DNA of 64,000 bases from Rapana venosa (taxonomy: Eukaryota; Mollusca; Gastropoda; Neogastropoda; Muricidae), in the NCBI GenBank assembly GCA_028751875.1, contig CM054141.1, positions 74,753,261 through 74,817,260 of the forward strand, in the 5' to 3' direction. Numbering within the stretch: the stretch's first letter is position 1; the number at the start of each line of letters is the position of its first letter. Shown in pieces: positions 1 to 64,000 of the stretch. Position numbers and translations under genes: made by a program. The notes under the pieces are model-generated. The model did no database searches. It was not told where the DNA came from and saw nothing but the letters and a program-made list of their open reading frames with translations.

Positions 1-4
1 ATAC

Positions 5-95
<91 letters not shown>
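1..95. repeat. (GA)n and (CAGA)n microsatellite
   Basis: Pure GA dinucleotides to about base 69 change to a CAGA tetranucleotide run. This is simple sequence only. Confidence 0.95.
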
Positions 96-98
<3 letters not shown>

Positions 99-195
99 GT
101 CAAGTCAAGTCAAATTCTTTCATGTCGGGAATAATAATGAATAGGCACTCATGTGCTTTTCTTTTGTGACATCCAGAGCCCGCCCTTATCGGGAT
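99..195 (-). mobile_element. Fragment of a dispersed retroelement 3' end
   Basis: A GTCAA triplication is followed by a stretch resembling the 3' terminus of the SINE copies at 1429-1678 and 27254-27330 (an AATGAATAGGCACTCATGTGC-like core). The reverse complement ends in TTGACTTGACTTGAC, a tail also seen at 29408-29487 and 12471-12606. It is probably a truncated retroposon end. Bases 200-425 are A-rich and hold nothing recognisable. Confidence 0.45.
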
Positions 196-425
196 AATAT
201 GGGGACAGAGAGGAAAAATAACCATGAAAAAAACCTGACTAAAAACGACGACAACAACAATAAAAAAAAACAAACATTAAAAAACAGAATGCAAAAAACA
301 ACAACAATAGACAAAACTAAGAAACAAGAACAGAAATACGTAATAATTTTTTTTTAAAATACAGAGGGAGAGAACTGAAAGTAACAAATAAACAATCAAA
401 TAATGATACTGATAAAAGAGGCCAA

Positions 426-960
426 GAGCAGAGAGCAGCAGTGACATATACACGTTAAGTAGCAGAGAGCAGCAGTGACATACACACGTTAATTAGCAGA
501 GAGCAGCAGTTACATATACACGTTAATTAGCAGAGAGCAGCAGTTACATATACACGTTAAGTAGCAGAGAGCAGCAGTGACATATACACGTTAAGTAGCA
601 GAGAGCAGCAGTGACATACACACGTTAAGTAGCAGAGAGCAGCAGTGACAGACATACACACGTTAAGTAGCAGAGAGCAGCAGTGACATACACACGTTAA
701 GTAGCAGAGAGCAGCAGTGACATACACACGTTAAGTAGCAGAGAGCAGCAGTGACAGACATACGTTAAGTAGCAGAGAGCAGCAGTGACAGACATACGTT
801 AAGTAGCAGAGAGCAGCAGTGACAGACATACGTTAAGTAGCAGAGAGCAGCAGTGACAGACACACGTTAAGTAGCAGAGAGCAGCAGTGACATACATACG
901 TTAAGTAGCAGAGAGCAGCAGTGACATACACACGTTAAGTAGCAGAGAGCAGCAGTGACA
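426..960. repeat. 34-bp minisatellite
   Basis: About 16 tandem copies start with AGCAGAGAGCAGCAGTGACA followed by a TATACACGTTAAGT-like half. Length variants of 30-38 bp arise from GACA or TACACA changes. The last copy runs directly into a (CA)n tract. Confidence 0.95.
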
Positions 961-1027
<67 letters not shown>

Positions 1028-1051
1028 ACATACACACACACACACACACAC
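961..1051. repeat. (CA)n microsatellite
   Basis: About 90 bases of CA with two TA interruptions, directly following the 34-bp minisatellite. Confidence 0.97.
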
Positions 1052-1063
1052 TAGACGCTGAAC

Positions 1064-1371
1064 CAAGGCAGGTAAAGGAAGGGTAAAGGAGTCCCATAAC
1101 CTATAAGGTCGTAGGGGAGCGAGGCGTCGGAGACCTCACTTCTCTAGGGCCAGCATATTGAGGGCGGCGCCCATCTCCTCTCCCTCGCTGCTTTACCTTC
1201 CCTGACCCTAAAGAGGGCAGGTACCCATTTACAGCTGGGTGAACTGGGGGAACTGTACTGAAGCCAAGGCGTGCAAACGGTCACCCATCCAACTGGTAAC
1301 CACGCTCGACGCTGCTTAACTTGGCTGGGGGAAAGCGAGTGCTCCGACCACTGAGCTATCCCGTCCCCACA
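1064..1371 (-). mobile_element. SINE with tRNA-like head fused to a 5S rRNA-like segment (copy 1)
   Basis: On the minus strand the element begins with a pol III box A-like head, GATAGCTCAGTGGTCGGAGC, near 1365. It continues directly into a 46-base stretch (1279-1324) that follows the 5S rRNA internal control region, including AAGTTAAGCAGCGTCGAGC and TTGGATGGGTGACC. A unique body follows (CTGTAAATGGGTACCTGCC; AGGGTCAGGGAAGGTAAAGC; CGCTCCCCTACGACCTTATA). A second copy on the other strand at 27449-27737 fixes both ends. tRNA/5S chimeric SINEs are known in animals; the assignment here rests on sequence resemblance read by eye. Confidence 0.8.
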
Positions 1372-1428
1372 AGGCAGGTACCACATGACAACCACACGAA
1401 GTCAGCAACAAGTAGGGAAAGCATTGTT

Positions 1429-1678
1429 TCCTTTTATTTCGAGGATAATGGAATAAGCACTTGTGTGCTTTTTACATCCGGCCACCGTGTCTATGCAGTT
1501 TTGTAAATTTTGTGATCTGTTCCCACCGGCACACAATGGCCTACTTTTCCGAATAGCCAAACGGATTTTAACGTGTGTGCAAGATGTTCTGCGTGCGTTC
1601 GCACACAGGATTTCGGTTTATAGTCTCATCCGAAAGATTTCTGGGGTGAGTGGAGTCGGCACTGACGATAACTCCAGC
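1429..1678 (-). mobile_element. SINE family 1, head-less copy
   Basis: This copy matches the body and 3' end of the full-length element at 22178-22523. Shared landmarks on the minus strand are TTTCGGATGAGACTATAAACC, GTAGGCCATTGTGTGCCGGT and GGATGTAAAAAGCACACAAG, then TTATTCCATTATCCTCGAAA. The tRNA-like head is missing, and a (CA)n tract (1679-1701 on the plus strand as GT) sits exactly where the head should join. Bases 1702-2116 hold no gene; a short CCACGGCCACAG repeat lies at about 2010-2045. Confidence 0.88.
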
Positions 1679-2118
1679 GTGTGTGTGTGTGTGTGTGTGT
1701 GAACCGACATCCAAAACCCCAGTGTTTGTGTGGGAGTGGGTAAACTAACAAAACTTCCAATCAATAATAATATGTAGGAATGGGTAAGCCGCCTGAAAGC
1801 CCAATGTGTGTATGGGAATGGATAACAGTCACACATTACACGAGCCATTTGCATGTTAATTAAAACAATTAGGATGGAAAAACGACAGCCTGAAGCGAGG
1901 GAGGGAGTGAGGCAGGTGAGAGGGAAGACAGCACACAGCTTGTCAACGACTGACGTGAGGGAGAGAGAAAGTGGGGGAGGGGGCTGCAGCTTCACACCAG
2001 TGGCCAGCCCACCACGGCCACAGCCACGGCCACAGCCACGGCCATTGCTTCGCCAAAGTCACACCCACTACTCTCTCCTCTACCCTGAATTATCTACACT
2101 CTGACAAAAAAAGTTTAC

Positions 2119-3277
2119 AATGAGTGAGAGAAAGGCAATGGGTGAGAGAAGAGAAAGGCAATGGGTGGGAGAAGAGAAAGGCAATGGGTGGGAGAAGAGA
2201 AAGGCAATGGGTGGGAGAAGAGAAAGGCAATGGGTGAGAGAAAGGCAATGGGTGGGAGAAGAGAAAGGCAATGGGTGGGAGAAGAGAAAGGCAATGGGTG
2301 GGAGAAGAGAAAGACAATGGTGAGAGAAGAGAAAGACAATGGTGAGAGAGAGAGAAAGACAATGGTGAGAGAAGAGAAAGACAATGGTGAGAGAAGAGAA
2401 AGACAATGGTGAGAGAAGAGAAAGACAATGGTGATAGAAGAGAGACAATGGCTGAGAGAAGAGAAAGACAATGGGTGAGAGAAGAGAAAGACAATGGGTG
2501 AGAGAAAGACAATGGTGAGAGAAAGACAATGGGTGAGAGAAAGACAATGGTGAGAGAAGAGAAAGACAATGGTGAGAGAAGAGAAAGGCAATGGGTGAGA
2601 GAAAGACAATGGTGAGAGAAAGACAATGGTGAGAGAAAGACAATGGTGAGAGAAAGATAATGGTGAGAGAAAGACAATGGTGAGAGAAAGACAATGGTGA
2701 GAGAAAGACAATGGTGAGAGAAAGACAATGGTGAGAGAAGAGAAAGACAATGGTGAGAGAAGAGAAAGACAATGGTGAGAGAAGAGAAAGACAATGGTGA
2801 GAGAAGAGAAAGACAATGGTGATAGAGAAAGACAATGGCTGAGAGAAGAGAAAGACAATGGTGAGAGAAGAGAAAGACAATGGTGATAGAAGAGAGACAA
2901 TGGCTGAGAGAAGAGAAAGACAAAGGGTGAGAGAAGAGAAAGACAATGGTGAGAGAAGACAATGGTGAGAGAAAGACAAGTGAGAGAAAGACAATGGTGA
3001 GAGAAAGACAATGGTGAGAGAAAGGCAATGGTGAGAGAAAGACAATGGTGAGAGAAGAGAAAGACAATGGGTGAGAGAAAGACAATGGTGAGAGAAGAGA
3101 AAGACAATGGTGAGAGAAGAGAAAGGCAATGGGTGAGAGAAGAGAAAGACAATGGTGAGAGAAAGACAATGGTGAGAGAAGAGAAAGACAATGGGTGAGA
3201 GACAAGAAAGGCAATGGTGAGAGAAAGACAATGGTGAGAAAAAGACAATGGTGAGAGAAAGACAATGGTGAGAGAAC
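2119..3277. repeat. GA-rich minisatellite, 12-23 bp units
   Basis: About 1.16 kb of GAGAGAAAGACAATGGT and GAGAGAAGAGAAAGACAATG units, with AGGCAATGGGTGGGAGA variants at the left end. All three minus-strand frames stay open for about 400 codons (Leu/Ser/Phe/His-rich) because the unit has no stop in any minus frame. There is no complexity or conservation that would suggest a protein. Confidence 0.95.
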
Positions 3278-3331
3278 ACAGGTTGTTGTCAGTGGCAAGC
3301 CAGTCGCTTTTCCACCAATCCAACCAACCCA

Positions 3332-3493
3332 CTAGCCTGGCCTGACCTAGCCTGGCCTGACCTAGCCTGACATAGCCTAACCGTACCTAGCCTGGCCTGA
3401 CCTAGCCTAGCCTGACCTAGTCTAACCTGACCTAGCCTGACCTAACCTAACCTGACCTGACCTAGCCTAACCTGACCTAGCCTGGCCTGACCT
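3332..3493. repeat. 10-bp CCTGACCTAG minisatellite
   Basis: About sixteen imperfect decamers (CCTAGCCTGA, CCTGGCCTGA, CCTAACCTGA) run head to tail. Confidence 0.93.
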
Positions 3494-3602
3494 GAATCGT
3501 CTGCTCGTTCCCCTTCAGTGCAGGCTTCCAAACAGCAGGTGACCGAAACTAACTGAAACCACTTTCGCTCCACGTGGCTACCCATCACATCCACCTCAGC
3601 AC

Positions 3603-3759
3603 ACCACACACACACACACATCACATGCACACGCACGCACGCACACACGCACGCACACACACACACACACACACGCACGCACGCACACACACACACACTC
3701 ACACACACACACACACACGCGCGCACGCACGCACACACACACACACACCACTCACACGC

Positions 3760-3819
<60 letters not shown>
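3603..3819. repeat. (CA)n/(GCAC)n compound microsatellite
   Basis: Alternating CA and GCAC runs, with Z-DNA-prone CGCGCGCAC steps. Bases 3820-4200 look unique (a short CA tract at 3903-3935), and no exon was recognised there. Confidence 0.95.
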
Positions 3820-3820
<1 letters not shown>

Positions 3821-4207
3821 TACTTGCCGTCCTGGCAGCCTTTTCACAGTTCCTTCATCAGTCAGACTTGCTATGTCCACATCACAAAAAGAACATCACC
3901 CCCCCCACACACACACACACACAAACACACCACGCACACTCTCCCTGCCTATTGTCGTCTGCTATGTACCTGCTGGAACAGGTGCCTTACCTCCCCTTCC
4001 GGTAACACGTGTAGAGAAATCGATCAGCTTTCGCTTTCGCGTCAAGAGGTTGAGTGAGAAAGTGTCTGTCTCTCCGCCCGTCTGTCTCTCTGCCCCTCCC
4101 TTGCAGCAGTGAAGGACAGGACAGCACAGGACACCACACCCTGACCGGCACAGTTCACTCCGGTCTACACAGAGCAGAGCAGCCCGGGACTGTGAGGCCC
4201 TCACTGA

Positions 4208-4258
4208 GGCAGGCAGGCAGGCAGACAGGAGGCAGGCAGGCTGGAGGCAGGCAGGCTG
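4208..4258. repeat. (CAGG)n short tandem repeat
   Basis: AGGCAGGCAGGCAGGCAGAC and a longer GGAGGCAGGCAGGCT period. A G11 run follows at about 4330-4341. Confidence 0.85.
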
Positions 4259-4501
4259 TACTTAGGGCCTGTACTCCGCGTCACCTGCTTTGCCCAGAGC
4301 GCCTGTCGGACTGAAAAAGGGGGGTGGGAGGGGGGGGGGGTAGAGGGAGGGGATTACTGGAGGCAATGTGACATGGTAAAAATCCAATGATCAAATCTGT
4401 GGCCATATGCTGTGTGCCGCTATCGACTTCGATACAGCTGGGCAGCTCATCACTGTGAAGGGTGCCCCGCAGCAATAACTGAAACAGCTTGGTCATCAAC
4501 A

Positions 4502-5600
4502 CCCCCCCCCCTACCTGCCCCCCCCCCCCCCTCCTACCTCGCCCCCCCCACCTGCCCCCCTCCTGCCCCCCCCTACCTGCCCCCCCCCCTACCTGCCCCC
4601 CCCCCTACCTGCCCCCCCCCCTACCGCCCCCTGCCCCCCCCTACCTGCCCCCCCTACCTGCCCCCCCCTACCTGCCCCCCCTACCTGCCCCCCCCTACCT
4701 GCCCCCCCACCTACCTGCCCCCCCCTACCTGCCCCCCCCCACTCCTCCTGCCCCCCGCTACCTGCCCCCCCTACCTGCCCCCCCTACCTGCCCCCCCCTA
4801 CCTGCCCCACCCCTACCTGCCCCCCCCCCTACCTGCCCCCCCTACCTGCCCCCCCCTACCTGCCCCCCTACCTGCCCCCCCCCTACCTGCCCCCCCCCTA
4901 CCTGCCCCCCCCTACCTGCCCCCCCTATCTCCCCCTACCTGCCCCCCCCCTACCTGCCCCCCCTACCTGCCCCCCCCTACCTGCCCCCCCCTACTGCCCC
5001 CCCCCTACCTGCCCCCCTACCTAGCCCCCTACCTGCCCCCCCCTACCTCCCCCCCCTACCTGCCCCCCCTACCTGCCCCCCCTCCTACCTGCCCCCCCTA
5101 CCTGCCCCCCCCCCTTCCTGCCCCCCCCTACCTGCCCCCCCCTACCTGCCCCCCCCCCCTACCTGCCCCCCCCTACCTCCCCCCCCCCCCTACTGCCCCC
5201 CCCCTACCTGCCCCCCCTACCTGCCCCCCCTACCTGCTCCCCCTACCTGACCCCCCCCTACCTGCTCCCCCCTACTCCACCCCCCCTACCTGCCCCCCCC
5301 CCCCCCCTACCTGCCCCCTACCTGCCCCCCCCCCCCTACCTGCCCCCCCTACCTGCCCCCCCCCCTACCCCCTGCCCCCCCCCTACCTCCCCCCCCCCCC
5401 CTACCTGCCCCCCCTACCTGCCCCCCCTACCTGCCCCCCCCCCCCCCTACCTGCCCCCCCCTACCTGCCCCCCCCTACCTGCCCCCCCTACCTGCCCCCC
5501 CCCCCTACCTGCCCCCCCCCTACCTGCCCCCCCCCCCTACCTGCCCCCCCCTACCTGCCCCCCCCTACCTGCCCCCCCCCCCTACCTGCCCCCTACCTGT
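4502..5600. repeat. C-rich CCCCCCCTACCTG minisatellite
   Basis: About 1.1 kb of 11-20 bp units made of a variable C-run (6-15 C) followed by TACCTG. The minus strand reads GCAGGTAGGGGGGG repeatedly, giving dozens of closely spaced G-runs able to form G-quadruplexes, with i-motifs on the plus strand. Two plus frames are open (Pro/Tyr/Leu/Ala/Cys-rich) only because the unit lacks stops. Confidence 0.95.
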
Positions 5601-5722
5601 CTGCACAGCAGCTCTGGCTGTCTCTAGGTCTATCCCTGCTCGGAGTGTCCCCCATGCGCCACCTCCAGCAGATGAATTGAAATGAATCCAGATCAATACT
5701 TCGACATACACTGACACCCTGT

Positions 5723-6581
5723 TTGACTTGTTGGTGACAACTGCTTCACATTGTGTTAATTTGTTGTTGACAACTTGTTCATATTGTGCTTAACTTATTA
5801 CCGACTTCTTCACATTGTTAATTTGTTGTTGACAATTTGTTCATATTGTGCTTAACTTGTTATTGACAACTTGTCCACATTGTGTTAATTTGTTGTTGAC
5901 AAATTGTTCATATTGTGTTTAACTTGTTATTGACAACTTCTTCACATTGTGGTGTTAATTTGTTGTTGACAAATTGTTCATATTGTGTTTAACTTATTAC
6001 CGACTTCTTCACATTGATAATTTGTTGTTGACAATTTGTTCATATTGTGCTTAACTTGTTATTGACAACTTGTCCACATTGTGTTAATTTGTTATTGACA
6101 AATTGTTCATATTGTGCTTAACTTGTTATTGACAACTTGTCCACATTGTGGTGTTAATTTGTTATTGACAGATTGTTCATATTGTGTTTAACTTATTACC
6201 GACTTCTTCACATTGTTAATTTGTTGTTGACAATTTGTTCATATTGTGCTTAACTTGTTATTGACAACTTGTCCACATTGTGTTAATTTGTTATTGACAA
6301 ATTGTTCATATTGTGTTTAACTTGTTATTGAAAAACTGCTTCACATTGTGTTAATTTATTATTGACAAATTGTTCATATTGTGTTTAACTCATTACCGAC
6401 TTCTTCACATTGTGTTAATTTGTTATTGACAAATTGTTCATATTGTGTTTAACTTGTTATTGACAACTTCTTCACATTGTGTTTAACTTGTTATTGAAAC
6501 TTCTTCATATTGCCAAACATGTTCACATGTTAACAACTTTGTCACATTGTGTTTAAGTGTTACTGACAACTTGTTCACACT
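5723..6581. repeat. 67-bp AT-rich tandem repeat (dimer of ~33 bp)
   Basis: About 13 copies of a two-part unit. One half reads GTTAATTTGTTGTTGACAAT plus TTGTTCATATTGT; the other reads TTAACTTGTTATTGACAACT plus TGTCCACATTGT. The halves are related, so the array began as a ~33-bp monomer and now repeats mainly as a dimer. Occasional copies have lost one half. Confidence 0.92.
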
Positions 6582-6610
6582 ACACAGAGCAAACACCAAT
6601 CTGAAAGAAT

Positions 6611-6969
6611 GACATTCAATGAATAGTGTGGACACTTCATTCAGTTATTCAATAGAAATGGAATACAATAATGTGGACACTTCATTTATTTATTCAATAG
6701 AAATGACATACAATAATGTGGACACTTCACTCATTTGTTCAATAGAAATGGCATACAATATTGTGGACACTTCATTCATTTATTCAATAGAAATGGCATA
6801 CAATAATGTGGACACTTCACTCATTTATTCACTAGAAATGGCATACAATAATGTGGACACTTCACTCATTTATTCACTAGAAATGGCATACAATATTGTG
6901 GACACTTCACTCATTTATTCAATATAAATGGCATACAATATTGTGGATACTTCACTCATTTATTCAATG
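6611..6969. repeat. 45-bp tandem repeat
   Basis: About eight copies beginning AATAGAAATGGCATACAATA and ending GGACACTTCACTCATTTATTC. The period is a multiple of three, so one plus frame encodes a 15-residue repeat (MAYNNVDTSLIYSLE-type) with an ATG in each unit. Variants are substitutions only within the open stretch. Confidence 0.93.
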
Positions 6970-7181
6970 AAAAAACAAAAGGTTGTACCTACGTTGGTTT
7001 ACTAAATGGCACACGCATACTGCTGATGCCACAGATATAGGCTGTGACACGATGAATTATTCAACAGCACACGCCCAAGACACACTACCTTCAAACTGGA
7101 GAGTGGAGCCCAGTGATGGTTCTCTAATAAATAAATCATGGAGGTCAGGCTGACCCTCTGTCCTGCATGCAGGGCCTGGTG

Positions 7182-7362
7182 CAGCTGCATGACAGTGTAC
7201 TCTTGTGGGTGCAGTTGCATGACAATGTACTCTTTTGGGTGCAGCTGCATGACAATGTACTCTTGTGGGTGCAGTTGCATGACAATGTACTCTTTTGGGT
7301 GCAGCTGCATGACAGTGTACTCTTGTGGGTGCAGTTGCATGACATTGTACTATTTTGGGGGT
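7182..7362. repeat. 30-bp tandem repeat
   Basis: Six copies of TGCATGACAATGTACTCTTT plus TGGGTGCAGT. Alternating TTTTGGG/TTGTGGG variants give a 60-bp higher-order period. Both strands are open because the period is divisible by three. Bases 6970-7181 and 7363-7544 contain no recognised gene. Confidence 0.93.
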
Positions 7363-7544
7363 GGTCTGAGGTGCTCAAGTGGGATAACTTGCGACAACAA
7401 TCCCCAAATCAGGGTGAATCCACTGGGACTATAAAACAATCTCAAACAAACAAAAACCAATGATTGCTGAAGAAGTTGTAGGAGAAGTCAAGTTCCGTCC
7501 ATGGCTCATCACTAGGTACACACTTGCAGGTTTTTCGCAAATAG

Positions 7545-8893
7545 TCCTAGTGTGTTCTGCAGCAGTGTGTAGGACAGGAGTGACCCGTGTGTTCTGCAGC
7601 AGTGTGTGTAGGACAGGAGTGACCAGTGTGTTCTGCAGCAGTGAGTGTGTAGGACAGGAGTGACCAGTGTGTTCTGCAGCAGTGTGTAGGACAGGAGTGA
7701 CCAGTGTGTTCTGCAGCAGTGAGTGTGTAGGACAGGAGTGACCAGTGTGTTCTGCAGCAGTGAGTGTGTAGGGCAGGAGTGACCAGTGTGTTCTGCAGCA
7801 GTGTGTAGGACAGGAGTGACCAGTGTGTTCTGCAGCAGTGAGTGTGTAGGGCAGGAGTGACCAGTGTGTTCTGCAGCAGTGAGTAGGACAGGAGTGACCA
7901 GTGTGTTCTGCAGCAGTGTGTAGGACAGGAGTGACCAGTGTGTTCTGCAGCACTGTGTAGGACAGGAGTGACCAGTGTGTTCTGCAGCAGTGTGTAGGAC
8001 AGGAGTGACCAGTGTGTTCTGCAGCAGTGTGTAGGACAGGAGTGACCAGTGTGTTCTGCAGCAGTGTGTAGGACAGGAGTGACCAGTGTGTTCTGCAGCA
8101 GAGAGTGTTTAGGACAGGAGTGACCAGTGTGTTCTGCAGCAGTGTGTAGGACAGGAGTGACCAGTGTGTTCTGCAGCAGTGAGTGTGTAGGACAGGAGTG
8201 ACCAGTGTGTTCTGCAGCAGTGTGTAGGACAGGAGTGACCAGTGTGTTCTGCAGCAGTGTATGTGTAGGACAAAAGTGACCAGTGTGTTCTGCAGCAGTG
8301 TGTGTAGGACAGGAGTGACCAGTGTGTTCTGCAGCAGTGAGTGTGTAGGACAGGAGTGACCAGTGTGTTCTGCAGCAGTGTGTAGGACAGGAGTGACCAG
8401 TGTGTTCTGCAGCAGTGAGTAGGACAGGAGTGACCAGTGTGTTCTGCAGCAGTGTGTAGGACAGGAGTGACCAGTGTGTTCTGCAGCAGTGTGTAGGACA
8501 GGAGTGACCAGTGTATTCTGCAGCAGTGTTTGTGTAGGACAGGAGTGACCAGTGTGTTCTGCAGCAGTGTGTAGGACAGGAGTGACCAGTGTGTTCTGCA
8601 GCAGTGTGTAGGACAGGAGTGACCAGTGTGTTCTGCAGCAGTGTTTAGGACAGGAGTGACCAGTGTGTTCTGCAGCAGTGAGTGTGTAGGACAGGAGTGA
8701 CCAGTGTGTTCTGCAGCAGTGAGTGTGTAGGACAGGAGTGACCAGTGTGTTCTGCAGCAGTGTATGTGTAGGACAGGAGTGACCAGTGTGTTATGCAGCA
8801 GTGTGTTTGGACAGGAGTGACCGTGTGTTTTTGCAGCAGTGAGTTGGGGTAGGACAGGAGTGACCAGTGTGTTCTGAGCATGTATAGGGCAGG
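7545..8893. repeat. 37/41-bp minisatellite next to the FPGT 3' end
   Basis: About 35 copies of GTGTGTTCTGCAGCAGTGTG plus TAGGACAGGAGTGACCA. A four-base insertion (GAGTGTGTAGG form) makes a 41-bp variant. Copies are more than 90% alike until about 8790, where they decay just before the N gap. The array lies downstream of the FPGT coding end, in the gene's orientation. Confidence 0.95.
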
Positions 8894-9393
8894 NNNNNNN
8901 NNNNNNNNNNNNNNNNNNNNNNNNNNNNNNNNNNNNNNNNNNNNNNNNNNNNNNNNNNNNNNNNNNNNNNNNNNNNNNNNNNNNNNNNNNNNNNNNNNNN
9001 NNNNNNNNNNNNNNNNNNNNNNNNNNNNNNNNNNNNNNNNNNNNNNNNNNNNNNNNNNNNNNNNNNNNNNNNNNNNNNNNNNNNNNNNNNNNNNNNNNNN
9101 NNNNNNNNNNNNNNNNNNNNNNNNNNNNNNNNNNNNNNNNNNNNNNNNNNNNNNNNNNNNNNNNNNNNNNNNNNNNNNNNNNNNNNNNNNNNNNNNNNNN
9201 NNNNNNNNNNNNNNNNNNNNNNNNNNNNNNNNNNNNNNNNNNNNNNNNNNNNNNNNNNNNNNNNNNNNNNNNNNNNNNNNNNNNNNNNNNNNNNNNNNNN
9301 NNNNNNNNNNNNNNNNNNNNNNNNNNNNNNNNNNNNNNNNNNNNNNNNNNNNNNNNNNNNNNNNNNNNNNNNNNNNNNNNNNNNNNNNNNNNN
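8894..9393. other. Assembly gap, 500 N
   Basis: Exactly 500 N, an arbitrary scaffold gap size. It separates the minisatellite from the FPGT coding region and hides the FPGT C-terminus. Confidence 0.98.
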
Positions 9394-10852
9394 TCCCAAG
9401 GGCTATCTTTGCAAGATTCTGTCATGGTGGCAGCCCTGGATACAGTTTGAAGTGCCCAGAGATGACAGCCTCCTGAGAGCTCTTCACGGGGGAAGATACT
9501 AGGCTTTCTGACAGTGCCAGTGATGCAGAGCAGCACCACAGTGTGCTTCAAAAAGGGGAAGAGAGGTGAGCTTGGAGGTCATTGCAAAACATTTTCAGGT
9601 TGTCTGAGATATGGAAGAAGATGGTGACGTAACAGGATCTGCCTTCATGGAGTACGGACACTGTGTGTGAAAGGTTTCTGAGGGAAACATAGTCTTGCCA
9701 AGGTGTCTTGAGAAGACTGCAGCCACTGACATTACTAACAATGGTGGCTTTCTGCACAGTCACTGGCACCTAAAAAATGGCAGAACTCTCCCACAGCACT
9801 GGATGCCACAGGGGAGAGGCAGCTGAGAACAGAATGCATCACACACCCCTGCACTTCAGATGCTTGTGGCTCACACCTAGCACTGTGCTCAGGGTTACCG
9901 GACCCTCCTCACAGTCTACAGGGGTCGGAGGCCACATCATACTTTTGGGGAGCCAGCAATTGAAGACATCTTTTTGCAAGACATCTGAGATTGGAAAGTT
10001 TGGTCTTGAAAAAAAGTAATGAATCAGTTCTTTGGTGGTTCCTATATGAATGAATTGGGAGGCATTTAGCAGCAGCAGGTGTATATCACAGCTGTGCATG
10101 GCCTCAAACACCTGCTTTCTCACCTGCTTGAGGTTAGGGGTCAGCTGAGAAATGTTTGCCGTGTTGTGGATGTAGTCCTGGGAGGCCTGGGGTCCCAACG
10201 CCTGCAGAAAATCGCCGTACGCATCAATCTCCCCGCTGATAACACCCAGCTCCTTCTTCAGAGACAGCAATCTTTTCATGACATCCACGCCAAAAAAGAA
10301 GCAGCTGTCCTTTATAGACCACATCCCCTTCCTTGCGAATTCCATCAGCGAAGGCATGGTCTCTGCTGTCAGACTTCAACACTCCCCCCCTGCTCCTCAT
10401 GCGGTCATCGTTTGGTTTCTGCAGTACTTCCAGACCCGCCCACCACCCTGGTTTGCGTGTCAAGGTGATGGGAATCTTGCAAGACATACACACCGTGACT
10501 GCGACCCACCTCCATGGGGGAAGGGTGGGCCAATGCCGTCACCCCCTGGCTGGAATGGTCCAGTCCTGGTTTTTGACCAAGTCATAAACCAGGGAAGTCG
10601 TCAGCGCAGACTAGAAAGACTCCTGGTGGAAGGTGGGGGAGGAGGGGGCGGTACATGGCCAGCTTCAGGTCCCGCATCTGGTAGACGGGGCCGGCCGTGA
10701 GGGATGGCCGCAAACACCTTGCCCAGGACGGTGGCATGGGCATGCGCTGACTCCACCCCCGGCGTGGATCAGCAGAATCTTCAGCCGGTACAGCCTGCTG
10801 CCGTACATCGTCTGCAGTGTCTCCAATGCCACGAGAGTGGACCCTCCATTGC
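9394..10852 (-). CDS. FPGT: Fucose-1-phosphate guanylyltransferase, large last exon (partial, frame-disrupted)
   Basis: The enzyme joins GTP and beta-L-fucose 1-phosphate to make GDP-L-fucose in the cytosolic fucose salvage route. Reading the minus strand from 10852, the family's landmarks appear in order. These are NGGSTLVALETLQTMYG with LKILLIHAGG (GGST loop and following strand), VLGKVFAAIPHG, VYQMRDLKLAMY, PGVFLVCADD, GVTALAHPSPMEVGRSHGVY, then the best conserved block CEIDAYGDFLQALGP-type (here GEIDAYGDFLQALGPQAS) and FIHIGTTKELIHYF. A C-terminal part follows with YVTIFFHISDNLKM. In vertebrates most of the protein is likewise in one long last exon of about 500 codons; 486 codons' worth is visible here before the gap. 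The exon starts right after an acceptor (CTGACTTGCAG) in phase 1, matching the donor at 24660. At least six one-base frame shifts occur between 10360 and 10800, and more below 9840, so this is either a noisy consensus or a decayed gene. Confidence 0.88.
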
Positions 10853-11779
10853 CTGCAAGTCAGAGATCACTGATTACTTCAGCACTTCAAGTCAGAGATC
10901 ACTGATTACTTCAGCACTACAAGCCATAGATTACTTCAGCACTACAAGTCATAGATCACTGATTACTTCAGCGCTACAAATCATAGATTATTTCAGCACT
11001 ACAAGTCATGGATCACTGATTACTTCAGCACTACAAGTCATAGATCACTGATTACTTCAGCGCTACAAATCATAGATTACTTCAGCACTACAAGTCATAG
11101 ATTACTGATTACTTCAGCGCTACAAATCATAGATTACTTCAGCACTACAAGTCATAGATCACTGATTACTTCAGCACTACAAGTCATAGATTACTTCAGC
11201 ATTACAAACCATAGATTACTTCAGCACTACGTCACAGATTACTTCAGCACTACAAGTCATAGATCACTGATTACTTCAGCACTACAAGTCATAGTCACTG
11301 ATTACTTCGCACTACAAGTCATAGTTACTTCAGCACTACAAGTCATAGATCACTGATTACTTCAGCACTACAAGTCATAGATCACTGATTACTTCAGCAC
11401 TACAAGTCATAGATCACTGATTACTTCAGCACTACAAGTCATAGATTACTTCAGCACTACAAGTCATAGATCACTTCAGCACTACAAGTCATAGATCACT
11501 GATTACTTCAGCACTACAAGTCATAGATCACTGATTACTTCAGCACTACAAGTCATAGATTACTTCAGCACTACAAACCATAGATTATTTCAGCACTACA
11601 AGTCATAGATCACAGATTACTTCAGTACTACAAGTCATAGATTACTTCAGCACTACAAGTCATAGATTACTTCAGTACTACAAGTCATAGATTACTTCAG
11701 CACTACAAACCATAGATTATTTCAGCACTACAAGTCATAGATTACTTCAGCACTTCAAGTCATAGATTACTTCAGCACT
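10853..11779. repeat. 22/32-bp minisatellite flush with the FPGT splice acceptor
   Basis: About 35 units of GATTACTTCAGCACTACAAG plus TCATA, with or without GATCACT. Read on the minus (gene) strand, each unit contains ATCTATGACTTGTAG, near-identical to the real acceptor ATCTCTGACTTGCAG. The two units nearest the exon keep the acceptor-type CAAGTCAGAGATCAC. The array therefore appears to be built from the intron's 3' end. Bases 11780-12160 are plain intron with no feature. Confidence 0.93.
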
Positions 11780-12160
11780 GATGGGTTATGTTAAGTTTTC
11801 TGTTTTTTAACTGCTGTTTCTTAATTTCCATTAATTGTCATTATCAACTATGGTATTCTTCTGTCATTTTCTTCTGATTATTTTATTAGGCAAATCTCTG
11901 AGGGCACTTTCCAGTAAACTGAGACACCTTTGAATGACTGTAAATGCGTTTACACAAAATGGCGATTTACATCAAAAACCATCACAGCATAAAAGTATTT
12001 CTGTGCCAAAAATTTTGTCAGACTCCTTTGATCTGTCTTCCTGTTCTGATACATTTTGGCTAGGCAATGTCAGACACTAGGAGAAAAATGGCACAGAAAA
12101 TGACAATTTTCCACTAAAGATAACTACAGTACAGCATGGTACATGTGGCACTTGCAAAAA

Positions 12161-12465
12161 TGGATTGGTGGTCTAGAGGTAACCCACCCGCCTAGAAAGC
12201 GAATGGTCCCGGGGCTGAAGTGTGTGGTGGTTTAAACCCCCTCTGGGCCCAAAACTTTCCCCATCCATTAGACCATGAGTGGTGGTCTGGATGCTAGTCT
12301 TTCAGATGAGACGATAAATCCAAGTTTTGTGTATTACACATAATTATTTAGTGCACATAAAAGAACCCACGGCAACAAGAGTTGTCCCTGGCAAATTTCT
12401 GTAGAAAAAGCCACTCCGATAGGGAAACAAATACAGTTGCAGACAGGAAAAAAAAAAAAAAAAAA
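12161..12465 (+). mobile_element. SINE family 2, full-length copy
   Basis: A tRNA-like head (TGGTCTAGAGGTAACCCACC at 12169, GGTTTAAACCCC near 12230) is followed by the shared domain TTTCAGATGAGACGATAAAT. The body holds AAAAGAACCCACGGCAACAA, GTTGTCCCTGGCAAATTTCT and GATAGGGAAACAAATACAGT. It ends in a clean poly(A) tract at 12448-12465. It lies inside the FPGT intron, opposite to the gene. Confidence 0.85.
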
Positions 12466-12470
12466 GGGTA

Positions 12471-12606
12471 AAGTCGTCAAGTCAAAACCACTTTAATCAT
12501 CCCATACAGGGCAATTACAATACTGACAGGCAGATTGATACATATCATAATCTCAAAAGACACAAAAAGCTACATTTCATATTGGTTTAAACATTCCAAA
12601 ATGACT
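12471..12606 (-). mobile_element. LINE tail fragment ending in TTGAC repeats
   Basis: The reverse complement ends AAAGTGGTTTTGACTTGACG, a tail type also seen at 99-120 and at 29408-29487 (ATTTGACTTGACTTGAC). Only the 3' untranslated end is left, wedged between two oppositely oriented SINE 2 copies. Confidence 0.4.
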
Positions 12607-12636
12607 TCAAACAAAAATGTCATGAGCACACACACA

Positions 12637-12882
12637 TTTATTTATTTATTTAATTTATTTATACCACTTTAAGTCACGAGATTTCTCTGCGTGAAATTCG
12701 GGCTGCTCTCCCCGGGGAGAGCGCGTCACCACAAGAGCAGCGCCACCCTTTTTTTTCTTTTCTTTAGGTCTGCAACTGTATTTGTTTCCCTATCAGAGTG
12801 GCTTTTTTCTAAGAATTTTGCCAGGGACAACTCTCTTGTTGCCGTGGGTTCTTTTACGTGCGCTGAAAATTTTGTGTAACAC

Positions 12883-12916
<34 letters not shown>

Positions 12917-12918
12917 TA
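12637..12918 (-). mobile_element. SINE family 2, 3' two-thirds
   Basis: It matches the copy at 12161-12465 from the GATGAGACGATAAACC domain onward. It keeps a longer 3' end containing GGGTGGCGCTGCTCTTGTGG and CTCTCCCCGGGGAGAGCAGC, a near-perfect hairpin, then an AATAAATAAATAAATG-type tail. The two copies lie tail to tail. Confidence 0.85.
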
Positions 12919-13249
12919 ACACACACGCACACACACACAGACACACTACCCCGCACGCACGCACACCCAAACCAAATGGGAACACAATGTTATAAAAAAA
13001 AACATTGACTAGAAGACATAAGCTATTATTTACGCATGCACATATGCAACACGTACACAGCACATGCATGCTGCGCGAACATACCCACGCACACACATAC
13101 ACCAATTTTATGAATTCAATGTTTTAAAGACCTTGACTAGAAGACAGACTTATTTCACACACACACACACATACACCAATGTATGAATTCAATGTTTTAA
13201 AGACCATTGACTAGAAGACAGACTTATTTCACACACACACACACACATG
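12919..13249. repeat. (CA)n tracts with a diverged tandem duplication of ~80 bp
   Basis: TATGAATTCAATGTTTTAAA...GACTAGAAGACAGACTTATT followed by (CA)n occurs twice in tandem (13110-13170 and 13183-13245). A third, more diverged copy is near 12985-13025. Bases 13250-13540 hold nothing recognisable. Confidence 0.75.
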
Positions 13250-13541
13250 TAAGTTTTTGAAATTGTTACCTTTTTTCCCAGTGTTCTTTTGGCATGGAAT
13301 ACATGACATGGGGTTTAAAAAAATTTTTTTTTTATCTGTTGTAGTTTATTTAGTTATACAGTTATTCACAAGGTAAATTCATTTCTTTCATTGTATTATG
13401 GTTACAGTAGTTAGTTCCTTAACCGTTTTTTTCTGAATTGTTAGCCTTTTTGTGTCTAATATCACTGTGAACAGACGTAAAATTGAAGAACAACATATAT
13501 GTATTGACTACACTCATAACAATGACTATCAGGCAAGTAAT

Positions 13542-14876
13542 TCAGAGAAATGTAAAAACTAGGGAGTCAACATCATTGTGATTTAGAATTTGAATGCTAA
13601 CTGGCCCAAAAGAATTTCTTTTTCTGTTTGTTTTGCTGTTGGGGCACTGAAAATGGTGTCCCGAAGGCAACAACTGAAATTCTGGAAACAAAGCATGGGA
13701 GGGATCAGCCAAAATGGCAATCACTTTGCATACAAGCTGCTGATTGCAGAATGACATGAGATCTCTTTGTTCTTCTCCAATTGTTTTTTAGCAGATTCTT
13801 ACAATTCTCTTTCAGGTTTATTCTTGTTTTTAACACTAAGGTTAATGTACCAACAAATAAAAGCAAACTTAGAACACTCTCTATGTAAGACTTGTAAAAC
13901 AAGGAAATAATCTTTTGGTCTACAAAAAATGAGTTCAGTTTCTCAGAAAATACACCATTGTTGTCCCCTTTTTGAGGAAAAAGTGTCAGTGTTAACGTCC
14001 CAGTTTACTTGTGGTCAAAAAACAGTTCCCAGATACTTATAGTTCGAAACGTTTTCAACTTGATTATTGGGTAATAATATTCTTGGGTATGCCCTGATCT
14101 TCTGAAGTCGATAGGCAGATTTTTGTTTTTAAACATTTAGCTCTAGATAGGCCTCGTCACACCAGTGTATGAACTCAGTGAGGGCTGGACCGTGGTCTAA
14201 GACTGATCCGGTAAGAGAGATAAAAAGAGCATGTTTGTCTGTGAACTTTTCCAGAAAGGAATTTCCATAGCTGCTTCTGCAATCATCTGTGTATGAATGT
14301 ACAGAAGTGGTGAGAGGGCGCAACCCTGTGGAGAACCAGTGCAGGTAAATCTAACCAAAGAAAAATTTTTTGTTGGCCAAAACACGTGTGGTCTGTTGGT
14401 TAAAAATTCAATCAGCCAACGAACAAGTTTGATTGTCTACATCAAATTTTGAGTTATTTTGTTAAGCTGCATTGTACTGAAAGCAGAATAAAGTCAGCGA
14501 ACAATATTCTGGCATGAGAGTCAGGTGTTTCCAAGTGACTATACAACTTGTTCAAAATGAATGTTTGGGTATAGCGGAAAGAATGAGGAATTTTGTGTTT
14601 TTTACTACGTTTTCTCACAAGAGATGTGAGAGCTACAGGTCTAAAATCATTAGGCTGAGGAGGATTGGGTTTCTTTGGAAGAGGTATTACATTGGAAGTT
14701 TTCCTAATAACTGGAATCTGACAAGTATCCAGCGAGGCTTACAACAGGTGTTGAAGGATACTGGCAAGCTCAGTAGCGCAGAATTTCAGGGTTCTTCCAC
14801 ATATACCATCTGGTCCGGGAGATTTGTTAATGCTTACAAAGAACTTTTTCATCAACAATGACGCTATTCTCAAAAA
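13542..14876 (-). mobile_element. LINE reverse transcriptase remnant, L2/Rex1-like type
   Basis: This is a 5'-truncated non-LTR retrotransposon inside the FPGT intron, in the gene's orientation. On the minus strand: KSPGPDGICGRTLKFCATEL (about 14840-14780), then KTSNVIPLPKKP and DFRPVALTSL near 14690-14630, HLETPDSHARILFADF near 14510, and GSPQGCALSPLLY near 14330. The active-site region follows, where the YADD motif is lost by indels. Next come HGPALTEFIHWCDEAYLELN, ENVSNYKYLGTVF near 14050, and a C-terminal ADPSHALFPEFQLLPSGHHF block ending at a stop at 13542. Many small indels break it into several frames, so it cannot be active. Confidence 0.85.
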
Positions 14877-14877
14877 C

Positions 14878-14925
14878 TAGGGGTGGCGCTGCTCTTGTGG
14901 CAACACGCTCCACCCGGGCAGACAG
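14878..14925 (+). mobile_element. SINE family 2 fragment
   Basis: GGGTGGCGCTGCTCTTGTGG followed by CAACACGCTC and an AGCC end matches the 3' hairpin region of the SINE at 12637-12918. It sits exactly between the LINE remnant and the mariner-like remnant. Confidence 0.6.
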
Positions 14926-15570
14926 CCTGAATAAATGCATCAAAATACTTGCGGAATTAAGAGCACATGAACAACCTTCTGCTCTAAACGTGTTCAGGTG
15001 GGTGAAGCATTTCACAAGTGGTCAGTCAAGCAGTGAAGATAACGTCAGGGGGAAAGTGCAAAAAATCCCCGAACTTCAAATGTAATGAGTAATGGCCATG
15101 GTGGAAGAAGGGTGTAGATTTAATTTGCCTGGAAAAAATTGCTGATTGTGCTGGTGTTCATTTGTTGACTGCAGATACTCGGGTTTCCCGCAGTTTTGAC
15201 ATCTGAAAATAAAGGGGGAGAGGGTGTGTTTCTGCAAACAAATAATATTTTACCCCAACATTTACAAGAATGGTGATCGCAAGAGGCTGGATGAAAAAGG
15301 GACAGGTGATGAGACCTGCTTTATGAACCTCCAAGGACGTCCCAAAACAAAGCAGGGGTTTTGGAAAGGTTAAAATCCCCCTAAAATCACTTGAAACCAT
15401 TTGGTCTCAAAAGAAACTTTTTTCATGTCTTTCATCACAAAGGGGAAATTGGTGCGCAGAAACCTGCCAGCAGGGCAGGGCAGGAAGTCAGGGGAAAGTT
15501 CAAATGTAGAGATTCAGTTTTGTCTCAACTCAAAAAGTGTTTCCAAAGCAGCTGCCCCCCAAAAAAGGGC
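14926..15570 (+). mobile_element. Mariner-like transposase remnant
   Basis: Short blocks resemble a mariner/Tc1-type transposase across three frames. An N-terminal helix-turn-helix-like stretch reads NVFRWVKHFTSGQSSSEDN (about 14985-15045), matching the family pattern of Trp-x-x-Arg/His-Phe...Gly-x-x-Ser-x-Glu-Asp. GTGDETCFMNLQGRPKTKQG (about 15300-15360) matches the segment around the first catalytic Asp (TGDE-aromatic...P-x-x-K-x-Q). Stops and frame shifts interrupt it, and no terminal inverted repeats were identified. Bases 15571-15730 are unassigned. Confidence 0.5.
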
Positions 15571-15734
15571 ACATAAGGGGCAGCGTTGTCTAGCGCTGAC
15601 TGAACTGTCAGCTGCTTAGACCAAGGCCAGACAGTGGCCAGCACCTGCACAGAGCTCGATACACAATGAAGAAAAGCAGCCCCTTCCCTTGTTTACCTAT
15701 CTCAGCATCATGCCCATTCTCCAGCCAACGCCCG

Positions 15735-15890
15735 GAGGAGAGAGGAGAGAGAGAGAGATGAGAGGAGAGAGAGAGAGAGAGGAGAGAGAAGAGAGAGGAC
15801 AGAAGAGAGAGAGGAGAAAGAAAGAGAGAGAAAAGGAGAAGAGAGAGAGAGAGGAGAGAAGGAGAGAGAGAGAGAGAGAGAGAAAAGGGC
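15735..15890. repeat. (GA)n purine tract
   Basis: About 155 bases of GAGAGAGGAGAGA-type polypurine directly before the 30-bp satellite. Confidence 0.95.
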
Positions 15891-15950
15891 CTTGCCTTCT
15901 CTTCTCTGACTGCACATTGACCCACACCTCTACCCCCACCCACAGTAAGA

Positions 15951-18900
15951 ATCATTGTGGAGATAGAGGGAAATGTGTCAAACATATTGTGGAGATAGTG
16001 GGAGTGTGTCAAACATTTATTGTGGAGATTTGTGGGAGTGTTAAACATCATTGTGCAGATTGTGGGAAATGTGTTAAATATCATTGTGGAGATAGTGGGA
16101 GTTAAACATCATTGTGGAGATAGTGGGGGTGTGTTAAACATCATTGTGGTTTTAGTGGGAGTGTTAAACCCTCATTGTGGACATAGTGGGGGTTTTTAAA
16201 CATCATTGTGGAGATAGTGGGAGTGTGTTAAACATCATTGTGGAGATAGTGGGAGTGTTAAACCTCATTGTGCAGATAGTGGGAGTGTGTCAAACATCAT
16301 TGTGGACATAGTGGGAGTGCTAAACATCATTGTGGAGATAGTGGGAGTGTTAAACATCATTGTGGAGATAGTGGGAGTGTTAAACATCATTGTGCACATT
16401 GTGGGAGTGTGTTAAACATCATTGTGGAGATAGTGGGAGTATTAAACATCATTGTGAAGATAGTGGGAGTGTTAAACATCATTGTGCAGATAGTGGAGTA
16501 TTAAACAACTTTGTGGAGATAGTGGGAGTGCTAAACATCATTGTGGAGATAGTGGGAGTGTTAAACATCATTGTGGAGATAGTGGGAGTGTGTTAAACAT
16601 CATTGTGCAGAAGGTGGGAGTGCTAAACATCTTTGTGAAGATAGTGGGAGTGTTAAACATCATTGTGGAGATAGTGGGAGTGTTAAACATCATTGTGCAG
16701 ATAGTGGGAGTGTGTCAAACATCATTGTGGAGATAGTGGGAGTGTTAAACATCATTGTGGAGATAGTGGGAGTGTTAAACATCATTGTGCAGATAGTGGG
16801 AGTTGTCTCAACATCATTGTGGAGATAGTGGGAGTGTTAAACATCATTGTGGAGATAGTGGGAGTGTGTTAAACATCATTGTGGAGATAGTGGGAGTGTT
16901 AAACATCATTGTGGAGATAGTGGGAGTGTTAAACATCATTGTGGAGATAGTGGAAGTGTTAAACATCATTGTGGAGATAGTGGAGTATTAAACATCATTG
17001 TGGAGATAGTGGGAGTGTTAAACATCATTGTGAAGATAGTGGAAGTGTTAAACATCATTGTGGAGATAGTGGGAGTGTTAAACATCATTGTGCAGATAGC
17101 AGGAGTGTTAAACATCAATGTGGAGATAGTGGGAGTGTTAAACATCATTGTGGAGATAGTGGGAGTATTAAACATCAAAAATCATTGTGGAGATAGTGGG
17201 AGTGTGTTAAACATCATTGTGGAGATAGTGGGAGTGTTAAACATCATTGTGCAGATTGTGGGAGTGTTAAACATCATTGTGGAGATAGTGTGAGTGTTAA
17301 ACATCATTGTGAAGATAGTGGGAGTGTTAAACATCATTGTGCAGATAGTGGAGTATTAAACATCATTGTGGAGATAGTGGGAGTGTTAAACATCATTGTG
17401 AAGATAGTCGGAGTGCTAAACATCATTGTGGAGATAGTGGGAGTGTTAAACATCATTGTGGAGATAGTGGGAGTGTTAAACATCATTGTGGAGATAGTGG
17501 GAGTGTGTTAAACATCATTGTGGGGGTTAAATTTGGGGAAAAGTATTGTTAAACATCTTTTGGGGAGATAGTGGGGTGTTAAAATCATTGGAGATAGTGG
17601 GGTGTTAAACTCATTGTGGAGATATGGGAGTGTTAAACATTTTGGGGGTGGAGAAATCATTGTGTGTGAGTGTGTTAAAATCTTGTGAGATAGTGGGAGT
17701 GTTAAACATCTTGTGGAGATAGTGGGAGTGTTAAACTTTCATTGTGAGTTAGTGGGATGTTAAACATAAATGTGGAAGGGGATTAAACCATGATTGGGAA
17801 GTGTTAAACATCTGTGGAGATAGTGGGAGTTTAAACATCATTGTGGAGATAGTGGGAGTGTTAAAATCATTGTGGAGATGTGGGAGTGTTTAAAAAAAAT
17901 CATTGTGAGATAGTGGGAGTGTTAAACATCATTGTGGAGTTAGTGGGAGTGTTTAAATCATTGGGGAAGATAGGGGGAGTGTTAACATCTTGTGGAGATA
18001 GGGGGATGTTTAAACATCATTGTGGAGATAGTGGAGTGTTAAAACATCATTGTGGAGTAGTGGAGTGTTAAACACTTGTGGAGATAGGGGGGTTTTATTA
18101 AACATCATTGGGGAGATATTGGGAGTGTTAAACATCATTGGGATAGTTGGGAGTGTTAAACATCATTGTGGAGATAGTGGGAGGGGTTTAAACATCATTG
18201 TGCAGATTGGGGAGTGTTAACATCATTGTGAGATAGTGGAGTTTAATCATTGGGATGTGGGGGTGTTTAAACATCATGGGGAAGATAGTGGGAGTTGTTA
18301 AACATCATTGTGGAGATATGGGAGTGTTAAAACATCATTGTGGAATAGTGGGAGGGGTTAAACATCATTGTGGAGATGTGGGAGTGTGTTAAACATCATT
18401 GGGGAGAAGGGGGGAGTGTTAAATCTTTGTGGATAGTGGGTTTTAAACATCTTTGTGGAGTAGTGGGAGTGTTAAAATCATTGTGGAGATAGTGGAGTGT
18501 TAAATATCATTGTGGAGATAGTGGGATTTGTTAAACATCATTGGGGAAATGTGGGGAGTGTTAAAATCATTGTGGAGTTTAGTGGGAGTTTTTTAAACAT
18601 CATTGGGGATAGTGGGTGTTAATACTTTTAAAACAATCTTGTGGGATAGTGGGAGTGTTAAACAACTCATTGTGGAGATATGGGAGTTTTTTAAATTCAT
18701 TGTGGAATAGTGGGAGTGTTAAACATCTTTGTGGGAAGTGGGAGTGTTAAACATAAAATTTGTGGAGATAGTGGGAGTGTTAAAAAACATGTAGAAGTAG
18801 TCAATCATGTGTAGTGAGGTTAAACTCATTGTGGAGATAGTGGGAGTGTTAAACATCAGGAGATAGTGGGTGTTAACTCATGGAAAATTGTGGGAGTGGT

Positions 18901-21884
18901 TAAATATCTTTGTGGAGATAGTGGAGTGTTAAACATCATTGTGGAGATAGTGGGAGTGTTAATATCATTGTGGAGATAGTGGGAGTGTTAAACATCTTTT
19001 GGGTGGGGAAAAAATAGTGGAGGGGGGTTAAAATTTGTGAGATAGTTGGAGTTTTTAAACATCTTTAGGGGAGATGTGGGAGTGTTTAACATAAACATCA
19101 TTGTGGAGATAGTGGGAGTGTTAAACATCATTGTGAAGATAGTGGGAGTGTTCAACATCATTGTGGATATAGTGGGAGTGTTTTAAATCATTGTGGAGTT
19201 AGTTTTGGGGTGTTCAACATCATTGTGGATATAGTGGGAGTGTTCAACATCATTGTGGATTAGTGGGATGTTTTCACATATTTGGTATAGTGGGAGTGTT
19301 TAAACATCATTGTGGTTTTTTGGGAGTTTTTTAAACATCATTGGGAATAGTGGGGGGTGTTTTTAAACATCATTTTTTTGGAGTAGGGGGAGTGTTAAAC
19401 ATTTGTGGGATAGTGGAGTTTGTTAAAGATTCAGGAGATAGTGGGTTGTTAAAATTTGTGGGTTTAGTGGGATTTGTTAACTCATTGTGGAGTTGTAGGG
19501 GAGGGGGTTTAACTCTGGGGAGATAGTGGGTGTTTAAACATCATTGTGGAGATTGTGGGAGTTTTAAAAATCTTGTGCGATAGTGGGAGTGAAACATCAT
19601 TGTGTATGTAGTGTTTAACTCATGGTAGTAGTGGGTGTGTTAAAATCTTGGGGAGATAGTGGGAGTTTTTAAACTCATTGTGGAGATTGTGGGAGTGTTA
19701 AACATAATTGTGGTTTAGTGGGTTGTTTTTTTTTTTAAAACATCATAATGGAGATAGTGGGAGTGTTAAACATCCTTGTGGAGATAGTGGGAGTGTTAAA
19801 CATCATTGTGCAGATTGTGGGAGTGTTAAACATCAAACATCATTGTGGAGATAGTGGGAGTGTGTTAATCATTGTTGAGATAGTGGGAGTGTTAAACATC
19901 ATTGTTGAGATAGTGGGAGTGTTAAACATCATTGTGGAGATAGTGGAAGTGTTAAACATCATAGTGGAGATAGTGGGAATGTTAAACATCATAGTGGAGA
20001 TAGTGGGAGTGTTAAACATCATAGTGGAAATAGTGGGAGTGTTAAACATAGTGGATATAGTGGGAGTGTTAAACATCATAGTGGAGATAGTGGGAGTGTT
20101 AAACATCATAGTGGAGATAGTGGGAGTGTTAAACATCATTGTGGAGATAGTGGGAGTGTTAAACATCATTGTGGAGATAGTGGGAGTGTTAAACATCATT
20201 GTGGAGATAGTGGGAGTGTTAAACATCATTGTGGAGATAGTGGGAGTGTTAAACATAATTGTGGAGATAGTGGGAGTGTTAAACATCATAGTGGAAATAG
20301 TGGGAGGAGTGTTAAACATAATTGTGGAGATAGTGGGAGTGTTAAACATCATAGTGGAGATAGTTGGAGTGTTAAACATCATAGTGGAGATAGTGGGAGT
20401 GTTAAACATCATTGTGGAGATAGTGGGAGTGTGTTAAACATCATTGTGGAGATAGTGGGAGTGTTCAACATCTTGTGAGATGTGGGGGAGTGTTCACATC
20501 ATTGTGGAGATGTTGGGGTGTTAAAATCATTTGTGGAGATAGTGGGAGTGTTAAAACTCATTTGAAATAGGGGAGTGTTAAACATCATAGTGGAGATAGT
20601 GGGAGTGTTAAACATCATTGTGGAGATAGTGGGAGTGTTAAACATCATAGTGGAGATAGTGGGAGTGTGAAACATCATAGTGGAGATAGTGGGAGTGTGA
20701 AACATCATTGTGGAGATAGTGGGAGTGTTAAACATCATAGTGGAGATAGTGGGAGTGTTAAACATCATTGTGGAGATAGTGGGAGTGTTCAACATCATTG
20801 TGGAGATAGTGGGAGTGTTCAACATCATTGTGGAGATAGTGGGAGTGTTCAACATCATTGTGGAGATAGTGGGAGTGTTCAACATCATTGTGGAGATAGT
20901 GGGAGTGTTCAACATCATTGTGGAGATAGTGGGAGTGTTCAACATCATAGTGGAGATAGTGGGAGTGTTAAACATCATAGTGGAGATAGTGGGAGTGTTA
21001 AACATCATTGTGGAGATAGTGGGAGTGTTAAACATCATTGTGGAGATAGTGGGAGTGTTAAACATCATTGTGGAGATAGTGGGAATGTGAAACATCATTG
21101 TGGAGATAGTGGGAGTGTTAAACATCATAGTGGAGATAGTGGGAGTGTTAAACATCATAGTGGAGATAGTGTGAGTGTTAAACATCATAGTGGAGATAGT
21201 GTGAGTGTTAAACATCATAGTGGAGATAGTGTGAGTGTTAAACATCATAGTGGAGATAGTGGAGTGTTAAACACCATAGTGGAGATAGTGGGAGTGTTAA
21301 ACATCATTGTGGAGATAGTGGAGTGTTAAACATCATAGTGGAGATAGTGGGAGTGTTAAACATCATTGTGGAGATAGTGGAGTGTTAAACATCATTGTGG
21401 AGATAGTGGGAGTGTTAAACATCATTGTGGAGATAGTGGAGTGTTAAACATCATAGTGGAGTGTTAAACATCATTGTGGAGATAGTGGAGTGTTAAACAT
21501 CATAGTGGAGATAGTGGAGTGTTAAACATCATTGTGGAGATAGTGGGAGTGTTAAACATCATTGTGGAGATAGTGGAGTGTTAAACATCATTGTGTAGAT
21601 AGTGGGAGTGTTAAACATCATTGTGGATATAGTGGGAGTGTTAAACATCATTGTGGAGATAGTGGGAGTGTTAAACATCATTGTGGAGATAGTGGGAGTG
21701 TTAAACATCATTGTGTAGATAGTGGGAGTGTTAAACATCATAGTGGAGATAGTGGGAGTGTTAAACATCATTGTGGAGATAGTGGGAGTGTTAAACATCA
21801 TAGTGGAGATAGTGGAGTGTTAAACATCATTGTGGAGATAGTGGGAGTGTTAAACATCATAGTGGAAATAGTGGGAGTGTTAAA
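15951..21884. repeat. 6-kb satellite of 30-bp units in the FPGT intron
   Basis: About 200 copies of ATTGTGGAGATAGTGGGAGT plus GTTAAACATC. Common variants are TAGTGG for TTGTGG, GTTCAAC for GTTAAAC, GGAG losing one G, and a +2 GTGTGTTAAAC form. Six consecutive GTTCAAC units lie at about 20790-20940, and four GTGTGAG units near 21165-21240, showing local homogenisation. From about 17520 to 19740 the units are riddled with one-base indels, with abrupt edges on both sides. Because 30 is divisible by three, decapeptide-repeat frames (VGVLNIIVEI; MMFNTPTIST) stay open for up to 250 codons. They are not genes. Confidence 0.96.
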
Positions 21885-22177
21885 GAAGGGGCCCAGCTAC
21901 CCCTATTCCTTTCCACTTTTACTGTACTCTCAGCTGTTCATATATTTATTTAATAATTTTTTTAATTTTTTTTAAAAATTGTGAATACAAGTGTATCACT
22001 GAGCCTACATTCTGAAACACTTGGTTGTCTCTATAACCTGCACATCAAAGCTGAGCACTATAATAAACTTTCTACTGATACCAAACAACTAACAGACATT
22101 AATACACAAAGTACAGAGAGAAAGAGAGGGAGAGAGAGACAGACAGACACACACACACAAAGTGGTTTCTGGGGTGG

Positions 22178-22523
22178 GGGGTGGGGACGGGATAGTCTAG
22201 TGGTCAGAACACTGCGCTCGCAATTTGACGACCCGGGTTTGATTCCCGTTCAAGGGGGATATTTTCCCCTGGAGTTAACATCAGTGCAGACTCCACTCTC
22301 CCCAAAAGTCCTTCGGATGAGACTATAAACCGAGGCCCCGTGTGTGAACGCACGCAGAACATCTTACGCACACGTTAAATCCTGTTCCGTTTTTCATAAG
22401 AGTAGGCCATTGTGTGCCGGTGGGAACAGATGACAACATTAACAAAACCGCATACACACGGGGACTGGATGTAAAAAAGCACATAAGTGCTTATTTCATT
22501 ATCCTCAATATAAAAGAATAAAA
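22178..22523 (+). mobile_element. SINE family 1, full-length reference copy
   Basis: The tRNA-like head carries box A (GGGATAGTCTAGTGGTCAGA) and box B (GGGTTTGATTCCCGTTC, 22235-22251). The body follows with GATATTTTCCCCTGGAGTTA, CTTCGGATGAGACTATAAAC, CGCACGCAGAACATCTTACG, AGTAGGCCATTGTGTGCCGG, GGACTGGATGTAAAAAAGCA and an AATAAAA-type end. It is about 345 bp long and the best-preserved of some eleven copies in the window. Simple GA and CA repeats lie just 5' (22118-22160). Confidence 0.9.
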
Positions 22524-22649
22524 TGGAAGGAGAAAAAGAAATAGACTTGAATTTTTCTGAAGAAACTTCTTAGAATCTACTGTCAGATCAGATGTTTTTG
22601 ATTGAAACTGCTCAATCCCTTGTACATAGTCCTGTTTTCAGGTTTATAC

Positions 22650-22910
22650 AGTGAACGCTAAGAAGGTGGAAGTTTTTGTTTTGTTTGGGGAGGGGATTTT
22701 TTGTTTGTTTTGGGGGAGATTTTTTTGTTGTTTCTTTGGGGTTTTTTTTGTTTTTTTAAACTGTTGATGCAATTTTGTTTCAATTGACCTTGCCATTTCA
22801 TGTTACTCAGCTGATATTTTTTATGTGTGCACACATACACACACACGCACGCACACAACACACACACACACAGTGACACACACTCTCTCTCGCACACACA
22901 CACAACAAAA
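22650..22910. repeat. T/G-rich low-complexity stretch and (CA)n
   Basis: TTTTGTTTGGGG-type sequence to about 22760, then CA-rich tracts at 22826-22910. Bases 22911-23500 hold a few short CA runs and no recognised gene. Confidence 0.7.
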
Positions 22911-23505
22911 CAATCTTTCAGTTTCAGTCACACCCAAGCATCTGCTTTCCTTCTTTTCTCTATGTCTCCATTCATCTAATATCACTGAGAGTGAAAAGAT
23001 GTAAAATCTGGAGAACGAACAAACACACACACACATACACACACGCGCGCATTGCATATGATGTGTGTGTGTGTGAAATGTACAGACAGAAATCATTAAA
23101 ATATTGGAAGAAAAGTCATATATAACTTATAAGTTGTATTTTAATCTTGATCCTCAGTTGACTTACAACACAATGCACAGAATCACATGTATACTTCTGT
23201 GAGAACTGAAACACACACACAGCATGGACTGTACAAAGAGCAACATTCCTTTGACAGCCATTTACACAACAAGAGGACTCTAGCTCTGGCACCATCCTGT
23301 GTTTACCAAACGTCTGTCAACCTGCACCTACAGAGGAAGGGAGATGAGGAGGAGAAGCAAAAGGGGGAGGGAGGAAAGGAAAAGGTGAAGGTCAACACTC
23401 TGCTTCTAAACGTAAGGGGGCAAAGAGGGAGCAACAGCCATGGGGGAATTCAGATCTATCCTCCATGACAACCCGCCTGCTCACCGGTCAAAGCTCGTAA
23501 AAAGG

Positions 23506-23506
<1 letters not shown>

Positions 23507-23573
<67 letters not shown>

Positions 23574-23577
23574 AATG
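23507..23577. repeat. (AT)n microsatellite
   Basis: About 70 bases of nearly pure AT, able to extrude as a cruciform. The following 23578-24345 has no recognised exon. TTAACCCTTTCAGTGCGG at 23676 resembles a piggyBac-type end. Confidence 0.95.
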
Positions 23578-24345
23578 ATACAGTTAACCTACAATGGCAC
23601 TTTCCAGTAAACCGAGACCAATTCGGACTCTGACTGTTGTTCATGTTGAGTGCTGATGTGTTTTTGTTTTCTCTCCTTAACCCTTTCAGTGCGGCAAGCC
23701 AGTTTTCCGGCTCAGCTTCCTGCTACCCTTCAGTCCTGTCAGGAGGAAAACCGGCGCAGTCCAATTTTCCTTCAATTCCGGGGTTTCTGAGGTACAGAAG
23801 AGTGCAAGACGGGTACCTCAGTAAATCTTACATAGTATTTTGCATTCAAGCATAAAATAGTAAGTGTTATATACCATGGTGTGCAGAATTGAATGCAGAT
23901 TTTCTTAAAATAAGACTAGAACTTTGCACTTGTATGTGTGATGTATGTGACAGGTAACAAAGGTGACATTTCCTATGTCACATACAAACAATTAATGACA
24001 AATGCATGTAAACGAACGATCGATTAGATATGAGCATGCCAAACATGAAGTAACTTACAATTTGATATCTGGGGTGACAGTGGTGGAGTTCTAAATATAG
24101 AAACGCCATGACAAATATTTGCCTAAAATATAAACAAAGGCATTGCATTAGCATTATCAACTTTTCAGTATTTGTTTATTACTATAAACACTAACCACTG
24201 GCCCCCAAAAAGTAACTGTTGCAATTAGTTCCTAACTTATGTGTTTTAAGTCAATGGACTAACACTAGTAACAGGTTAGGATTCAAGTAGGGGTAAGGGC
24301 AGTTAAGTAATATTCCCTGAAGATGCCTAGATGGCAGTATTTTGG

Positions 24346-24643
24346 GTTAGGAGGATTAGTCAGGACTGGGTAGGATGATTAGGGTTATGTAGGAGGATTA
24401 GTCAGGACTGGGTAGGATGATTAGGGTTATGTAGGAGGATTAGTCAGGACTGGGTAGGATGATTAGGGTTATGTAGGAGGATTAGTCAGGACTGGGTAGG
24501 ATGATTAGGGTTATGTAGGAGGATTAGTCAGGACTGGGTAGGATGATTAGGGTTATGTAGGAGGATTAGTCAGGACTAGGTAGGATGATTAGGGTTATGT
24601 AGGAGGATTGGTCAGGACTGGGTAGGATGATTAGGGTTATGTA
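24346..24643. repeat. 42-bp minisatellite beside the FPGT donor site
   Basis: Seven copies of TTAGGAGGATTAGTCAGGAC plus TGGGTAGGATGATTAGGGTTATG-type sequence, nearly identical. On the gene (minus) strand it begins 16 bases inside the intron, just after the donor at 24660. The embedded TTAGGGTTA words are telomere-like by chance of the unit. Confidence 0.93.
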
Positions 24644-24660
24644 TACATGTACACCATCAC

Positions 24661-24834
24661 CTATGCGGGGTCCAGGCGGGTCGGCCACAACATGGATGGG
24701 GAGGTCTAGGGGCAGCTCTCCCCGCTGCTCCTTGTCCTTCAGCTGCTGTTCAAAGGCCTCCTTCTGGGTCTGGTCTGCCGTGGTGATCACCACCACATTC
24801 CACATGTCATCCTCACTGCCGCTAATCCTCCTGC
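24661..24834 (-). CDS. FPGT: Fucose-1-phosphate guanylyltransferase, internal exon (N-terminal part)
   Basis: Reading the minus strand, this exon encodes RRISGSEDDMWNVVVITTAD, then EAFEQQLKDKEQRGELPLDL and PIHVVADPPGPRIG. This follows the N-terminal segment of animal FPGT (pattern FWD-hydrophobic-AITAAD...QQL..K...ELPLG...VF-DP-G-KIGNGG). The exon ends ATAG|GTGATG (GT at 24660-24659) in phase 1. The last exon begins GC AAT GGA GGG after its acceptor at 10853, so the join restores R-I-G-N-G-G-S-T exactly. The proposed acceptor is ATACAG just above 24834; ACAGGCAG, four bases on, is an alternative. The exon is intact. The first coding exon, expected to carry the N-terminal ~25 residues, was not found with confidence upstream. 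Confidence 0.85.
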
Positions 24835-25500
24835 CTGTATGTATCAGACACAATCAATCAATGATCAAATCACCCAACATTCCACATGTCATCCTCATTG
24901 TTGCTATACCTCCTGCCTGTATGTATCAGACACATCAATCATGATCACCACCACATTCCACATGTCATCCTCATTGTTGCTATACCTCCTGCCTGTATCA
25001 TGAATACACATCAATCATGATCCCCACCACATTCCACATGTCATCCTCATTGTTGCTATACCTCCTGCCTGTATCATGAATACACATCAAGCATATCACC
25101 ACCACAATTCCACATTCATCCTCCATGTTGCTATATAAACCTTCCCTGCCTGTATCATGAATACACATCAAATCATGATCACCACCACATCCACATGTCA
25201 TCCCTCATTAGTTCTAGAACCTCCTGCCTGTATCATGAATACACATCAATCATGATCACCACCACATTCCACATGTCATCCTCATTGTTGCTATACCTCC
25301 TGCCTGTATCATGAATACACATCAATCATGATCACCACCACATTCCACATGTCATCCTCATTGTTGCTATACCTCCTGCCTGTATCATGTATACACATCA
25401 ATCATGATCACCACCACATTCCACATGTCATCCTCATTGTTGCTATACCTCCTGCCTGTATCATGAATACACATCAATCATGATCACCACCAGGCACCAC
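24835..25500. repeat. 76-bp tandem array copied from the FPGT acceptor and exon start
   Basis: About eight units, each reading on the gene strand ATGATACAGGCAGGAGGTAT, then AGCAACAATGAGGATGACAT, then GTGGAATGTGGTGGTGATCA. The spacer is TGATTGATGTGTATTC. The first half is the real 3' splice site plus the first ~50 exon bases (sense RRYSNNEDDMWNVVVI). Copies at 25100-25200 carry small indels. Bases 25501-26740 hold no recognised gene; CAGA repeats lie near 26150-26170. Confidence 0.92.
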
Positions 25501-26751
25501 ATTCCGCATCAGCACACCTCCTTCCCATAATGCATAGTATAAGTCCTAATCTATCTACCCCTTTAGGCTTTAGTTTCTAACTATCACTAGTATCAGAAGA
25601 GGCGTGAGTTTCTCAACTGAAAATTGTCCAAAACGATGAAAAGGGATGGGGTCCCTAGGGGTTGCTAGGCCCCAAGTGGGATGTTGAAAATGACAACTTG
25701 GCTAAACCCCACTCATTAAATACAATCATTATACAAGCAGGTATATTTGTAAATAATAAAAATAAGATTTACTGATTTTAATCCTTGTTGCTCGTCTCTG
25801 AAATTATAGCATGGTACACTGCAAATATATCTAATGTGCTTAGTTGTTTCTTTTACGCTTATGCACAGGCACTTCAATGACTTCACTTATAAGTTATAAA
25901 GGTACACTAAACACTGATTCCCAGAACTCGTGAAATACTTATAAATACGTGTGCATTGCTATTAGTATATTAGCATTATGAAATATTTATACATACATTA
26001 GCATTGCACGTGGTTTCTTTAATGGATTTCAAAATAGATTGTAACCACTGGCACATGACCATAAAGGTCCAGTCCACAGCGCTTCTCCTTGGAAAGGAAG
26101 GAGAAAAAGACGACGGGCAGACAGGAGACTGAGACTGAGAGAGACTCGGACTCAGAGAGAGACAGACAGACAGAACTCGAATATTTTAATGAGGGTAAAT
26201 GGATACGCAGAAGGCTTCTTTAAACACCAGGCCCTCATGGAGAAAAATTGAAAACAAGCATGAAAATAAATCAATTTACATTAATAAACAAGATAATTTC
26301 AAATACAATGAATGAATCACTCCAAACTACCCATTCAATAATTGAAAAATCCAAGAATGAAAAATCTAACGGAATAAACAAGACCAAAAAAACAAAAAAA
26401 AACTCCCCTTCCCCAAACACGCACCCCCCCACTTAAACAAACAACACTCCCCAAAAAGTCCAAAATGACCGATACTAACATCACTAGTTCCAATAATAAA
26501 TACACAGAACTGCTTTCTTTCCCAGTTTTCCGCTCTCATCTGCCATACGCACATGCACTCTCTTAACCTACTCACTGACACACACACACACACAACACCA
26601 TATTAATTGCATGCCCCACCCTGAATACACCTCTTTAGAATTGAGTATAAAAATCCACAGAAGTAATGAAATTGTCCAACAGAACATTGCAAATAACAAT
26701 CCATTACCATTCTGCATTAACAAACAAAACTCAACCCAAACGTCATTTCAA

Positions 26752-26803
26752 GGAGGGGGGGGGGGGGGGGGGGAGGAGAGAGAGAAGAGAGAGAGAACAA
26801 GCT
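26752..26803. repeat. G-run with (GA)n
   Basis: A G-run of about 20 with one A, followed by GAGAGAGAGAAGAGAG. Confidence 0.9.
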
Positions 26804-26894
26804 TGAACTCAAATAATTTATTCACAAAATGGCCATTGGCCTATACATCAAGTATTTTGGTAGGGATAAAAGCAACACGCCAACAGTAACAACA

Positions 26895-26985
26895 ACAAAA
26901 TGTTAAATGGAATGTGGAGTCCCACAGGGATCAGTTCTTGGCCCTGTTCTTTACACTGCTCCACTTTCATACATATATTATTTAT
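26895..26985 (+). mobile_element. LINE reverse transcriptase scrap
   Basis: GTTAAATGGAATGTGGAGTC begins a 60-base frame reading GVPQGSVLGPVLYTAPLSYI, the RT motif B of jockey/CR1-type LINEs. Nothing of the protein is left on either side; a SINE fragment begins directly after it. Confidence 0.75.
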
Positions 26986-27090
26986 TTATTTATTCTTTTA
27001 TATCGAGGATAATGGAATAAGCACTCATCATGTGCTTTTTTACATCCAGTCCTTGTGTGTATTCGGTTTTGTAAATTTTGTCATCTGTTT
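26986..27090 (-). mobile_element. SINE family 1, 3' fragment
   Basis: The reverse complement matches the last ~100 bases of the 22178-22523 element: ACAAAATTTACAAAACCG, then GGACTGGATGTAAAAAAGCA and TTATTCCATTATCCTCGATA. Confidence 0.85.
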
Positions 27091-27142
27091 CAATGTAATA
27101 CATGTATAATTACATACATACATACATATAATATAATATTAT

Positions 27143-27229
27143 ATATAGAGAGAGAGAGAGAAGAGAGAGAGAAGAGGAGAGAGGAGGGAGAGAGAGAGAG
27201 AGAGAGAGTGAGAGAGAGAGAGAGAGAGA
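27143..27229. repeat. (GA)n microsatellite
   Basis: About 85 bases of GAGAGAGAGAAGAGAGAG with short interruptions. Confidence 0.95.
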
Positions 27230-27253
27230 TGAATGAAATTAATGAAAAATGAA

Positions 27254-27332
27254 TCTTTATTTTTCAAGGGTAACAGAATAAGCATGTGCATACTTTTTTT
27301 CATTGGGCCCTTGCCCGGATTAGGGACTATCA
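27254..27332 (-). mobile_element. SINE-like 3' end fragment
   Basis: TTTTTCAAGGGTAACAGAAT, then AAGCATGTGCATACTTTTTT and CATTGGGCCCTTGCC, resembles the terminal part of family 1 and the fragment at 99-195. It is probably a subfamily end. Confidence 0.5.
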
Positions 27333-27448
27333 ACAAAACAGGTTTAAAAAAATCTTACTACAACAACATGATTTTAAAAGAAAAAAAACCTTACATTACA
27401 TAATCCCTAACTGACTTGAACATTAATTTCAAAAGATACATAGATTTT

Positions 27449-27737
27449 AGGGGGATAGCTGGTCCCAGCACTGATTTCCCCCAGCTAAGTTAAGCAGCTG
27501 GTTACCAGTTGATGGGTGACCAGTTTTCATTCACGCCTTGGCCTTCGATGACAGTTTCCCCAGCTTTAAATGGGTACCTGCCTCTTTAGGGTCAGGGAAG
27601 TAAAAGCAGCGAGGGAGAGAGATGGCCGCCCGCCCTCAATGTGCTGGGCCCTAGAGAAGTGAGGTCTATACGCCTCGCTCCGAGCGCTGCGTCCCCTTAC
27701 GACCTTAAGGTTATGGTTCTCCTTTAACCTCCTCCTA
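27449..27737 (+). mobile_element. SINE with tRNA-like head fused to a 5S rRNA-like segment (copy 2)
   Basis: Second copy of the chimeric SINE at 1064-1371. The head is worn (GGGGATAGCTGGTCCCAGCA), and the 5S-like part (27484-27521) keeps AAGTTAAGCAGCTGGTTACC and AGTTGATGGGTGACC. The body is collinear to TACGACCTTAAGGTTATGG. Independent indels differ between the copies, so these are separate old insertions. Confidence 0.8.
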
Positions 27738-28562
27738 CATAGATTTTTGTTGTTGAGAAAAGAGATATACTGATAAACAATAGAATACTCAAATGGGCTA
27801 AATCAAACAAATCAAGAGAGAGAGAGAGATTTGATAGACCCACGTTAGCTTGGCCTTACTACAAGCAAACAAAACTAGAACAAGCAGTGGACAGGAAGCT
27901 CAAGGTGTGGCACTACAAAGAGGAAGACTCGAGATGCCGGTCCAGGTTCAGCAGGACTCAAGAGAAACTTGCCTCTGAGTACTTTGGTATTGCTCCAGTA
28001 AACTGCGCATGATCTTCCGTAAACAGCCGACTCCATGTTAAAATGCAGGACTTGAGTTCTGGTAGGCTCTGAAGATCTCTCGATGAACAGATGGTGCCGG
28101 CTGACGAACTTTCCCCGACCACCTTCTCCCACTGCGAAAGCCTAGGTTTGCGTTGTAGCCTAGCCTAGGCTTACAGGCCCACGTCTAGAGTTGGTGACGA
28201 GGGCCTTGGGCCTAAGACTGGTCACGTGAGAGTGATTCAAGACTGTGTCGACAATGAACTTGCAAGGAATAACAGTGGGCCAAAGATATTGAAAATAATC
28301 AAAGCACAACACTAAAGCGATTTTCCAATATCCTTTTAAAATCACACACAATTTCGATTTAGAATTCTGCCCCTGCTAAAGGCTTCCATCAAAGAAGAAA
28401 ATGTGCAAATTTACAGTTCGAATGAGGCTCTCTAACTTTATTGGGGTATTTTCCGTTAGTTAGTTAGTTTGAGTTTAAAGTTAGGCAACTCCAGTTTGAT
28501 AGCCTGCCTACGATTTCTTGCAGGGGCACACGCTGACTTGAATGACCTGAAGGCTAGCAACC

Positions 28563-28677
28563 ATGTCCCAGGCGAAAGGGTGGCGCTCGATTGTTGCGAT
28601 TGCAGCTGTAGTTGGTGGAATATGTGTTGCCACCTACCCCATTATTGTGGCTCCATACGTCAACCCAGACCCATGGA
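28563..28677 (+). CDS. SMIM20: SMIM20/MITRAC7-like small inner-membrane protein, exon 1
   Basis: The exon encodes MSQAKGWRSIVAIAAVVGGI and continues CVATYPIIVAPYVNPDPW. It has a short basic N-terminus, one transmembrane helix (about residues 9-25) and the YPI-x-x-x-P signature just after it. This fits SMIM20, a ~67-residue mitochondrial inner-membrane protein that stabilises newly made COX1 during cytochrome oxidase assembly and is also called the phoenixin precursor. The ATG has A at -3. The exon ends in phase 1 at a perfect donor (CCATGGA|GTAAGT, GT at 28678-28679). The C-terminal exon or exons, expected to hold a KVWSDPF-like end, were not found in the window. The assignment rests on a 38-residue match read by eye; another single-pass mitochondrial protein is possible. 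Confidence 0.55.
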
Positions 28678-28830
28678 GTAAGTACTCTAATACTAGGCTA
28701 GTGACAGTACTAGTGTCATTTATCTTCAAACCAGACCCACAGAAAAGTACTCTCTGAGCACCACGTTGGCAGCCTGTGTTTTGAGGAACAACATCATTGC
28801 CAGACAATCTGTCAACAGTATCACAGGATC
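28573..28830 (+). repeat. Parent segment of a local duplication (SMIM20-like exon and intron start)
   Basis: From GGGTGGCGCTCGATTGTTGC through the donor and 150 intron bases to TCAACAGTATCACAGGAT, this segment recurs at 29732-29979 with about 95% identity outside the exon part. A second pair (29580-29704 and 29984-30120) is duplicated in the same order. Confidence 0.9.
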
Positions 28831-29137
28831 AGACAATAGAACTGAAAGTATACCTGCTTTGTCTCCCATCAAAACCAATACTACTAGAACTAGTAAGAAA
28901 CCCTATGAATCTTTGATATTTCTGTAAACAAAGTGTATTATAATTCACTTGCATTGCTAGGAGACAAGAAAGTTTGTTTTTTTTAAAAAAGTGGTGGAAT
29001 GACTGGGTGAAGAAGCAGCAGGGTAACCAATGTGAACACACAAGCAGAAGCACATAAATTTATACTATCCTAGGTAGCAGGCGAACACATGCATGTCATA
29101 CATAATTTGATACTTGATCAGTATGGTTTTGAAAACT

Positions 29138-29200
29138 TGAATGCTCTCTCTCTCTCTCTCTCTCCTCTCCTCTCTCTCATCTCATCTCTCTCTCTCATCA
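29138..29200. repeat. (CT)n microsatellite
   Basis: CTCTCTCTCTCTCTCTCTCC with later CTCATCTCATCTC interruptions. Confidence 0.95.
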
Positions 29201-29407
29201 CAACTAAACACCACACTTCATATGCATCCACACACACAACAAGACACTTTTGGTCACGTGTGAGTGCGTGTGGTTGCGCACCTATTGTTGTGTGGTTTTC
29301 TTTCTTTTTTTTCTCTCTGTTTCTATTTTTCTTTTGGAGTTAGTCTTATTATTATTGGTTATGGTAATAATGTAGCTAGATAATATTGATGAAGTTTTTG
29401 TTCCTAT

Positions 29408-29487
29408 ATAGATGGCTTGATGAAGAAAAGCAAATGTATTGCTTATTTAATATACCATCTGGAAATAAAAATTTGACTTGACTTGAC
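29408..29487 (+). mobile_element. LINE tail ending in TTGAC repeats
   Basis: GGCTTGATGAAGAAAAGCAA ... GGAAATAAAAATTTGACTTGACTTGAC: a retroposon 3' end with a short TTGAC tandem tail, the same ending as at 99-120 (inverted) and 12471 (inverted). No coding part is attached. Confidence 0.45.
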
Positions 29488-29579
29488 ACTTAGATAATAA
29501 GTTTAATAACTTAGAGATTCATAGAAATGCTGTTAATGAAAGACAACTCCAGGCATTATTTTTCAGGATAAGATTTAAT

Positions 29580-29704
29580 GCATTCATGACAAAATTCAGC
29601 AAGGATGTTAAGTGCTGTTGTGGTGAATATATTTAAAATACCCATATCATACTTGAATGTAAGAATTTAAAACCCTATCTCCCTGCCTTTTCTGAGAATT
29701 CCAT
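29580..29704 (+). repeat. Second member of the local duplication, copy B
   Basis: ATTCATGACAAAATTCAGCA ... TGCCTTTTCTGAGAATTCCATA recurs at 29984-30120. Here it lies 750 bases from the exon segment; in the copy the two parts are directly joined. Confidence 0.85.
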
Positions 29705-29731
29705 AGATCAAGTTTTTTGTACAATGTGGCA

Positions 29732-29979
29732 AGGGTGGCGCTCGATTGTGCAATTACAACTGTAGTTGTGGTATATTGTTTCCACCTACCCCATTATTGT
29801 GGCTCCATATGTCAACCCAGACCCATGGAGTAAGTATTCTAATACTAGGCTAGTGACAGTACTAGTGTCATTTATCTTCAAACCAGACCCACAGAAAAGT
29901 ACTCTCTGAGCACCACGTTGGCAGCCTGTGTTTTGAGGAACAACATCATTGCCAGACAATCTGTCAACAGTATCACAGG
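29732..29979 (+). pseudogene. Decayed duplicate of the SMIM20-like exon 1
   Basis: This copies 28573-28830, including the GTAAGT donor and intron start. The exon part has lost the original start context (CCAGGCGAAAG reduced to a GGCAAG junction). It carries at least three single-base deletions (GATTGTGCAATTAC for GATTGTTGCGATTGC, GTAGTTGTGG, TATATTGTTTCC), so the membrane segment is out of frame. The last 45 exon bases, from CACCTACCCCATTATTGTGG on, are almost unchanged. The intron part is better preserved than the exon part. Confidence 0.8.
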
Positions 29980-29983
29980 ATAA

Positions 29984-30120
29984 GATAAGCATGCATGACA
30001 AAATTCAGCAAGGATGTTAAGTGCTGTTGTGGTGAATATATTATGAATATTTCAAATACCCAAATCATACCTGAATTTAAAGTATTTAAAACCCACCCTG
30101 CCTTTTCTGAAGAATTCCAT
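29984..30120 (+). repeat. Second member of the local duplication, copy B'
   Basis: Matches 29580-29704 with an added ATGAATATT and minor changes. It is joined to the pseudo-exon segment at a shared CAGGATAAGAT word. Bases 30121-30440 hold nothing else recognisable. Confidence 0.85.
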
Positions 30121-30502
30121 AACGAAAAAAAGTTTTGAACAATGTAAATCTAATTTGGACATGCTAAAGGTTTGTGTTAAGTCTTTACTTAGGGCTATTA
30201 CTGTAGTTCTTGCACACTTTTTTTGGATTTTACTTTTTATTATTCCTTATCTGTTAATGCTAGAATACGCTTTTTTCATTTGTTAACACACACACACACA
30301 CAAGTAGCTTCTCTCTCTTCTCTCCTTTTCTCCTGTCCCCTCTCTCTTCTATCCAGTCCTCCATTTTAGGTCATCTGGTATCACTTATTAGAAAGACGTT
30401 AAATTGAAGACTGACTGGATGACTTAGTGGACTGACTTACAGTTACTCCAACACACACACACACACACGTGTGCAGCCACACACACACCTGCGCGCACAT
30501 GC

Positions 30503-30680
30503 AGAACATCTTGTGCACACGTTAAAACCTGTCCCACTTTTCGGAAGAGTAGGCCATTGTGTGCTGGTGGGAACAGATGATAAAATGTACAAAACTGCAT
30601 ATATACACGGGAACTGGATGAAAAAAACAGCCAGGGTTGGGCGTGCGTATTCCATTATCCTTGAAATAAACGAATATAAA
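30503..30680 (+). mobile_element. SINE family 1, 3' half
   Basis: ATGCAGAACATCTTGTGCAC, GAAGAGTAGGCCATTGTGTG, ACACGGGAACTGGATGAAAA and CGTATTCCATTATCCTTGAA match 22178-22523. The 5' end is replaced by (CA)n (30450-30502), and another (CA)n follows at 30690-30810. Confidence 0.85.
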
Positions 30681-30689
30681 AAAAATAAA

Positions 30690-30776
30690 CACACAGGACA
30701 CGCACATAGCCACACATAGCACGCCACAAACATCACAACAGACACACAACACACACACACACACACACACACCCAT

Positions 30777-30810
<34 letters not shown>
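30690..30810. repeat. (CA)n microsatellite
   Basis: Interrupted CA repeats, purest at 30746-30769 and 30780-30809. Confidence 0.93.
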
Positions 30811-30813
<3 letters not shown>

Positions 30814-31074
30814 TGTCATCTCTTGTAGTGGAATGCTGTCACCCCTGAGGCTAACAGTAACACTCAAACTTCAAAATATGTTTTTAAAAACTATTTTTAC
30901 CTTAGACCTCAGTTCTTCTCTTGGAAAGCAAATGTTTGTAAATAATGTATATTGCTTAAATCTCACTATATATATTTATTTCCAACTACATGATGTGTGG
31001 TATTGAGTTGGTATGTATTCGAGTGCATTGCTATACATAATACAGCTTATGGACTTTCTTTTTGTCATAATATA

Positions 31075-31325
31075 AAGCACTTTGTGCTGCCCCTGTAAAG
31101 GGGAAGGAAAGCACTCAAGAAATGTCCATTATTATTATCATGATTATTGTTATTATTATTATTATTATTATATAATCATTTCTTCTTCTTCTTCTTACAT
31201 ATATATGATTATTACTATTATATGTAAATTGTATGTAGGTAATAATAATAATAATAATAATAATATATGGAATTTATATAGCGCTGAATCTTGTAAAGCA
31301 ACAAATCCAAGCGCATTTGTGTAAA
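31075..31325. mobile_element. Two converging LINE tails around (ATT)n/(AAT)n
   Basis: A plus-oriented tail (AAGCACTTTGTGCTGCCCCT ... AATGTCCATTATTATTATCA) meets a minus-oriented tail (AATAATATATGGAATTTATA, TAGCGCTGAATCTTGTAAAG). The second matches the 3' terminus of the LINE at 39315 and of 52858. The (ATT)n and (AAT)n blocks between them are complementary and could fold into a hairpin. Confidence 0.65.
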
Positions 31326-32275
31326 GGTGGCAGTACATTTTTCGGCCATTTTAACTGTATGGAAGCCTTATTTTCAAAGGACCTATTGTGAAAAGCACTA
31401 AACTCGCATCTATGCCAAGTTAAGGAAAATCATAATACATGTGTGTAGATACTAATAATACCACTAACAAAAATTACCAGCTCTCTATCTTGAAGGGGGA
31501 AAAAAGATGTACTTTGTTTAAAATTGCCTTATTTCCAAGTTATCGGTGATGTACGGTTTACTCAAATTGCATGAATAAGCCATGTTGAGTCCAACAGGTT
31601 GGATAAATAGCCTCTAAGGCTACTTTTTTACATTGCTTAAAAGATATGCATATATAGATTATGTCCATTTTTTTCTAGGGCTATACTAGACCAAGTGTTT
31701 CAAATATTATTGGGGTCTAATTTTACCGAAAACCGTAAATTTAAATCCAACCTCCCCAAACAACCCAGTATGCATGTACATGTATACATGTATAGTTGTG
31801 TACGATATGAAATGTGAACTCTATACATGTACATAGAATTTTGTATGCAAGACAGAAAAGACAAAAATGGAAACTAAATTTTAACCAAGAAAAACAAGTA
31901 AATGAAGTTGACTTACATAAAAATCCTGAGAGTCATGATTATCGACAAAAATGTGACTTGGACTGACCATGTGATGTCACTAAGTTAACTTCTTGCTAAC
32001 ACAATAACAGGCTAGTTTATTGATTAGAATTGATACAGTGTTGCATGCCATGTACTGATGAAGTGTGTATGTGATTGTGAGTCTGTGTGTGTGAAGGGAA
32101 GGGGTGGAGTAAGATGCATTTTTGTTGTTGCTGTTATCATTGTGGATGGAAGTGAGGTGTAGTTCTTTAACATACATGTGTATTATTAATTAATCTGTAC
32201 ATAGGAAGAGGAACAAACAGAACAGTACAAGTTTAAAATTATTGTGAATGTGATGGTTAGATACTGTGATTTGTT

Positions 32276-32647
<372 letters not shown>

Positions 32648-33197
32648 GTTTATGCTTTTCTTTTCCCCTCTTGTCCTTTCCTGGGTTTTTAAAATTGTGG
32701 GTGTTGATGCCTTGTTGCCAGTGTTACCTGTTAGTTTGTGGCGGATGATTGAAATTATCATATTATTACTCATATTGCTATTGTATTTTTATTCATTTGG
32801 TTTGGTTGGCTGTTGGTTTTTGTTGTTTGTTGGTGGTGGTCTTGTTTTCTCTTTTATTTTTTTTAAAAATGCTTTTATTTAATCCTGGGCTGTTTCATCA
32901 ACATTATTTTGATAGATGTCATTGCGTTGCAAGGGGTTAGTGGTGGTGGATGGTTTTTGTTTGGGTTTTTGTTTGTTTACTTTGTTTTTGTTGGTTTTTT
33001 TGGGGGGGGGGTTTCTTTTTTTTTGGGTTGGTTTTGTTGTTGTTTGGTTTTTTTGGTTTGTTGGTTTTTTTAGGGGGGGAGTGTTGGGGGGGGGGGGGGG
33101 GGGACCACTTATCAGCTGACAAGAGCATAAACAATTGTCTTAGGTGTTCAATATTAAGTAACCCTGATTAAAGGTAAGATTTTACAGCAAAATTATA

Positions 33198-33198
<1 letters not shown>

Positions 33199-33233
<35 letters not shown>

Positions 33234-33390
33234 CACACACACACACACTCATACAACACACACACACACAAAGCAACACTCACAAAATATTTATATATAT
33301 ATATATATTATATATACATATATATATATAACATATAGATATAATATATATATAATAATATATATATATATAATATAAATATATAATCTT
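33199..33390. repeat. (CA)n and (TA)n microsatellites
   Basis: CA repeats at 33199-33271, then TA-rich sequence at 33289-33388, directly adjoining the 3' end of the LINE remnant that follows. Confidence 0.95.
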
Positions 33391-36230
33391 CTTCTTCCTT
33401 TTTTGTCATGTTTCTCACGCAGTGAAGTTGACATTGATTGCCTTCTCCATCTCTCTCTGTTTTGAGCTTCCTCTTATTTAGCCTCTTCCTCTAAGATCAT
33501 CTGCAATAAGGCAGCCCAGTTTTGCTAGGTCTTTCCTTTGGTCCCCTCCATCCACTACGAAGTTCCATTGCTCTTTTTATGATGTGGTGGTCTGCTTTCT
33601 GTTGAAACGTGGCCCAAACCAGCGCAGTCTATTGTACTAGCTCAGACTTCAGATCATCAACTTTGCACAATCTCCATAGTTCTTCATTCATATCCAGTCT
33701 TCCCATTTGATCTTTGTCATGTAGCGTAGCATTTTGTTTTCACAGCCCATCAACAAACGTTCGACGGTTTTTGTGAAAACCCATGTCCTCTGAACCATAC
33801 AGGAGAACAGGTCTGATGCGGCTTAATAGCAGACAGTGTCTCTCCAGTGGATTTTCTGATTCCAGAGCAGACTTGCCCAAATTCTTTCCATTTCTTATTT
33901 CTTCCAACACATCGCATCCTGGTTCTGGACAAGCAAACTCAGATTTGGCTTCGCAGACTCATCATCTCTCCCAGGTAGCATAATTCGTCTACACTTCTAT
34001 CTTCTTTGTTCAAAATTCTCGCTCATCCTCCTTTCATGCACGGTATTGTCTTCACCCATCTTATTCTTCATACAACTCTGGGGCAGACAAATACTCGTCC
34101 TCCTTCTTCAGACTTTTTGAGCTTTGAGTCACTTTTTGTGACACCAATATTGACATTTGGAGCATTTGATCGCAATTGTTCCCTACACCTTTGTTGGCAG
34201 ACACCACACGGGTTTTGCCTTAGGCTCTCTAGGTGTTCTGCAGTCCTTTTCCACTGTCATTAGCTTTGGTCTTTTGTCAACAGTTACCTTCGTTCCTACT
34301 GTTCTAATCTCTGTTTCAGGTTGCAAATCTTTGAGTAGCGTCATCCACTGTTACTAACTACCAGTACTAAGTCATCATGCATACGGAAGTTCCCAGAATC
34401 TCTCTGGCCTCTCCACTTCCTTGGATATTTCATACATCATAGAGGATAAAGAGCAAGGCTCAATGGGAATCCCTTGTGCACTCCCTACATTTATTCTCAA
34501 AGCTTTCTGACGTCCCAATTATAGTTTTTCACTTTGATCTGGAGTTCTTGTACAAAAGTTCATAACCATTGAGATGTTTGCTCGCTGTACACCTTGTTTC
34601 CTCAAGAGCCCATTGGATTGCCTTTTCAGGGTACTCTATCAAAAGCTTTTTTACAGGTCAACAAAGATGTGCGTCAAGCTCTTTTCTTCTCCGTTATACT
34701 TTCCAGCAGTTGATTCGACAATAAATATTGCATCTATGGTTGATTTTGCCAGCCTGGAATCCCAAACTTTTTTCATCAATATGCACAGGCCTTCAGTCTT
34801 CTTCCAATACTTTTCCCAGAGCTTCATACCATGCTCCAGAAGCCGATTCCCCTCTGTATTTTCCACCCACTAGTATGCATCTCCTTTACCTTGAAAATGG
34901 GAACAGTAATACGTAATACTGTCTCCCTTTTCTTCAGGCATTTGTTCTTGGTCCGCTGTATCACTGACATATTTTCGAAGTTGTTTTACTCTTTCCTCTC
35001 CGCTGCTTGTATCATTTCTGTCACCACTCCTGATGGCCACCTGGCTTTTTTTATCTTTTTCATAGTTCGAATTGCTCTTGTCTGATTTCATCTTCCAGTC
35101 ACTCATGTACAGGTACTTCAACTTTCTCCAATTCCTCGATTTGCATGGGATCTCAAATATTTAGCAGATCATGAAAAGTAATCCTGCCAACTCTGCGAAT
35201 AATATGCTTCTCAGTCATGATATTTCCAGACTCATTTGTACAATATTGCTACATTGATGTCCTTTCGTTCTTTCCTCATCTGCCATCAATTCGTAAACAG
35301 CTTATGCTGACCGGTCAGTTGTACAAGTCCAACACACCATTCATTCCACGCTTTTTCTTTCGCTTGACTACACTTTTTTGCTTCTTTGATTTGCTCCTGT
35401 ATATCTCTCTGTCCTCAAGACATCTTTGTTTGCTGCCACTTCCTAAATGCTTTCTTCTCCTTGGAGTGGCGTCTTCACTGCATGCAACACCCCCATTGTC
35501 TCTCTGTCGATGTCTTCTCCTTTGGTCTCTCCACACGTTTCTTTTGCTGTTTCCATGAGGATTTCTTCCAATTGGTTCCAGTCTTGGTCTTGTCCGAAAG
35601 CCCTTTTTCTCCTCACTTGTTGCTCATGTTACAAGGCTATGTTCTTGTCTCTTTGAGCCGCAAAATTTTCATATCTTCTCAATTGCTTTTTTTCCTTGGT
35701 CTCATCAAATCATTATTTGAAAATCTGCGCACAACATTCTGTGCTGTGAGAAGGCAATTCTTCCCCTGGAATAACTGTAAGTTAGTCGCCATGCTGCATC
35801 TCCCTTGAAGAGAATGAAGTCAATCTGAGTTTCCGCTCACCAACTTGAAGGTGATATATCTCTTGTTTTTTCTTGAAGAATGATTTCAAGATTGGTAAGC
35901 TAATCTGTTGCATAGCTGAAGAATTGTTTCATCCTTCTTGATTGTCGATCTCCAAAGTTGTTACCTGTCCATAAACATCTTACATATCCAGTTCTGTCCT
36001 TGCAACTGTCCATCAAATCTCCTGCTACAAACACAAGTCTTTTTTCTCTGGTATTTCAGCCAGTTTCTCGCCAAGTTTTTTCCCAGAATCAGCTTTCCCT
36101 CTTCTTCTGGTCCACTCCCCTGCGCGCATAAGCAGGAGATCAAGGCAGATCTATGTTCCCACAAACTAGCGTTCATGTTCATTGACTAGCTGCTCCATCT
36201 TTCTATTTCACAACAACATTTTTCAAGCAG
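33391..36230 (-). mobile_element. LINE remnant with reverse transcriptase and Cys/His-rich C-terminal domain
   Basis: This is a long non-LTR element, heavily indel-ridden. Minus-strand landmarks in order: a worn endonuclease/linker part (above 35200); KGKGDAY near 34880; RLLEHGMKLWEKYWKKTEG and STIDAIFIV (34840-34720). Then IFVDL with a KAFDRVP-type motif A near 34660, QWALRKQGVQRANISMVM-like text, VGSAQGIPI-type motif B near 34490, and HDDLVLVV (active site, YADD reduced to HDD) near 34375. PCGVCQQRCRGNSIKCSKCQ with YWCHKKCSK follows (about 34215-34140), a zinc-binding domain typical of one metazoan LINE group. LVYGSED-type and LRWFGHV-type C-terminal motifs end it. It cannot be active. Confidence 0.75.
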
Positions 36231-36299
36231 TTTTCATGGAAAGTAGGCCGACATCCGTTGTTTGTTTCTTTTTCCTCCACGCCCCAAAGTATATGTGTA

Positions 36300-36313
36300 T
36301 GTGTGTATAATAT

Positions 36314-36348
<35 letters not shown>

Positions 36349-36375
36349 GGCTATATATATAAATATATCTATATA
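36300..36375. repeat. (CA)n/(TA)n microsatellite
   Basis: GTGTGTATAATATACACACA followed by TA repeats. It separates two LINE remnants. Confidence 0.9.
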
Positions 36376-38158
36376 TAGAGAGAGATTTTTGGTATAGCTT
36401 TTTAATGTAGTATAAAGACCTTTTTGATGTGTTTTGTTTCATAGTAACATTCATCCACATGCATAAAGTCATCTGCATATTGTACTGACAACATTTTGAG
36501 ACAAGTGTTTAGGAAGATCATGTAACAGGATATTAAATAGAACAGGTGCTATAAGGGAGCCTTGTGGTAAGCCCATATCAAGATATGTAGGATCTAAATA
36601 GTTATTTGCGACCTTTACTTGAATGGATCTATTGCTAAGAAAGCTCTTTATATAATGAAAAATGTTACCGGAAAGGCCAATTGTCTTTGAGTTACTTAAT
36701 AACTTTGCATGCCAAACTTGATCATAGGCTTTATTTATATATCAAAGAATATTGCACGGACATTTTTTCAGCGTGCAAATTGTTGTTTTGTGCGTGTTGT
36801 AAGTTTAACTAAATTGTCAATTGTCATCTGAAAGCCTGCTTGGTTGCTTGCTTTAATGTTATTAAGTGTTTAATCATATCATTGGAAATCGCAACAGCTC
36901 CAACAGATGTTTTCTTATTAGGAAGTGACAGAATTGCATCTCTCACTTCCTGAAGTGTAATTGGAGCATTGATATAAAGAGTGGTAACAGGAACTGGGTC
37001 TACGTATTCATTTTTGACTTCTTCTTCACTTCTGAATGTTCTGTGTTTAGCTGATAGACCCTCCTTACGCATGGTATTTAAAACATTGTGGCAAACACAG
37101 CCTTTTCTGCACTAGACGGAAACTGTTTGTTTTCTAGAATAACTGGACATGTTGGTAGGTTTATACCTTTTGTCATTTCATTAAAAAAATTTCCATACTT
37201 TCTGAAAGTCTTTATGATTTGAAATTTCACATCTACAATCAGAGGACCAATATTGTTTATTAGTTTGTGCTATGACCATGTTACATAAAAAGTCATTAGT
37301 TTTTGGCCTTTTTACTGCTAATCATGGTTACTAGGTAATTTGTTTTTAAGAAAAGCTTTATGCATTAAATGTTTTTTTATATACAGCTTCTTTGCAAGCT
37401 TGTGTCCACCATACATTTCATGAATGTTTGTTATATTTTGCAGTGTGACATATAGGAATAGAAGTATTGGCACCTTGTAGTATTATATTTATGTCAGAAT
37501 ATCTTTGATCTATGTTATGAATGTTTATACACTCTGTATTGTAAGAAGCAAGAATACGTTTTAAGTTTTCCCAGTCAGCACACTTATAGTTATATTTTGG
37601 AACTTTGTTCTTTGTGATATTTGGTTGAAGTAATTGGTTATTGAAGGTTATAATGATAGGTAAATGATCACTGCCCAGAGTATCTTTATAGTTTATGTGA
37701 GACCAATTGCATTCGGGGACAAGTGTTGATGATACTAAAGTCAGATCTATTGCTGACGCTCTGTGACTTGAGTCATCAGGAATTCTAGTGACGCTGCAGT
37801 CATTGAATAAACACAGCCAAGAATCAACAACATTTTCTACAAACCTGTTCCTGGTAACTGAAATGCAACCTTTATCCCAGAATGGTGCATGTGCATTGAA
37901 ATCTCCACCAATTAGCCATTTTTCGTTATCTTGGAAATTATGGATCCAATCTGTATTAAGATGGTTAGGCCCTTTTGGTAAATACAAAGAAACGATATTT
38001 AGGATTAACTGGTTATTAAACTTGACATGTACTGCACATGAATGTAGATCTGGGATGATACCAGGTATTGGTGGAGATTTCACACTGTACTCTATTCCTT
38101 CTTTAATGCAAATAGCTGCACTGATCTTTGTTAGTTCTTCTACTTTCTGATGTATCAT
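36376..38158 (-). mobile_element. LINE remnant with apurinic-type endonuclease and reverse transcriptase
   Basis: The endonuclease half is open for about 250 codons (38158-37418): ISAAICIKEGIEYSVKSPP, WLIGGDFNAHAPFWDKGC (the Gly-Asp-Phe-Asn catalytic strand), IDLTLVSSTLV and LGSDHLPIIITF (Ser-Asp-His). A linker then reads PITLQEVRDAILSLPNKK near 36960. The RT follows in broken frames: FDI-stop-IKAYDQVWHAKLL (36760-36700), GLPQGSLIAPVLFNILLHDL (36570-36510) and QYADDFMHV (36485-36460), so the YADD box is intact. A jockey/I-type element of gastropod style is likely. Part of the middle is missing. Confidence 0.85.
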
Positions 38159-38814
38159 CATCATCATCAATGCCTTTGTGCCTTATTGGCACGTAGGGCA
38201 GCAACAAATGTTCTCCACTCCTGTCTGTCCTGGGCCAGCTTCCGAATGGTTCCCCAGGTTTGTTGGAAGGTCTTCAGCTCTGCTTCGACAGTCCGACACC
38301 AAGTGTTCTTGGGTCGTCCTCGTTTGCGTTTTCCCTCTGGTGTCCAGTGGAGCTGTTCGGGCGATGTTTCCCTGTTCCCGACGGCAGATATGCCCTATCC
38401 ATCCCCATCGCCTATGCAATGATGATGTTGTCCATGCTTTCTTGGTTGCAACGGCAAAAAGTTCTTGGTTGGAGTTGGTCTCAGGCCAGAAGATGCGCAA
38501 GATTCTTCTGAGATTCTTTCGTGTGGAATGTGGATAGTTTGTCGAGGTCACTCTCAGTCATCCTCCAGCACTCCGAGCCGTACAAAAGGGTGGAAAGTAC
38601 ACAGCTCTGGTATAGTCTTAGTTTGGTTCTGGTGCTGTACTGGACATTTCCACACATTGTTCAGATTTCTATAAGCATTTCTTGCTTTGCTAATCAGGTT
38701 CTTGATGTCGCTGCCTGCTCGCCGTCAGCCTCAGTCTCCCCAGGTAACTAACCTTTTAGTTGTTTGGGAAATTTCTCCATCACTGTGACCGGTGAGGGGG
38801 TTTGAAAGTTCGTG
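38159..38814 (-). mobile_element. LINE remnant, C-terminal end with (ATG)n tail
   Basis: Minus-strand text: LLYGSECWRMTESDLDKLST near 38580, then FHTK and KNLRRILRIFWP, RRWGWIGHICRREQGNIART, and after a frame shift a KTQTRTTQEHLVSDCRSRAE / QTWGTI...LAQDRQEWRTF-type end. This is the conserved C-terminus of a widespread RT lineage whose mRNA ends in a short trinucleotide tail. The tail here is CATCATCATCATCATC at 38155-38168, i.e. (ATG)n on the element strand, and it abuts the endonuclease of the next LINE. The 5' side is cut by the N gap. Confidence 0.8.
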
Positions 38815-39314
38815 NNNNNNNNNNNNNNNNNNNNNNNNNNNNNNNNNNNNNNNNNNNNNNNNNNNNNNNNNNNNNNNNNNNNNNNNNNNNNNNNNNNNNN
38901 NNNNNNNNNNNNNNNNNNNNNNNNNNNNNNNNNNNNNNNNNNNNNNNNNNNNNNNNNNNNNNNNNNNNNNNNNNNNNNNNNNNNNNNNNNNNNNNNNNNN
39001 NNNNNNNNNNNNNNNNNNNNNNNNNNNNNNNNNNNNNNNNNNNNNNNNNNNNNNNNNNNNNNNNNNNNNNNNNNNNNNNNNNNNNNNNNNNNNNNNNNNN
39101 NNNNNNNNNNNNNNNNNNNNNNNNNNNNNNNNNNNNNNNNNNNNNNNNNNNNNNNNNNNNNNNNNNNNNNNNNNNNNNNNNNNNNNNNNNNNNNNNNNNN
39201 NNNNNNNNNNNNNNNNNNNNNNNNNNNNNNNNNNNNNNNNNNNNNNNNNNNNNNNNNNNNNNNNNNNNNNNNNNNNNNNNNNNNNNNNNNNNNNNNNNNN
39301 NNNNNNNNNNNNNN
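38815..39314. other. Assembly gap, 500 N
   Basis: Exactly 500 N between two LINE remnants. Confidence 0.98.
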
Positions 39315-39546
39315 ACTTCTATTATCCATAAGCGAAGGTTTTAATAATAATAATAATAATACATGGAATTTATAACAGCGCTAAATCTTGCAAAAAAACA
39401 AATCAAAGCGCTCTCATTCATCCTATTCTTTCACATGCAGCCAGTTACGATTAATAGATTTTTACAAATTCAAATGTAAACACACACACGCGCACAATTA
39501 ACAGTTTTTTACAAATACAAATGTAAACACACACGCGCGCGCGCCG

Positions 39547-39594
<48 letters not shown>

Positions 39595-42260
39595 TTGTAC
39601 ACTCGGGCAGGCTAATGGGGGGGGGGGGGGGGGGGGGAGTTGGTTATTGAGGGCAGGGACAGAGATGAGATGAAACAAGAGGAGAGAATCTTAGGTTTGA
39701 AATAAATGCGTCTTTAGGCTGGATTTAAAAGCATCATAAGTAGGCTTTTGACGAAGGGAGAGAGGGAGGTCGTTCCAGATCACTGGACCAGAAACAGAGA
39801 AAGAGCGACGGCCAACAGTGGACTGGTTGAATCTAGGTATTCTTAAGCACAAGGTATCTGCAGCAGAGCGGAGGGAAGAGAAGGAGTGTACAAATGAAGA
39901 CATTCACAGAGGTAGGAAGGTGCCGTTTTGTGGAGACTTTTGTAACAGAGGGTACAGATCTTATAGTTTATCCTCTGTGGCACAGGCAGCCAGTGGAGAG
40001 ATCGCAAGAGAGGAGTAATGTGCTCAGATTTTTTCTTTCTGAGGACTAGTCGAGCTGCAGAGTTTTGTATACGTTGAAGAGGGTGGATAGATGATGCTGG
40101 CAGACCAGCCAGAAGGGAATTGCAATAGTCCAGACGTGAGAGAATGAGAGATGTGACTAGTTTGGATGTTGCATCAGTGGACAGATACTTTCGAACTGCA
40201 CTAATGCGCCGTAATTGATAGTAGCACGACTGGCAGGTTTGGGTGATGAATTTTTGCATGGAGAGCGTGTTATCGATAGCTACCCCTAGATATTTCACTA
40301 CAGTGGATAGAGGGACAGACGTATTGCCGAATTCTATTGAAGCTGTTGTTATGGAAGAGAGTTTGTGTTTGGTCCCTATAAGCATGGCTTCGGTTTTATC
40401 TGCATTTAGTTGTAACTTGTTCTCTATCATCCAGTTTTGGATATCTTGAAGGCAGCAGGACATATTTGTCAAGAGGGAAGGCAGGTTTTCGGGAGTTTCA
40501 CTGCTAAAGAAATTCTGAAGAGTTTCGTTCTGCATAAAAATGATGGGCTGATTTTGATGGAACGGTTTTTTATTATATGTGAAAAGTGGGGAAGTGTAGA
40601 GAGTGAAAAGACGGGAGGCGGGCCAAGAACTGACACCCTTGTGGGACTTCCACATATTCCAGTTTGGTTTGGCAGGTGCTGATGGAATCCTTTATTTACT
40701 GTAACTGAGTGGAATTCGGTCCTGTAAGGTTATGAACTGAACACAGTGAGGGCTTGTGTCCCCCTTTTATTAAGTAAAATACCAAAAAAAACGTGTTTTT
40801 CTGGAGACGGTAGAGAAGAAAGAATTGAGTGGTCTTAAATAGTGGGTCAAAGGGCTTCCGACAAGTCGAGGAGAGTGAGAAAAATGGATATTTTTTCCCC
40901 TGATTCAGAACGTGGCCAAACGCCGTGTTATGAAGAAGGTGTGGACCTAGGGAGGGTCATCGTGGTGCGTGTGTTGGCACGATTTAAAAAAGGGCAAGAC
41001 TGACAAGGGGGAAGGAAGATTGAAAGGGAATGAGAGATGGCTAATGAGGATTTGTATTCAGCAACAACCTTTTTTTTTCAAGACTTTTAGGAAAAAAGGA
41101 AGGATTATAAACAGGCGACAGGCCTGTAATATCACTTCAGAAAGTTAGGTTTCGAGGTCGAGGCATTTTGAGATAGAGGTTACTAAAGCAGTATTTTGAG
41201 AGCTCTTGGAAAAAATTCCTGAAAGAGAGAATGAGTTTAACTATTTTCCGTGGATGAGTTTGGTTTATGAGCATGTAGGAAAATGCCAACTGAGTGAGAA
41301 GAGAACATGTTAAACAGGAACACGATCCATGTATTTAAATTAGTCCAATTTCCTTTCTTTCAGAATTGGTCCGTAATTTCCTGTCTCACCTTGTTGGATG
41401 ACAAGAAAAGGAGGAAGAGGAGTGCCCAGTGAAATAGGTGATCAGGAGGCGCAGGTTGGAAAGAAGTCCTGATCCAGTCCCTGGAAGCGATGGGTTGCCA
41501 GCTTTTCTCAGTAGAAGAATGAAGAAAATATAGCAGGAAGGTTCAGAGGGGGCTTGTGAACAGTAGGCATTGGGGGCCTTGTTCCTCTTTTTGCAGATCC
41601 AGAGAGGAGGGTGGTTTTGAGGTGAGGGAAAAGGAAGATTTCATGGACGTAGCATTCAAAGAAAACTTGAGGCAGTGTAATACTTTTATCTTTTTGCTGA
41701 ATGGATTAAGGTTTTTCTTTGATAGATTTCCCCTTTTTCGAGAGAAGCTGTTAATTTATTTATTTTTTTCTTTCAAGTTTTTTTTTGTTTTTTTTTCGCC
41801 ATATGTCGCTCTAGTTAGTCGGCGTTTTTATAGCCGTTTTTGCGGACCATGAAATATCATGGGTGTACCATTGGGGCCGCAGGGCCTATTCCAGGCAGAA
41901 ATAGGTCGGTGGGGTAGGAGGGGGCGGCGCATGCTCATCGAGCAGAGTTGGGCCTAGGAACATGTTGTAGTGGGTTAGACGGGTCATGTGGTCCATGGAA
42001 TTAAGTGATAAGGCGTACAGCAGCTTGGTAAGAAACGAGAGAAAGTTGAAATATCTTATTGGCCGTGGAAGATTGCGAGGGGGAACGCAATAGCACTTTT
42101 TTCTTATTTTGATAGGCCCTTTGCCAAACGTTGGATAAAAGAATAAGAATGGCAAGAATGATCAGAACGCACGGATTTTTGGGAGTTCGTGTGTGGGAGA
42201 GGGGGGGGGGGGGGGGGGGGGGGGTTGGGGGGGGGGGGGGGGGGGGTGGGGGGGACGAGT
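39315..42260 (-). mobile_element. CR1/jockey-type LINE, from endonuclease-RT linker to intact 3' tail
   Basis: Minus-strand order: LTHYNMFLGPTLLDEHAPPP and a PQWYTHDI-type linker (42000-41850), SNKVRQEITDQF (near 41370), FPRALKILL (41200), and a worn NYRPVSNLPFLSKVLEK-type block (41130-41060). Then FLTLLDLSEALFD motif A (40890-40850) and degraded motif B and active site (YADD lost). An uninterrupted thumb region of about 270 codons follows: LQDIQNWMIENKLQLNADKT, VKYLGVAID, LDYCNSLLAGLPASSIHPLQ, RIQNSAARLVL, LLRSLHWLPVPQRINYKICT. One frame shift leads to the end WNDLPLSLRQKPTYDAFKSS. The 3' UTR carries GC/CA repeats (39541-39592) and a poly(G) run (39618-39637). It ends GCGCTGTTATAAATTCCATG plus (TAT/ATT)n at 39340-39370. 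Indels are dense above 40650 and rare below. Confidence 0.85.
42203..42255. repeat. G-rich tract inside the LINE
   Basis: About 50 bases of G with three T interruptions. It interrupts the presumed endonuclease portion of the LINE. Probably a low-quality or expanded homopolymer. Confidence 0.85.
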
Positions 42261-42263
42261 GAG

Positions 42264-42645
42264 GATACAGACGTGACGGGGGAGATCGTGATCGCATATA
42301 ATACCCAGAGCAAAAAAATGATGAGGAGTCATGATCTGAGGTTTTTTTGGTAAACAACGCAGGAATGTGCAAAAAAATTGAATGCCCTGCCCAGTGTGTA
42401 ACTTTTATCAATGGCAGAATGCAGGAAAAATAACCAATTTCTTTGCAGTAAAAAAAAATAATTCAAAATTAATATATATTTTAATAATTGGTTTTTTTGT
42501 TGATGTGTAGTGACTAATTGAAAGTAGTAGAAAACTCTACCCTTGACAGGAAATTAGGGGACAAACGATGTAACCGGGTACCTCAAGGGTGATCAGGTTA
42601 AAGTCTGTTCTGTATCTGTAATTTAATAGCGCATCCTCCTTTAAA
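42264..42645. repeat. Dispersed segment shared with 51110-51432
   Basis: GATCGTGATCGCATATAATA ... CAAAAAAATGATGAGGAGTC ... GGTGATCAGGTTAAAGTCTG ... GCGCATCCTCCTTTA is collinear with 51124-51432. Similarity is about 75-80%, with many length differences in A and T runs. Both copies stop at GCGCATCCTCCTTTA, suggesting a true element end. Bases 42646-43950 have no recognised exon. Confidence 0.8.
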
Positions 42646-43954
42646 GTGAAAGAAAGCCTGTTATTTCATATTTCCGTGTTTTGATACAACAGCCGATATT
42701 CTATCACATACAATGCCTATAACAAGCCATCATCACTGTTTTAATCTCCAAGTCAAGGGCCAACTTTGGGTCCCTGGCCAGATTTCTGGAGATGAAAAAC
42801 ACCGTCTTGAAACAAATCACGCCCTCTCTGTGTTGTTCCTGCCAGCCTCTGAACTCCCAATGAAACCTGCTGGGGGAAACGTGGGGCGCGCTTTTCTTCT
42901 GCCACAGCCCCATCACCTGTCCTCTTGCTGGCTGCCAGCTCTGTCCCAATCGCCGCAAACGGTTTTTTTTTGTCTGCAGCACACAAGTCTTTCTTGGAGA
43001 TGACGTTAACCAATAGGAAGTTTAGATGAGCCCAGATTCATTGCTGGGGACCGCGTTGGTCAGGGCGCTTAAACACTCAACTAAAATCCTTTCTTTTCTG
43101 TCTTGCATGACCCTCTTGGGGTAACACAACGTAATGAAACCACCGCACGCCGGCGCCGCAGAATACTGTGATAAAGAAGTGAACTGACAATGACGACTAC
43201 AGTTTCTGTGATTTTGGACCAAAAAGTGTAGGCGTTTCGCCCATCAAGAGCATTTTGGACGAAAACTCATTGGAAGTAAGCAATTTTAAATTTTTGAGAT
43301 TACAAAGAAAACGGCGAGTGTTGTATATGGGCGCAGGCACCTTGTTTTTCTGTCCAAATACCCATGCTGTCAGTATGTTTGGATTTTTTCCTGCTTCGAT
43401 TAGGGCGCACTGGCTCTGTTTTAGGGCAGGCAACCTAGGCTCACAATTGTTTGCGGCCCAAAAGTTGAAAAAAAAGAAAAACAAAAGAAGGTCAGGAAGC
43501 CTGCAAGGGCACGCCTAGTAGAAAATCAACACTAGACAACTGCAACAAGGGGGTCCATCTCCACAGGACCAACCCAGTTCCCCATTCCTCCACGTTACTG
43601 ACTGGTGCAAAACTGGTGCACAGTTGATCCCTGGTCCAGCCTCCATCCATGGGAAGCAAGCAGCAAGCAGGGGCGGAGTGCAACTGTTCAGGAGGGAAGG
43701 GCAGCAAACCACCACGCATGGAGGGCCGCCAGGCGAGGTCCAAGGTCAAGGGGTCCCTGGTGCTTCATTCTTTTTTCCTTGAACACTACTTGGCAAGGCT
43801 GGGGGAGACATGTGGTGGATCCCAGATGTCACTGACCTGTTCACAGAAAAAAACAACAACAACAGTCACCACTGACGACCACTGAACTAGCAGCAAGGAC
43901 TCCCATCACACATCACGCCAGCCAGGAAATGACAAGAGGCGGGACAGGCAAAAG

Positions 43955-44285
43955 GAGAAGCCTAGTGGTTTTCCAAGCGCTGCCTCAGGATTCTGGACGC
44001 GCTCAGGGATTGAGCCAACCACGGGAGGCTACAGTGGGTCAGGGGATTTTAAAAGGGGGGTTAAAAACGCCGCTGGAGTAAAGCAATCCAGTTGCCTGGA
44101 CCTCCACGTCCCCATCACAGTCCCGAGTTTGGATAAGACTGTAACAGCCTTGAGGACCGCATTGTGCAAACACAGGCAGAGCAATCCCTTGCATGCCATG
44201 TTTAAAAAAGGAAAAACTTGTTCCACTTTTCAGACGAAAGTAGGTGCCATTGTTGAACCAATAGGAAGGAACGGGTACCTTAAGA
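43955..44285 (+). mobile_element. SINE family 1, diverged copy with head
   Basis: A worn tRNA-like head (GCCTAGTGGTTTTCCAAGCG, GCTCAGGGATTGAGCC) is followed by a body resembling family 1 (TTTAAAAAAGGAAAAACTTG, TTCCACTTTTCAGACGAAAG, TAGGTGCCATTGTTG). It is clearly older or noisier than the other copies. Bases 44286-45600 are unassigned; T/C-rich sequence dominates 44590-44850. Confidence 0.55.
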
Positions 44286-45602
44286 AAAACAAAACAACAC
44301 TTGAACTCACAGTCATTTTTTTTTTTTAGACACCAAATTCTTCCTGGAGGTTGAAAATACAGCAACCCTTTAAAAATTAAAAATAAAAGGGTTGCATAAC
44401 CGCCAACTATTCCTCGCCCATGTGAACCTCCGAATCTCGTAGCTGAAGGAAACACACCACACACACAGAGTCCCTACTCTCCCCCTGAACACTGTCCCCC
44501 TGTGGGATGTGTAATGTCGGGGGGCCCCCTGTCCAGTCTGAACAAACAGCGATCCCCTACCTTCCTCTGCCCATTTTCTGTGCTAGCAATCGCTATAGCA
44601 ATTTTCCCTTTTTCTCTTTATTTATAATCCCTATTTTCTTTATGGTTTTCTTGTCCCCTTGTTCCCCCCTTTTTCTTCCTGTCACAGCCTCCCTCTTGTC
44701 TTATTTTCCCCTCCTCCTGTTTTTTCTTCTGATTCTCCTTTTTCCTTTTCTTCCACCACACACACACACCTACCCCTGCCTTCTTGGGTCCATTCTCTTC
44801 TCCTGCCCTTTTTCTTACCCCTGCCTTTTCTTTTTTCCAGAAAAGACGAAAAGAGACACAATTCTCTATCTTAATTTCTCTACTATCTTCCCAAACCAGA
44901 CCAAAGTTCGATTGCACTGGGCCCTGGCTTGGGTCCCCAGGCACTTAAAACACGACAGCGCGAAGCATTTGTTCGGCATTTTCATCACCTTTTTTTCCAC
45001 TCCGTACAAAGGAAACAGACAAACAAAACAGTCCCACTTGCTGAGCGGTTGGACACAGAGAAGATTCAAACCAACACTGCATGGCCCAATTTTTATGGGA
45101 CCCCCCTCAATGGGGTTTTTCTTTCTGGCTTTTTATATCACTGGCTTGCACTGACAGTAACATTTCACCTTGCCGCACATTTTTAACACAAATAAATTCA
45201 GCACACCCAATCAAAACGCTTTTTGTTTTTAGTAGCGCATCTGTGGAACATTTAACTAATGCATGAAACGTAGATTGGAAATTTCTAATTTTTCAGTCTG
45301 CCCCTATTATTTTGGGGCCAAAAAGCCAAACCTCACAAGAGAACACAAGGTATCATCTTATGATAAAGATAATCTCTGCAGCAATAAAAGCAACATTGCT
45401 TTTTAAGCTTATCCAGTGCAGTCATGTGCAAAAGAAGGGGGGGCCTGTTTGCAACCCACAGAATGACGTTCCCATTTGAAGTCCCACACTCACCACCACC
45501 TCTCTCCACATTCTGGGGATGTTTGTACCTTTTGCAACATCGGTGAGGACTTTTTTCCTGCCAATTTATACAATTTCAGACCACTTTGAACCAATGGGGT
45601 GC

Positions 45603-45680
45603 TACTGAATTACATAATAATAATAAAAAAGTAAATGTTATGGAAAATTTAATATAGCGAGCGCTGAATCTATTTACTCA
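45603..45680 (-). mobile_element. LINE 3' tail fragment
   Basis: AATAATAATAAAAAAGTAAA then ATTTAATATAGCGAGCGCTGAATC resembles the 3' terminus of the 39315 LINE. Bases 45681-48080 contain only short ORFs and no recognised exon; the sequence is rich in homopolymers. Confidence 0.5.
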
Positions 45681-48089
45681 CATAATAACAAATTGTTAAA
45701 TTCAATAATCGTTTATTTTTCTTCTAATCCTAGGCAAGAGCAGTATCTGGCACAACAAACTGGGCTCCTCTTTCCTTTCAGACCCGGGAGAATTCCCCCC
45801 CGTGCACGGGCCAAAGCAGGCTGCTGTTCAGCCACTTACCACAGGGCTACTGCTTCTTTTCCCTCATTTCTTTTTCTTCCCTGCTCCTTGGGCTTTAGAG
45901 CCCCAGGTTCCCCTACCAAAGGTTCAATTTTCTGTATGCTACCGTTTCTGCCCACCATGAAGGTAACGCAACATTCCGACCTTCAGGATGCATGCTGGTT
46001 AGGTTTTCTGCTTCTGTTACCACCCCACTGAAACACCGACATGAACTTACAGAATCTTTTAATAACGTGCCATATTTGATTTTCATTTGATTTTTCCCCC
46101 CGCAATGTGGTATAATTTATATACCATGAAAGAGAAAAAATAAGGCACGGGCAGGTCCCCTGCACTTAGAAAGTTGACCTGGAAGACTGTAAAAAAAAAA
46201 ATCCCCCACCCTTGAATTAACCAGACCACCCGCTGGAGATGTGGAACCCACAACGTCATCAGGATTTTCACAAGGAACGGAAGACCTGAGGAAGTGGAGG
46301 GTCCTGAAACACCCAGCCCAGCGTAGACAGAGTCCGTCCCCAGCTGCGTTCTGCTGACTGACTGACTGACCGACGACTGACTGCCTGAACTGAGTGACAG
46401 ACCAACTACTCTCCCTCTCAAGTATTCTTCCCCTTTTTTTTTTATCGTGGGGGGGAATTTTTTTTGGTATTTTTTATAACTTTAATCAGCAAAGTCCTGT
46501 CCAATATTCCAATGGACCAAATATGAGCTTTAAAAAAAAAAATGTACAGGTAAGTAATTCTTACCAGAAACTGAAAAAAATGTTTCCGCTGAAGCAAATC
46601 CGGGGCAGACTGGTCAGAGTGACATGCATGGGTAAGAGTGGAATGAAGCCAACTGATAAACCTGAAAGACTAAGGACAGCAGAACAGAAACAGTGGGTGG
46701 CACACAGTCCCCCCCCCCCCATTTGAAGAAAACGACTCTACTTACCCCTACCCAACCCCCCTAAACCCAAACCCTAATAAACCCCCCCCCTATAAATAAA
46801 ACAAACAAACAAATCAACAGCAACAAAGACACAGAACAGCAACATGAACTCCTTTGTCCCTGCTGACCTCCTCATCCCTGGTCGTTCCTGCACATCCCTG
46901 GAACCATTCTGCTCTCTCTGCTCTGTTCAAGCTTCCTGTCCTGGACCCCAGAGCGGTACCGCAACTCTCCATGTCCCACCCACCTAGTCACCATCCTCCT
47001 TATCCTCCTACCACACTCCTTCCTAGGGCCCCACACAGGGGAACCAACAAGCAACGTCCCCTGCTCTCAGAGTGCCAGGCAGCTTGAAATTCAGAACGAC
47101 AGACATGTCCCCTCCAAGGCTTGCCCCTGATTTCCCCGCCCCTGTGGATTTGGCTTGGTCCGCCTGCAACAACACAAAATCATGGGTCACCCCATGTTCT
47201 TTCATTCAGCACCTACGCCTTTGTAAAACGAAAGGAGGACAAAATCAAAGTTGCTTTTCACACACAAAGTCAACACACACACACCACAACACACACAACA
47301 CTATAATTACACTAACCTTTTAACAACGTTTAACACTAATCACACAACTGAATGGGCGGCAGGAGAATACAACACGCAGGTAAATGACACAACCCACAAG
47401 GATAAAAGCTCTCAACTCAGGACAGCAAGAATAACAGGCGTCCCTAAAGCCACATTCCAACATCCCGTGATGAATGTTCCAAACACGGCACCATGGTGGC
47501 AGAGGTTTTCATTTCCTTTTTGTGTTGGTTTTTTTAACCCACTCTGTCCATCTGTTTTCTTAAACCTAGCATGAATGGGCCTAACTACTGTATTCCCAAA
47601 AGGAAATAACCAAGGGCCTTTAACCATGCCCGCAGAGATGTTTTTTTTCTGGTGTGCATTTTGCAACATGGGGCCTCAGTTTTACAGTCCTATTCCAAAG
47701 GAGCTTTTGGGGGCATGGAGTCAAGTAACTGATGTTAACATCCAGGAAAAATATTTACCAACCCCTTGAGCTGAGTGAGCCGGGGCAACTCAGGATACTC
47801 TGGGCATGGAACCCGGCCTTTCCCACTGTGGCCCTTGCAATGCTCCTGAACCCACGATGCTACACCCTGGGTTCCCCCCCCATCAAATTTAAAAAAATCC
47901 ATTCCATATAGAATATTGCTGGTTTTAATGATGATAATTCTCAACGTTTTTGTTTTTTTCTAGTCCCTAATGTCAAAACATTCCAATCTAGCCACAGCAC
48001 TTGAAAAATAAATTAAATACAAAAATAATTTTTAAAAAAGTCGTAAATAATTAAAATAGGCCAATCACTACCACCCCATCTCGGCCCCC

Positions 48090-48195
48090 ATCCTCCCCCC
48101 CCCCCCCCTACCCTCCCCCTCCCCCCCCCTCCCCTTACCCCACCCTCCCCCCCTCTCCCTCCCCCCCCCCCCCCCCAAAAAAAAAAAAAAAAAAG
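48090..48195. repeat. C-rich tract ending in A-run
   Basis: CTCCCCCCCCCCCCCCTACC-type sequence to 48176, then A18. Low complexity. Confidence 0.9.
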
Positions 48196-48599
48196 TGTAA
48201 CAACCCCAAACCAAACCAAACCGCACTTACCACAACCAAAGACAAAGCTGATCATGACGCAGACTGAAGCAATACTAGGCAAGATCACAGAACCCAATGA
48301 AGTCCAATTAACCACAAACATCACAACATGAATTTAGGGATTGCAGTTTATCTCCTTTGAAAACCCTCAGGAGGACCTTCACAGTTTACCCCCCCAAACA
48401 CCATGTGGGGGAAAAAAATTGAGGACAAAAGCAAGGGGAATTTCCAGACACAGATACAAGAGCTCTCAGAACACTCCTCTGCCATTTGGGTTTGAGCATT
48501 TGCGTTTTTGTACAGCCACCTTCTCTGGTCCCCATAATCACCAAACACAAGACACAAGACACTTCTCACCACACCAATAAGGGGGAACGGGAAACAAGA

Positions 48600-49010
48600 A
48601 AAGCCGGTGGTTAGAGTCCTCATGTCTTCGTCATCTGCTAAACCCGGGTTCCCGTTCCGAATCTCCTTCAAGAGGATTTTTTGTTTTCCTCTAGGAGTAA
48701 CATTGGTGCCAGACTCCCTCTCTCCCTCCCCGCCTACCCCCTCAAAAGTCCTTCCGATGAGAACCTAAAAAACGAGGTCCCGGTGGTGCGAATGCTGCAC
48801 GGCACGTAGAAAATCTTACGGCACACTTTAAAAAAAGTTCCCTAGAGTTATGCTTTTTTCCGGAAGAAGTAGTCACTGTTGCTGTGGGGAATGGATGGAA
48901 ACAAAAACTTTACAAAAATTGGAATTGCATACCAACATGTGGGGACTGGATGTAAAAACTCATGGAGTGGCTTATTCCATCTTTATCATTATTTTCAAAA
49001 TAAAAAGCAG
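48600..49010 (+). mobile_element. SINE family 1, full-length but indel-rich copy
   Basis: The head reads GCCGGTGGTTAGAGTCCTCA with a CCCGGGTTCCCGTTCCGAAT box B region. The body has TTTTGTTTTCCTCTAGGAGT, CCTTCCGATGAGAACCTAAA, GAAGAAGTAGTCACTGTTGC and GGGGACTGGATGTAAAAACT, then a TTATTTTCAAAATAAAAAG end. It is about 65 bases longer than the 22178 copy through scattered insertions. Confidence 0.8.
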
Positions 49011-49446
49011 AAAATAAATAAACAAATAAACACTGATAACTGTTTCAAAACAAACAAAAGGGACAAAAATCCAGAAAACAAGGGAAACAACATGAATCCT
49101 TTCAAAACTACAGCTCTTAAGGTTTAAATGGAGCTCTCGAACCCAGGGTAAATATTTATCATATCAACTCTCTCAGAGGAAAAACGCCTATCATGAAATG
49201 CCTACCAGCATACCACCCAACTTTTCCTCCTTTCTCCCTTCTCCCTTCCTCCTTTTTCCACTCCTTGCCCAAGGGATCTGCACTCTCCTCTGCAAACAAC
49301 AAAAACACACAAGTGGTCCTTACACAAAACAACACACAGTTGTCCTTACACAAACCACAGCAACCATTTCAACTGCAAACAACATTCTGGAAATGCAACC
49401 CACAAAAAACCCACCCCCCAAAACTAAAAACATAGTTGGCACAGAT

Positions 49447-50938
49447 TTAACCCTTTAGTCCCCGATCCGGCCGCAGCCGACAGTAACGGAGGCTGCCGCT
49501 AGATCCAATACGACCGCAGCCGACAGTTGGTGCTGCCCACCGTGGGCAGTACTTTTCCATCACACACAGACCTCGTGGTTTTCACACTATGTGTCTGAAA
49601 ATTGGTGGGGCGATGCAGGGAGGGTGTCAGACGGTGCCAGTGATAAATTTGAGACCACTAACATGCGTGTAGTGGGGAGGGAAGGAGAAATAACAATCAG
49701 CGACCGGAACGCTTTTCAATGGTGCAGCGTGGCGAAAAAAATCGCGTTTTCTTTAGTAGCACACGATTCATCTGATTAGCGAGACGATAAATTGAATGTT
49801 ATTGTCTTGGAAGTAGAAACATTTGAACGAGAATTGTTAAGTGAGTCCGATATTAAACGCTTATGAGAGAGAGGAGGAAGGAAATGCTGCAGTTAGGGAG
49901 AAGGTGAGCCTGAAAATAATGGTGCTACAGGGCACATTCCTGACCTGTGCACACACACGACTGTGGAGAAATTTGACCTCCCGCCAGTCCGCGCATAGAC
50001 GCCTGGAAAACGATGCCTTTTGACTGTTCTCTCATTATTACCACACTTTTGCTTTGAAACTGCAATGCAGAAACGAACAGATATGCCGATAATGAAAATA
50101 GCAAGAAGGAAAAGAAAATAGGTCTCCTGTTGCCAAGGTCGACAGGTGAGAGCAATGGGTACACCCCCCCCCCCCCCCCCCCCCACCCACACACACACAT
50201 CCATAATTTGTGCTTTTTGTGATGTGAGTGACCCTGTGCCACCACTACGACTACTTTAGAGACTACAACATTAAAATTTTGTAGGGTTACAGAAGTTCTG
50301 TGTTGTTTCGAATTTGTCACACCTGTGCTGTGACACTGGTGACAGTGTGACAGTCATGTACAAATAATACACTTCTGTACACACTTAACAAACATGTGGT
50401 AGCACACGCAGATATGAAGTACAGTATAAAGTTCACATGTTGATTGATTATGACTTGTTTTCAAAAGAAAAAATAGTCAAACAAAACTTCTGTCTCCTCA
50501 AGACATACCATAAAACAACAGGTGCTATGGGGACATTGTGTGACACATCCTTGAAGTACTATTGCACATAACCATTGGTAAACACATCAGCTGGGTATCA
50601 CTTCCTTATTCGACACTAATATGCTTGAACTACTGTGAAATCCATGCAGGACTTGCTGTTTTATCATATATACCATATTTTTACCTGTGATTGGTGACAA
50701 ATAAGGTGACAATGACAAGACATCTGGTGACCTGAGACATAAACTTGCGCCTAAATGCAAGTACAAAGACATACCTAGCTTGTGACAACATTTCAGCTTG
50801 ATAACTTGTCATGCACACACACAATTGTCTTAGGAGTAAAGTAAGTCAGATGGAGGTAGAAAACCTTCAAAGAATTCAAAATCTACAGGCAGTTTAGCTC
50901 CATAGAATCCAACAACAAGAGGGTTAAAGGCTTTTTCC
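49447..50938. mobile_element. Possible piggyBac-type non-autonomous element
   Basis: Left end TTAACCCTTTAGTCCCCGAT (49450); right side ...ACAACAAGAGGGTTAA (to about 50934). TTAA target sites and CCCT...AGGG ends are the piggyBac signature, and TTAACCCTTTCAGTGCGG occurs again at 23676. The interior has a GCAGCCGACAGT direct repeat near 49482 and 49513 but no transposase frame. The terminal match is only a few bases, so the extent is a guess. Confidence 0.25.
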
Positions 50939-50994
50939 ACTGGAATATTGTTCAGACTGTTCATTTATTTTTTATGCTTCCCTGTGACCCTGGA

Positions 50995-51060
50995 ATAAAA
51001 GTGCTTTGATGTGTAGCTTTACAAGATTCAGCACTATATCAATTCCATTCATTATCATTA
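50995..51060 (+). mobile_element. LINE 3' tail fragment
   Basis: GCTTTACAAGATTCAGCACT, ATATCAATTCCATTCATTAT, CATTATCATT is the plus-oriented form of the tail at 39340 and 52860. Confidence 0.65.
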
Positions 51061-51109
51061 TCATTCAGACTGATCGAGCAGATGGGGAAGAGTGGCCTAG
51101 AAGCTGTTG

Positions 51110-51432
51110 TCTACAAGTTGGATAGAAGAGATCGTGATTGCCATACCCATAGCAAAAAATGATGAGGTGGCATGATTCCATTTTTGGGGTAAACAACTGC
51201 ATGAATGCAAAAAACGCCTGGCCCCGTGTGTACTTTATTCAATGCAGAATGCAGGAAATATCATTTCTTGTGGTAAAAGATAGTATAAATATATTTAATG
51301 GGTTTTTTGTGTGTAGTGACGATTGAAAGTTGTAAAAAACTACTTCCCTTGACAGGACAAATGATGTACCGGGTGACCTCAGGGTGATCAGGTTAAAAGT
51401 GCTGTTCTGTAATGAGCGCATCCTCCTTTATG
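51110..51432. repeat. Dispersed segment shared with 42264-42645
   Basis: GAAGAGATCGTGATTGCCAT ... AAAAAATGATGAGGTGGCAT ... GTGATCAGGTTAAAAGTGCT ... GCGCATCCTCCTTTA. The following 51467-51535 also resembles 49315-49440 (GGTCCTTACACA, ACAACATTCTGGAA). Bases 51536-52857 hold a G17 run (51581) and no recognised gene. Confidence 0.8.
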
Positions 51433-52857
51433 AGGCCTTGTCATTCCCTGTTTTTTGGGTCCTTACACACCACAGCAAAAATTTTATGCACAACATTCTG
51501 GAATGAACCCCCATAACATAACAAAATGCCTAATTGTTCCCTAAATGTGCTGTGTGCGTGCATGTGTGTAAGAGAGATGAGGGGGGGGGGGGGGGGTATT
51601 CTCATATTTTTTTAATGGATTTTCCTTTGAATTGTTTTGTCTCCATGATGTGTTTCCTGGCGTGGTTAATTTTTAAAAAAAATTTACCTATAAAAAATAG
51701 GGCGGAAGAGAGGAATGGGGTGGTGGGGGGGAGACTGGAAAGAGGTAAATGGGAAGGGAGTGTTGGTATTTTTCATCATGTGAGATGTGAACGTGCAGTG
51801 TAAACACACCTAAACAATGCAGTATAATTATGCTGAATTATCCATGGGAAAAAATAAAAATGTGTTCACTCACACACCAACCATCCTCAGTATACAAAAC
51901 ATAACTTCAGAGAGGTTGTGCTGTTTTTCTAAGTTCTATAGAAATTGGCTATGTTCACTCTGCCACTCACAACTGTACAGCGGGCTAATGAGTGAAAAAT
52001 CATCATGCGTTAGAAAAGGCGTTGATGCTTTTAATTCCGCACGCTCGTGTCCATGAGAAAGAAGGGAGGCTGTGGTTTATCCATCAACACAGTGGCCTTG
52101 ACTCAGCACACACGCACAGCTGTGTTTCAGGGTGAAACGGCCAGGTAGGATTTCTAGGAGGAAAAAGAAAGGGGAACGCCTTGCATTCCACTTTTTTCTG
52201 ACCACCCGCACGATGATGTGGTGCAAGGACATGCGACATTTTTTTCGTGGGAGGGTTCGTAGCAAGCGTGACTGGGGCGGTATGAACACTTTGGGCTGGC
52301 AAGTAAAAATTCAGTGGGTTGGGCGTTTTGTCCCCATTTTTTGCTGTCCGCAAGTAGCTGTGGTGGCGGTTTGTGGCGTTTTTCCCGAACAAATGTGCTC
52401 GACGCATGACACAGTGATGAACAAGCAGTAGAAGTGTCCCATGGGATCTGTCCAATATGGCAAGTGACACCAAACCTGCAAAGGGCAGCTTGAAGATTAT
52501 TCTGCACCCATGCTACTTTGGGATGTGCTGGGCTGACTTGTTAGGCAACTTGGACGGCCAGCACAACGCATTTTCATTCTAGGACAGACAACAACAGTTG
52601 GTCTGTCTGAGCATTTGAAGATGTAGAAGAAATCTGTACTGTGTGTACTTTCAGGAGAGAGAATGTTTGGGAAAAATGCAAAAAAAGTGAATATAAAAGA
52701 TAAATGACACTGTCAGTCTGTGTGTTCTTTACCACGTATGCACACATGGGGAAGGACTATGCAAGTGTGAATGTGGACCGTGTATGCACTTCATCTATAA
52801 ACTACAACATCAAATCCTCCATCCCTACCTCTTTCCTTGGGTAAAAAGGGGGCTTTA

Positions 52858-53222
52858 TAATAATAATAGTAATAATAATATATGGAATTTATATAGCGCT
52901 GAATCTTGTTAAAACAAACAAAACCGAAGCGCTTTTGCTCTCAAATCATTTACACGCATGCATCCATCTTTCACTTCAAACCCCGCAACATACTTTTTTC
53001 AGATATTTCCAATCGCCTATGTACACACAAACCACAAACACACACACACACAACACACGTTTACACTCACACAACACTTAGGGGTGATGTGGGAGATGAA
53101 GGTGGCTGTTGAAAATTGGGACAGATATGAGGGGAAAGTGACAGGTAGGAAAAAAGTGTGTTTAGAGGCTGGATTTGAAGGTATCAAGTGAAGGCTTTTG
53201 GCGAAGTGAAAGAGGGAGGTCA
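52858..53222 (-). mobile_element. 5'-truncated copy of the CR1/jockey-type LINE
   Basis: On the minus strand the last codons read DLPLSLRQKPSLDTFKSSL, matching the end of the 39315 element (DLPLSLRQKPTYDAFKSSL). The 3' UTR has a (GT)n tract in the same place and ends GATTCAGCGCTATATAAATT plus CCATATATTATTATTACTATT. Two copies with the same end define this terminus as the source of the solo (AAT)n-GGAATTTATATAGCGCTGAA fragments in the window. Confidence 0.8.
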
Positions 53223-53298
53223 GAGGGAGCTTTCTCCATAATGATCATTTCCAGCAGCTAGGATATAAACTCTGGCAATATAATATCATCCTTTTCCA

Positions 53299-53299
<1 letters not shown>

Positions 53300-53374
<75 letters not shown>

Positions 53375-53493
53375 TATTAACCGCTGTTCAGATCACACAC
53401 ACATATCTATCTATAAATCTACCTTTCTATCTATAAATCTACCCCCCCCCCCCTCTCTCTCTCTCTCTCTACTATCTAGCTACCCTCTTATAA

Positions 53494-53527
<34 letters not shown>

Positions 53528-53575
53528 CATATATTATGTATGTATGTATGTATACATGTATGTGTGTGTGTGTGG
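53300..53575. repeat. (TATC)n, (TA)n, (CT)n and (TATG)n microsatellite cluster
   Basis: ATCTATCTATCTATCTATCT to 53336, TA repeats to 53367, CT repeats at 53450-53470, TA at 53498-53524 and GTATGTATGTATG at 53538-53551. Bases 53576-54000 are A/T-rich and unassigned. Confidence 0.93.
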
Positions 53576-54018
53576 ACCTGAACGTGGATCTGTAACTTTG
53601 AGAGAGAGAGAAAAGAAGAGAGAGAAGAGAGGGGATTAGGATTCTGATGGATTCGGATATTTATTCATGTTTAGGCCACCGCCCTTCATGAAGGGGTTGG
53701 TTTGAAGAAAAGAAGTACAATAACAATCGATAAAAGAACATAACAAAAAAACAATGCATCAGTAACAATTAACAACATGTTGAACAGCAATCCATATCTT
53801 ATGACGCTGCAGTACAGTATCTCGAAAAGCTTATATGCTTTATGCAGAAAAAGAGAAAAAAATCCAAAAATCAGTATGCCTTGTAGATGCCATCAGCAAA
53901 CTTAGCTTGAACATACATGGTTGTTGATAATATTTCAATGGGATAAACCGCTGTCTAAGTCTATTTATGGCAGGGGCAACATAAAACAAAATGTACTTCA
54001 TCGTCGTTTGCAAGAGGA

Positions 54019-54150
54019 CAGAGAGAGAGAGAGAGAGAGAGATGGAGAGAGAAGAGAGAAGAGAGGAGAGAAGAGAAGAGGATGGATGTGGAGTTAGAGA
54101 GAGTGAGAGAGAGAGAGAGAGGAGAGAGACGGAGAGAGAGAGAGAGATTA
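54019..54150. repeat. (GA)n purine tract
   Basis: GAGAGAGAGAGAGAGAGAGA with GGAGAGAAGAG interruptions. Confidence 0.93.
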
Positions 54151-54316
54151 AAAAAAGAGAACTTGAGAAAGTAGAATGCAACATGCTGTTAGTGTACATC
54201 ATTTTGAGCCAAAATAGATTTATAACTATAACTGATGTTTGTTGTGTTGTTGTTTCAAATAAGTCTACTTGACTTAAAAGTTAAATGGCAATAAAATATT
54301 CTGAATCTGAATCACA

Positions 54317-54379
54317 CATATATATATAGAGATAGATAGATAGATATAGATATAGATATATGTATATATATATATATGA

Positions 54380-54408
<29 letters not shown>
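54317..54408. repeat. (TAGA)n/(TA)n/(GT)n microsatellite
   Basis: GATAGATAGATAGATATAGA, then TA, then GT repeats. Bases 54409-54770 are unassigned A/T-rich sequence. Confidence 0.93.
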
Positions 54409-54410
<2 letters not shown>

Positions 54411-54774
54411 ATTGTGTTATTTGTAGACAGAACATTGCATGTGTATAAATCAAATGATTTGAATGGCAAGCGTTTTGATCTGTTTGCTTAATAAAGATTT
54501 GGCGCTAATAAAATTCCATACATTTTTATATTAACACAATATGAAGATACATATAATGATACATTTACACTTTCTTTACAGGATGCAGGAAAATCACACA
54601 TATCTTATCTAGCACTCAAAACTCACTACCACAGACACATGCCCATGCTGGCATGCTCAAAGTCATATTGGATGTATACATGCTAAAATTACTGTTAACT
54701 AACAAGCAGTGGTAGTGGTACATTCTGAACAATTATTCATTTAACATTCATTTAAATTTGACAATTCTTTTTGA

Positions 54775-54895
54775 ATATGGGGAATGGATGACAAAATTTA
54801 CAAAACTGCGTACACACAGGGACTGGATGTAAAAAGCCACCGAGTGCTTATTCCTTGTCCTCGAAATAAAGGTCCGATAAAATTAAAGAAGTGAT
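54775..54895 (+). mobile_element. SINE family 1, 3' fragment
   Basis: GGGGAATGGATGACAAAATT, ACAGGGACTGGATGTAAAAA and GTCCTCGAAATAAAGG match the 3' third of the reference copy. Confidence 0.85.
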
Positions 54896-54961
54896 AAAAT
54901 AAAAATTATTATTGACAACTATGGATTATTTTTCACCAATAGAAGTTGTTATATTTTTTTA

Positions 54962-55042
54962 TTTATTTATTTTATTCTTTCATATCGAGGATAATGGAAT
55001 ACTGCACTGATGTGCTTTTTACATTTCCAGTCCCTGTGTGTT
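54962..55042 (-). mobile_element. SINE family 1, 3' fragment, inverted
   Basis: TTTCATATCGAGGATAATGG, then ATGTGCTTTTTACATTTCCA and GTCCCTGTGTG, reverse to the same 3' end as the copy 70 bases to the left, so the two lie tail to tail. Bases 55043-55435 are unassigned. Confidence 0.85.
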
Positions 55043-55439
55043 GTTGTGAGTGTGTATGTGTATGTTGTGAATGGTGTTTGAGTGTGTTGTGAGATGAGAG
55101 CTATTTCACTTAATTACTTACAAGCATAACATCTGAGCTACTTTTACACTGTTCACTGGTCATGCTATAAATTATTATGGTATGTTTATATTAGATTGGT
55201 TTGTTTGTTTCAAGTAAAAACAAAAAGTTTAGATCTATCCAGTTAAAAAAAAAACAATAGCAAAAGTTTCATACTATTTCTTCATAATGTTGGATACCTC
55301 ATTTACTGATAAATAATAATCTCCAAAAGAATTTTGCAGATGACAGAGATGCGAGTAGGAATGCTGTGTTAAAGTGTAGGCAATTACCAGACATTGTGTT
55401 TGAAACAAAAAGGTTAGAAGAAAAGAGGAGGGTTAACAT

Positions 55440-56312
55440 ATGATGGCTATCAGGACTACAACGACAGCTTTGACCACATCCCTCCCTCCCTCACTCCCTC
55501 TAGAAAGTGTAACAGATGCTGGCTATCAGGACTACAGGCTTGGACACCATCCTCCCTCCCTCCCTCTAGTCAAGGGTAAACAGATGCTGGCATCAGGGAC
55601 TACAACAGCTTTGACACCATCCCTCCCTATAGGTCAAAGGGTAAACAGATGCTGGCCTATCTAGGGACTACAGCTTTTGGACACCAATCCCTCCATCCCT
55701 CCCTCCCTTAGTCAAGGGTAAACAGATGCTGGCTATCAGGACTACAGCTTTGGACACCATCCTCCCTCCCTCCCCTCCTCTAGTCAAGGGTAAAACAGAT
55801 GCTGGTATCTGGGACTACAGCTTTGACACCATCCCTCCATCTAGTCAAGGGTAACAGATGCTGGCTATCAGGACTACTACGACAGCTTTGACCCCTTCCC
55901 TCCATCCCTCCCTCTAGTCATGGCGTAAAAGATGCTGGCTATGCGGATAAACGACAGCTTTGACACCATCCCCTCCCTGCCCCCCTCTAGTCAAGGGTAA
56001 AAAAGATGCTGGCCTATCAGACTACTTCGACAGCGTTGTCACCATCCCTCCTCTTTTCAAGGGTAAACAGGATGTGGCCTATCAGGACTAACAACGACAG
56101 CTTTGTCACATCCCTCCCTCCCTCCCTCTAGTCAAGGGTAAACAGTGCTGGCTCATCAGGACTACAACCCCTCCATCCCTCCCGCTAGTCAGGGTAAACA
56201 GATGCTGGCTATCAGGACTACAACACCTCCATCCCTCCTCTAGTCAAGGGTAAACAGATGATGGCTATCAGGACTACAGCCTTAGAAAACCACCCCTCCC
56301 TCCCTCCCTCTA
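55440..56312. repeat. 65-70-bp minisatellite
   Basis: About 13 noisy copies of AACAGATGCTGGCTATCAGG, ACTACAACGACAGCTTTGAC, ACCATCCCTCCCTCCCTCTA, GTCAAGGGTA. The variable (CCCT)n part changes length from unit to unit. The first part reads DAGYQDYNDSFDTIPP in one frame, an exon-like text, but no host gene containing it was recognised. Bases 56313-56695 are unassigned. Confidence 0.9.
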
Positions 56313-56699
56313 TCGGAATGCAGCTGCATTAAGTAGGCCAAAAAAATTTCACATACGCAAAATCTCACCAGGTGGTAGGGGCTGATGACTTGAAAAACAT
56401 GTTGTCATTTGCCTGCATTAGTTTCCTTGATACAAATGTTTAATTTCAATACTACAAAGTTCAGTGTCAATTTTTAAATGTATAATTTGCTTAATCAAAT
56501 ACACTAACCTAATCAATTTTGACTATGGGTAAAAAGCTAATGAATGTATTAATTGTTCAGATTACAGTCTTTCTCCATTTCTCCTTCTCATACACTACAC
56601 AGCAATGCACCATACTAGACTGACAAAAACTCTTGCATTTCAATCTCTCTCTCATGTGCATGCACACTCGCACAAACACAACACACCAAACACCTTTGG

Positions 56700-56915
56700 A
56701 TGGAGGACTATTAAATCCGAGGTCTCCAATGTGTGTTCACGCAGATATCTTTTCACACATGTTAATACCATTCCACTTTTCAGAAGAGTAGAGGCCATTT
56801 TATGCTGGCGGGAATGGGTGACAAAATTGACAAAACTGCATACACATGAGAATGTATGTTAAAAAAAGGACACAAGTACTTATTCCATTATCCTTGAAAT
56901 AAAAGATATTATATA
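56700..56915 (+). mobile_element. SINE family 1, 5'-truncated copy
   Basis: TGGAGGACTATTAAATCCGA, CACGCAGATATCTTTTCACA, AGAAGAGTAGAGGCCATTTT, GCGGGAATGGGTGACAAAAT, TTATTCCATTATCCTTGAAA. Bases 56916-57380 are A-rich with AACCAAACC-type low complexity and no gene. Confidence 0.85.
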
Positions 56916-57384
56916 TTTTTTTAAAAATTACTGAAGGAATGTTGCCTTCCAAAAGGGCAGCTTCAATCAGTATCATGCCCAATGCTGTCAGAAATCCTTG
57001 TGAATGGCTGGTTGTTGCTGAAACAAAGCACCAAACAAAAATAAAAACAAACAGCATATTGAAATGAACAAACCCAAACTGCCTCCCCTAAAAACAAATT
57101 CTTTTTAATTGGAATCTCCAAAATGGCAAAAACAAGAGAAAAAACCACCATGACCTAAAACAAAAAAATCAAGCCAAGAAATCTGTTATAACTGTAAAGT
57201 ACAACATGACAAAGCACATAACAAAACATACACTTCTTAGATCTGCACTCGAATCACAACCAAACCAAAAACAACAACACCCCACCCCTCCCAAACCAAA
57301 CCAAACAAAAAACCAAACCCACCCAAACTAAACAAAAGGCCCAAACCCCCCTCCGTTTAGAATTTAGAAATTAAAAATTAAATA

Positions 57385-57690
57385 ACAGCGCCATGGCGCA
57401 GTGGTTAGCGCCCTTGGGTTACGGACTGGAAGGTCGGGGGTTCGAATTCCCATAAAGAGTCATAGGGTTTTTTCGGACTCTCCGGCCGGGCTCCTACCCA
57501 GAGTGAGTGTGCTGTGGGCTCAGTGGGAAGCGAAGACTGGGACCACACAGTCAAGCTTCATCCACTTAACGGTATGCGAATTGAGAGTGTTGCTCAAATT
57601 TACCTGGTTGGACCAACACTGCAGGGTGTCTGTATCTCTCGGGCCGGTTGACGGCGGGATTATTATGATAGTAACTAAGTTAGCGTTGGT
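57385..57690 (+). mobile_element. tRNA-headed SINE of a separate family
   Basis: The head has a good box A (ATGGCGCAGTGGTTAGCGCC, 57393) and box B (GGGGGTTCGAATTCCCATAA, 57434). The tRNA-like part is followed by a unique body (CTCTCCGGCCGGGCTCCTAC; TTGAGAGTGTTGCTCAAATT; TGGTTGGACCAACACTGCAG). It could be taken for a tRNA gene, but the acceptor stem does not pair and the unrelated body argues for a SINE. It is the only copy in the window. Confidence 0.65.
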
Positions 57691-57879
57691 ATAGAGTACA
57701 ACCCTGCCAAGTAGTCTCTATAGCATATGCACTTCCACAGCTGCATCATTAAGTCAAGCTCATTGTCATTGATCATCATGCATTAAAAAACATTTGCCTC
57801 TGATTCGGTGTAGGTACCGGTTTTTCTGGTTCATGGTGTCCTCAGATTCGGTTTTGCCCTACACCTTCTGTGCCTGTGG

Positions 57880-58292
57880 TGAGTTGGTGTCAAAGCCTTT
57901 GGGGTTGGAGGTTGGAGGTTCGCGGGGACAGCCGTTGGAAGGAACGTGGTGTGGTTGCCTCCTGGGGTGGGTAACTCACTCGTATAGGCTCCGCGACTGA
58001 GCTAATACTGTAGTTTGTAGGGGGCTTAGTAGTGGTGTCCTGCGTTTGTTAGCTCAGAACAGGCACCACTGAACACCACCAAAAGTGATCCCAGCTGCAG
58101 TGCAGGGCCCCTTGGCTGGTGGCCCCACGGCGGCCTGATAGTGATGGGTCTCTGTGGATGTCCGACCTGAGGATGGACTTAAACAAAATCTGGGTGTAGT
58201 TGTGGCGGGGAGATTGGAAGAGCGGCGTGGGAACAAATAGGACGGGGGGTCGTCAGAAGATGAGCAGAAAAAAAATAAATAAATTAAATAAA
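57880..58292 (-). mobile_element. Possible SINE-like element
   Basis: On the minus strand AGTATTAGCTCAGTCGCGGA near 58010 resembles a pol III box A. At the other side AAAAAAAATAAATAAATTAA (58266-58292, plus strand) looks like a retroposon A-tail, which would imply the opposite orientation. Ends and strand are uncertain. Confidence 0.25.
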
Positions 58293-58499
58293 AAAGTTCT
58301 ATTTTTCTGCCTGAGCTAGCATAATCCGTTCTACTTCACACAACCCACAGTGACTCAGTACTGTGATTCACAGCTCTTGATCACTTGTGAATTTTTTGGT
58401 TATGTTTCTGTGTTACTGTTTTGTCATCGTTTTCTATGCAGACATTGCGCCAGAGATCTACTTTCGCTATTGCTCTCTTTCTGGCTCCCTCTTCGCCAA

Positions 58500-58800
58500 C
58501 CACTGTAGGATGCTGGTCAGTTAAAATGGCACGTCTTGAAAAAAATATTGTGGAGAGGATTACCTCTGCTTTTCTTCGAGTTGCTGGCGATTACTGTTGC
58601 AATTCTCAAGTATCTTCCACTGATGAAACATCCAAGCATGTCACAATCTTATTCATTCCCGTTGGACTACTGTAATTCTTCTTTGAGCTGGTTATGCCCG
58701 CATCATCAATCCACTCCCTTTAACACAGGACACATGCCACAAAACTCTGCTGCTTGATTGTCCAAGAAAAACCAAAATATGAACACACCACTAGCTAAGA
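58500..58800 (+). mobile_element. LINE reverse transcriptase C-terminal scrap
   Basis: Plus-strand text in shifting frames: ITSAFLRVAG, DETSKHVTILFI, PLDYCNSSLSWLCPHHQSTP, then QNSAA with a KPKYEHTT-type continuation. It follows the LDYCNSLLAGLPASSI-x-PLQ-x-x-QNSAARL block of the 39315 element. It is old and broken. Confidence 0.7.
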
Positions 58801-58870
58801 CTACCAATCCCCATTGTTCTTTCGCCTTTTCCGGTCTCTCTCTAGGATGACCGCCCCCTTTCGACTATGG

Positions 58871-58973
58871 TTGTGTGTGTGTGTGTGTGTGTGTGTGTGA
58901 AGGGGGGGGGGGGGGAGGGGGGGCGCGCGTGTTGTTGTGTGTTGTGAGATGTGTGTGTGTGTGCACGTGTGTG

Positions 58974-59017
<44 letters not shown>

Positions 59018-59023
59018 GAGAGC

Positions 59024-59054
<31 letters not shown>

Positions 59055-59503
59055 TACGCATGTGTGCAAAGCATGCCCCGCGCCTGCATACGCCTCCCCC
59101 CCCCCCCCCCCCCCCCCGACCCCCCTTTGTTTCATGGTGACAGACCTGGACATCCAAAGGATTTCCTTGAGTGTGTGGTGTTGTGTGTTTGTGTGCGCGC
59201 GTGCGTGCGTGCATGTGTGTATGTGTGTGAGTGCGTGCGTGCGTGTGAAGTATGTGTGTGTGCGCACGTGTGTGTGTCTGTGTGTGTGTCTCTGTGTGAG
59301 TGAGTGTGTGGTGTGCACGCGCATGCACATGCATGTGTGTGCAAAACATGTTCTATGGTATGTATACCTATACCTTGTGGGTGTGCATGTGCCTTGGGTA
59401 TGTGTGGTGGTGTGTTATTTGTGCACACATACTGTGTAATTGAGTAGTGCGCGCACGTGCATGCGAGCGTGATGTGTTTTGTGTGTGTGTGTGTGTTTGG
59501 TTT

Positions 59504-59534
<31 letters not shown>

Positions 59535-59660
59535 CGTTGCGTGTGAGGCGTGCGTGCGCTCGTGTTGGGTGTGTGTACACGTGTACACGTTCATGATCGT
59601 TTGTGTGCGCAGCACGCATGTCTGTGTGTGTGCACACTTGTATCTGTGTGTATGTGCGCA
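58871..59660. repeat. (GT)n/(GA)n/poly-C/(GCGT)n low-complexity region
   Basis: GT repeats (58872-58899), G-run (58902-58922), GA (58977-59020), GT, a C20 run (59098-59117), then GTGTGCGCGCGTGCGTG-type sequence, much of it Z-DNA-prone. The open frames of 70-160 codons here are shadows of repeats. Confidence 0.93.
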
Positions 59661-59784
59661 AAGATAGAGACAGAAATAAAATGAACTAGGAAGAGAGAGA
59701 GACAGACAGAAAGAGGAAAATACACAGAGATGACAGTCCGAAGCGAAAGATTAGCCTAACAGTTTTTGGTCATTGCTCGATAAT

Positions 59785-59885
59785 AGTCTAAGGGACAACA
59801 ACCTCTGTTAATGCGAGGATGGGCAAAGCAGCAGTTATGTCCCTCCTGTAACGCCCTGTGCCGAGAAAAGGGTCGTGATACTGAT
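59785..59885 (+). repeat. Dispersed repeat, left member
   Basis: AGGGACAACAACCTCTGTTA, GCAAAGCAGCAGTTATGTCC and CTCCTGTAACGCC share spacing and words with 63535-63640 (AGGGAAACAACCTCTGTCAT; GACAGCAGCAGTTATCTCTG; CCTGTAATACTCC). Confidence 0.55.
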
Positions 59886-60001
59886 AAGAAGGATCTTGAA
59901 ATAAACAATGAAAATGATGAAAATCAGTGGCAGTACGTTGCATGTAATCACCTCACACAAACACACACTCACTCCACCCACCGCACGCCGCACGCACGCC
60001 A

Positions 60002-60003
60002 CG

Positions 60004-60036
<33 letters not shown>

Positions 60037-60058
60037 ACACACACACACACAACACACA
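60002..60058. repeat. (CA)n microsatellite at a SINE 5' break
   Basis: A CA run ending directly at the GGGATATTTTCCCCTGGAGT point of the following SINE. Confidence 0.93.
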
Positions 60059-60325
60059 GGGATATTTTCCCCTGGAGTTAATATCTGTGCCAATTCCCAC
60101 GATCCCCAAATGTCCTGTCGGATGGGACTATAAACGAAGGCCCGTGTGCGACGCATCACAGAACATCTTGCGCACACGTTAAATCCTGTTCGCTTTTTGT
60201 AAGAGAGGCCATTGTGTGCCGGTGGGAACAGGATGACAAAATTACCAAAAAAAAACTGTACACACACGGGCTGGATGTAAAAAAGCACAAGTGCTTATTC
60301 TAATTAATACTCGAGATATTAGAAA
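60059..60325 (+). mobile_element. SINE family 1, head-less copy
   Basis: GGATATTTTCCCCTGGAGTT, GTCGGATGGGACTATAAACG, CAGAACATCTTGCGCACACG, GAGGCCATTGTGTGCCGGTG and GGCTGGATGTAAAAAAGCAC. It starts exactly where the head joins the body in the full copy. Confidence 0.88.
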
Positions 60326-60469
60326 ATTAAATTAACGCACACTCTCACACAGAGTTATGTACACAAGTTTCTGTATAGTGTCTATGGTGCTGTGTCTCTG
60401 TTTGTTTTTTTGGTCTGTTTGTTCTCTGTTCGTCATGTCTATAATTTTATAGATTTATTTTATTTTATT

Positions 60470-60768
60470 ATTTTTATATTGGAAGTTAAATGGAATAAGG
60501 AACTTATGTGCTTTTTTACATCCTGTTACCCGTATGTATGCGGTTTTGTAAAATTCTGTCATCTGGTTCCCCACCGCGCATCCAACCACCACCCCACACA
60601 CGCCCACCACACACCACCACACCCACACTCCACCACACACCACGCCACACACACAATTGGCCTACTCTTACGAAAAAGCGGAACAGTATTTTAAAGTGTG
60701 CGCAAGATGTTCTGCGTGCGTTCACCACACGGGTTGCGTTTATAGTCTCATCCGAAGGACTTTTGTCT
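60470..60768 (-). mobile_element. SINE family 1 copy split by CA-rich repeat
   Basis: The reverse complement gives AGTCCTTCGGATGAGACTAT, GCAGAACATCTTGCGCACAC and TTTTCGTAAGAGTAGGCCAA. A CA/CCACC-rich expansion (about 60584-60655) follows, then GATGACAGAATTTTACAAAA and GGATGTAAAAAAGCACATAA. It lies tail to tail with the copy at 60059-60325. Confidence 0.85.
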
Positions 60769-60867
60769 CTTCTGTCTGTCTCCATGTCTCTCGGTCTCTC
60801 TCTGTGTGTCTGTCTCTCTCTTTTTCTATTTCTGGCTCTATCTGTTTCTATGCAAGACTGTTCAGTG

Positions 60868-61087
60868 TATGTCGTGTGTGTGTGTGTGTGTGTGTGTTGT
60901 GTGTGTTGTGTGTGTGTGTGTGTGTGTCGTGTGGTGTGGTGGTGTGTGTGTGTGTGTGTGTGTGTGTGTCTGTCTGCCTCCTTTCCTCGTTCTCTCTCTC
61001 TTTCTCTTTTCTTCTCGGTCTCTCTCTTTCTTCATCCCTGTCTGTTTGTCTATTGTCTGTCTGTTTGTATGTCTGTCTATCTGACTC

Positions 61088-61153
<66 letters not shown>

Positions 61154-61201
61154 ATCTCTCTCTCTCGCTCTCTTCCTTTCTCTCTCTCCCTATCTCCTCT
61201 C

Positions 61202-61235
<34 letters not shown>

Positions 61236-61245
61236 TCCATGTTTG
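60868..61245. repeat. (GT)n and (CT)n microsatellites
   Basis: GT tracts at 60874-60970 and CT tracts at 61086-61150 and 61160-61235. Confidence 0.95.
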
Positions 61246-61339
61246 TCACCCTGTCTTCCTACCCTCTGTTGTTATTTGTTGCTGTCTCTGTCTTCTCTGT
61301 ATCTGCCAGTATCTCTCTTTTTTTCTCTGTCTTACTTGT

Positions 61340-61558
61340 ACACACCACACACACACACACACTCACAAACACACTCACGCACGCGCGCACGCACGCACGC
61401 ACGGCACGCACGCACGCACCGCAGCACGCACGGCACGTCGCATGCACGCACGCGCGCATGCGCGCGCGACACACACACAAACACACAAACACACACAAAC
61501 CACTACACATACACACACCACAACACACACCACTGACACACACACACACTCACAGAGG

Positions 61559-61592
<34 letters not shown>

Positions 61593-61772
61593 ACCACACA
61601 CGCGCACACACACCACACACACACACACACACCACACCACACACACACGCACACACACAACGCACACAAAACACAAACCAACACACAGGACACACACACT
61701 GTCACATCTTACAGACACACCACACAGCGTCACATTTACAGGACACACAACCCACACAGACACACACACAAA

Positions 61773-61802
<30 letters not shown>
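61340..61802. repeat. (CA)n/(GCAC)n microsatellites
   Basis: CA and CGCACGCACGCAC runs, including ACGCGCGCATGCGCGCGCGA at about 61449-61468, an alternating purine-pyrimidine palindrome. Confidence 0.95.
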
Positions 61803-61803
<1 letters not shown>

Positions 61804-61854
61804 TCTTGCATACAAACTGATAGAGCTAAGGAAACATATTTTTAAAAAAGAGAA

Positions 61855-63430
61855 AGGCAGAGAGGACAGACAGAAAGCAGATTGAAAGATAGACAGAGAG
61901 ACAGAATGAGAGACAGATTGAGAGACAGACAAGAGAAGGACAGACAGAGAGACAGACAGAGAGACACAGATTGAGAGGGGGACTGATTGAGAGACAGATT
62001 GAGAGACAGATTGAGAGACAGATTGAAATGACAGAGAGGAAGATAGTGAGACAGACAGAGGAGACAGACAGAGAGACAGATTGAAAGAAGACAGGAGGGC
62101 AGATTGAGAGACAGATTGAGAGACAGACAGAGAGACAGGATTGAGAGACAGATTGAAGAAGAGAGACAGATTAGTGAGACAGAAGAGAGACAGATTGAGA
62201 GACAGATTGAAAGAAGGGACAGAAGGAGTCAGATTGAGAGACAGATTGGAGACAGATTGAAAGACAGAGAGAGACAGATAGTGGAGAACGGACAGATGAG
62301 ACAGGATTGAGGAGGTCAGATTGAAGCCCCAGAACAGAGAGACAGATTGAGAGACAGATTGAAAGACAGAGAGACAGATAGTGAGACTGACAGAGAGACG
62401 ATTGAGAGACAGATTTGAAAGACAGACAGAGGAGTCAGATGAGAGCATATTAAAAGACAGTGAGACAGATAGTGAGACTGACAGAGAGACAGATTGAGAG
62501 TCAAATTAAAAGACAGAGAGACAGATAGTGAGGACAGACAGAGAGACAGATTGAGAGACAGATTGAGAGGACAGACAGAGGACAGAGTGAAAGACAGACC
62601 AGAGAGACAGGCACAGATGAAAGGACAGATGAGAGTGAGACAGACAGAGTGGACAGACAGAGAGTAGATTGAGTGACAGACAGAGAGGGACAGATTGAGT
62701 GACAGACAGAGAGACAGATCGATGAGACAGAACAGAGACAGACAGAGAGAGATAGACTGAGAGACAGACCCCAGAGACAGATTAAAAAGACTGATGAAGA
62801 GCTACAAGCACACGACAGAATGAGACTGCATTGTGTGACGCAATTAGAGTCTGACCAGAGACTGATTGTGAGAAGACAGAGAGGGACAGCAGGATTCGAG
62901 ACAGACAGAGAGACAGACAGAGAGAGATAGACTGAGAGACAGCAGAAGAGACAGATTGAGAGAAGAGAGAACAGATCGAGGACAGACAGAGGGACAGACA
63001 GATGAGAACAGCAGGAGTGATAGACTGAGAGACAGGACAGAGGACAGATTGAGAGACAGACAGAGGGGACAGACTGAGAGAGAATAACAGAGAGACAGGG
63101 ACATTGAGAAGATTGAGAGGGACAGATTGGAGAGACCAGACAGAGAGACATATGAGAGAGACGACAGAGAGCAGACAGAGAGGACAGATTGAGAGACAAG
63201 ATTGTAGAGGGACAGACAGAGAGGAATTGAGAGACAGATTGAGAGAGTTAGATAACAGATTGAGAGACAGACAGAGGACAGATTGAGAGACAGGTCAGAC
63301 AGATTGAGAGACAGAGAGGGAGACAGACAGAGAGGGACAAACAGAAAGACAGACAGAGAGACAGACTGAGACAGACAGACATACAGAGAGACAGACTGAG
63401 AGACAGACAGAGAGACAAATGGGCAGACAA
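61855..63430. repeat. 12-bp GAGACAGATTGA minisatellite
   Basis: About 1.57 kb of imperfect dodecamers GAGACAGATTGA and GAGACAGACAGA in mixed order, with many one-base indels. Minus-strand open frames of up to 248 codons (Ser/Leu/Cys-rich) come from the stop-poor unit. Confidence 0.94.
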
Positions 63431-63534
63431 CAGACAAAAATCCTTTCTTTAACAGCCTATAATACGAGGACTCCTATGTTCTGGTGCTTGCTTCAACAGC
63501 AGTGTTCCTCGGCCTACCTGACCCCTACACCTCA

Positions 63535-63640
63535 AAGGGAAACAACCTCTGTCATGAAGTACGTAGACAGCAGCAGTTATCTCTGCCTGTAATACTCCAT
63601 GCTCATGAACGGTCAGTGATTCTGATCAGAGTTTAACATG
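63535..63640 (+). repeat. Dispersed repeat, right member
   Basis: Partner of 59785-59885. The two lie in the same orientation on either side of the 60-63.4 kb SINE and microsatellite block. Confidence 0.55.
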
Positions 63641-63705
63641 TTGAACTTAACCAATGAAACTAATAAGTCAGTGGCAAAGAAAACCACCACATGCAAACAC
63701 TTTCC

Positions 63706-63757
63706 ACACGCACGCACACGCGCGCGCAATCACGCACGCGCGCGCGCACGCAGGCAC

Positions 63758-63788
<31 letters not shown>

Positions 63789-63910
63789 ATGCATGCTGGA
63801 GTGTGTTTTGGGTGTGGGGGTGGAGGTGGGAGGGGGTACGTGCGCATTGTGCGTGCTTGCGCGCTCGCGTTAGGTGCGTGGAATGCGCGCACGCGGACGC
63901 GCACGTACGC
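63706..63910. repeat. (CGCA)n, (CA)n and G/T/C-rich tract
   Basis: CACGCACGCACACGCGCGCG to 63750, CA to 63782, then GTGTGGGGGTGGAGGTGGGA and GCGCGCACGCGGACGCGCAC. Bases 63911-64000 are unassigned. Confidence 0.9.
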
Positions 63911-64000
63911 TAACATGGGCCTGCACATGATCAATCATCGGACATTGTTGTCTGCTACTCCTGTTCTCTCACCAGCGCCTTCTTCCCTCACATTTCAATC

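Follow-up and report, generated by a model that had tools for sequence, protein, structure and literature searches.

Minisatellites at Two Splice Acceptors of the FPGT Gene in the Sea Snail Rapana venosa

Introduction

The FPGT gene of Rapana venosa bears minisatellites at two splice acceptors, those of exons 2 and 3, and the units of each array carry the acceptor. Ordinary minisatellite growth very probably caught these splice boundaries, without any need for a process linked to splicing, and the arrays would most likely be tolerated. They are a molluscan case of an already known kind. In amphioxus, minisatellites across intron-exon boundaries, called mirages, are described in Adh3, the globin genes BflGb6 and BflGb9, TnC and PGBD5 (PMC3087553); the end of the intron and the start of the exon are repeated, the copy number varies by haplotype and the inner units are homogenised (PMC3087553, PMC3902484). 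In humans, the intron-18 VNTR of ABCA7 lies flush with a splice site that is carried by each 25-bp unit (PMC5954066). In addition, intron gain by tandem genomic duplication involves local duplication of sequence with splice signals (PMC4974935).

The published cases found are those of lancelets, plus ABCA7 in humans. The initial annotation of this DNA knew of no description of the pattern for FPGT; it may indeed be undescribed for this gene, but the kind had been described in amphioxus (PMC3087553). If such arrays are frequent in the sea snail, genomes of this type amount to a natural experiment in the choice of one acceptor by the spliceosome among dozens of near-copies, and in the possible feeding of intron gain by such repeats. 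Annotators should also be warned that array copies can pull gene models onto themselves.

FPGT in the Window and the Second Copy of Exon 3

The gene in the window (the whole stretch of 64,000 nucleotides that was analysed) is FPGT, on the minus strand (Table 1). Two visible exons had been proposed; exons 2 and 3 are borne out, and a third, tentative one is added, the reading frame of which is broken in the window sequence. Exon 2 matches Babylonia FPGT at 67% over residues 30-92, an aligned span that includes some intron, and splices in frame onto exon 3 (G/NGGSTL, the slash marking the junction here and below). The 42-bp array begins 17 nt inside intron 2, counted from the exon-2 donor. A dispersed element lies at about 26119-26598.

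Table 1. FPGT parts and tandem arrays in the window.
Feature	Position	Strand	Basis or remark
Frameshifted duplicate of FPGT exon 3, the last exon	9394..10852	-	runs into 500-N gap 8894-9393; PF07959 matches with stops
Intron-2 minisatellite with 33 units, mostly of 25 or 32 bp, the last one forming the exon-3 acceptor	10853..11779	-	TRF, unit split
30 bp x 197 minisatellite, intron 2, away from splice sites	15951..21884	-	TRF
42-bp x 7 array, intron 2, without exon sequence	24348..24643	-	TRF and sequence
FPGT exon 2, 174 nt	24661..24834	-	donor GT 24660-24659; Babylonia FPGT match
Mirage array in intron 1: eight units of ~76 bp, each with 24 intron and 52 exon-2 bases	24835..25492	-	TRF, unit alignment
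Tentative FPGT exon 1 (ATG...LRG), GC donor	27973..28036	-	tblastn E 7.5, weak; rest by eye

What had been called the last exon of FPGT is FPGT exon 3, but it is a frameshifted duplicate, and an intact exon 3 (L001) lies about 0.52 Mb from it. Over 1451 bases the two exons show 20 substitutions and 30 gaps, of which 28 are a single base long, and the near intron differs by 74 substitutions and 76 gaps (62 of one base) beside 3792 matches. Because the gaps, almost always a single base, are more numerous than the coding substitutions (30 versus 20), and the near intron is similar, the window exon is probably an unpolished haplotig of the intact one. The genome was built from CLR reads with wtdbg and Purge Haplotigs (PMC10432487). 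Against the haplotig reading, the homology of the two copies ends inside the 30-bp array, past which they have no match, and some 420 bases beside the N gap of the intact copy find no match in the window; a decayed true duplicate is the less likely reading. The intact copy carries the same exon-3 array with an identical acceptor, in 62 units versus 33 in the window. The two copies are not certain to be alleles, and copy numbers from a CLR assembly are unsure; the exon-2 array is seen once.

The Arrays at the Two Acceptors

The exon-2 array was delimited by TRF at 24784-25492 (period 76, 9.2 copies, 90% matches). The real exon-2 boundary, ATACAG/GCAGG with the first exon base at 24834, has upstream of it, within the array, eight copies of the same motif at 24916, 24992, 25068, 25149, 25227, 25303, 25379 and 25455. 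Each unit of about 76 bp joins 24 intron bases to the first 52 exon bases, in agreement with the earlier description of about eight 76-bp units carrying the acceptor and some 50 exon bases. Since these 52 bases are FPGT coding sequence conserved in Babylonia, Nucella and Littorina, the array is, as judged from its sequence, derived from the exon boundary. Four of the eight copies are identical to the real boundary in 59 of 76 columns and the other four in a proportion of 0.598 to 0.763; units u1, u3 and u7 are alike, u2 is nearly so, and the real boundary differs from each in 17 of 76 columns. The array thus agrees with the amphioxus mirages in having a tandem unit that spans the exon-intron boundary and repeats intron end and exon start, and in having inner units alike and the boundary copy different, although the gene is another one and the animal a mollusc. 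In a genome DNA search in which very common words were skipped, exon 2 with its array matched nothing but itself. An older partial unit may extend past the array to about 25530.

The exon-3 array occupies 10856-11779 in the combined TRF rows, with periods 32, 25 and 57. When the window copy was split along the minus strand, 33 units were obtained, 16 of 25 bp, 14 of 32 bp and three of other lengths, and the commonest unit end, CTATGACTTGTAG, is found in 21 of them. The last unit, ...AATCAGTGATCTCTGACTTGCAG, is the acceptor itself, with AG at 10854-10853, so the earlier statement that the minisatellite starts at the last-exon acceptor is correct, the first exon base being 10852. The array stops exactly at this AG and its unit contains no exon base; AG is kept at 58 of 62 unit ends in the intact copy and at 32 of 33 in the window. 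Because its AG-ending units do not span the boundary, the array is classed as a splice-site-abutting minisatellite and not as a strict mirage. It is the mirror image of the ABCA7 VNTR, being flush with an invariant dinucleotide that the units carry, on the acceptor side in FPGT and on the donor side in ABCA7. In contrast to the 3-6 units of amphioxus BflGb6, it has 33 and 62, on the intron side only. A genome search with it gave 13 matches: itself, three in the intact FPGT copy (83-87%) and nine weak ones elsewhere (67-75%).

Decoy Acceptors and Splicing

Decoys and real acceptors were compared on core positions and pyrimidine content. The exon-2 copies have the same CAG/G core as the real acceptor and similar pyrimidine content (0.45-0.55, against 0.50), whereas in the exon-3 array CAG/G occurs in one of 62 units (intact) and one of 33 (window), the real site both times, where the pyrimidine content is 0.55 against a decoy mean of 0.49. 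Modelled use of an upstream acceptor brings a stop before the real exon in 8 of 8 exon-2 copies and 45 of 45 intron-2 copies, the latter out of about 61 decoy units in the intact copy. Since the intron-2 copies lack CAG/G and all 53 tested decoys give stops, reduced or diversified splicing is disfavoured. It is unlikely that the arrays regulate FPGT through competing acceptors that cut productive splicing according to array length, much as the ABCA7 VNTR acts through exon skipping, even though the exon-2 copies resemble the real site and ABCA7 demonstrates that the length of a splice-site VNTR can matter (PMC5954066); amphioxus mirages are reported to leave regular splicing undisturbed (PMC3087553, PMC3902484). 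In ABCA7 splicing was measured; the FPGT arrays were studied at the sequence level. With intron gain by tandem duplication they share the local duplication of splice signals, but in FPGT only the use of upstream acceptors was modelled.

Survey of Other Exons

The survey covered 93 exons (50 of 72 myosin and 43 of 124 kinesin matches), picked mostly from the top of the match lists with some skipped, and chosen before the sequence was viewed. The edges are those of domain matches rather than mapped splice sites, and intron control positions were taken only from the flanks of sampled exons; in the first survey set 143 of 146 edges were scorable, and a few loci contain N runs. As classed by eye among loci that BLAST, TRF or the repeat test had picked out, the splice boundary is duplicated together with exon sequence in 7 of 93 exons, at acceptors (L020, L076, L082) and donors (L021, L069, L081, L094), and an array lies beside the boundary in four more (L055, L018, L063, L091). 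The automated test found near repeats at 10 of 183 exon edges, including a marginal match at the L018 acceptor (27 bp, 81%), versus 11 of 315 intron controls (Fisher p=0.36), on both donor and acceptor sides; it missed L076 and L094. If four control matches lying in edge-match arrays are left uncounted, p=0.07, and there may be a modest excess of repeats at exon edges. The chances are about even that splice-boundary minisatellites are common throughout the genome of Rapana venosa, which would make it a second animal lineage, beside the lancelets, with many mirages; the duplicated splice sites would be a standing supply on which alternative splicing and intron gain could draw.

Origin of the Arrays

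The arrays of exons 2 and 3, the similar cases on both sides of other exons and the lack of a significant difference between edge and control rates point to ordinary repeat growth. Both arrays would have arisen by local tandem duplication, with slippage or unequal exchange, in a minisatellite-dense stretch. At exon 2, duplication and amplification are seen in the unit sequences, and the likely order is first duplication of a 76-bp piece across the acceptor, next divergence of the copies and last their amplification into the intron; at exon 3, the array consists of a 32-bp piece ending at AG, plus a 25-bp deletion form. Selection presumably keeps only the exon-adjacent copy working, which at exon 3 is the sole CAG/G, the tested upstream copies inserting stops. 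Most likely the gene tolerates the arrays as passengers that cause at most low-level mis-splicing, cleared by nonsense-mediated decay. Chance resemblance was rejected as each array runs contiguously into a real splice site, and so was a dispersed satellite inserted beside FPGT, as exon 2 with its array has no other match in the search that skipped very common words and the exon-3 array has, outside FPGT, only the nine weak ones.

The initial annotation inferred two independent expansions that copied acceptors. The arrays are indeed unrelated, each with an FPGT acceptor, and the boundary origin stands for exon 2, but the exon-3 unit, without exon bases, allows either direction. That the exon-3 array came first, reached the exon and had its last unit become the acceptor is possible, if somewhat doubtful: the unit holds no exon sequence, the array ends exactly at AG, and in two places the real end departs from the 32-bp unit seen most often, both times in favour of splicing. 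On the other side, CAG both precedes the first unit and ends the last, which fits the duplication of an already existing segment between short repeats, and the next-to-last window unit is also of acceptor type (CTCTGACTTG), so that the acceptor unit does duplicate, unless this is a sequencing matter. The initial annotation also suggested a replication or repair process tied to splice-site sequence. Such a process, or one that involves R-loops or is coupled to splicing itself, would explain why both FPGT acceptors are affected and why arrays or duplications were seen by eye at or beside the edge in 11 of 93 exons, and gains something from the stricter count; it is nevertheless quite improbable, since edges and controls do not differ significantly, donors and acceptors are affected alike and arrays of every kind are dense here. 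An assembly artefact is highly improbable. The assembly method (CLR reads, wtdbg, Purge Haplotigs; PMC10432487), the error-rich window copy and the splitting of FPGT between two places would favour it, but two copies that were assembled apart both contain the exon-3 array, with the same near flank and the units arranged differently, and substitutions set the units apart from one another, which a collapsed or repeated read would not show.

Repeat Density near FPGT

Two of the four internal exon edges of FPGT lie in arrays. With 5-6% of edges affected, as in the sample, this would be rare, having a probability of about 1-2% (7% at a rate of 12%), and it tells against plain repeat growth, though FPGT was picked for its arrays and is sited in an array-rich region. 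Minisatellites make up 25.7% of the window; in 92.3 kb of other stretches near the same chromosome end their share is 17.0%.

Tandem arrays at the FPGT acceptors

The initial annotation reported tandem arrays at the acceptors of both visible FPGT exons, and these arrays are real, with eight units at exon 2 and 33 units in the window copy of exon 3, against 62 in an intact copy of that exon located elsewhere. The eight 76-bp exon-2 units, described there as holding ~50 exon bases, are each composed of 24 intron and 52 exon bases. ATACAG|GCAGG is present in all eight and at the real boundary. The exon-adjoining unit (24916) has the intron end CTGATACATACAG, the same as the real one, and the seven remaining units end in ATTCATGATACAG, except one with ATACATGATACAG. 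Because the clean units have a common difference from the real exon, GTATAGCAACAATGAG instead of GATTAGCGGCAGTGAG, the array probably arose by amplification of a single diverged copy.

The exon-3 array is built of 32-bp units or a 25-bp form without 7 bp, and its near flank is common to both copies. The units end in TAG|T (55/62 in the intact copy, 26/33 in the window copy), TAG|C (2/62 and 3/33), TAA (2/62 and 1/33), TAC (2/62 and 0/33) or AAG|T (0/62 and 2/33), and CAG|G occurs once per array copy, at the true acceptor.

The proposal that the arrays were copied from the acceptors holds for exon 2, the units of which include conserved coding sequence, so that the array came from the exon, not the exon from the array. 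At exon 3 no unit carries exon sequence, and for this reason the acceptor may have been the seed of the array or the array the source of the acceptor.

Features of the FPGT region (positions relative to the window, except where scaffold C8 is named)
Feature	Position	Strand	Remarks
FPGT exon 1, tentative	~28036-27973	-	weak match
End of tentative exon 1	27973-27971		AG|GCAAGT, a GC donor, sequence error aside
FPGT exon 2	24834-24661	-	
Exon-2 array	24835-25492	-	
FPGT exon 3, window copy	10852 to N gap at 9393	-	stops in PF07959 match
Exon-3 array	10853-11779	-	
FPGT exon 3, intact copy (PF07959 match)	C8:74239235-74240602	opposite	~0.52 Mb from window copy
30-bp array, intron 2	15951-21884	-	
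Dispersed element	26119-26598		many copies on many scaffolds, 72-86% identity
96% G run	32288-32644		357 bases; length may reflect assembly
254-codon open frame	37421-38182		by eye, resembles part of LINE endonuclease
Array of ~73-bp units	55429-56280		

Predicted consequences of decoy use

If used, the array copies of the acceptors (decoys) would introduce a stop ahead of the real exon in 8/8 exon-2 copies and in all 45 intron-2 copies tested out of ~61 decoy units in the intact copy. Since decoy use adds a stop, mis-spliced products would be targets of nonsense-mediated decay. In P0002, a Nucella lapillus predicted protein, an extra VICVCDTGKKC lies ahead of MWDVVV and aligns with LMCIHDTGRRY, the translation through the intron end of the Rapana venosa array; perhaps the gene model places the acceptor wrongly here, or an acceptor further upstream is really used.

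Gene structure and assembly

With exon 2 plus intact exon 3 as query, the best protein matches were FPGT of Babylonia areolata (74%), Nucella lapillus (71%) and Littorina saxatilis (66%), and the exon 2/3 junction is in frame (G|NGGSTL). The assembly, in which the window is C8:74753261-74817260, has 2.28 Gb in 2004 contigs. The assembly paper (PMC10432487) gives PacBio CLR, wtdbg, Pilon and Purge Haplotigs, a heterozygosity of 1.41% and 5,242 sequences totalling 2.30 Gb; as number and total differ somewhat, the assembly used here is likely a later version.

Over 1451 bases the two exon-3 copies differ by 20 substitutions and 30 gaps (28 single-base), and the near intron shows 3792 matches, 74 substitutions and 76 gaps. 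Homology extends from the N gap (9402) to ~16226, ending within the 30-bp array. The window copy is best explained as an unpolished haplotig or the overlapping end of a contig. Against this, ~420 bases of the intact copy past the 30-bp array are without a window match, so the difference may instead come from a misjoin, from insertion of an element or from a true partial duplication. A DNA search of the assembly found no second copy of exon 2 and its array, so FPGT seems to be one gene divided between two places. The stretch 9394-38814, between two 500-N gaps, holds exons 1-2 away from intact exon 3 and appears to be a contig that is either redundant or in the wrong place.

Boundary repeats in other exons and other animals

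Of 93 sampled exons, 50 came from 72 myosin matches and 43 from 124 kinesin matches, the two families being unrelated; seven of the 93, sorted by eye, had the splice boundary duplicated along with exon sequence. On the acceptor side these are L082 (73 bp, ~6 units with near-identical acceptors and 11 exon bases) and, with a single additional copy each, L020 and L076; on the donor side they are L021 (54/57 bp x17), L069 (~22 bp x25), L094 (four copies that include the final 41 bases of the exon) and L081 (two copies). Four further exons, also sorted by eye, have an array within ~15 nt of the inferred donor (L055, L018) or acceptor (L063, L091). From 93 exons of two families this is only a sign that splice-boundary repeats are common in this genome. 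In an automated test, near repeats occurred at 10/183 exon edges versus 11/315 intron controls (Fisher p=0.36), so the suggested process tied to splice-site sequence is unsupported. Passive capture accounts for these data; when four control matches in the same arrays (three in L021, one in L063) are removed, controls fall to 7/315 (p=0.07), and there may be a modest bias toward exon edges. At L080:1-680, a 71-bp kinesin exon piece (97%) is copied into the upstream intron, flanked by apparent inverted repeats.

The FPGT arrays are a new molluscan case of an already known kind. The amphioxus report (PMC3087553) names minisatellite-like duplications of intron-exon boundaries mirages; that of BflGb6, with six and three units in two haplotypes and regular splicing suggested by RT-PCR, has the same anatomy as the exon-2 array. 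PGBD5, Adh and TnC are added by PMC3902484. The human ABCA7 VNTR (PMC5954066) has a 25-bp unit with the donor GT as its first two bases; ~2% of transcripts retain units, and exon 19 skipping depends on length. No molluscan report of such arrays was found in the literature searched, most subscription journals being outside its scope; apart from the PGBD5 paper, the search yielded one Conus paper, the relevant passages of which describe no boundary minisatellites.

Minisatellite-rich surroundings

The FPGT region is minisatellite-rich, minisatellites covering 25.7% of the window and, in 92.3 kb from elsewhere near the same chromosome end, 17.0%, a background that represents the chromosome end and not the interior. 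The array of ~73-bp units contains a run rich in pyrimidines that ends in AG, and also sequence that resembles coding sequence (by eye GYQDYNDSFDTIP); no adjoining exon was found by eye, and it might be another boundary-derived array.
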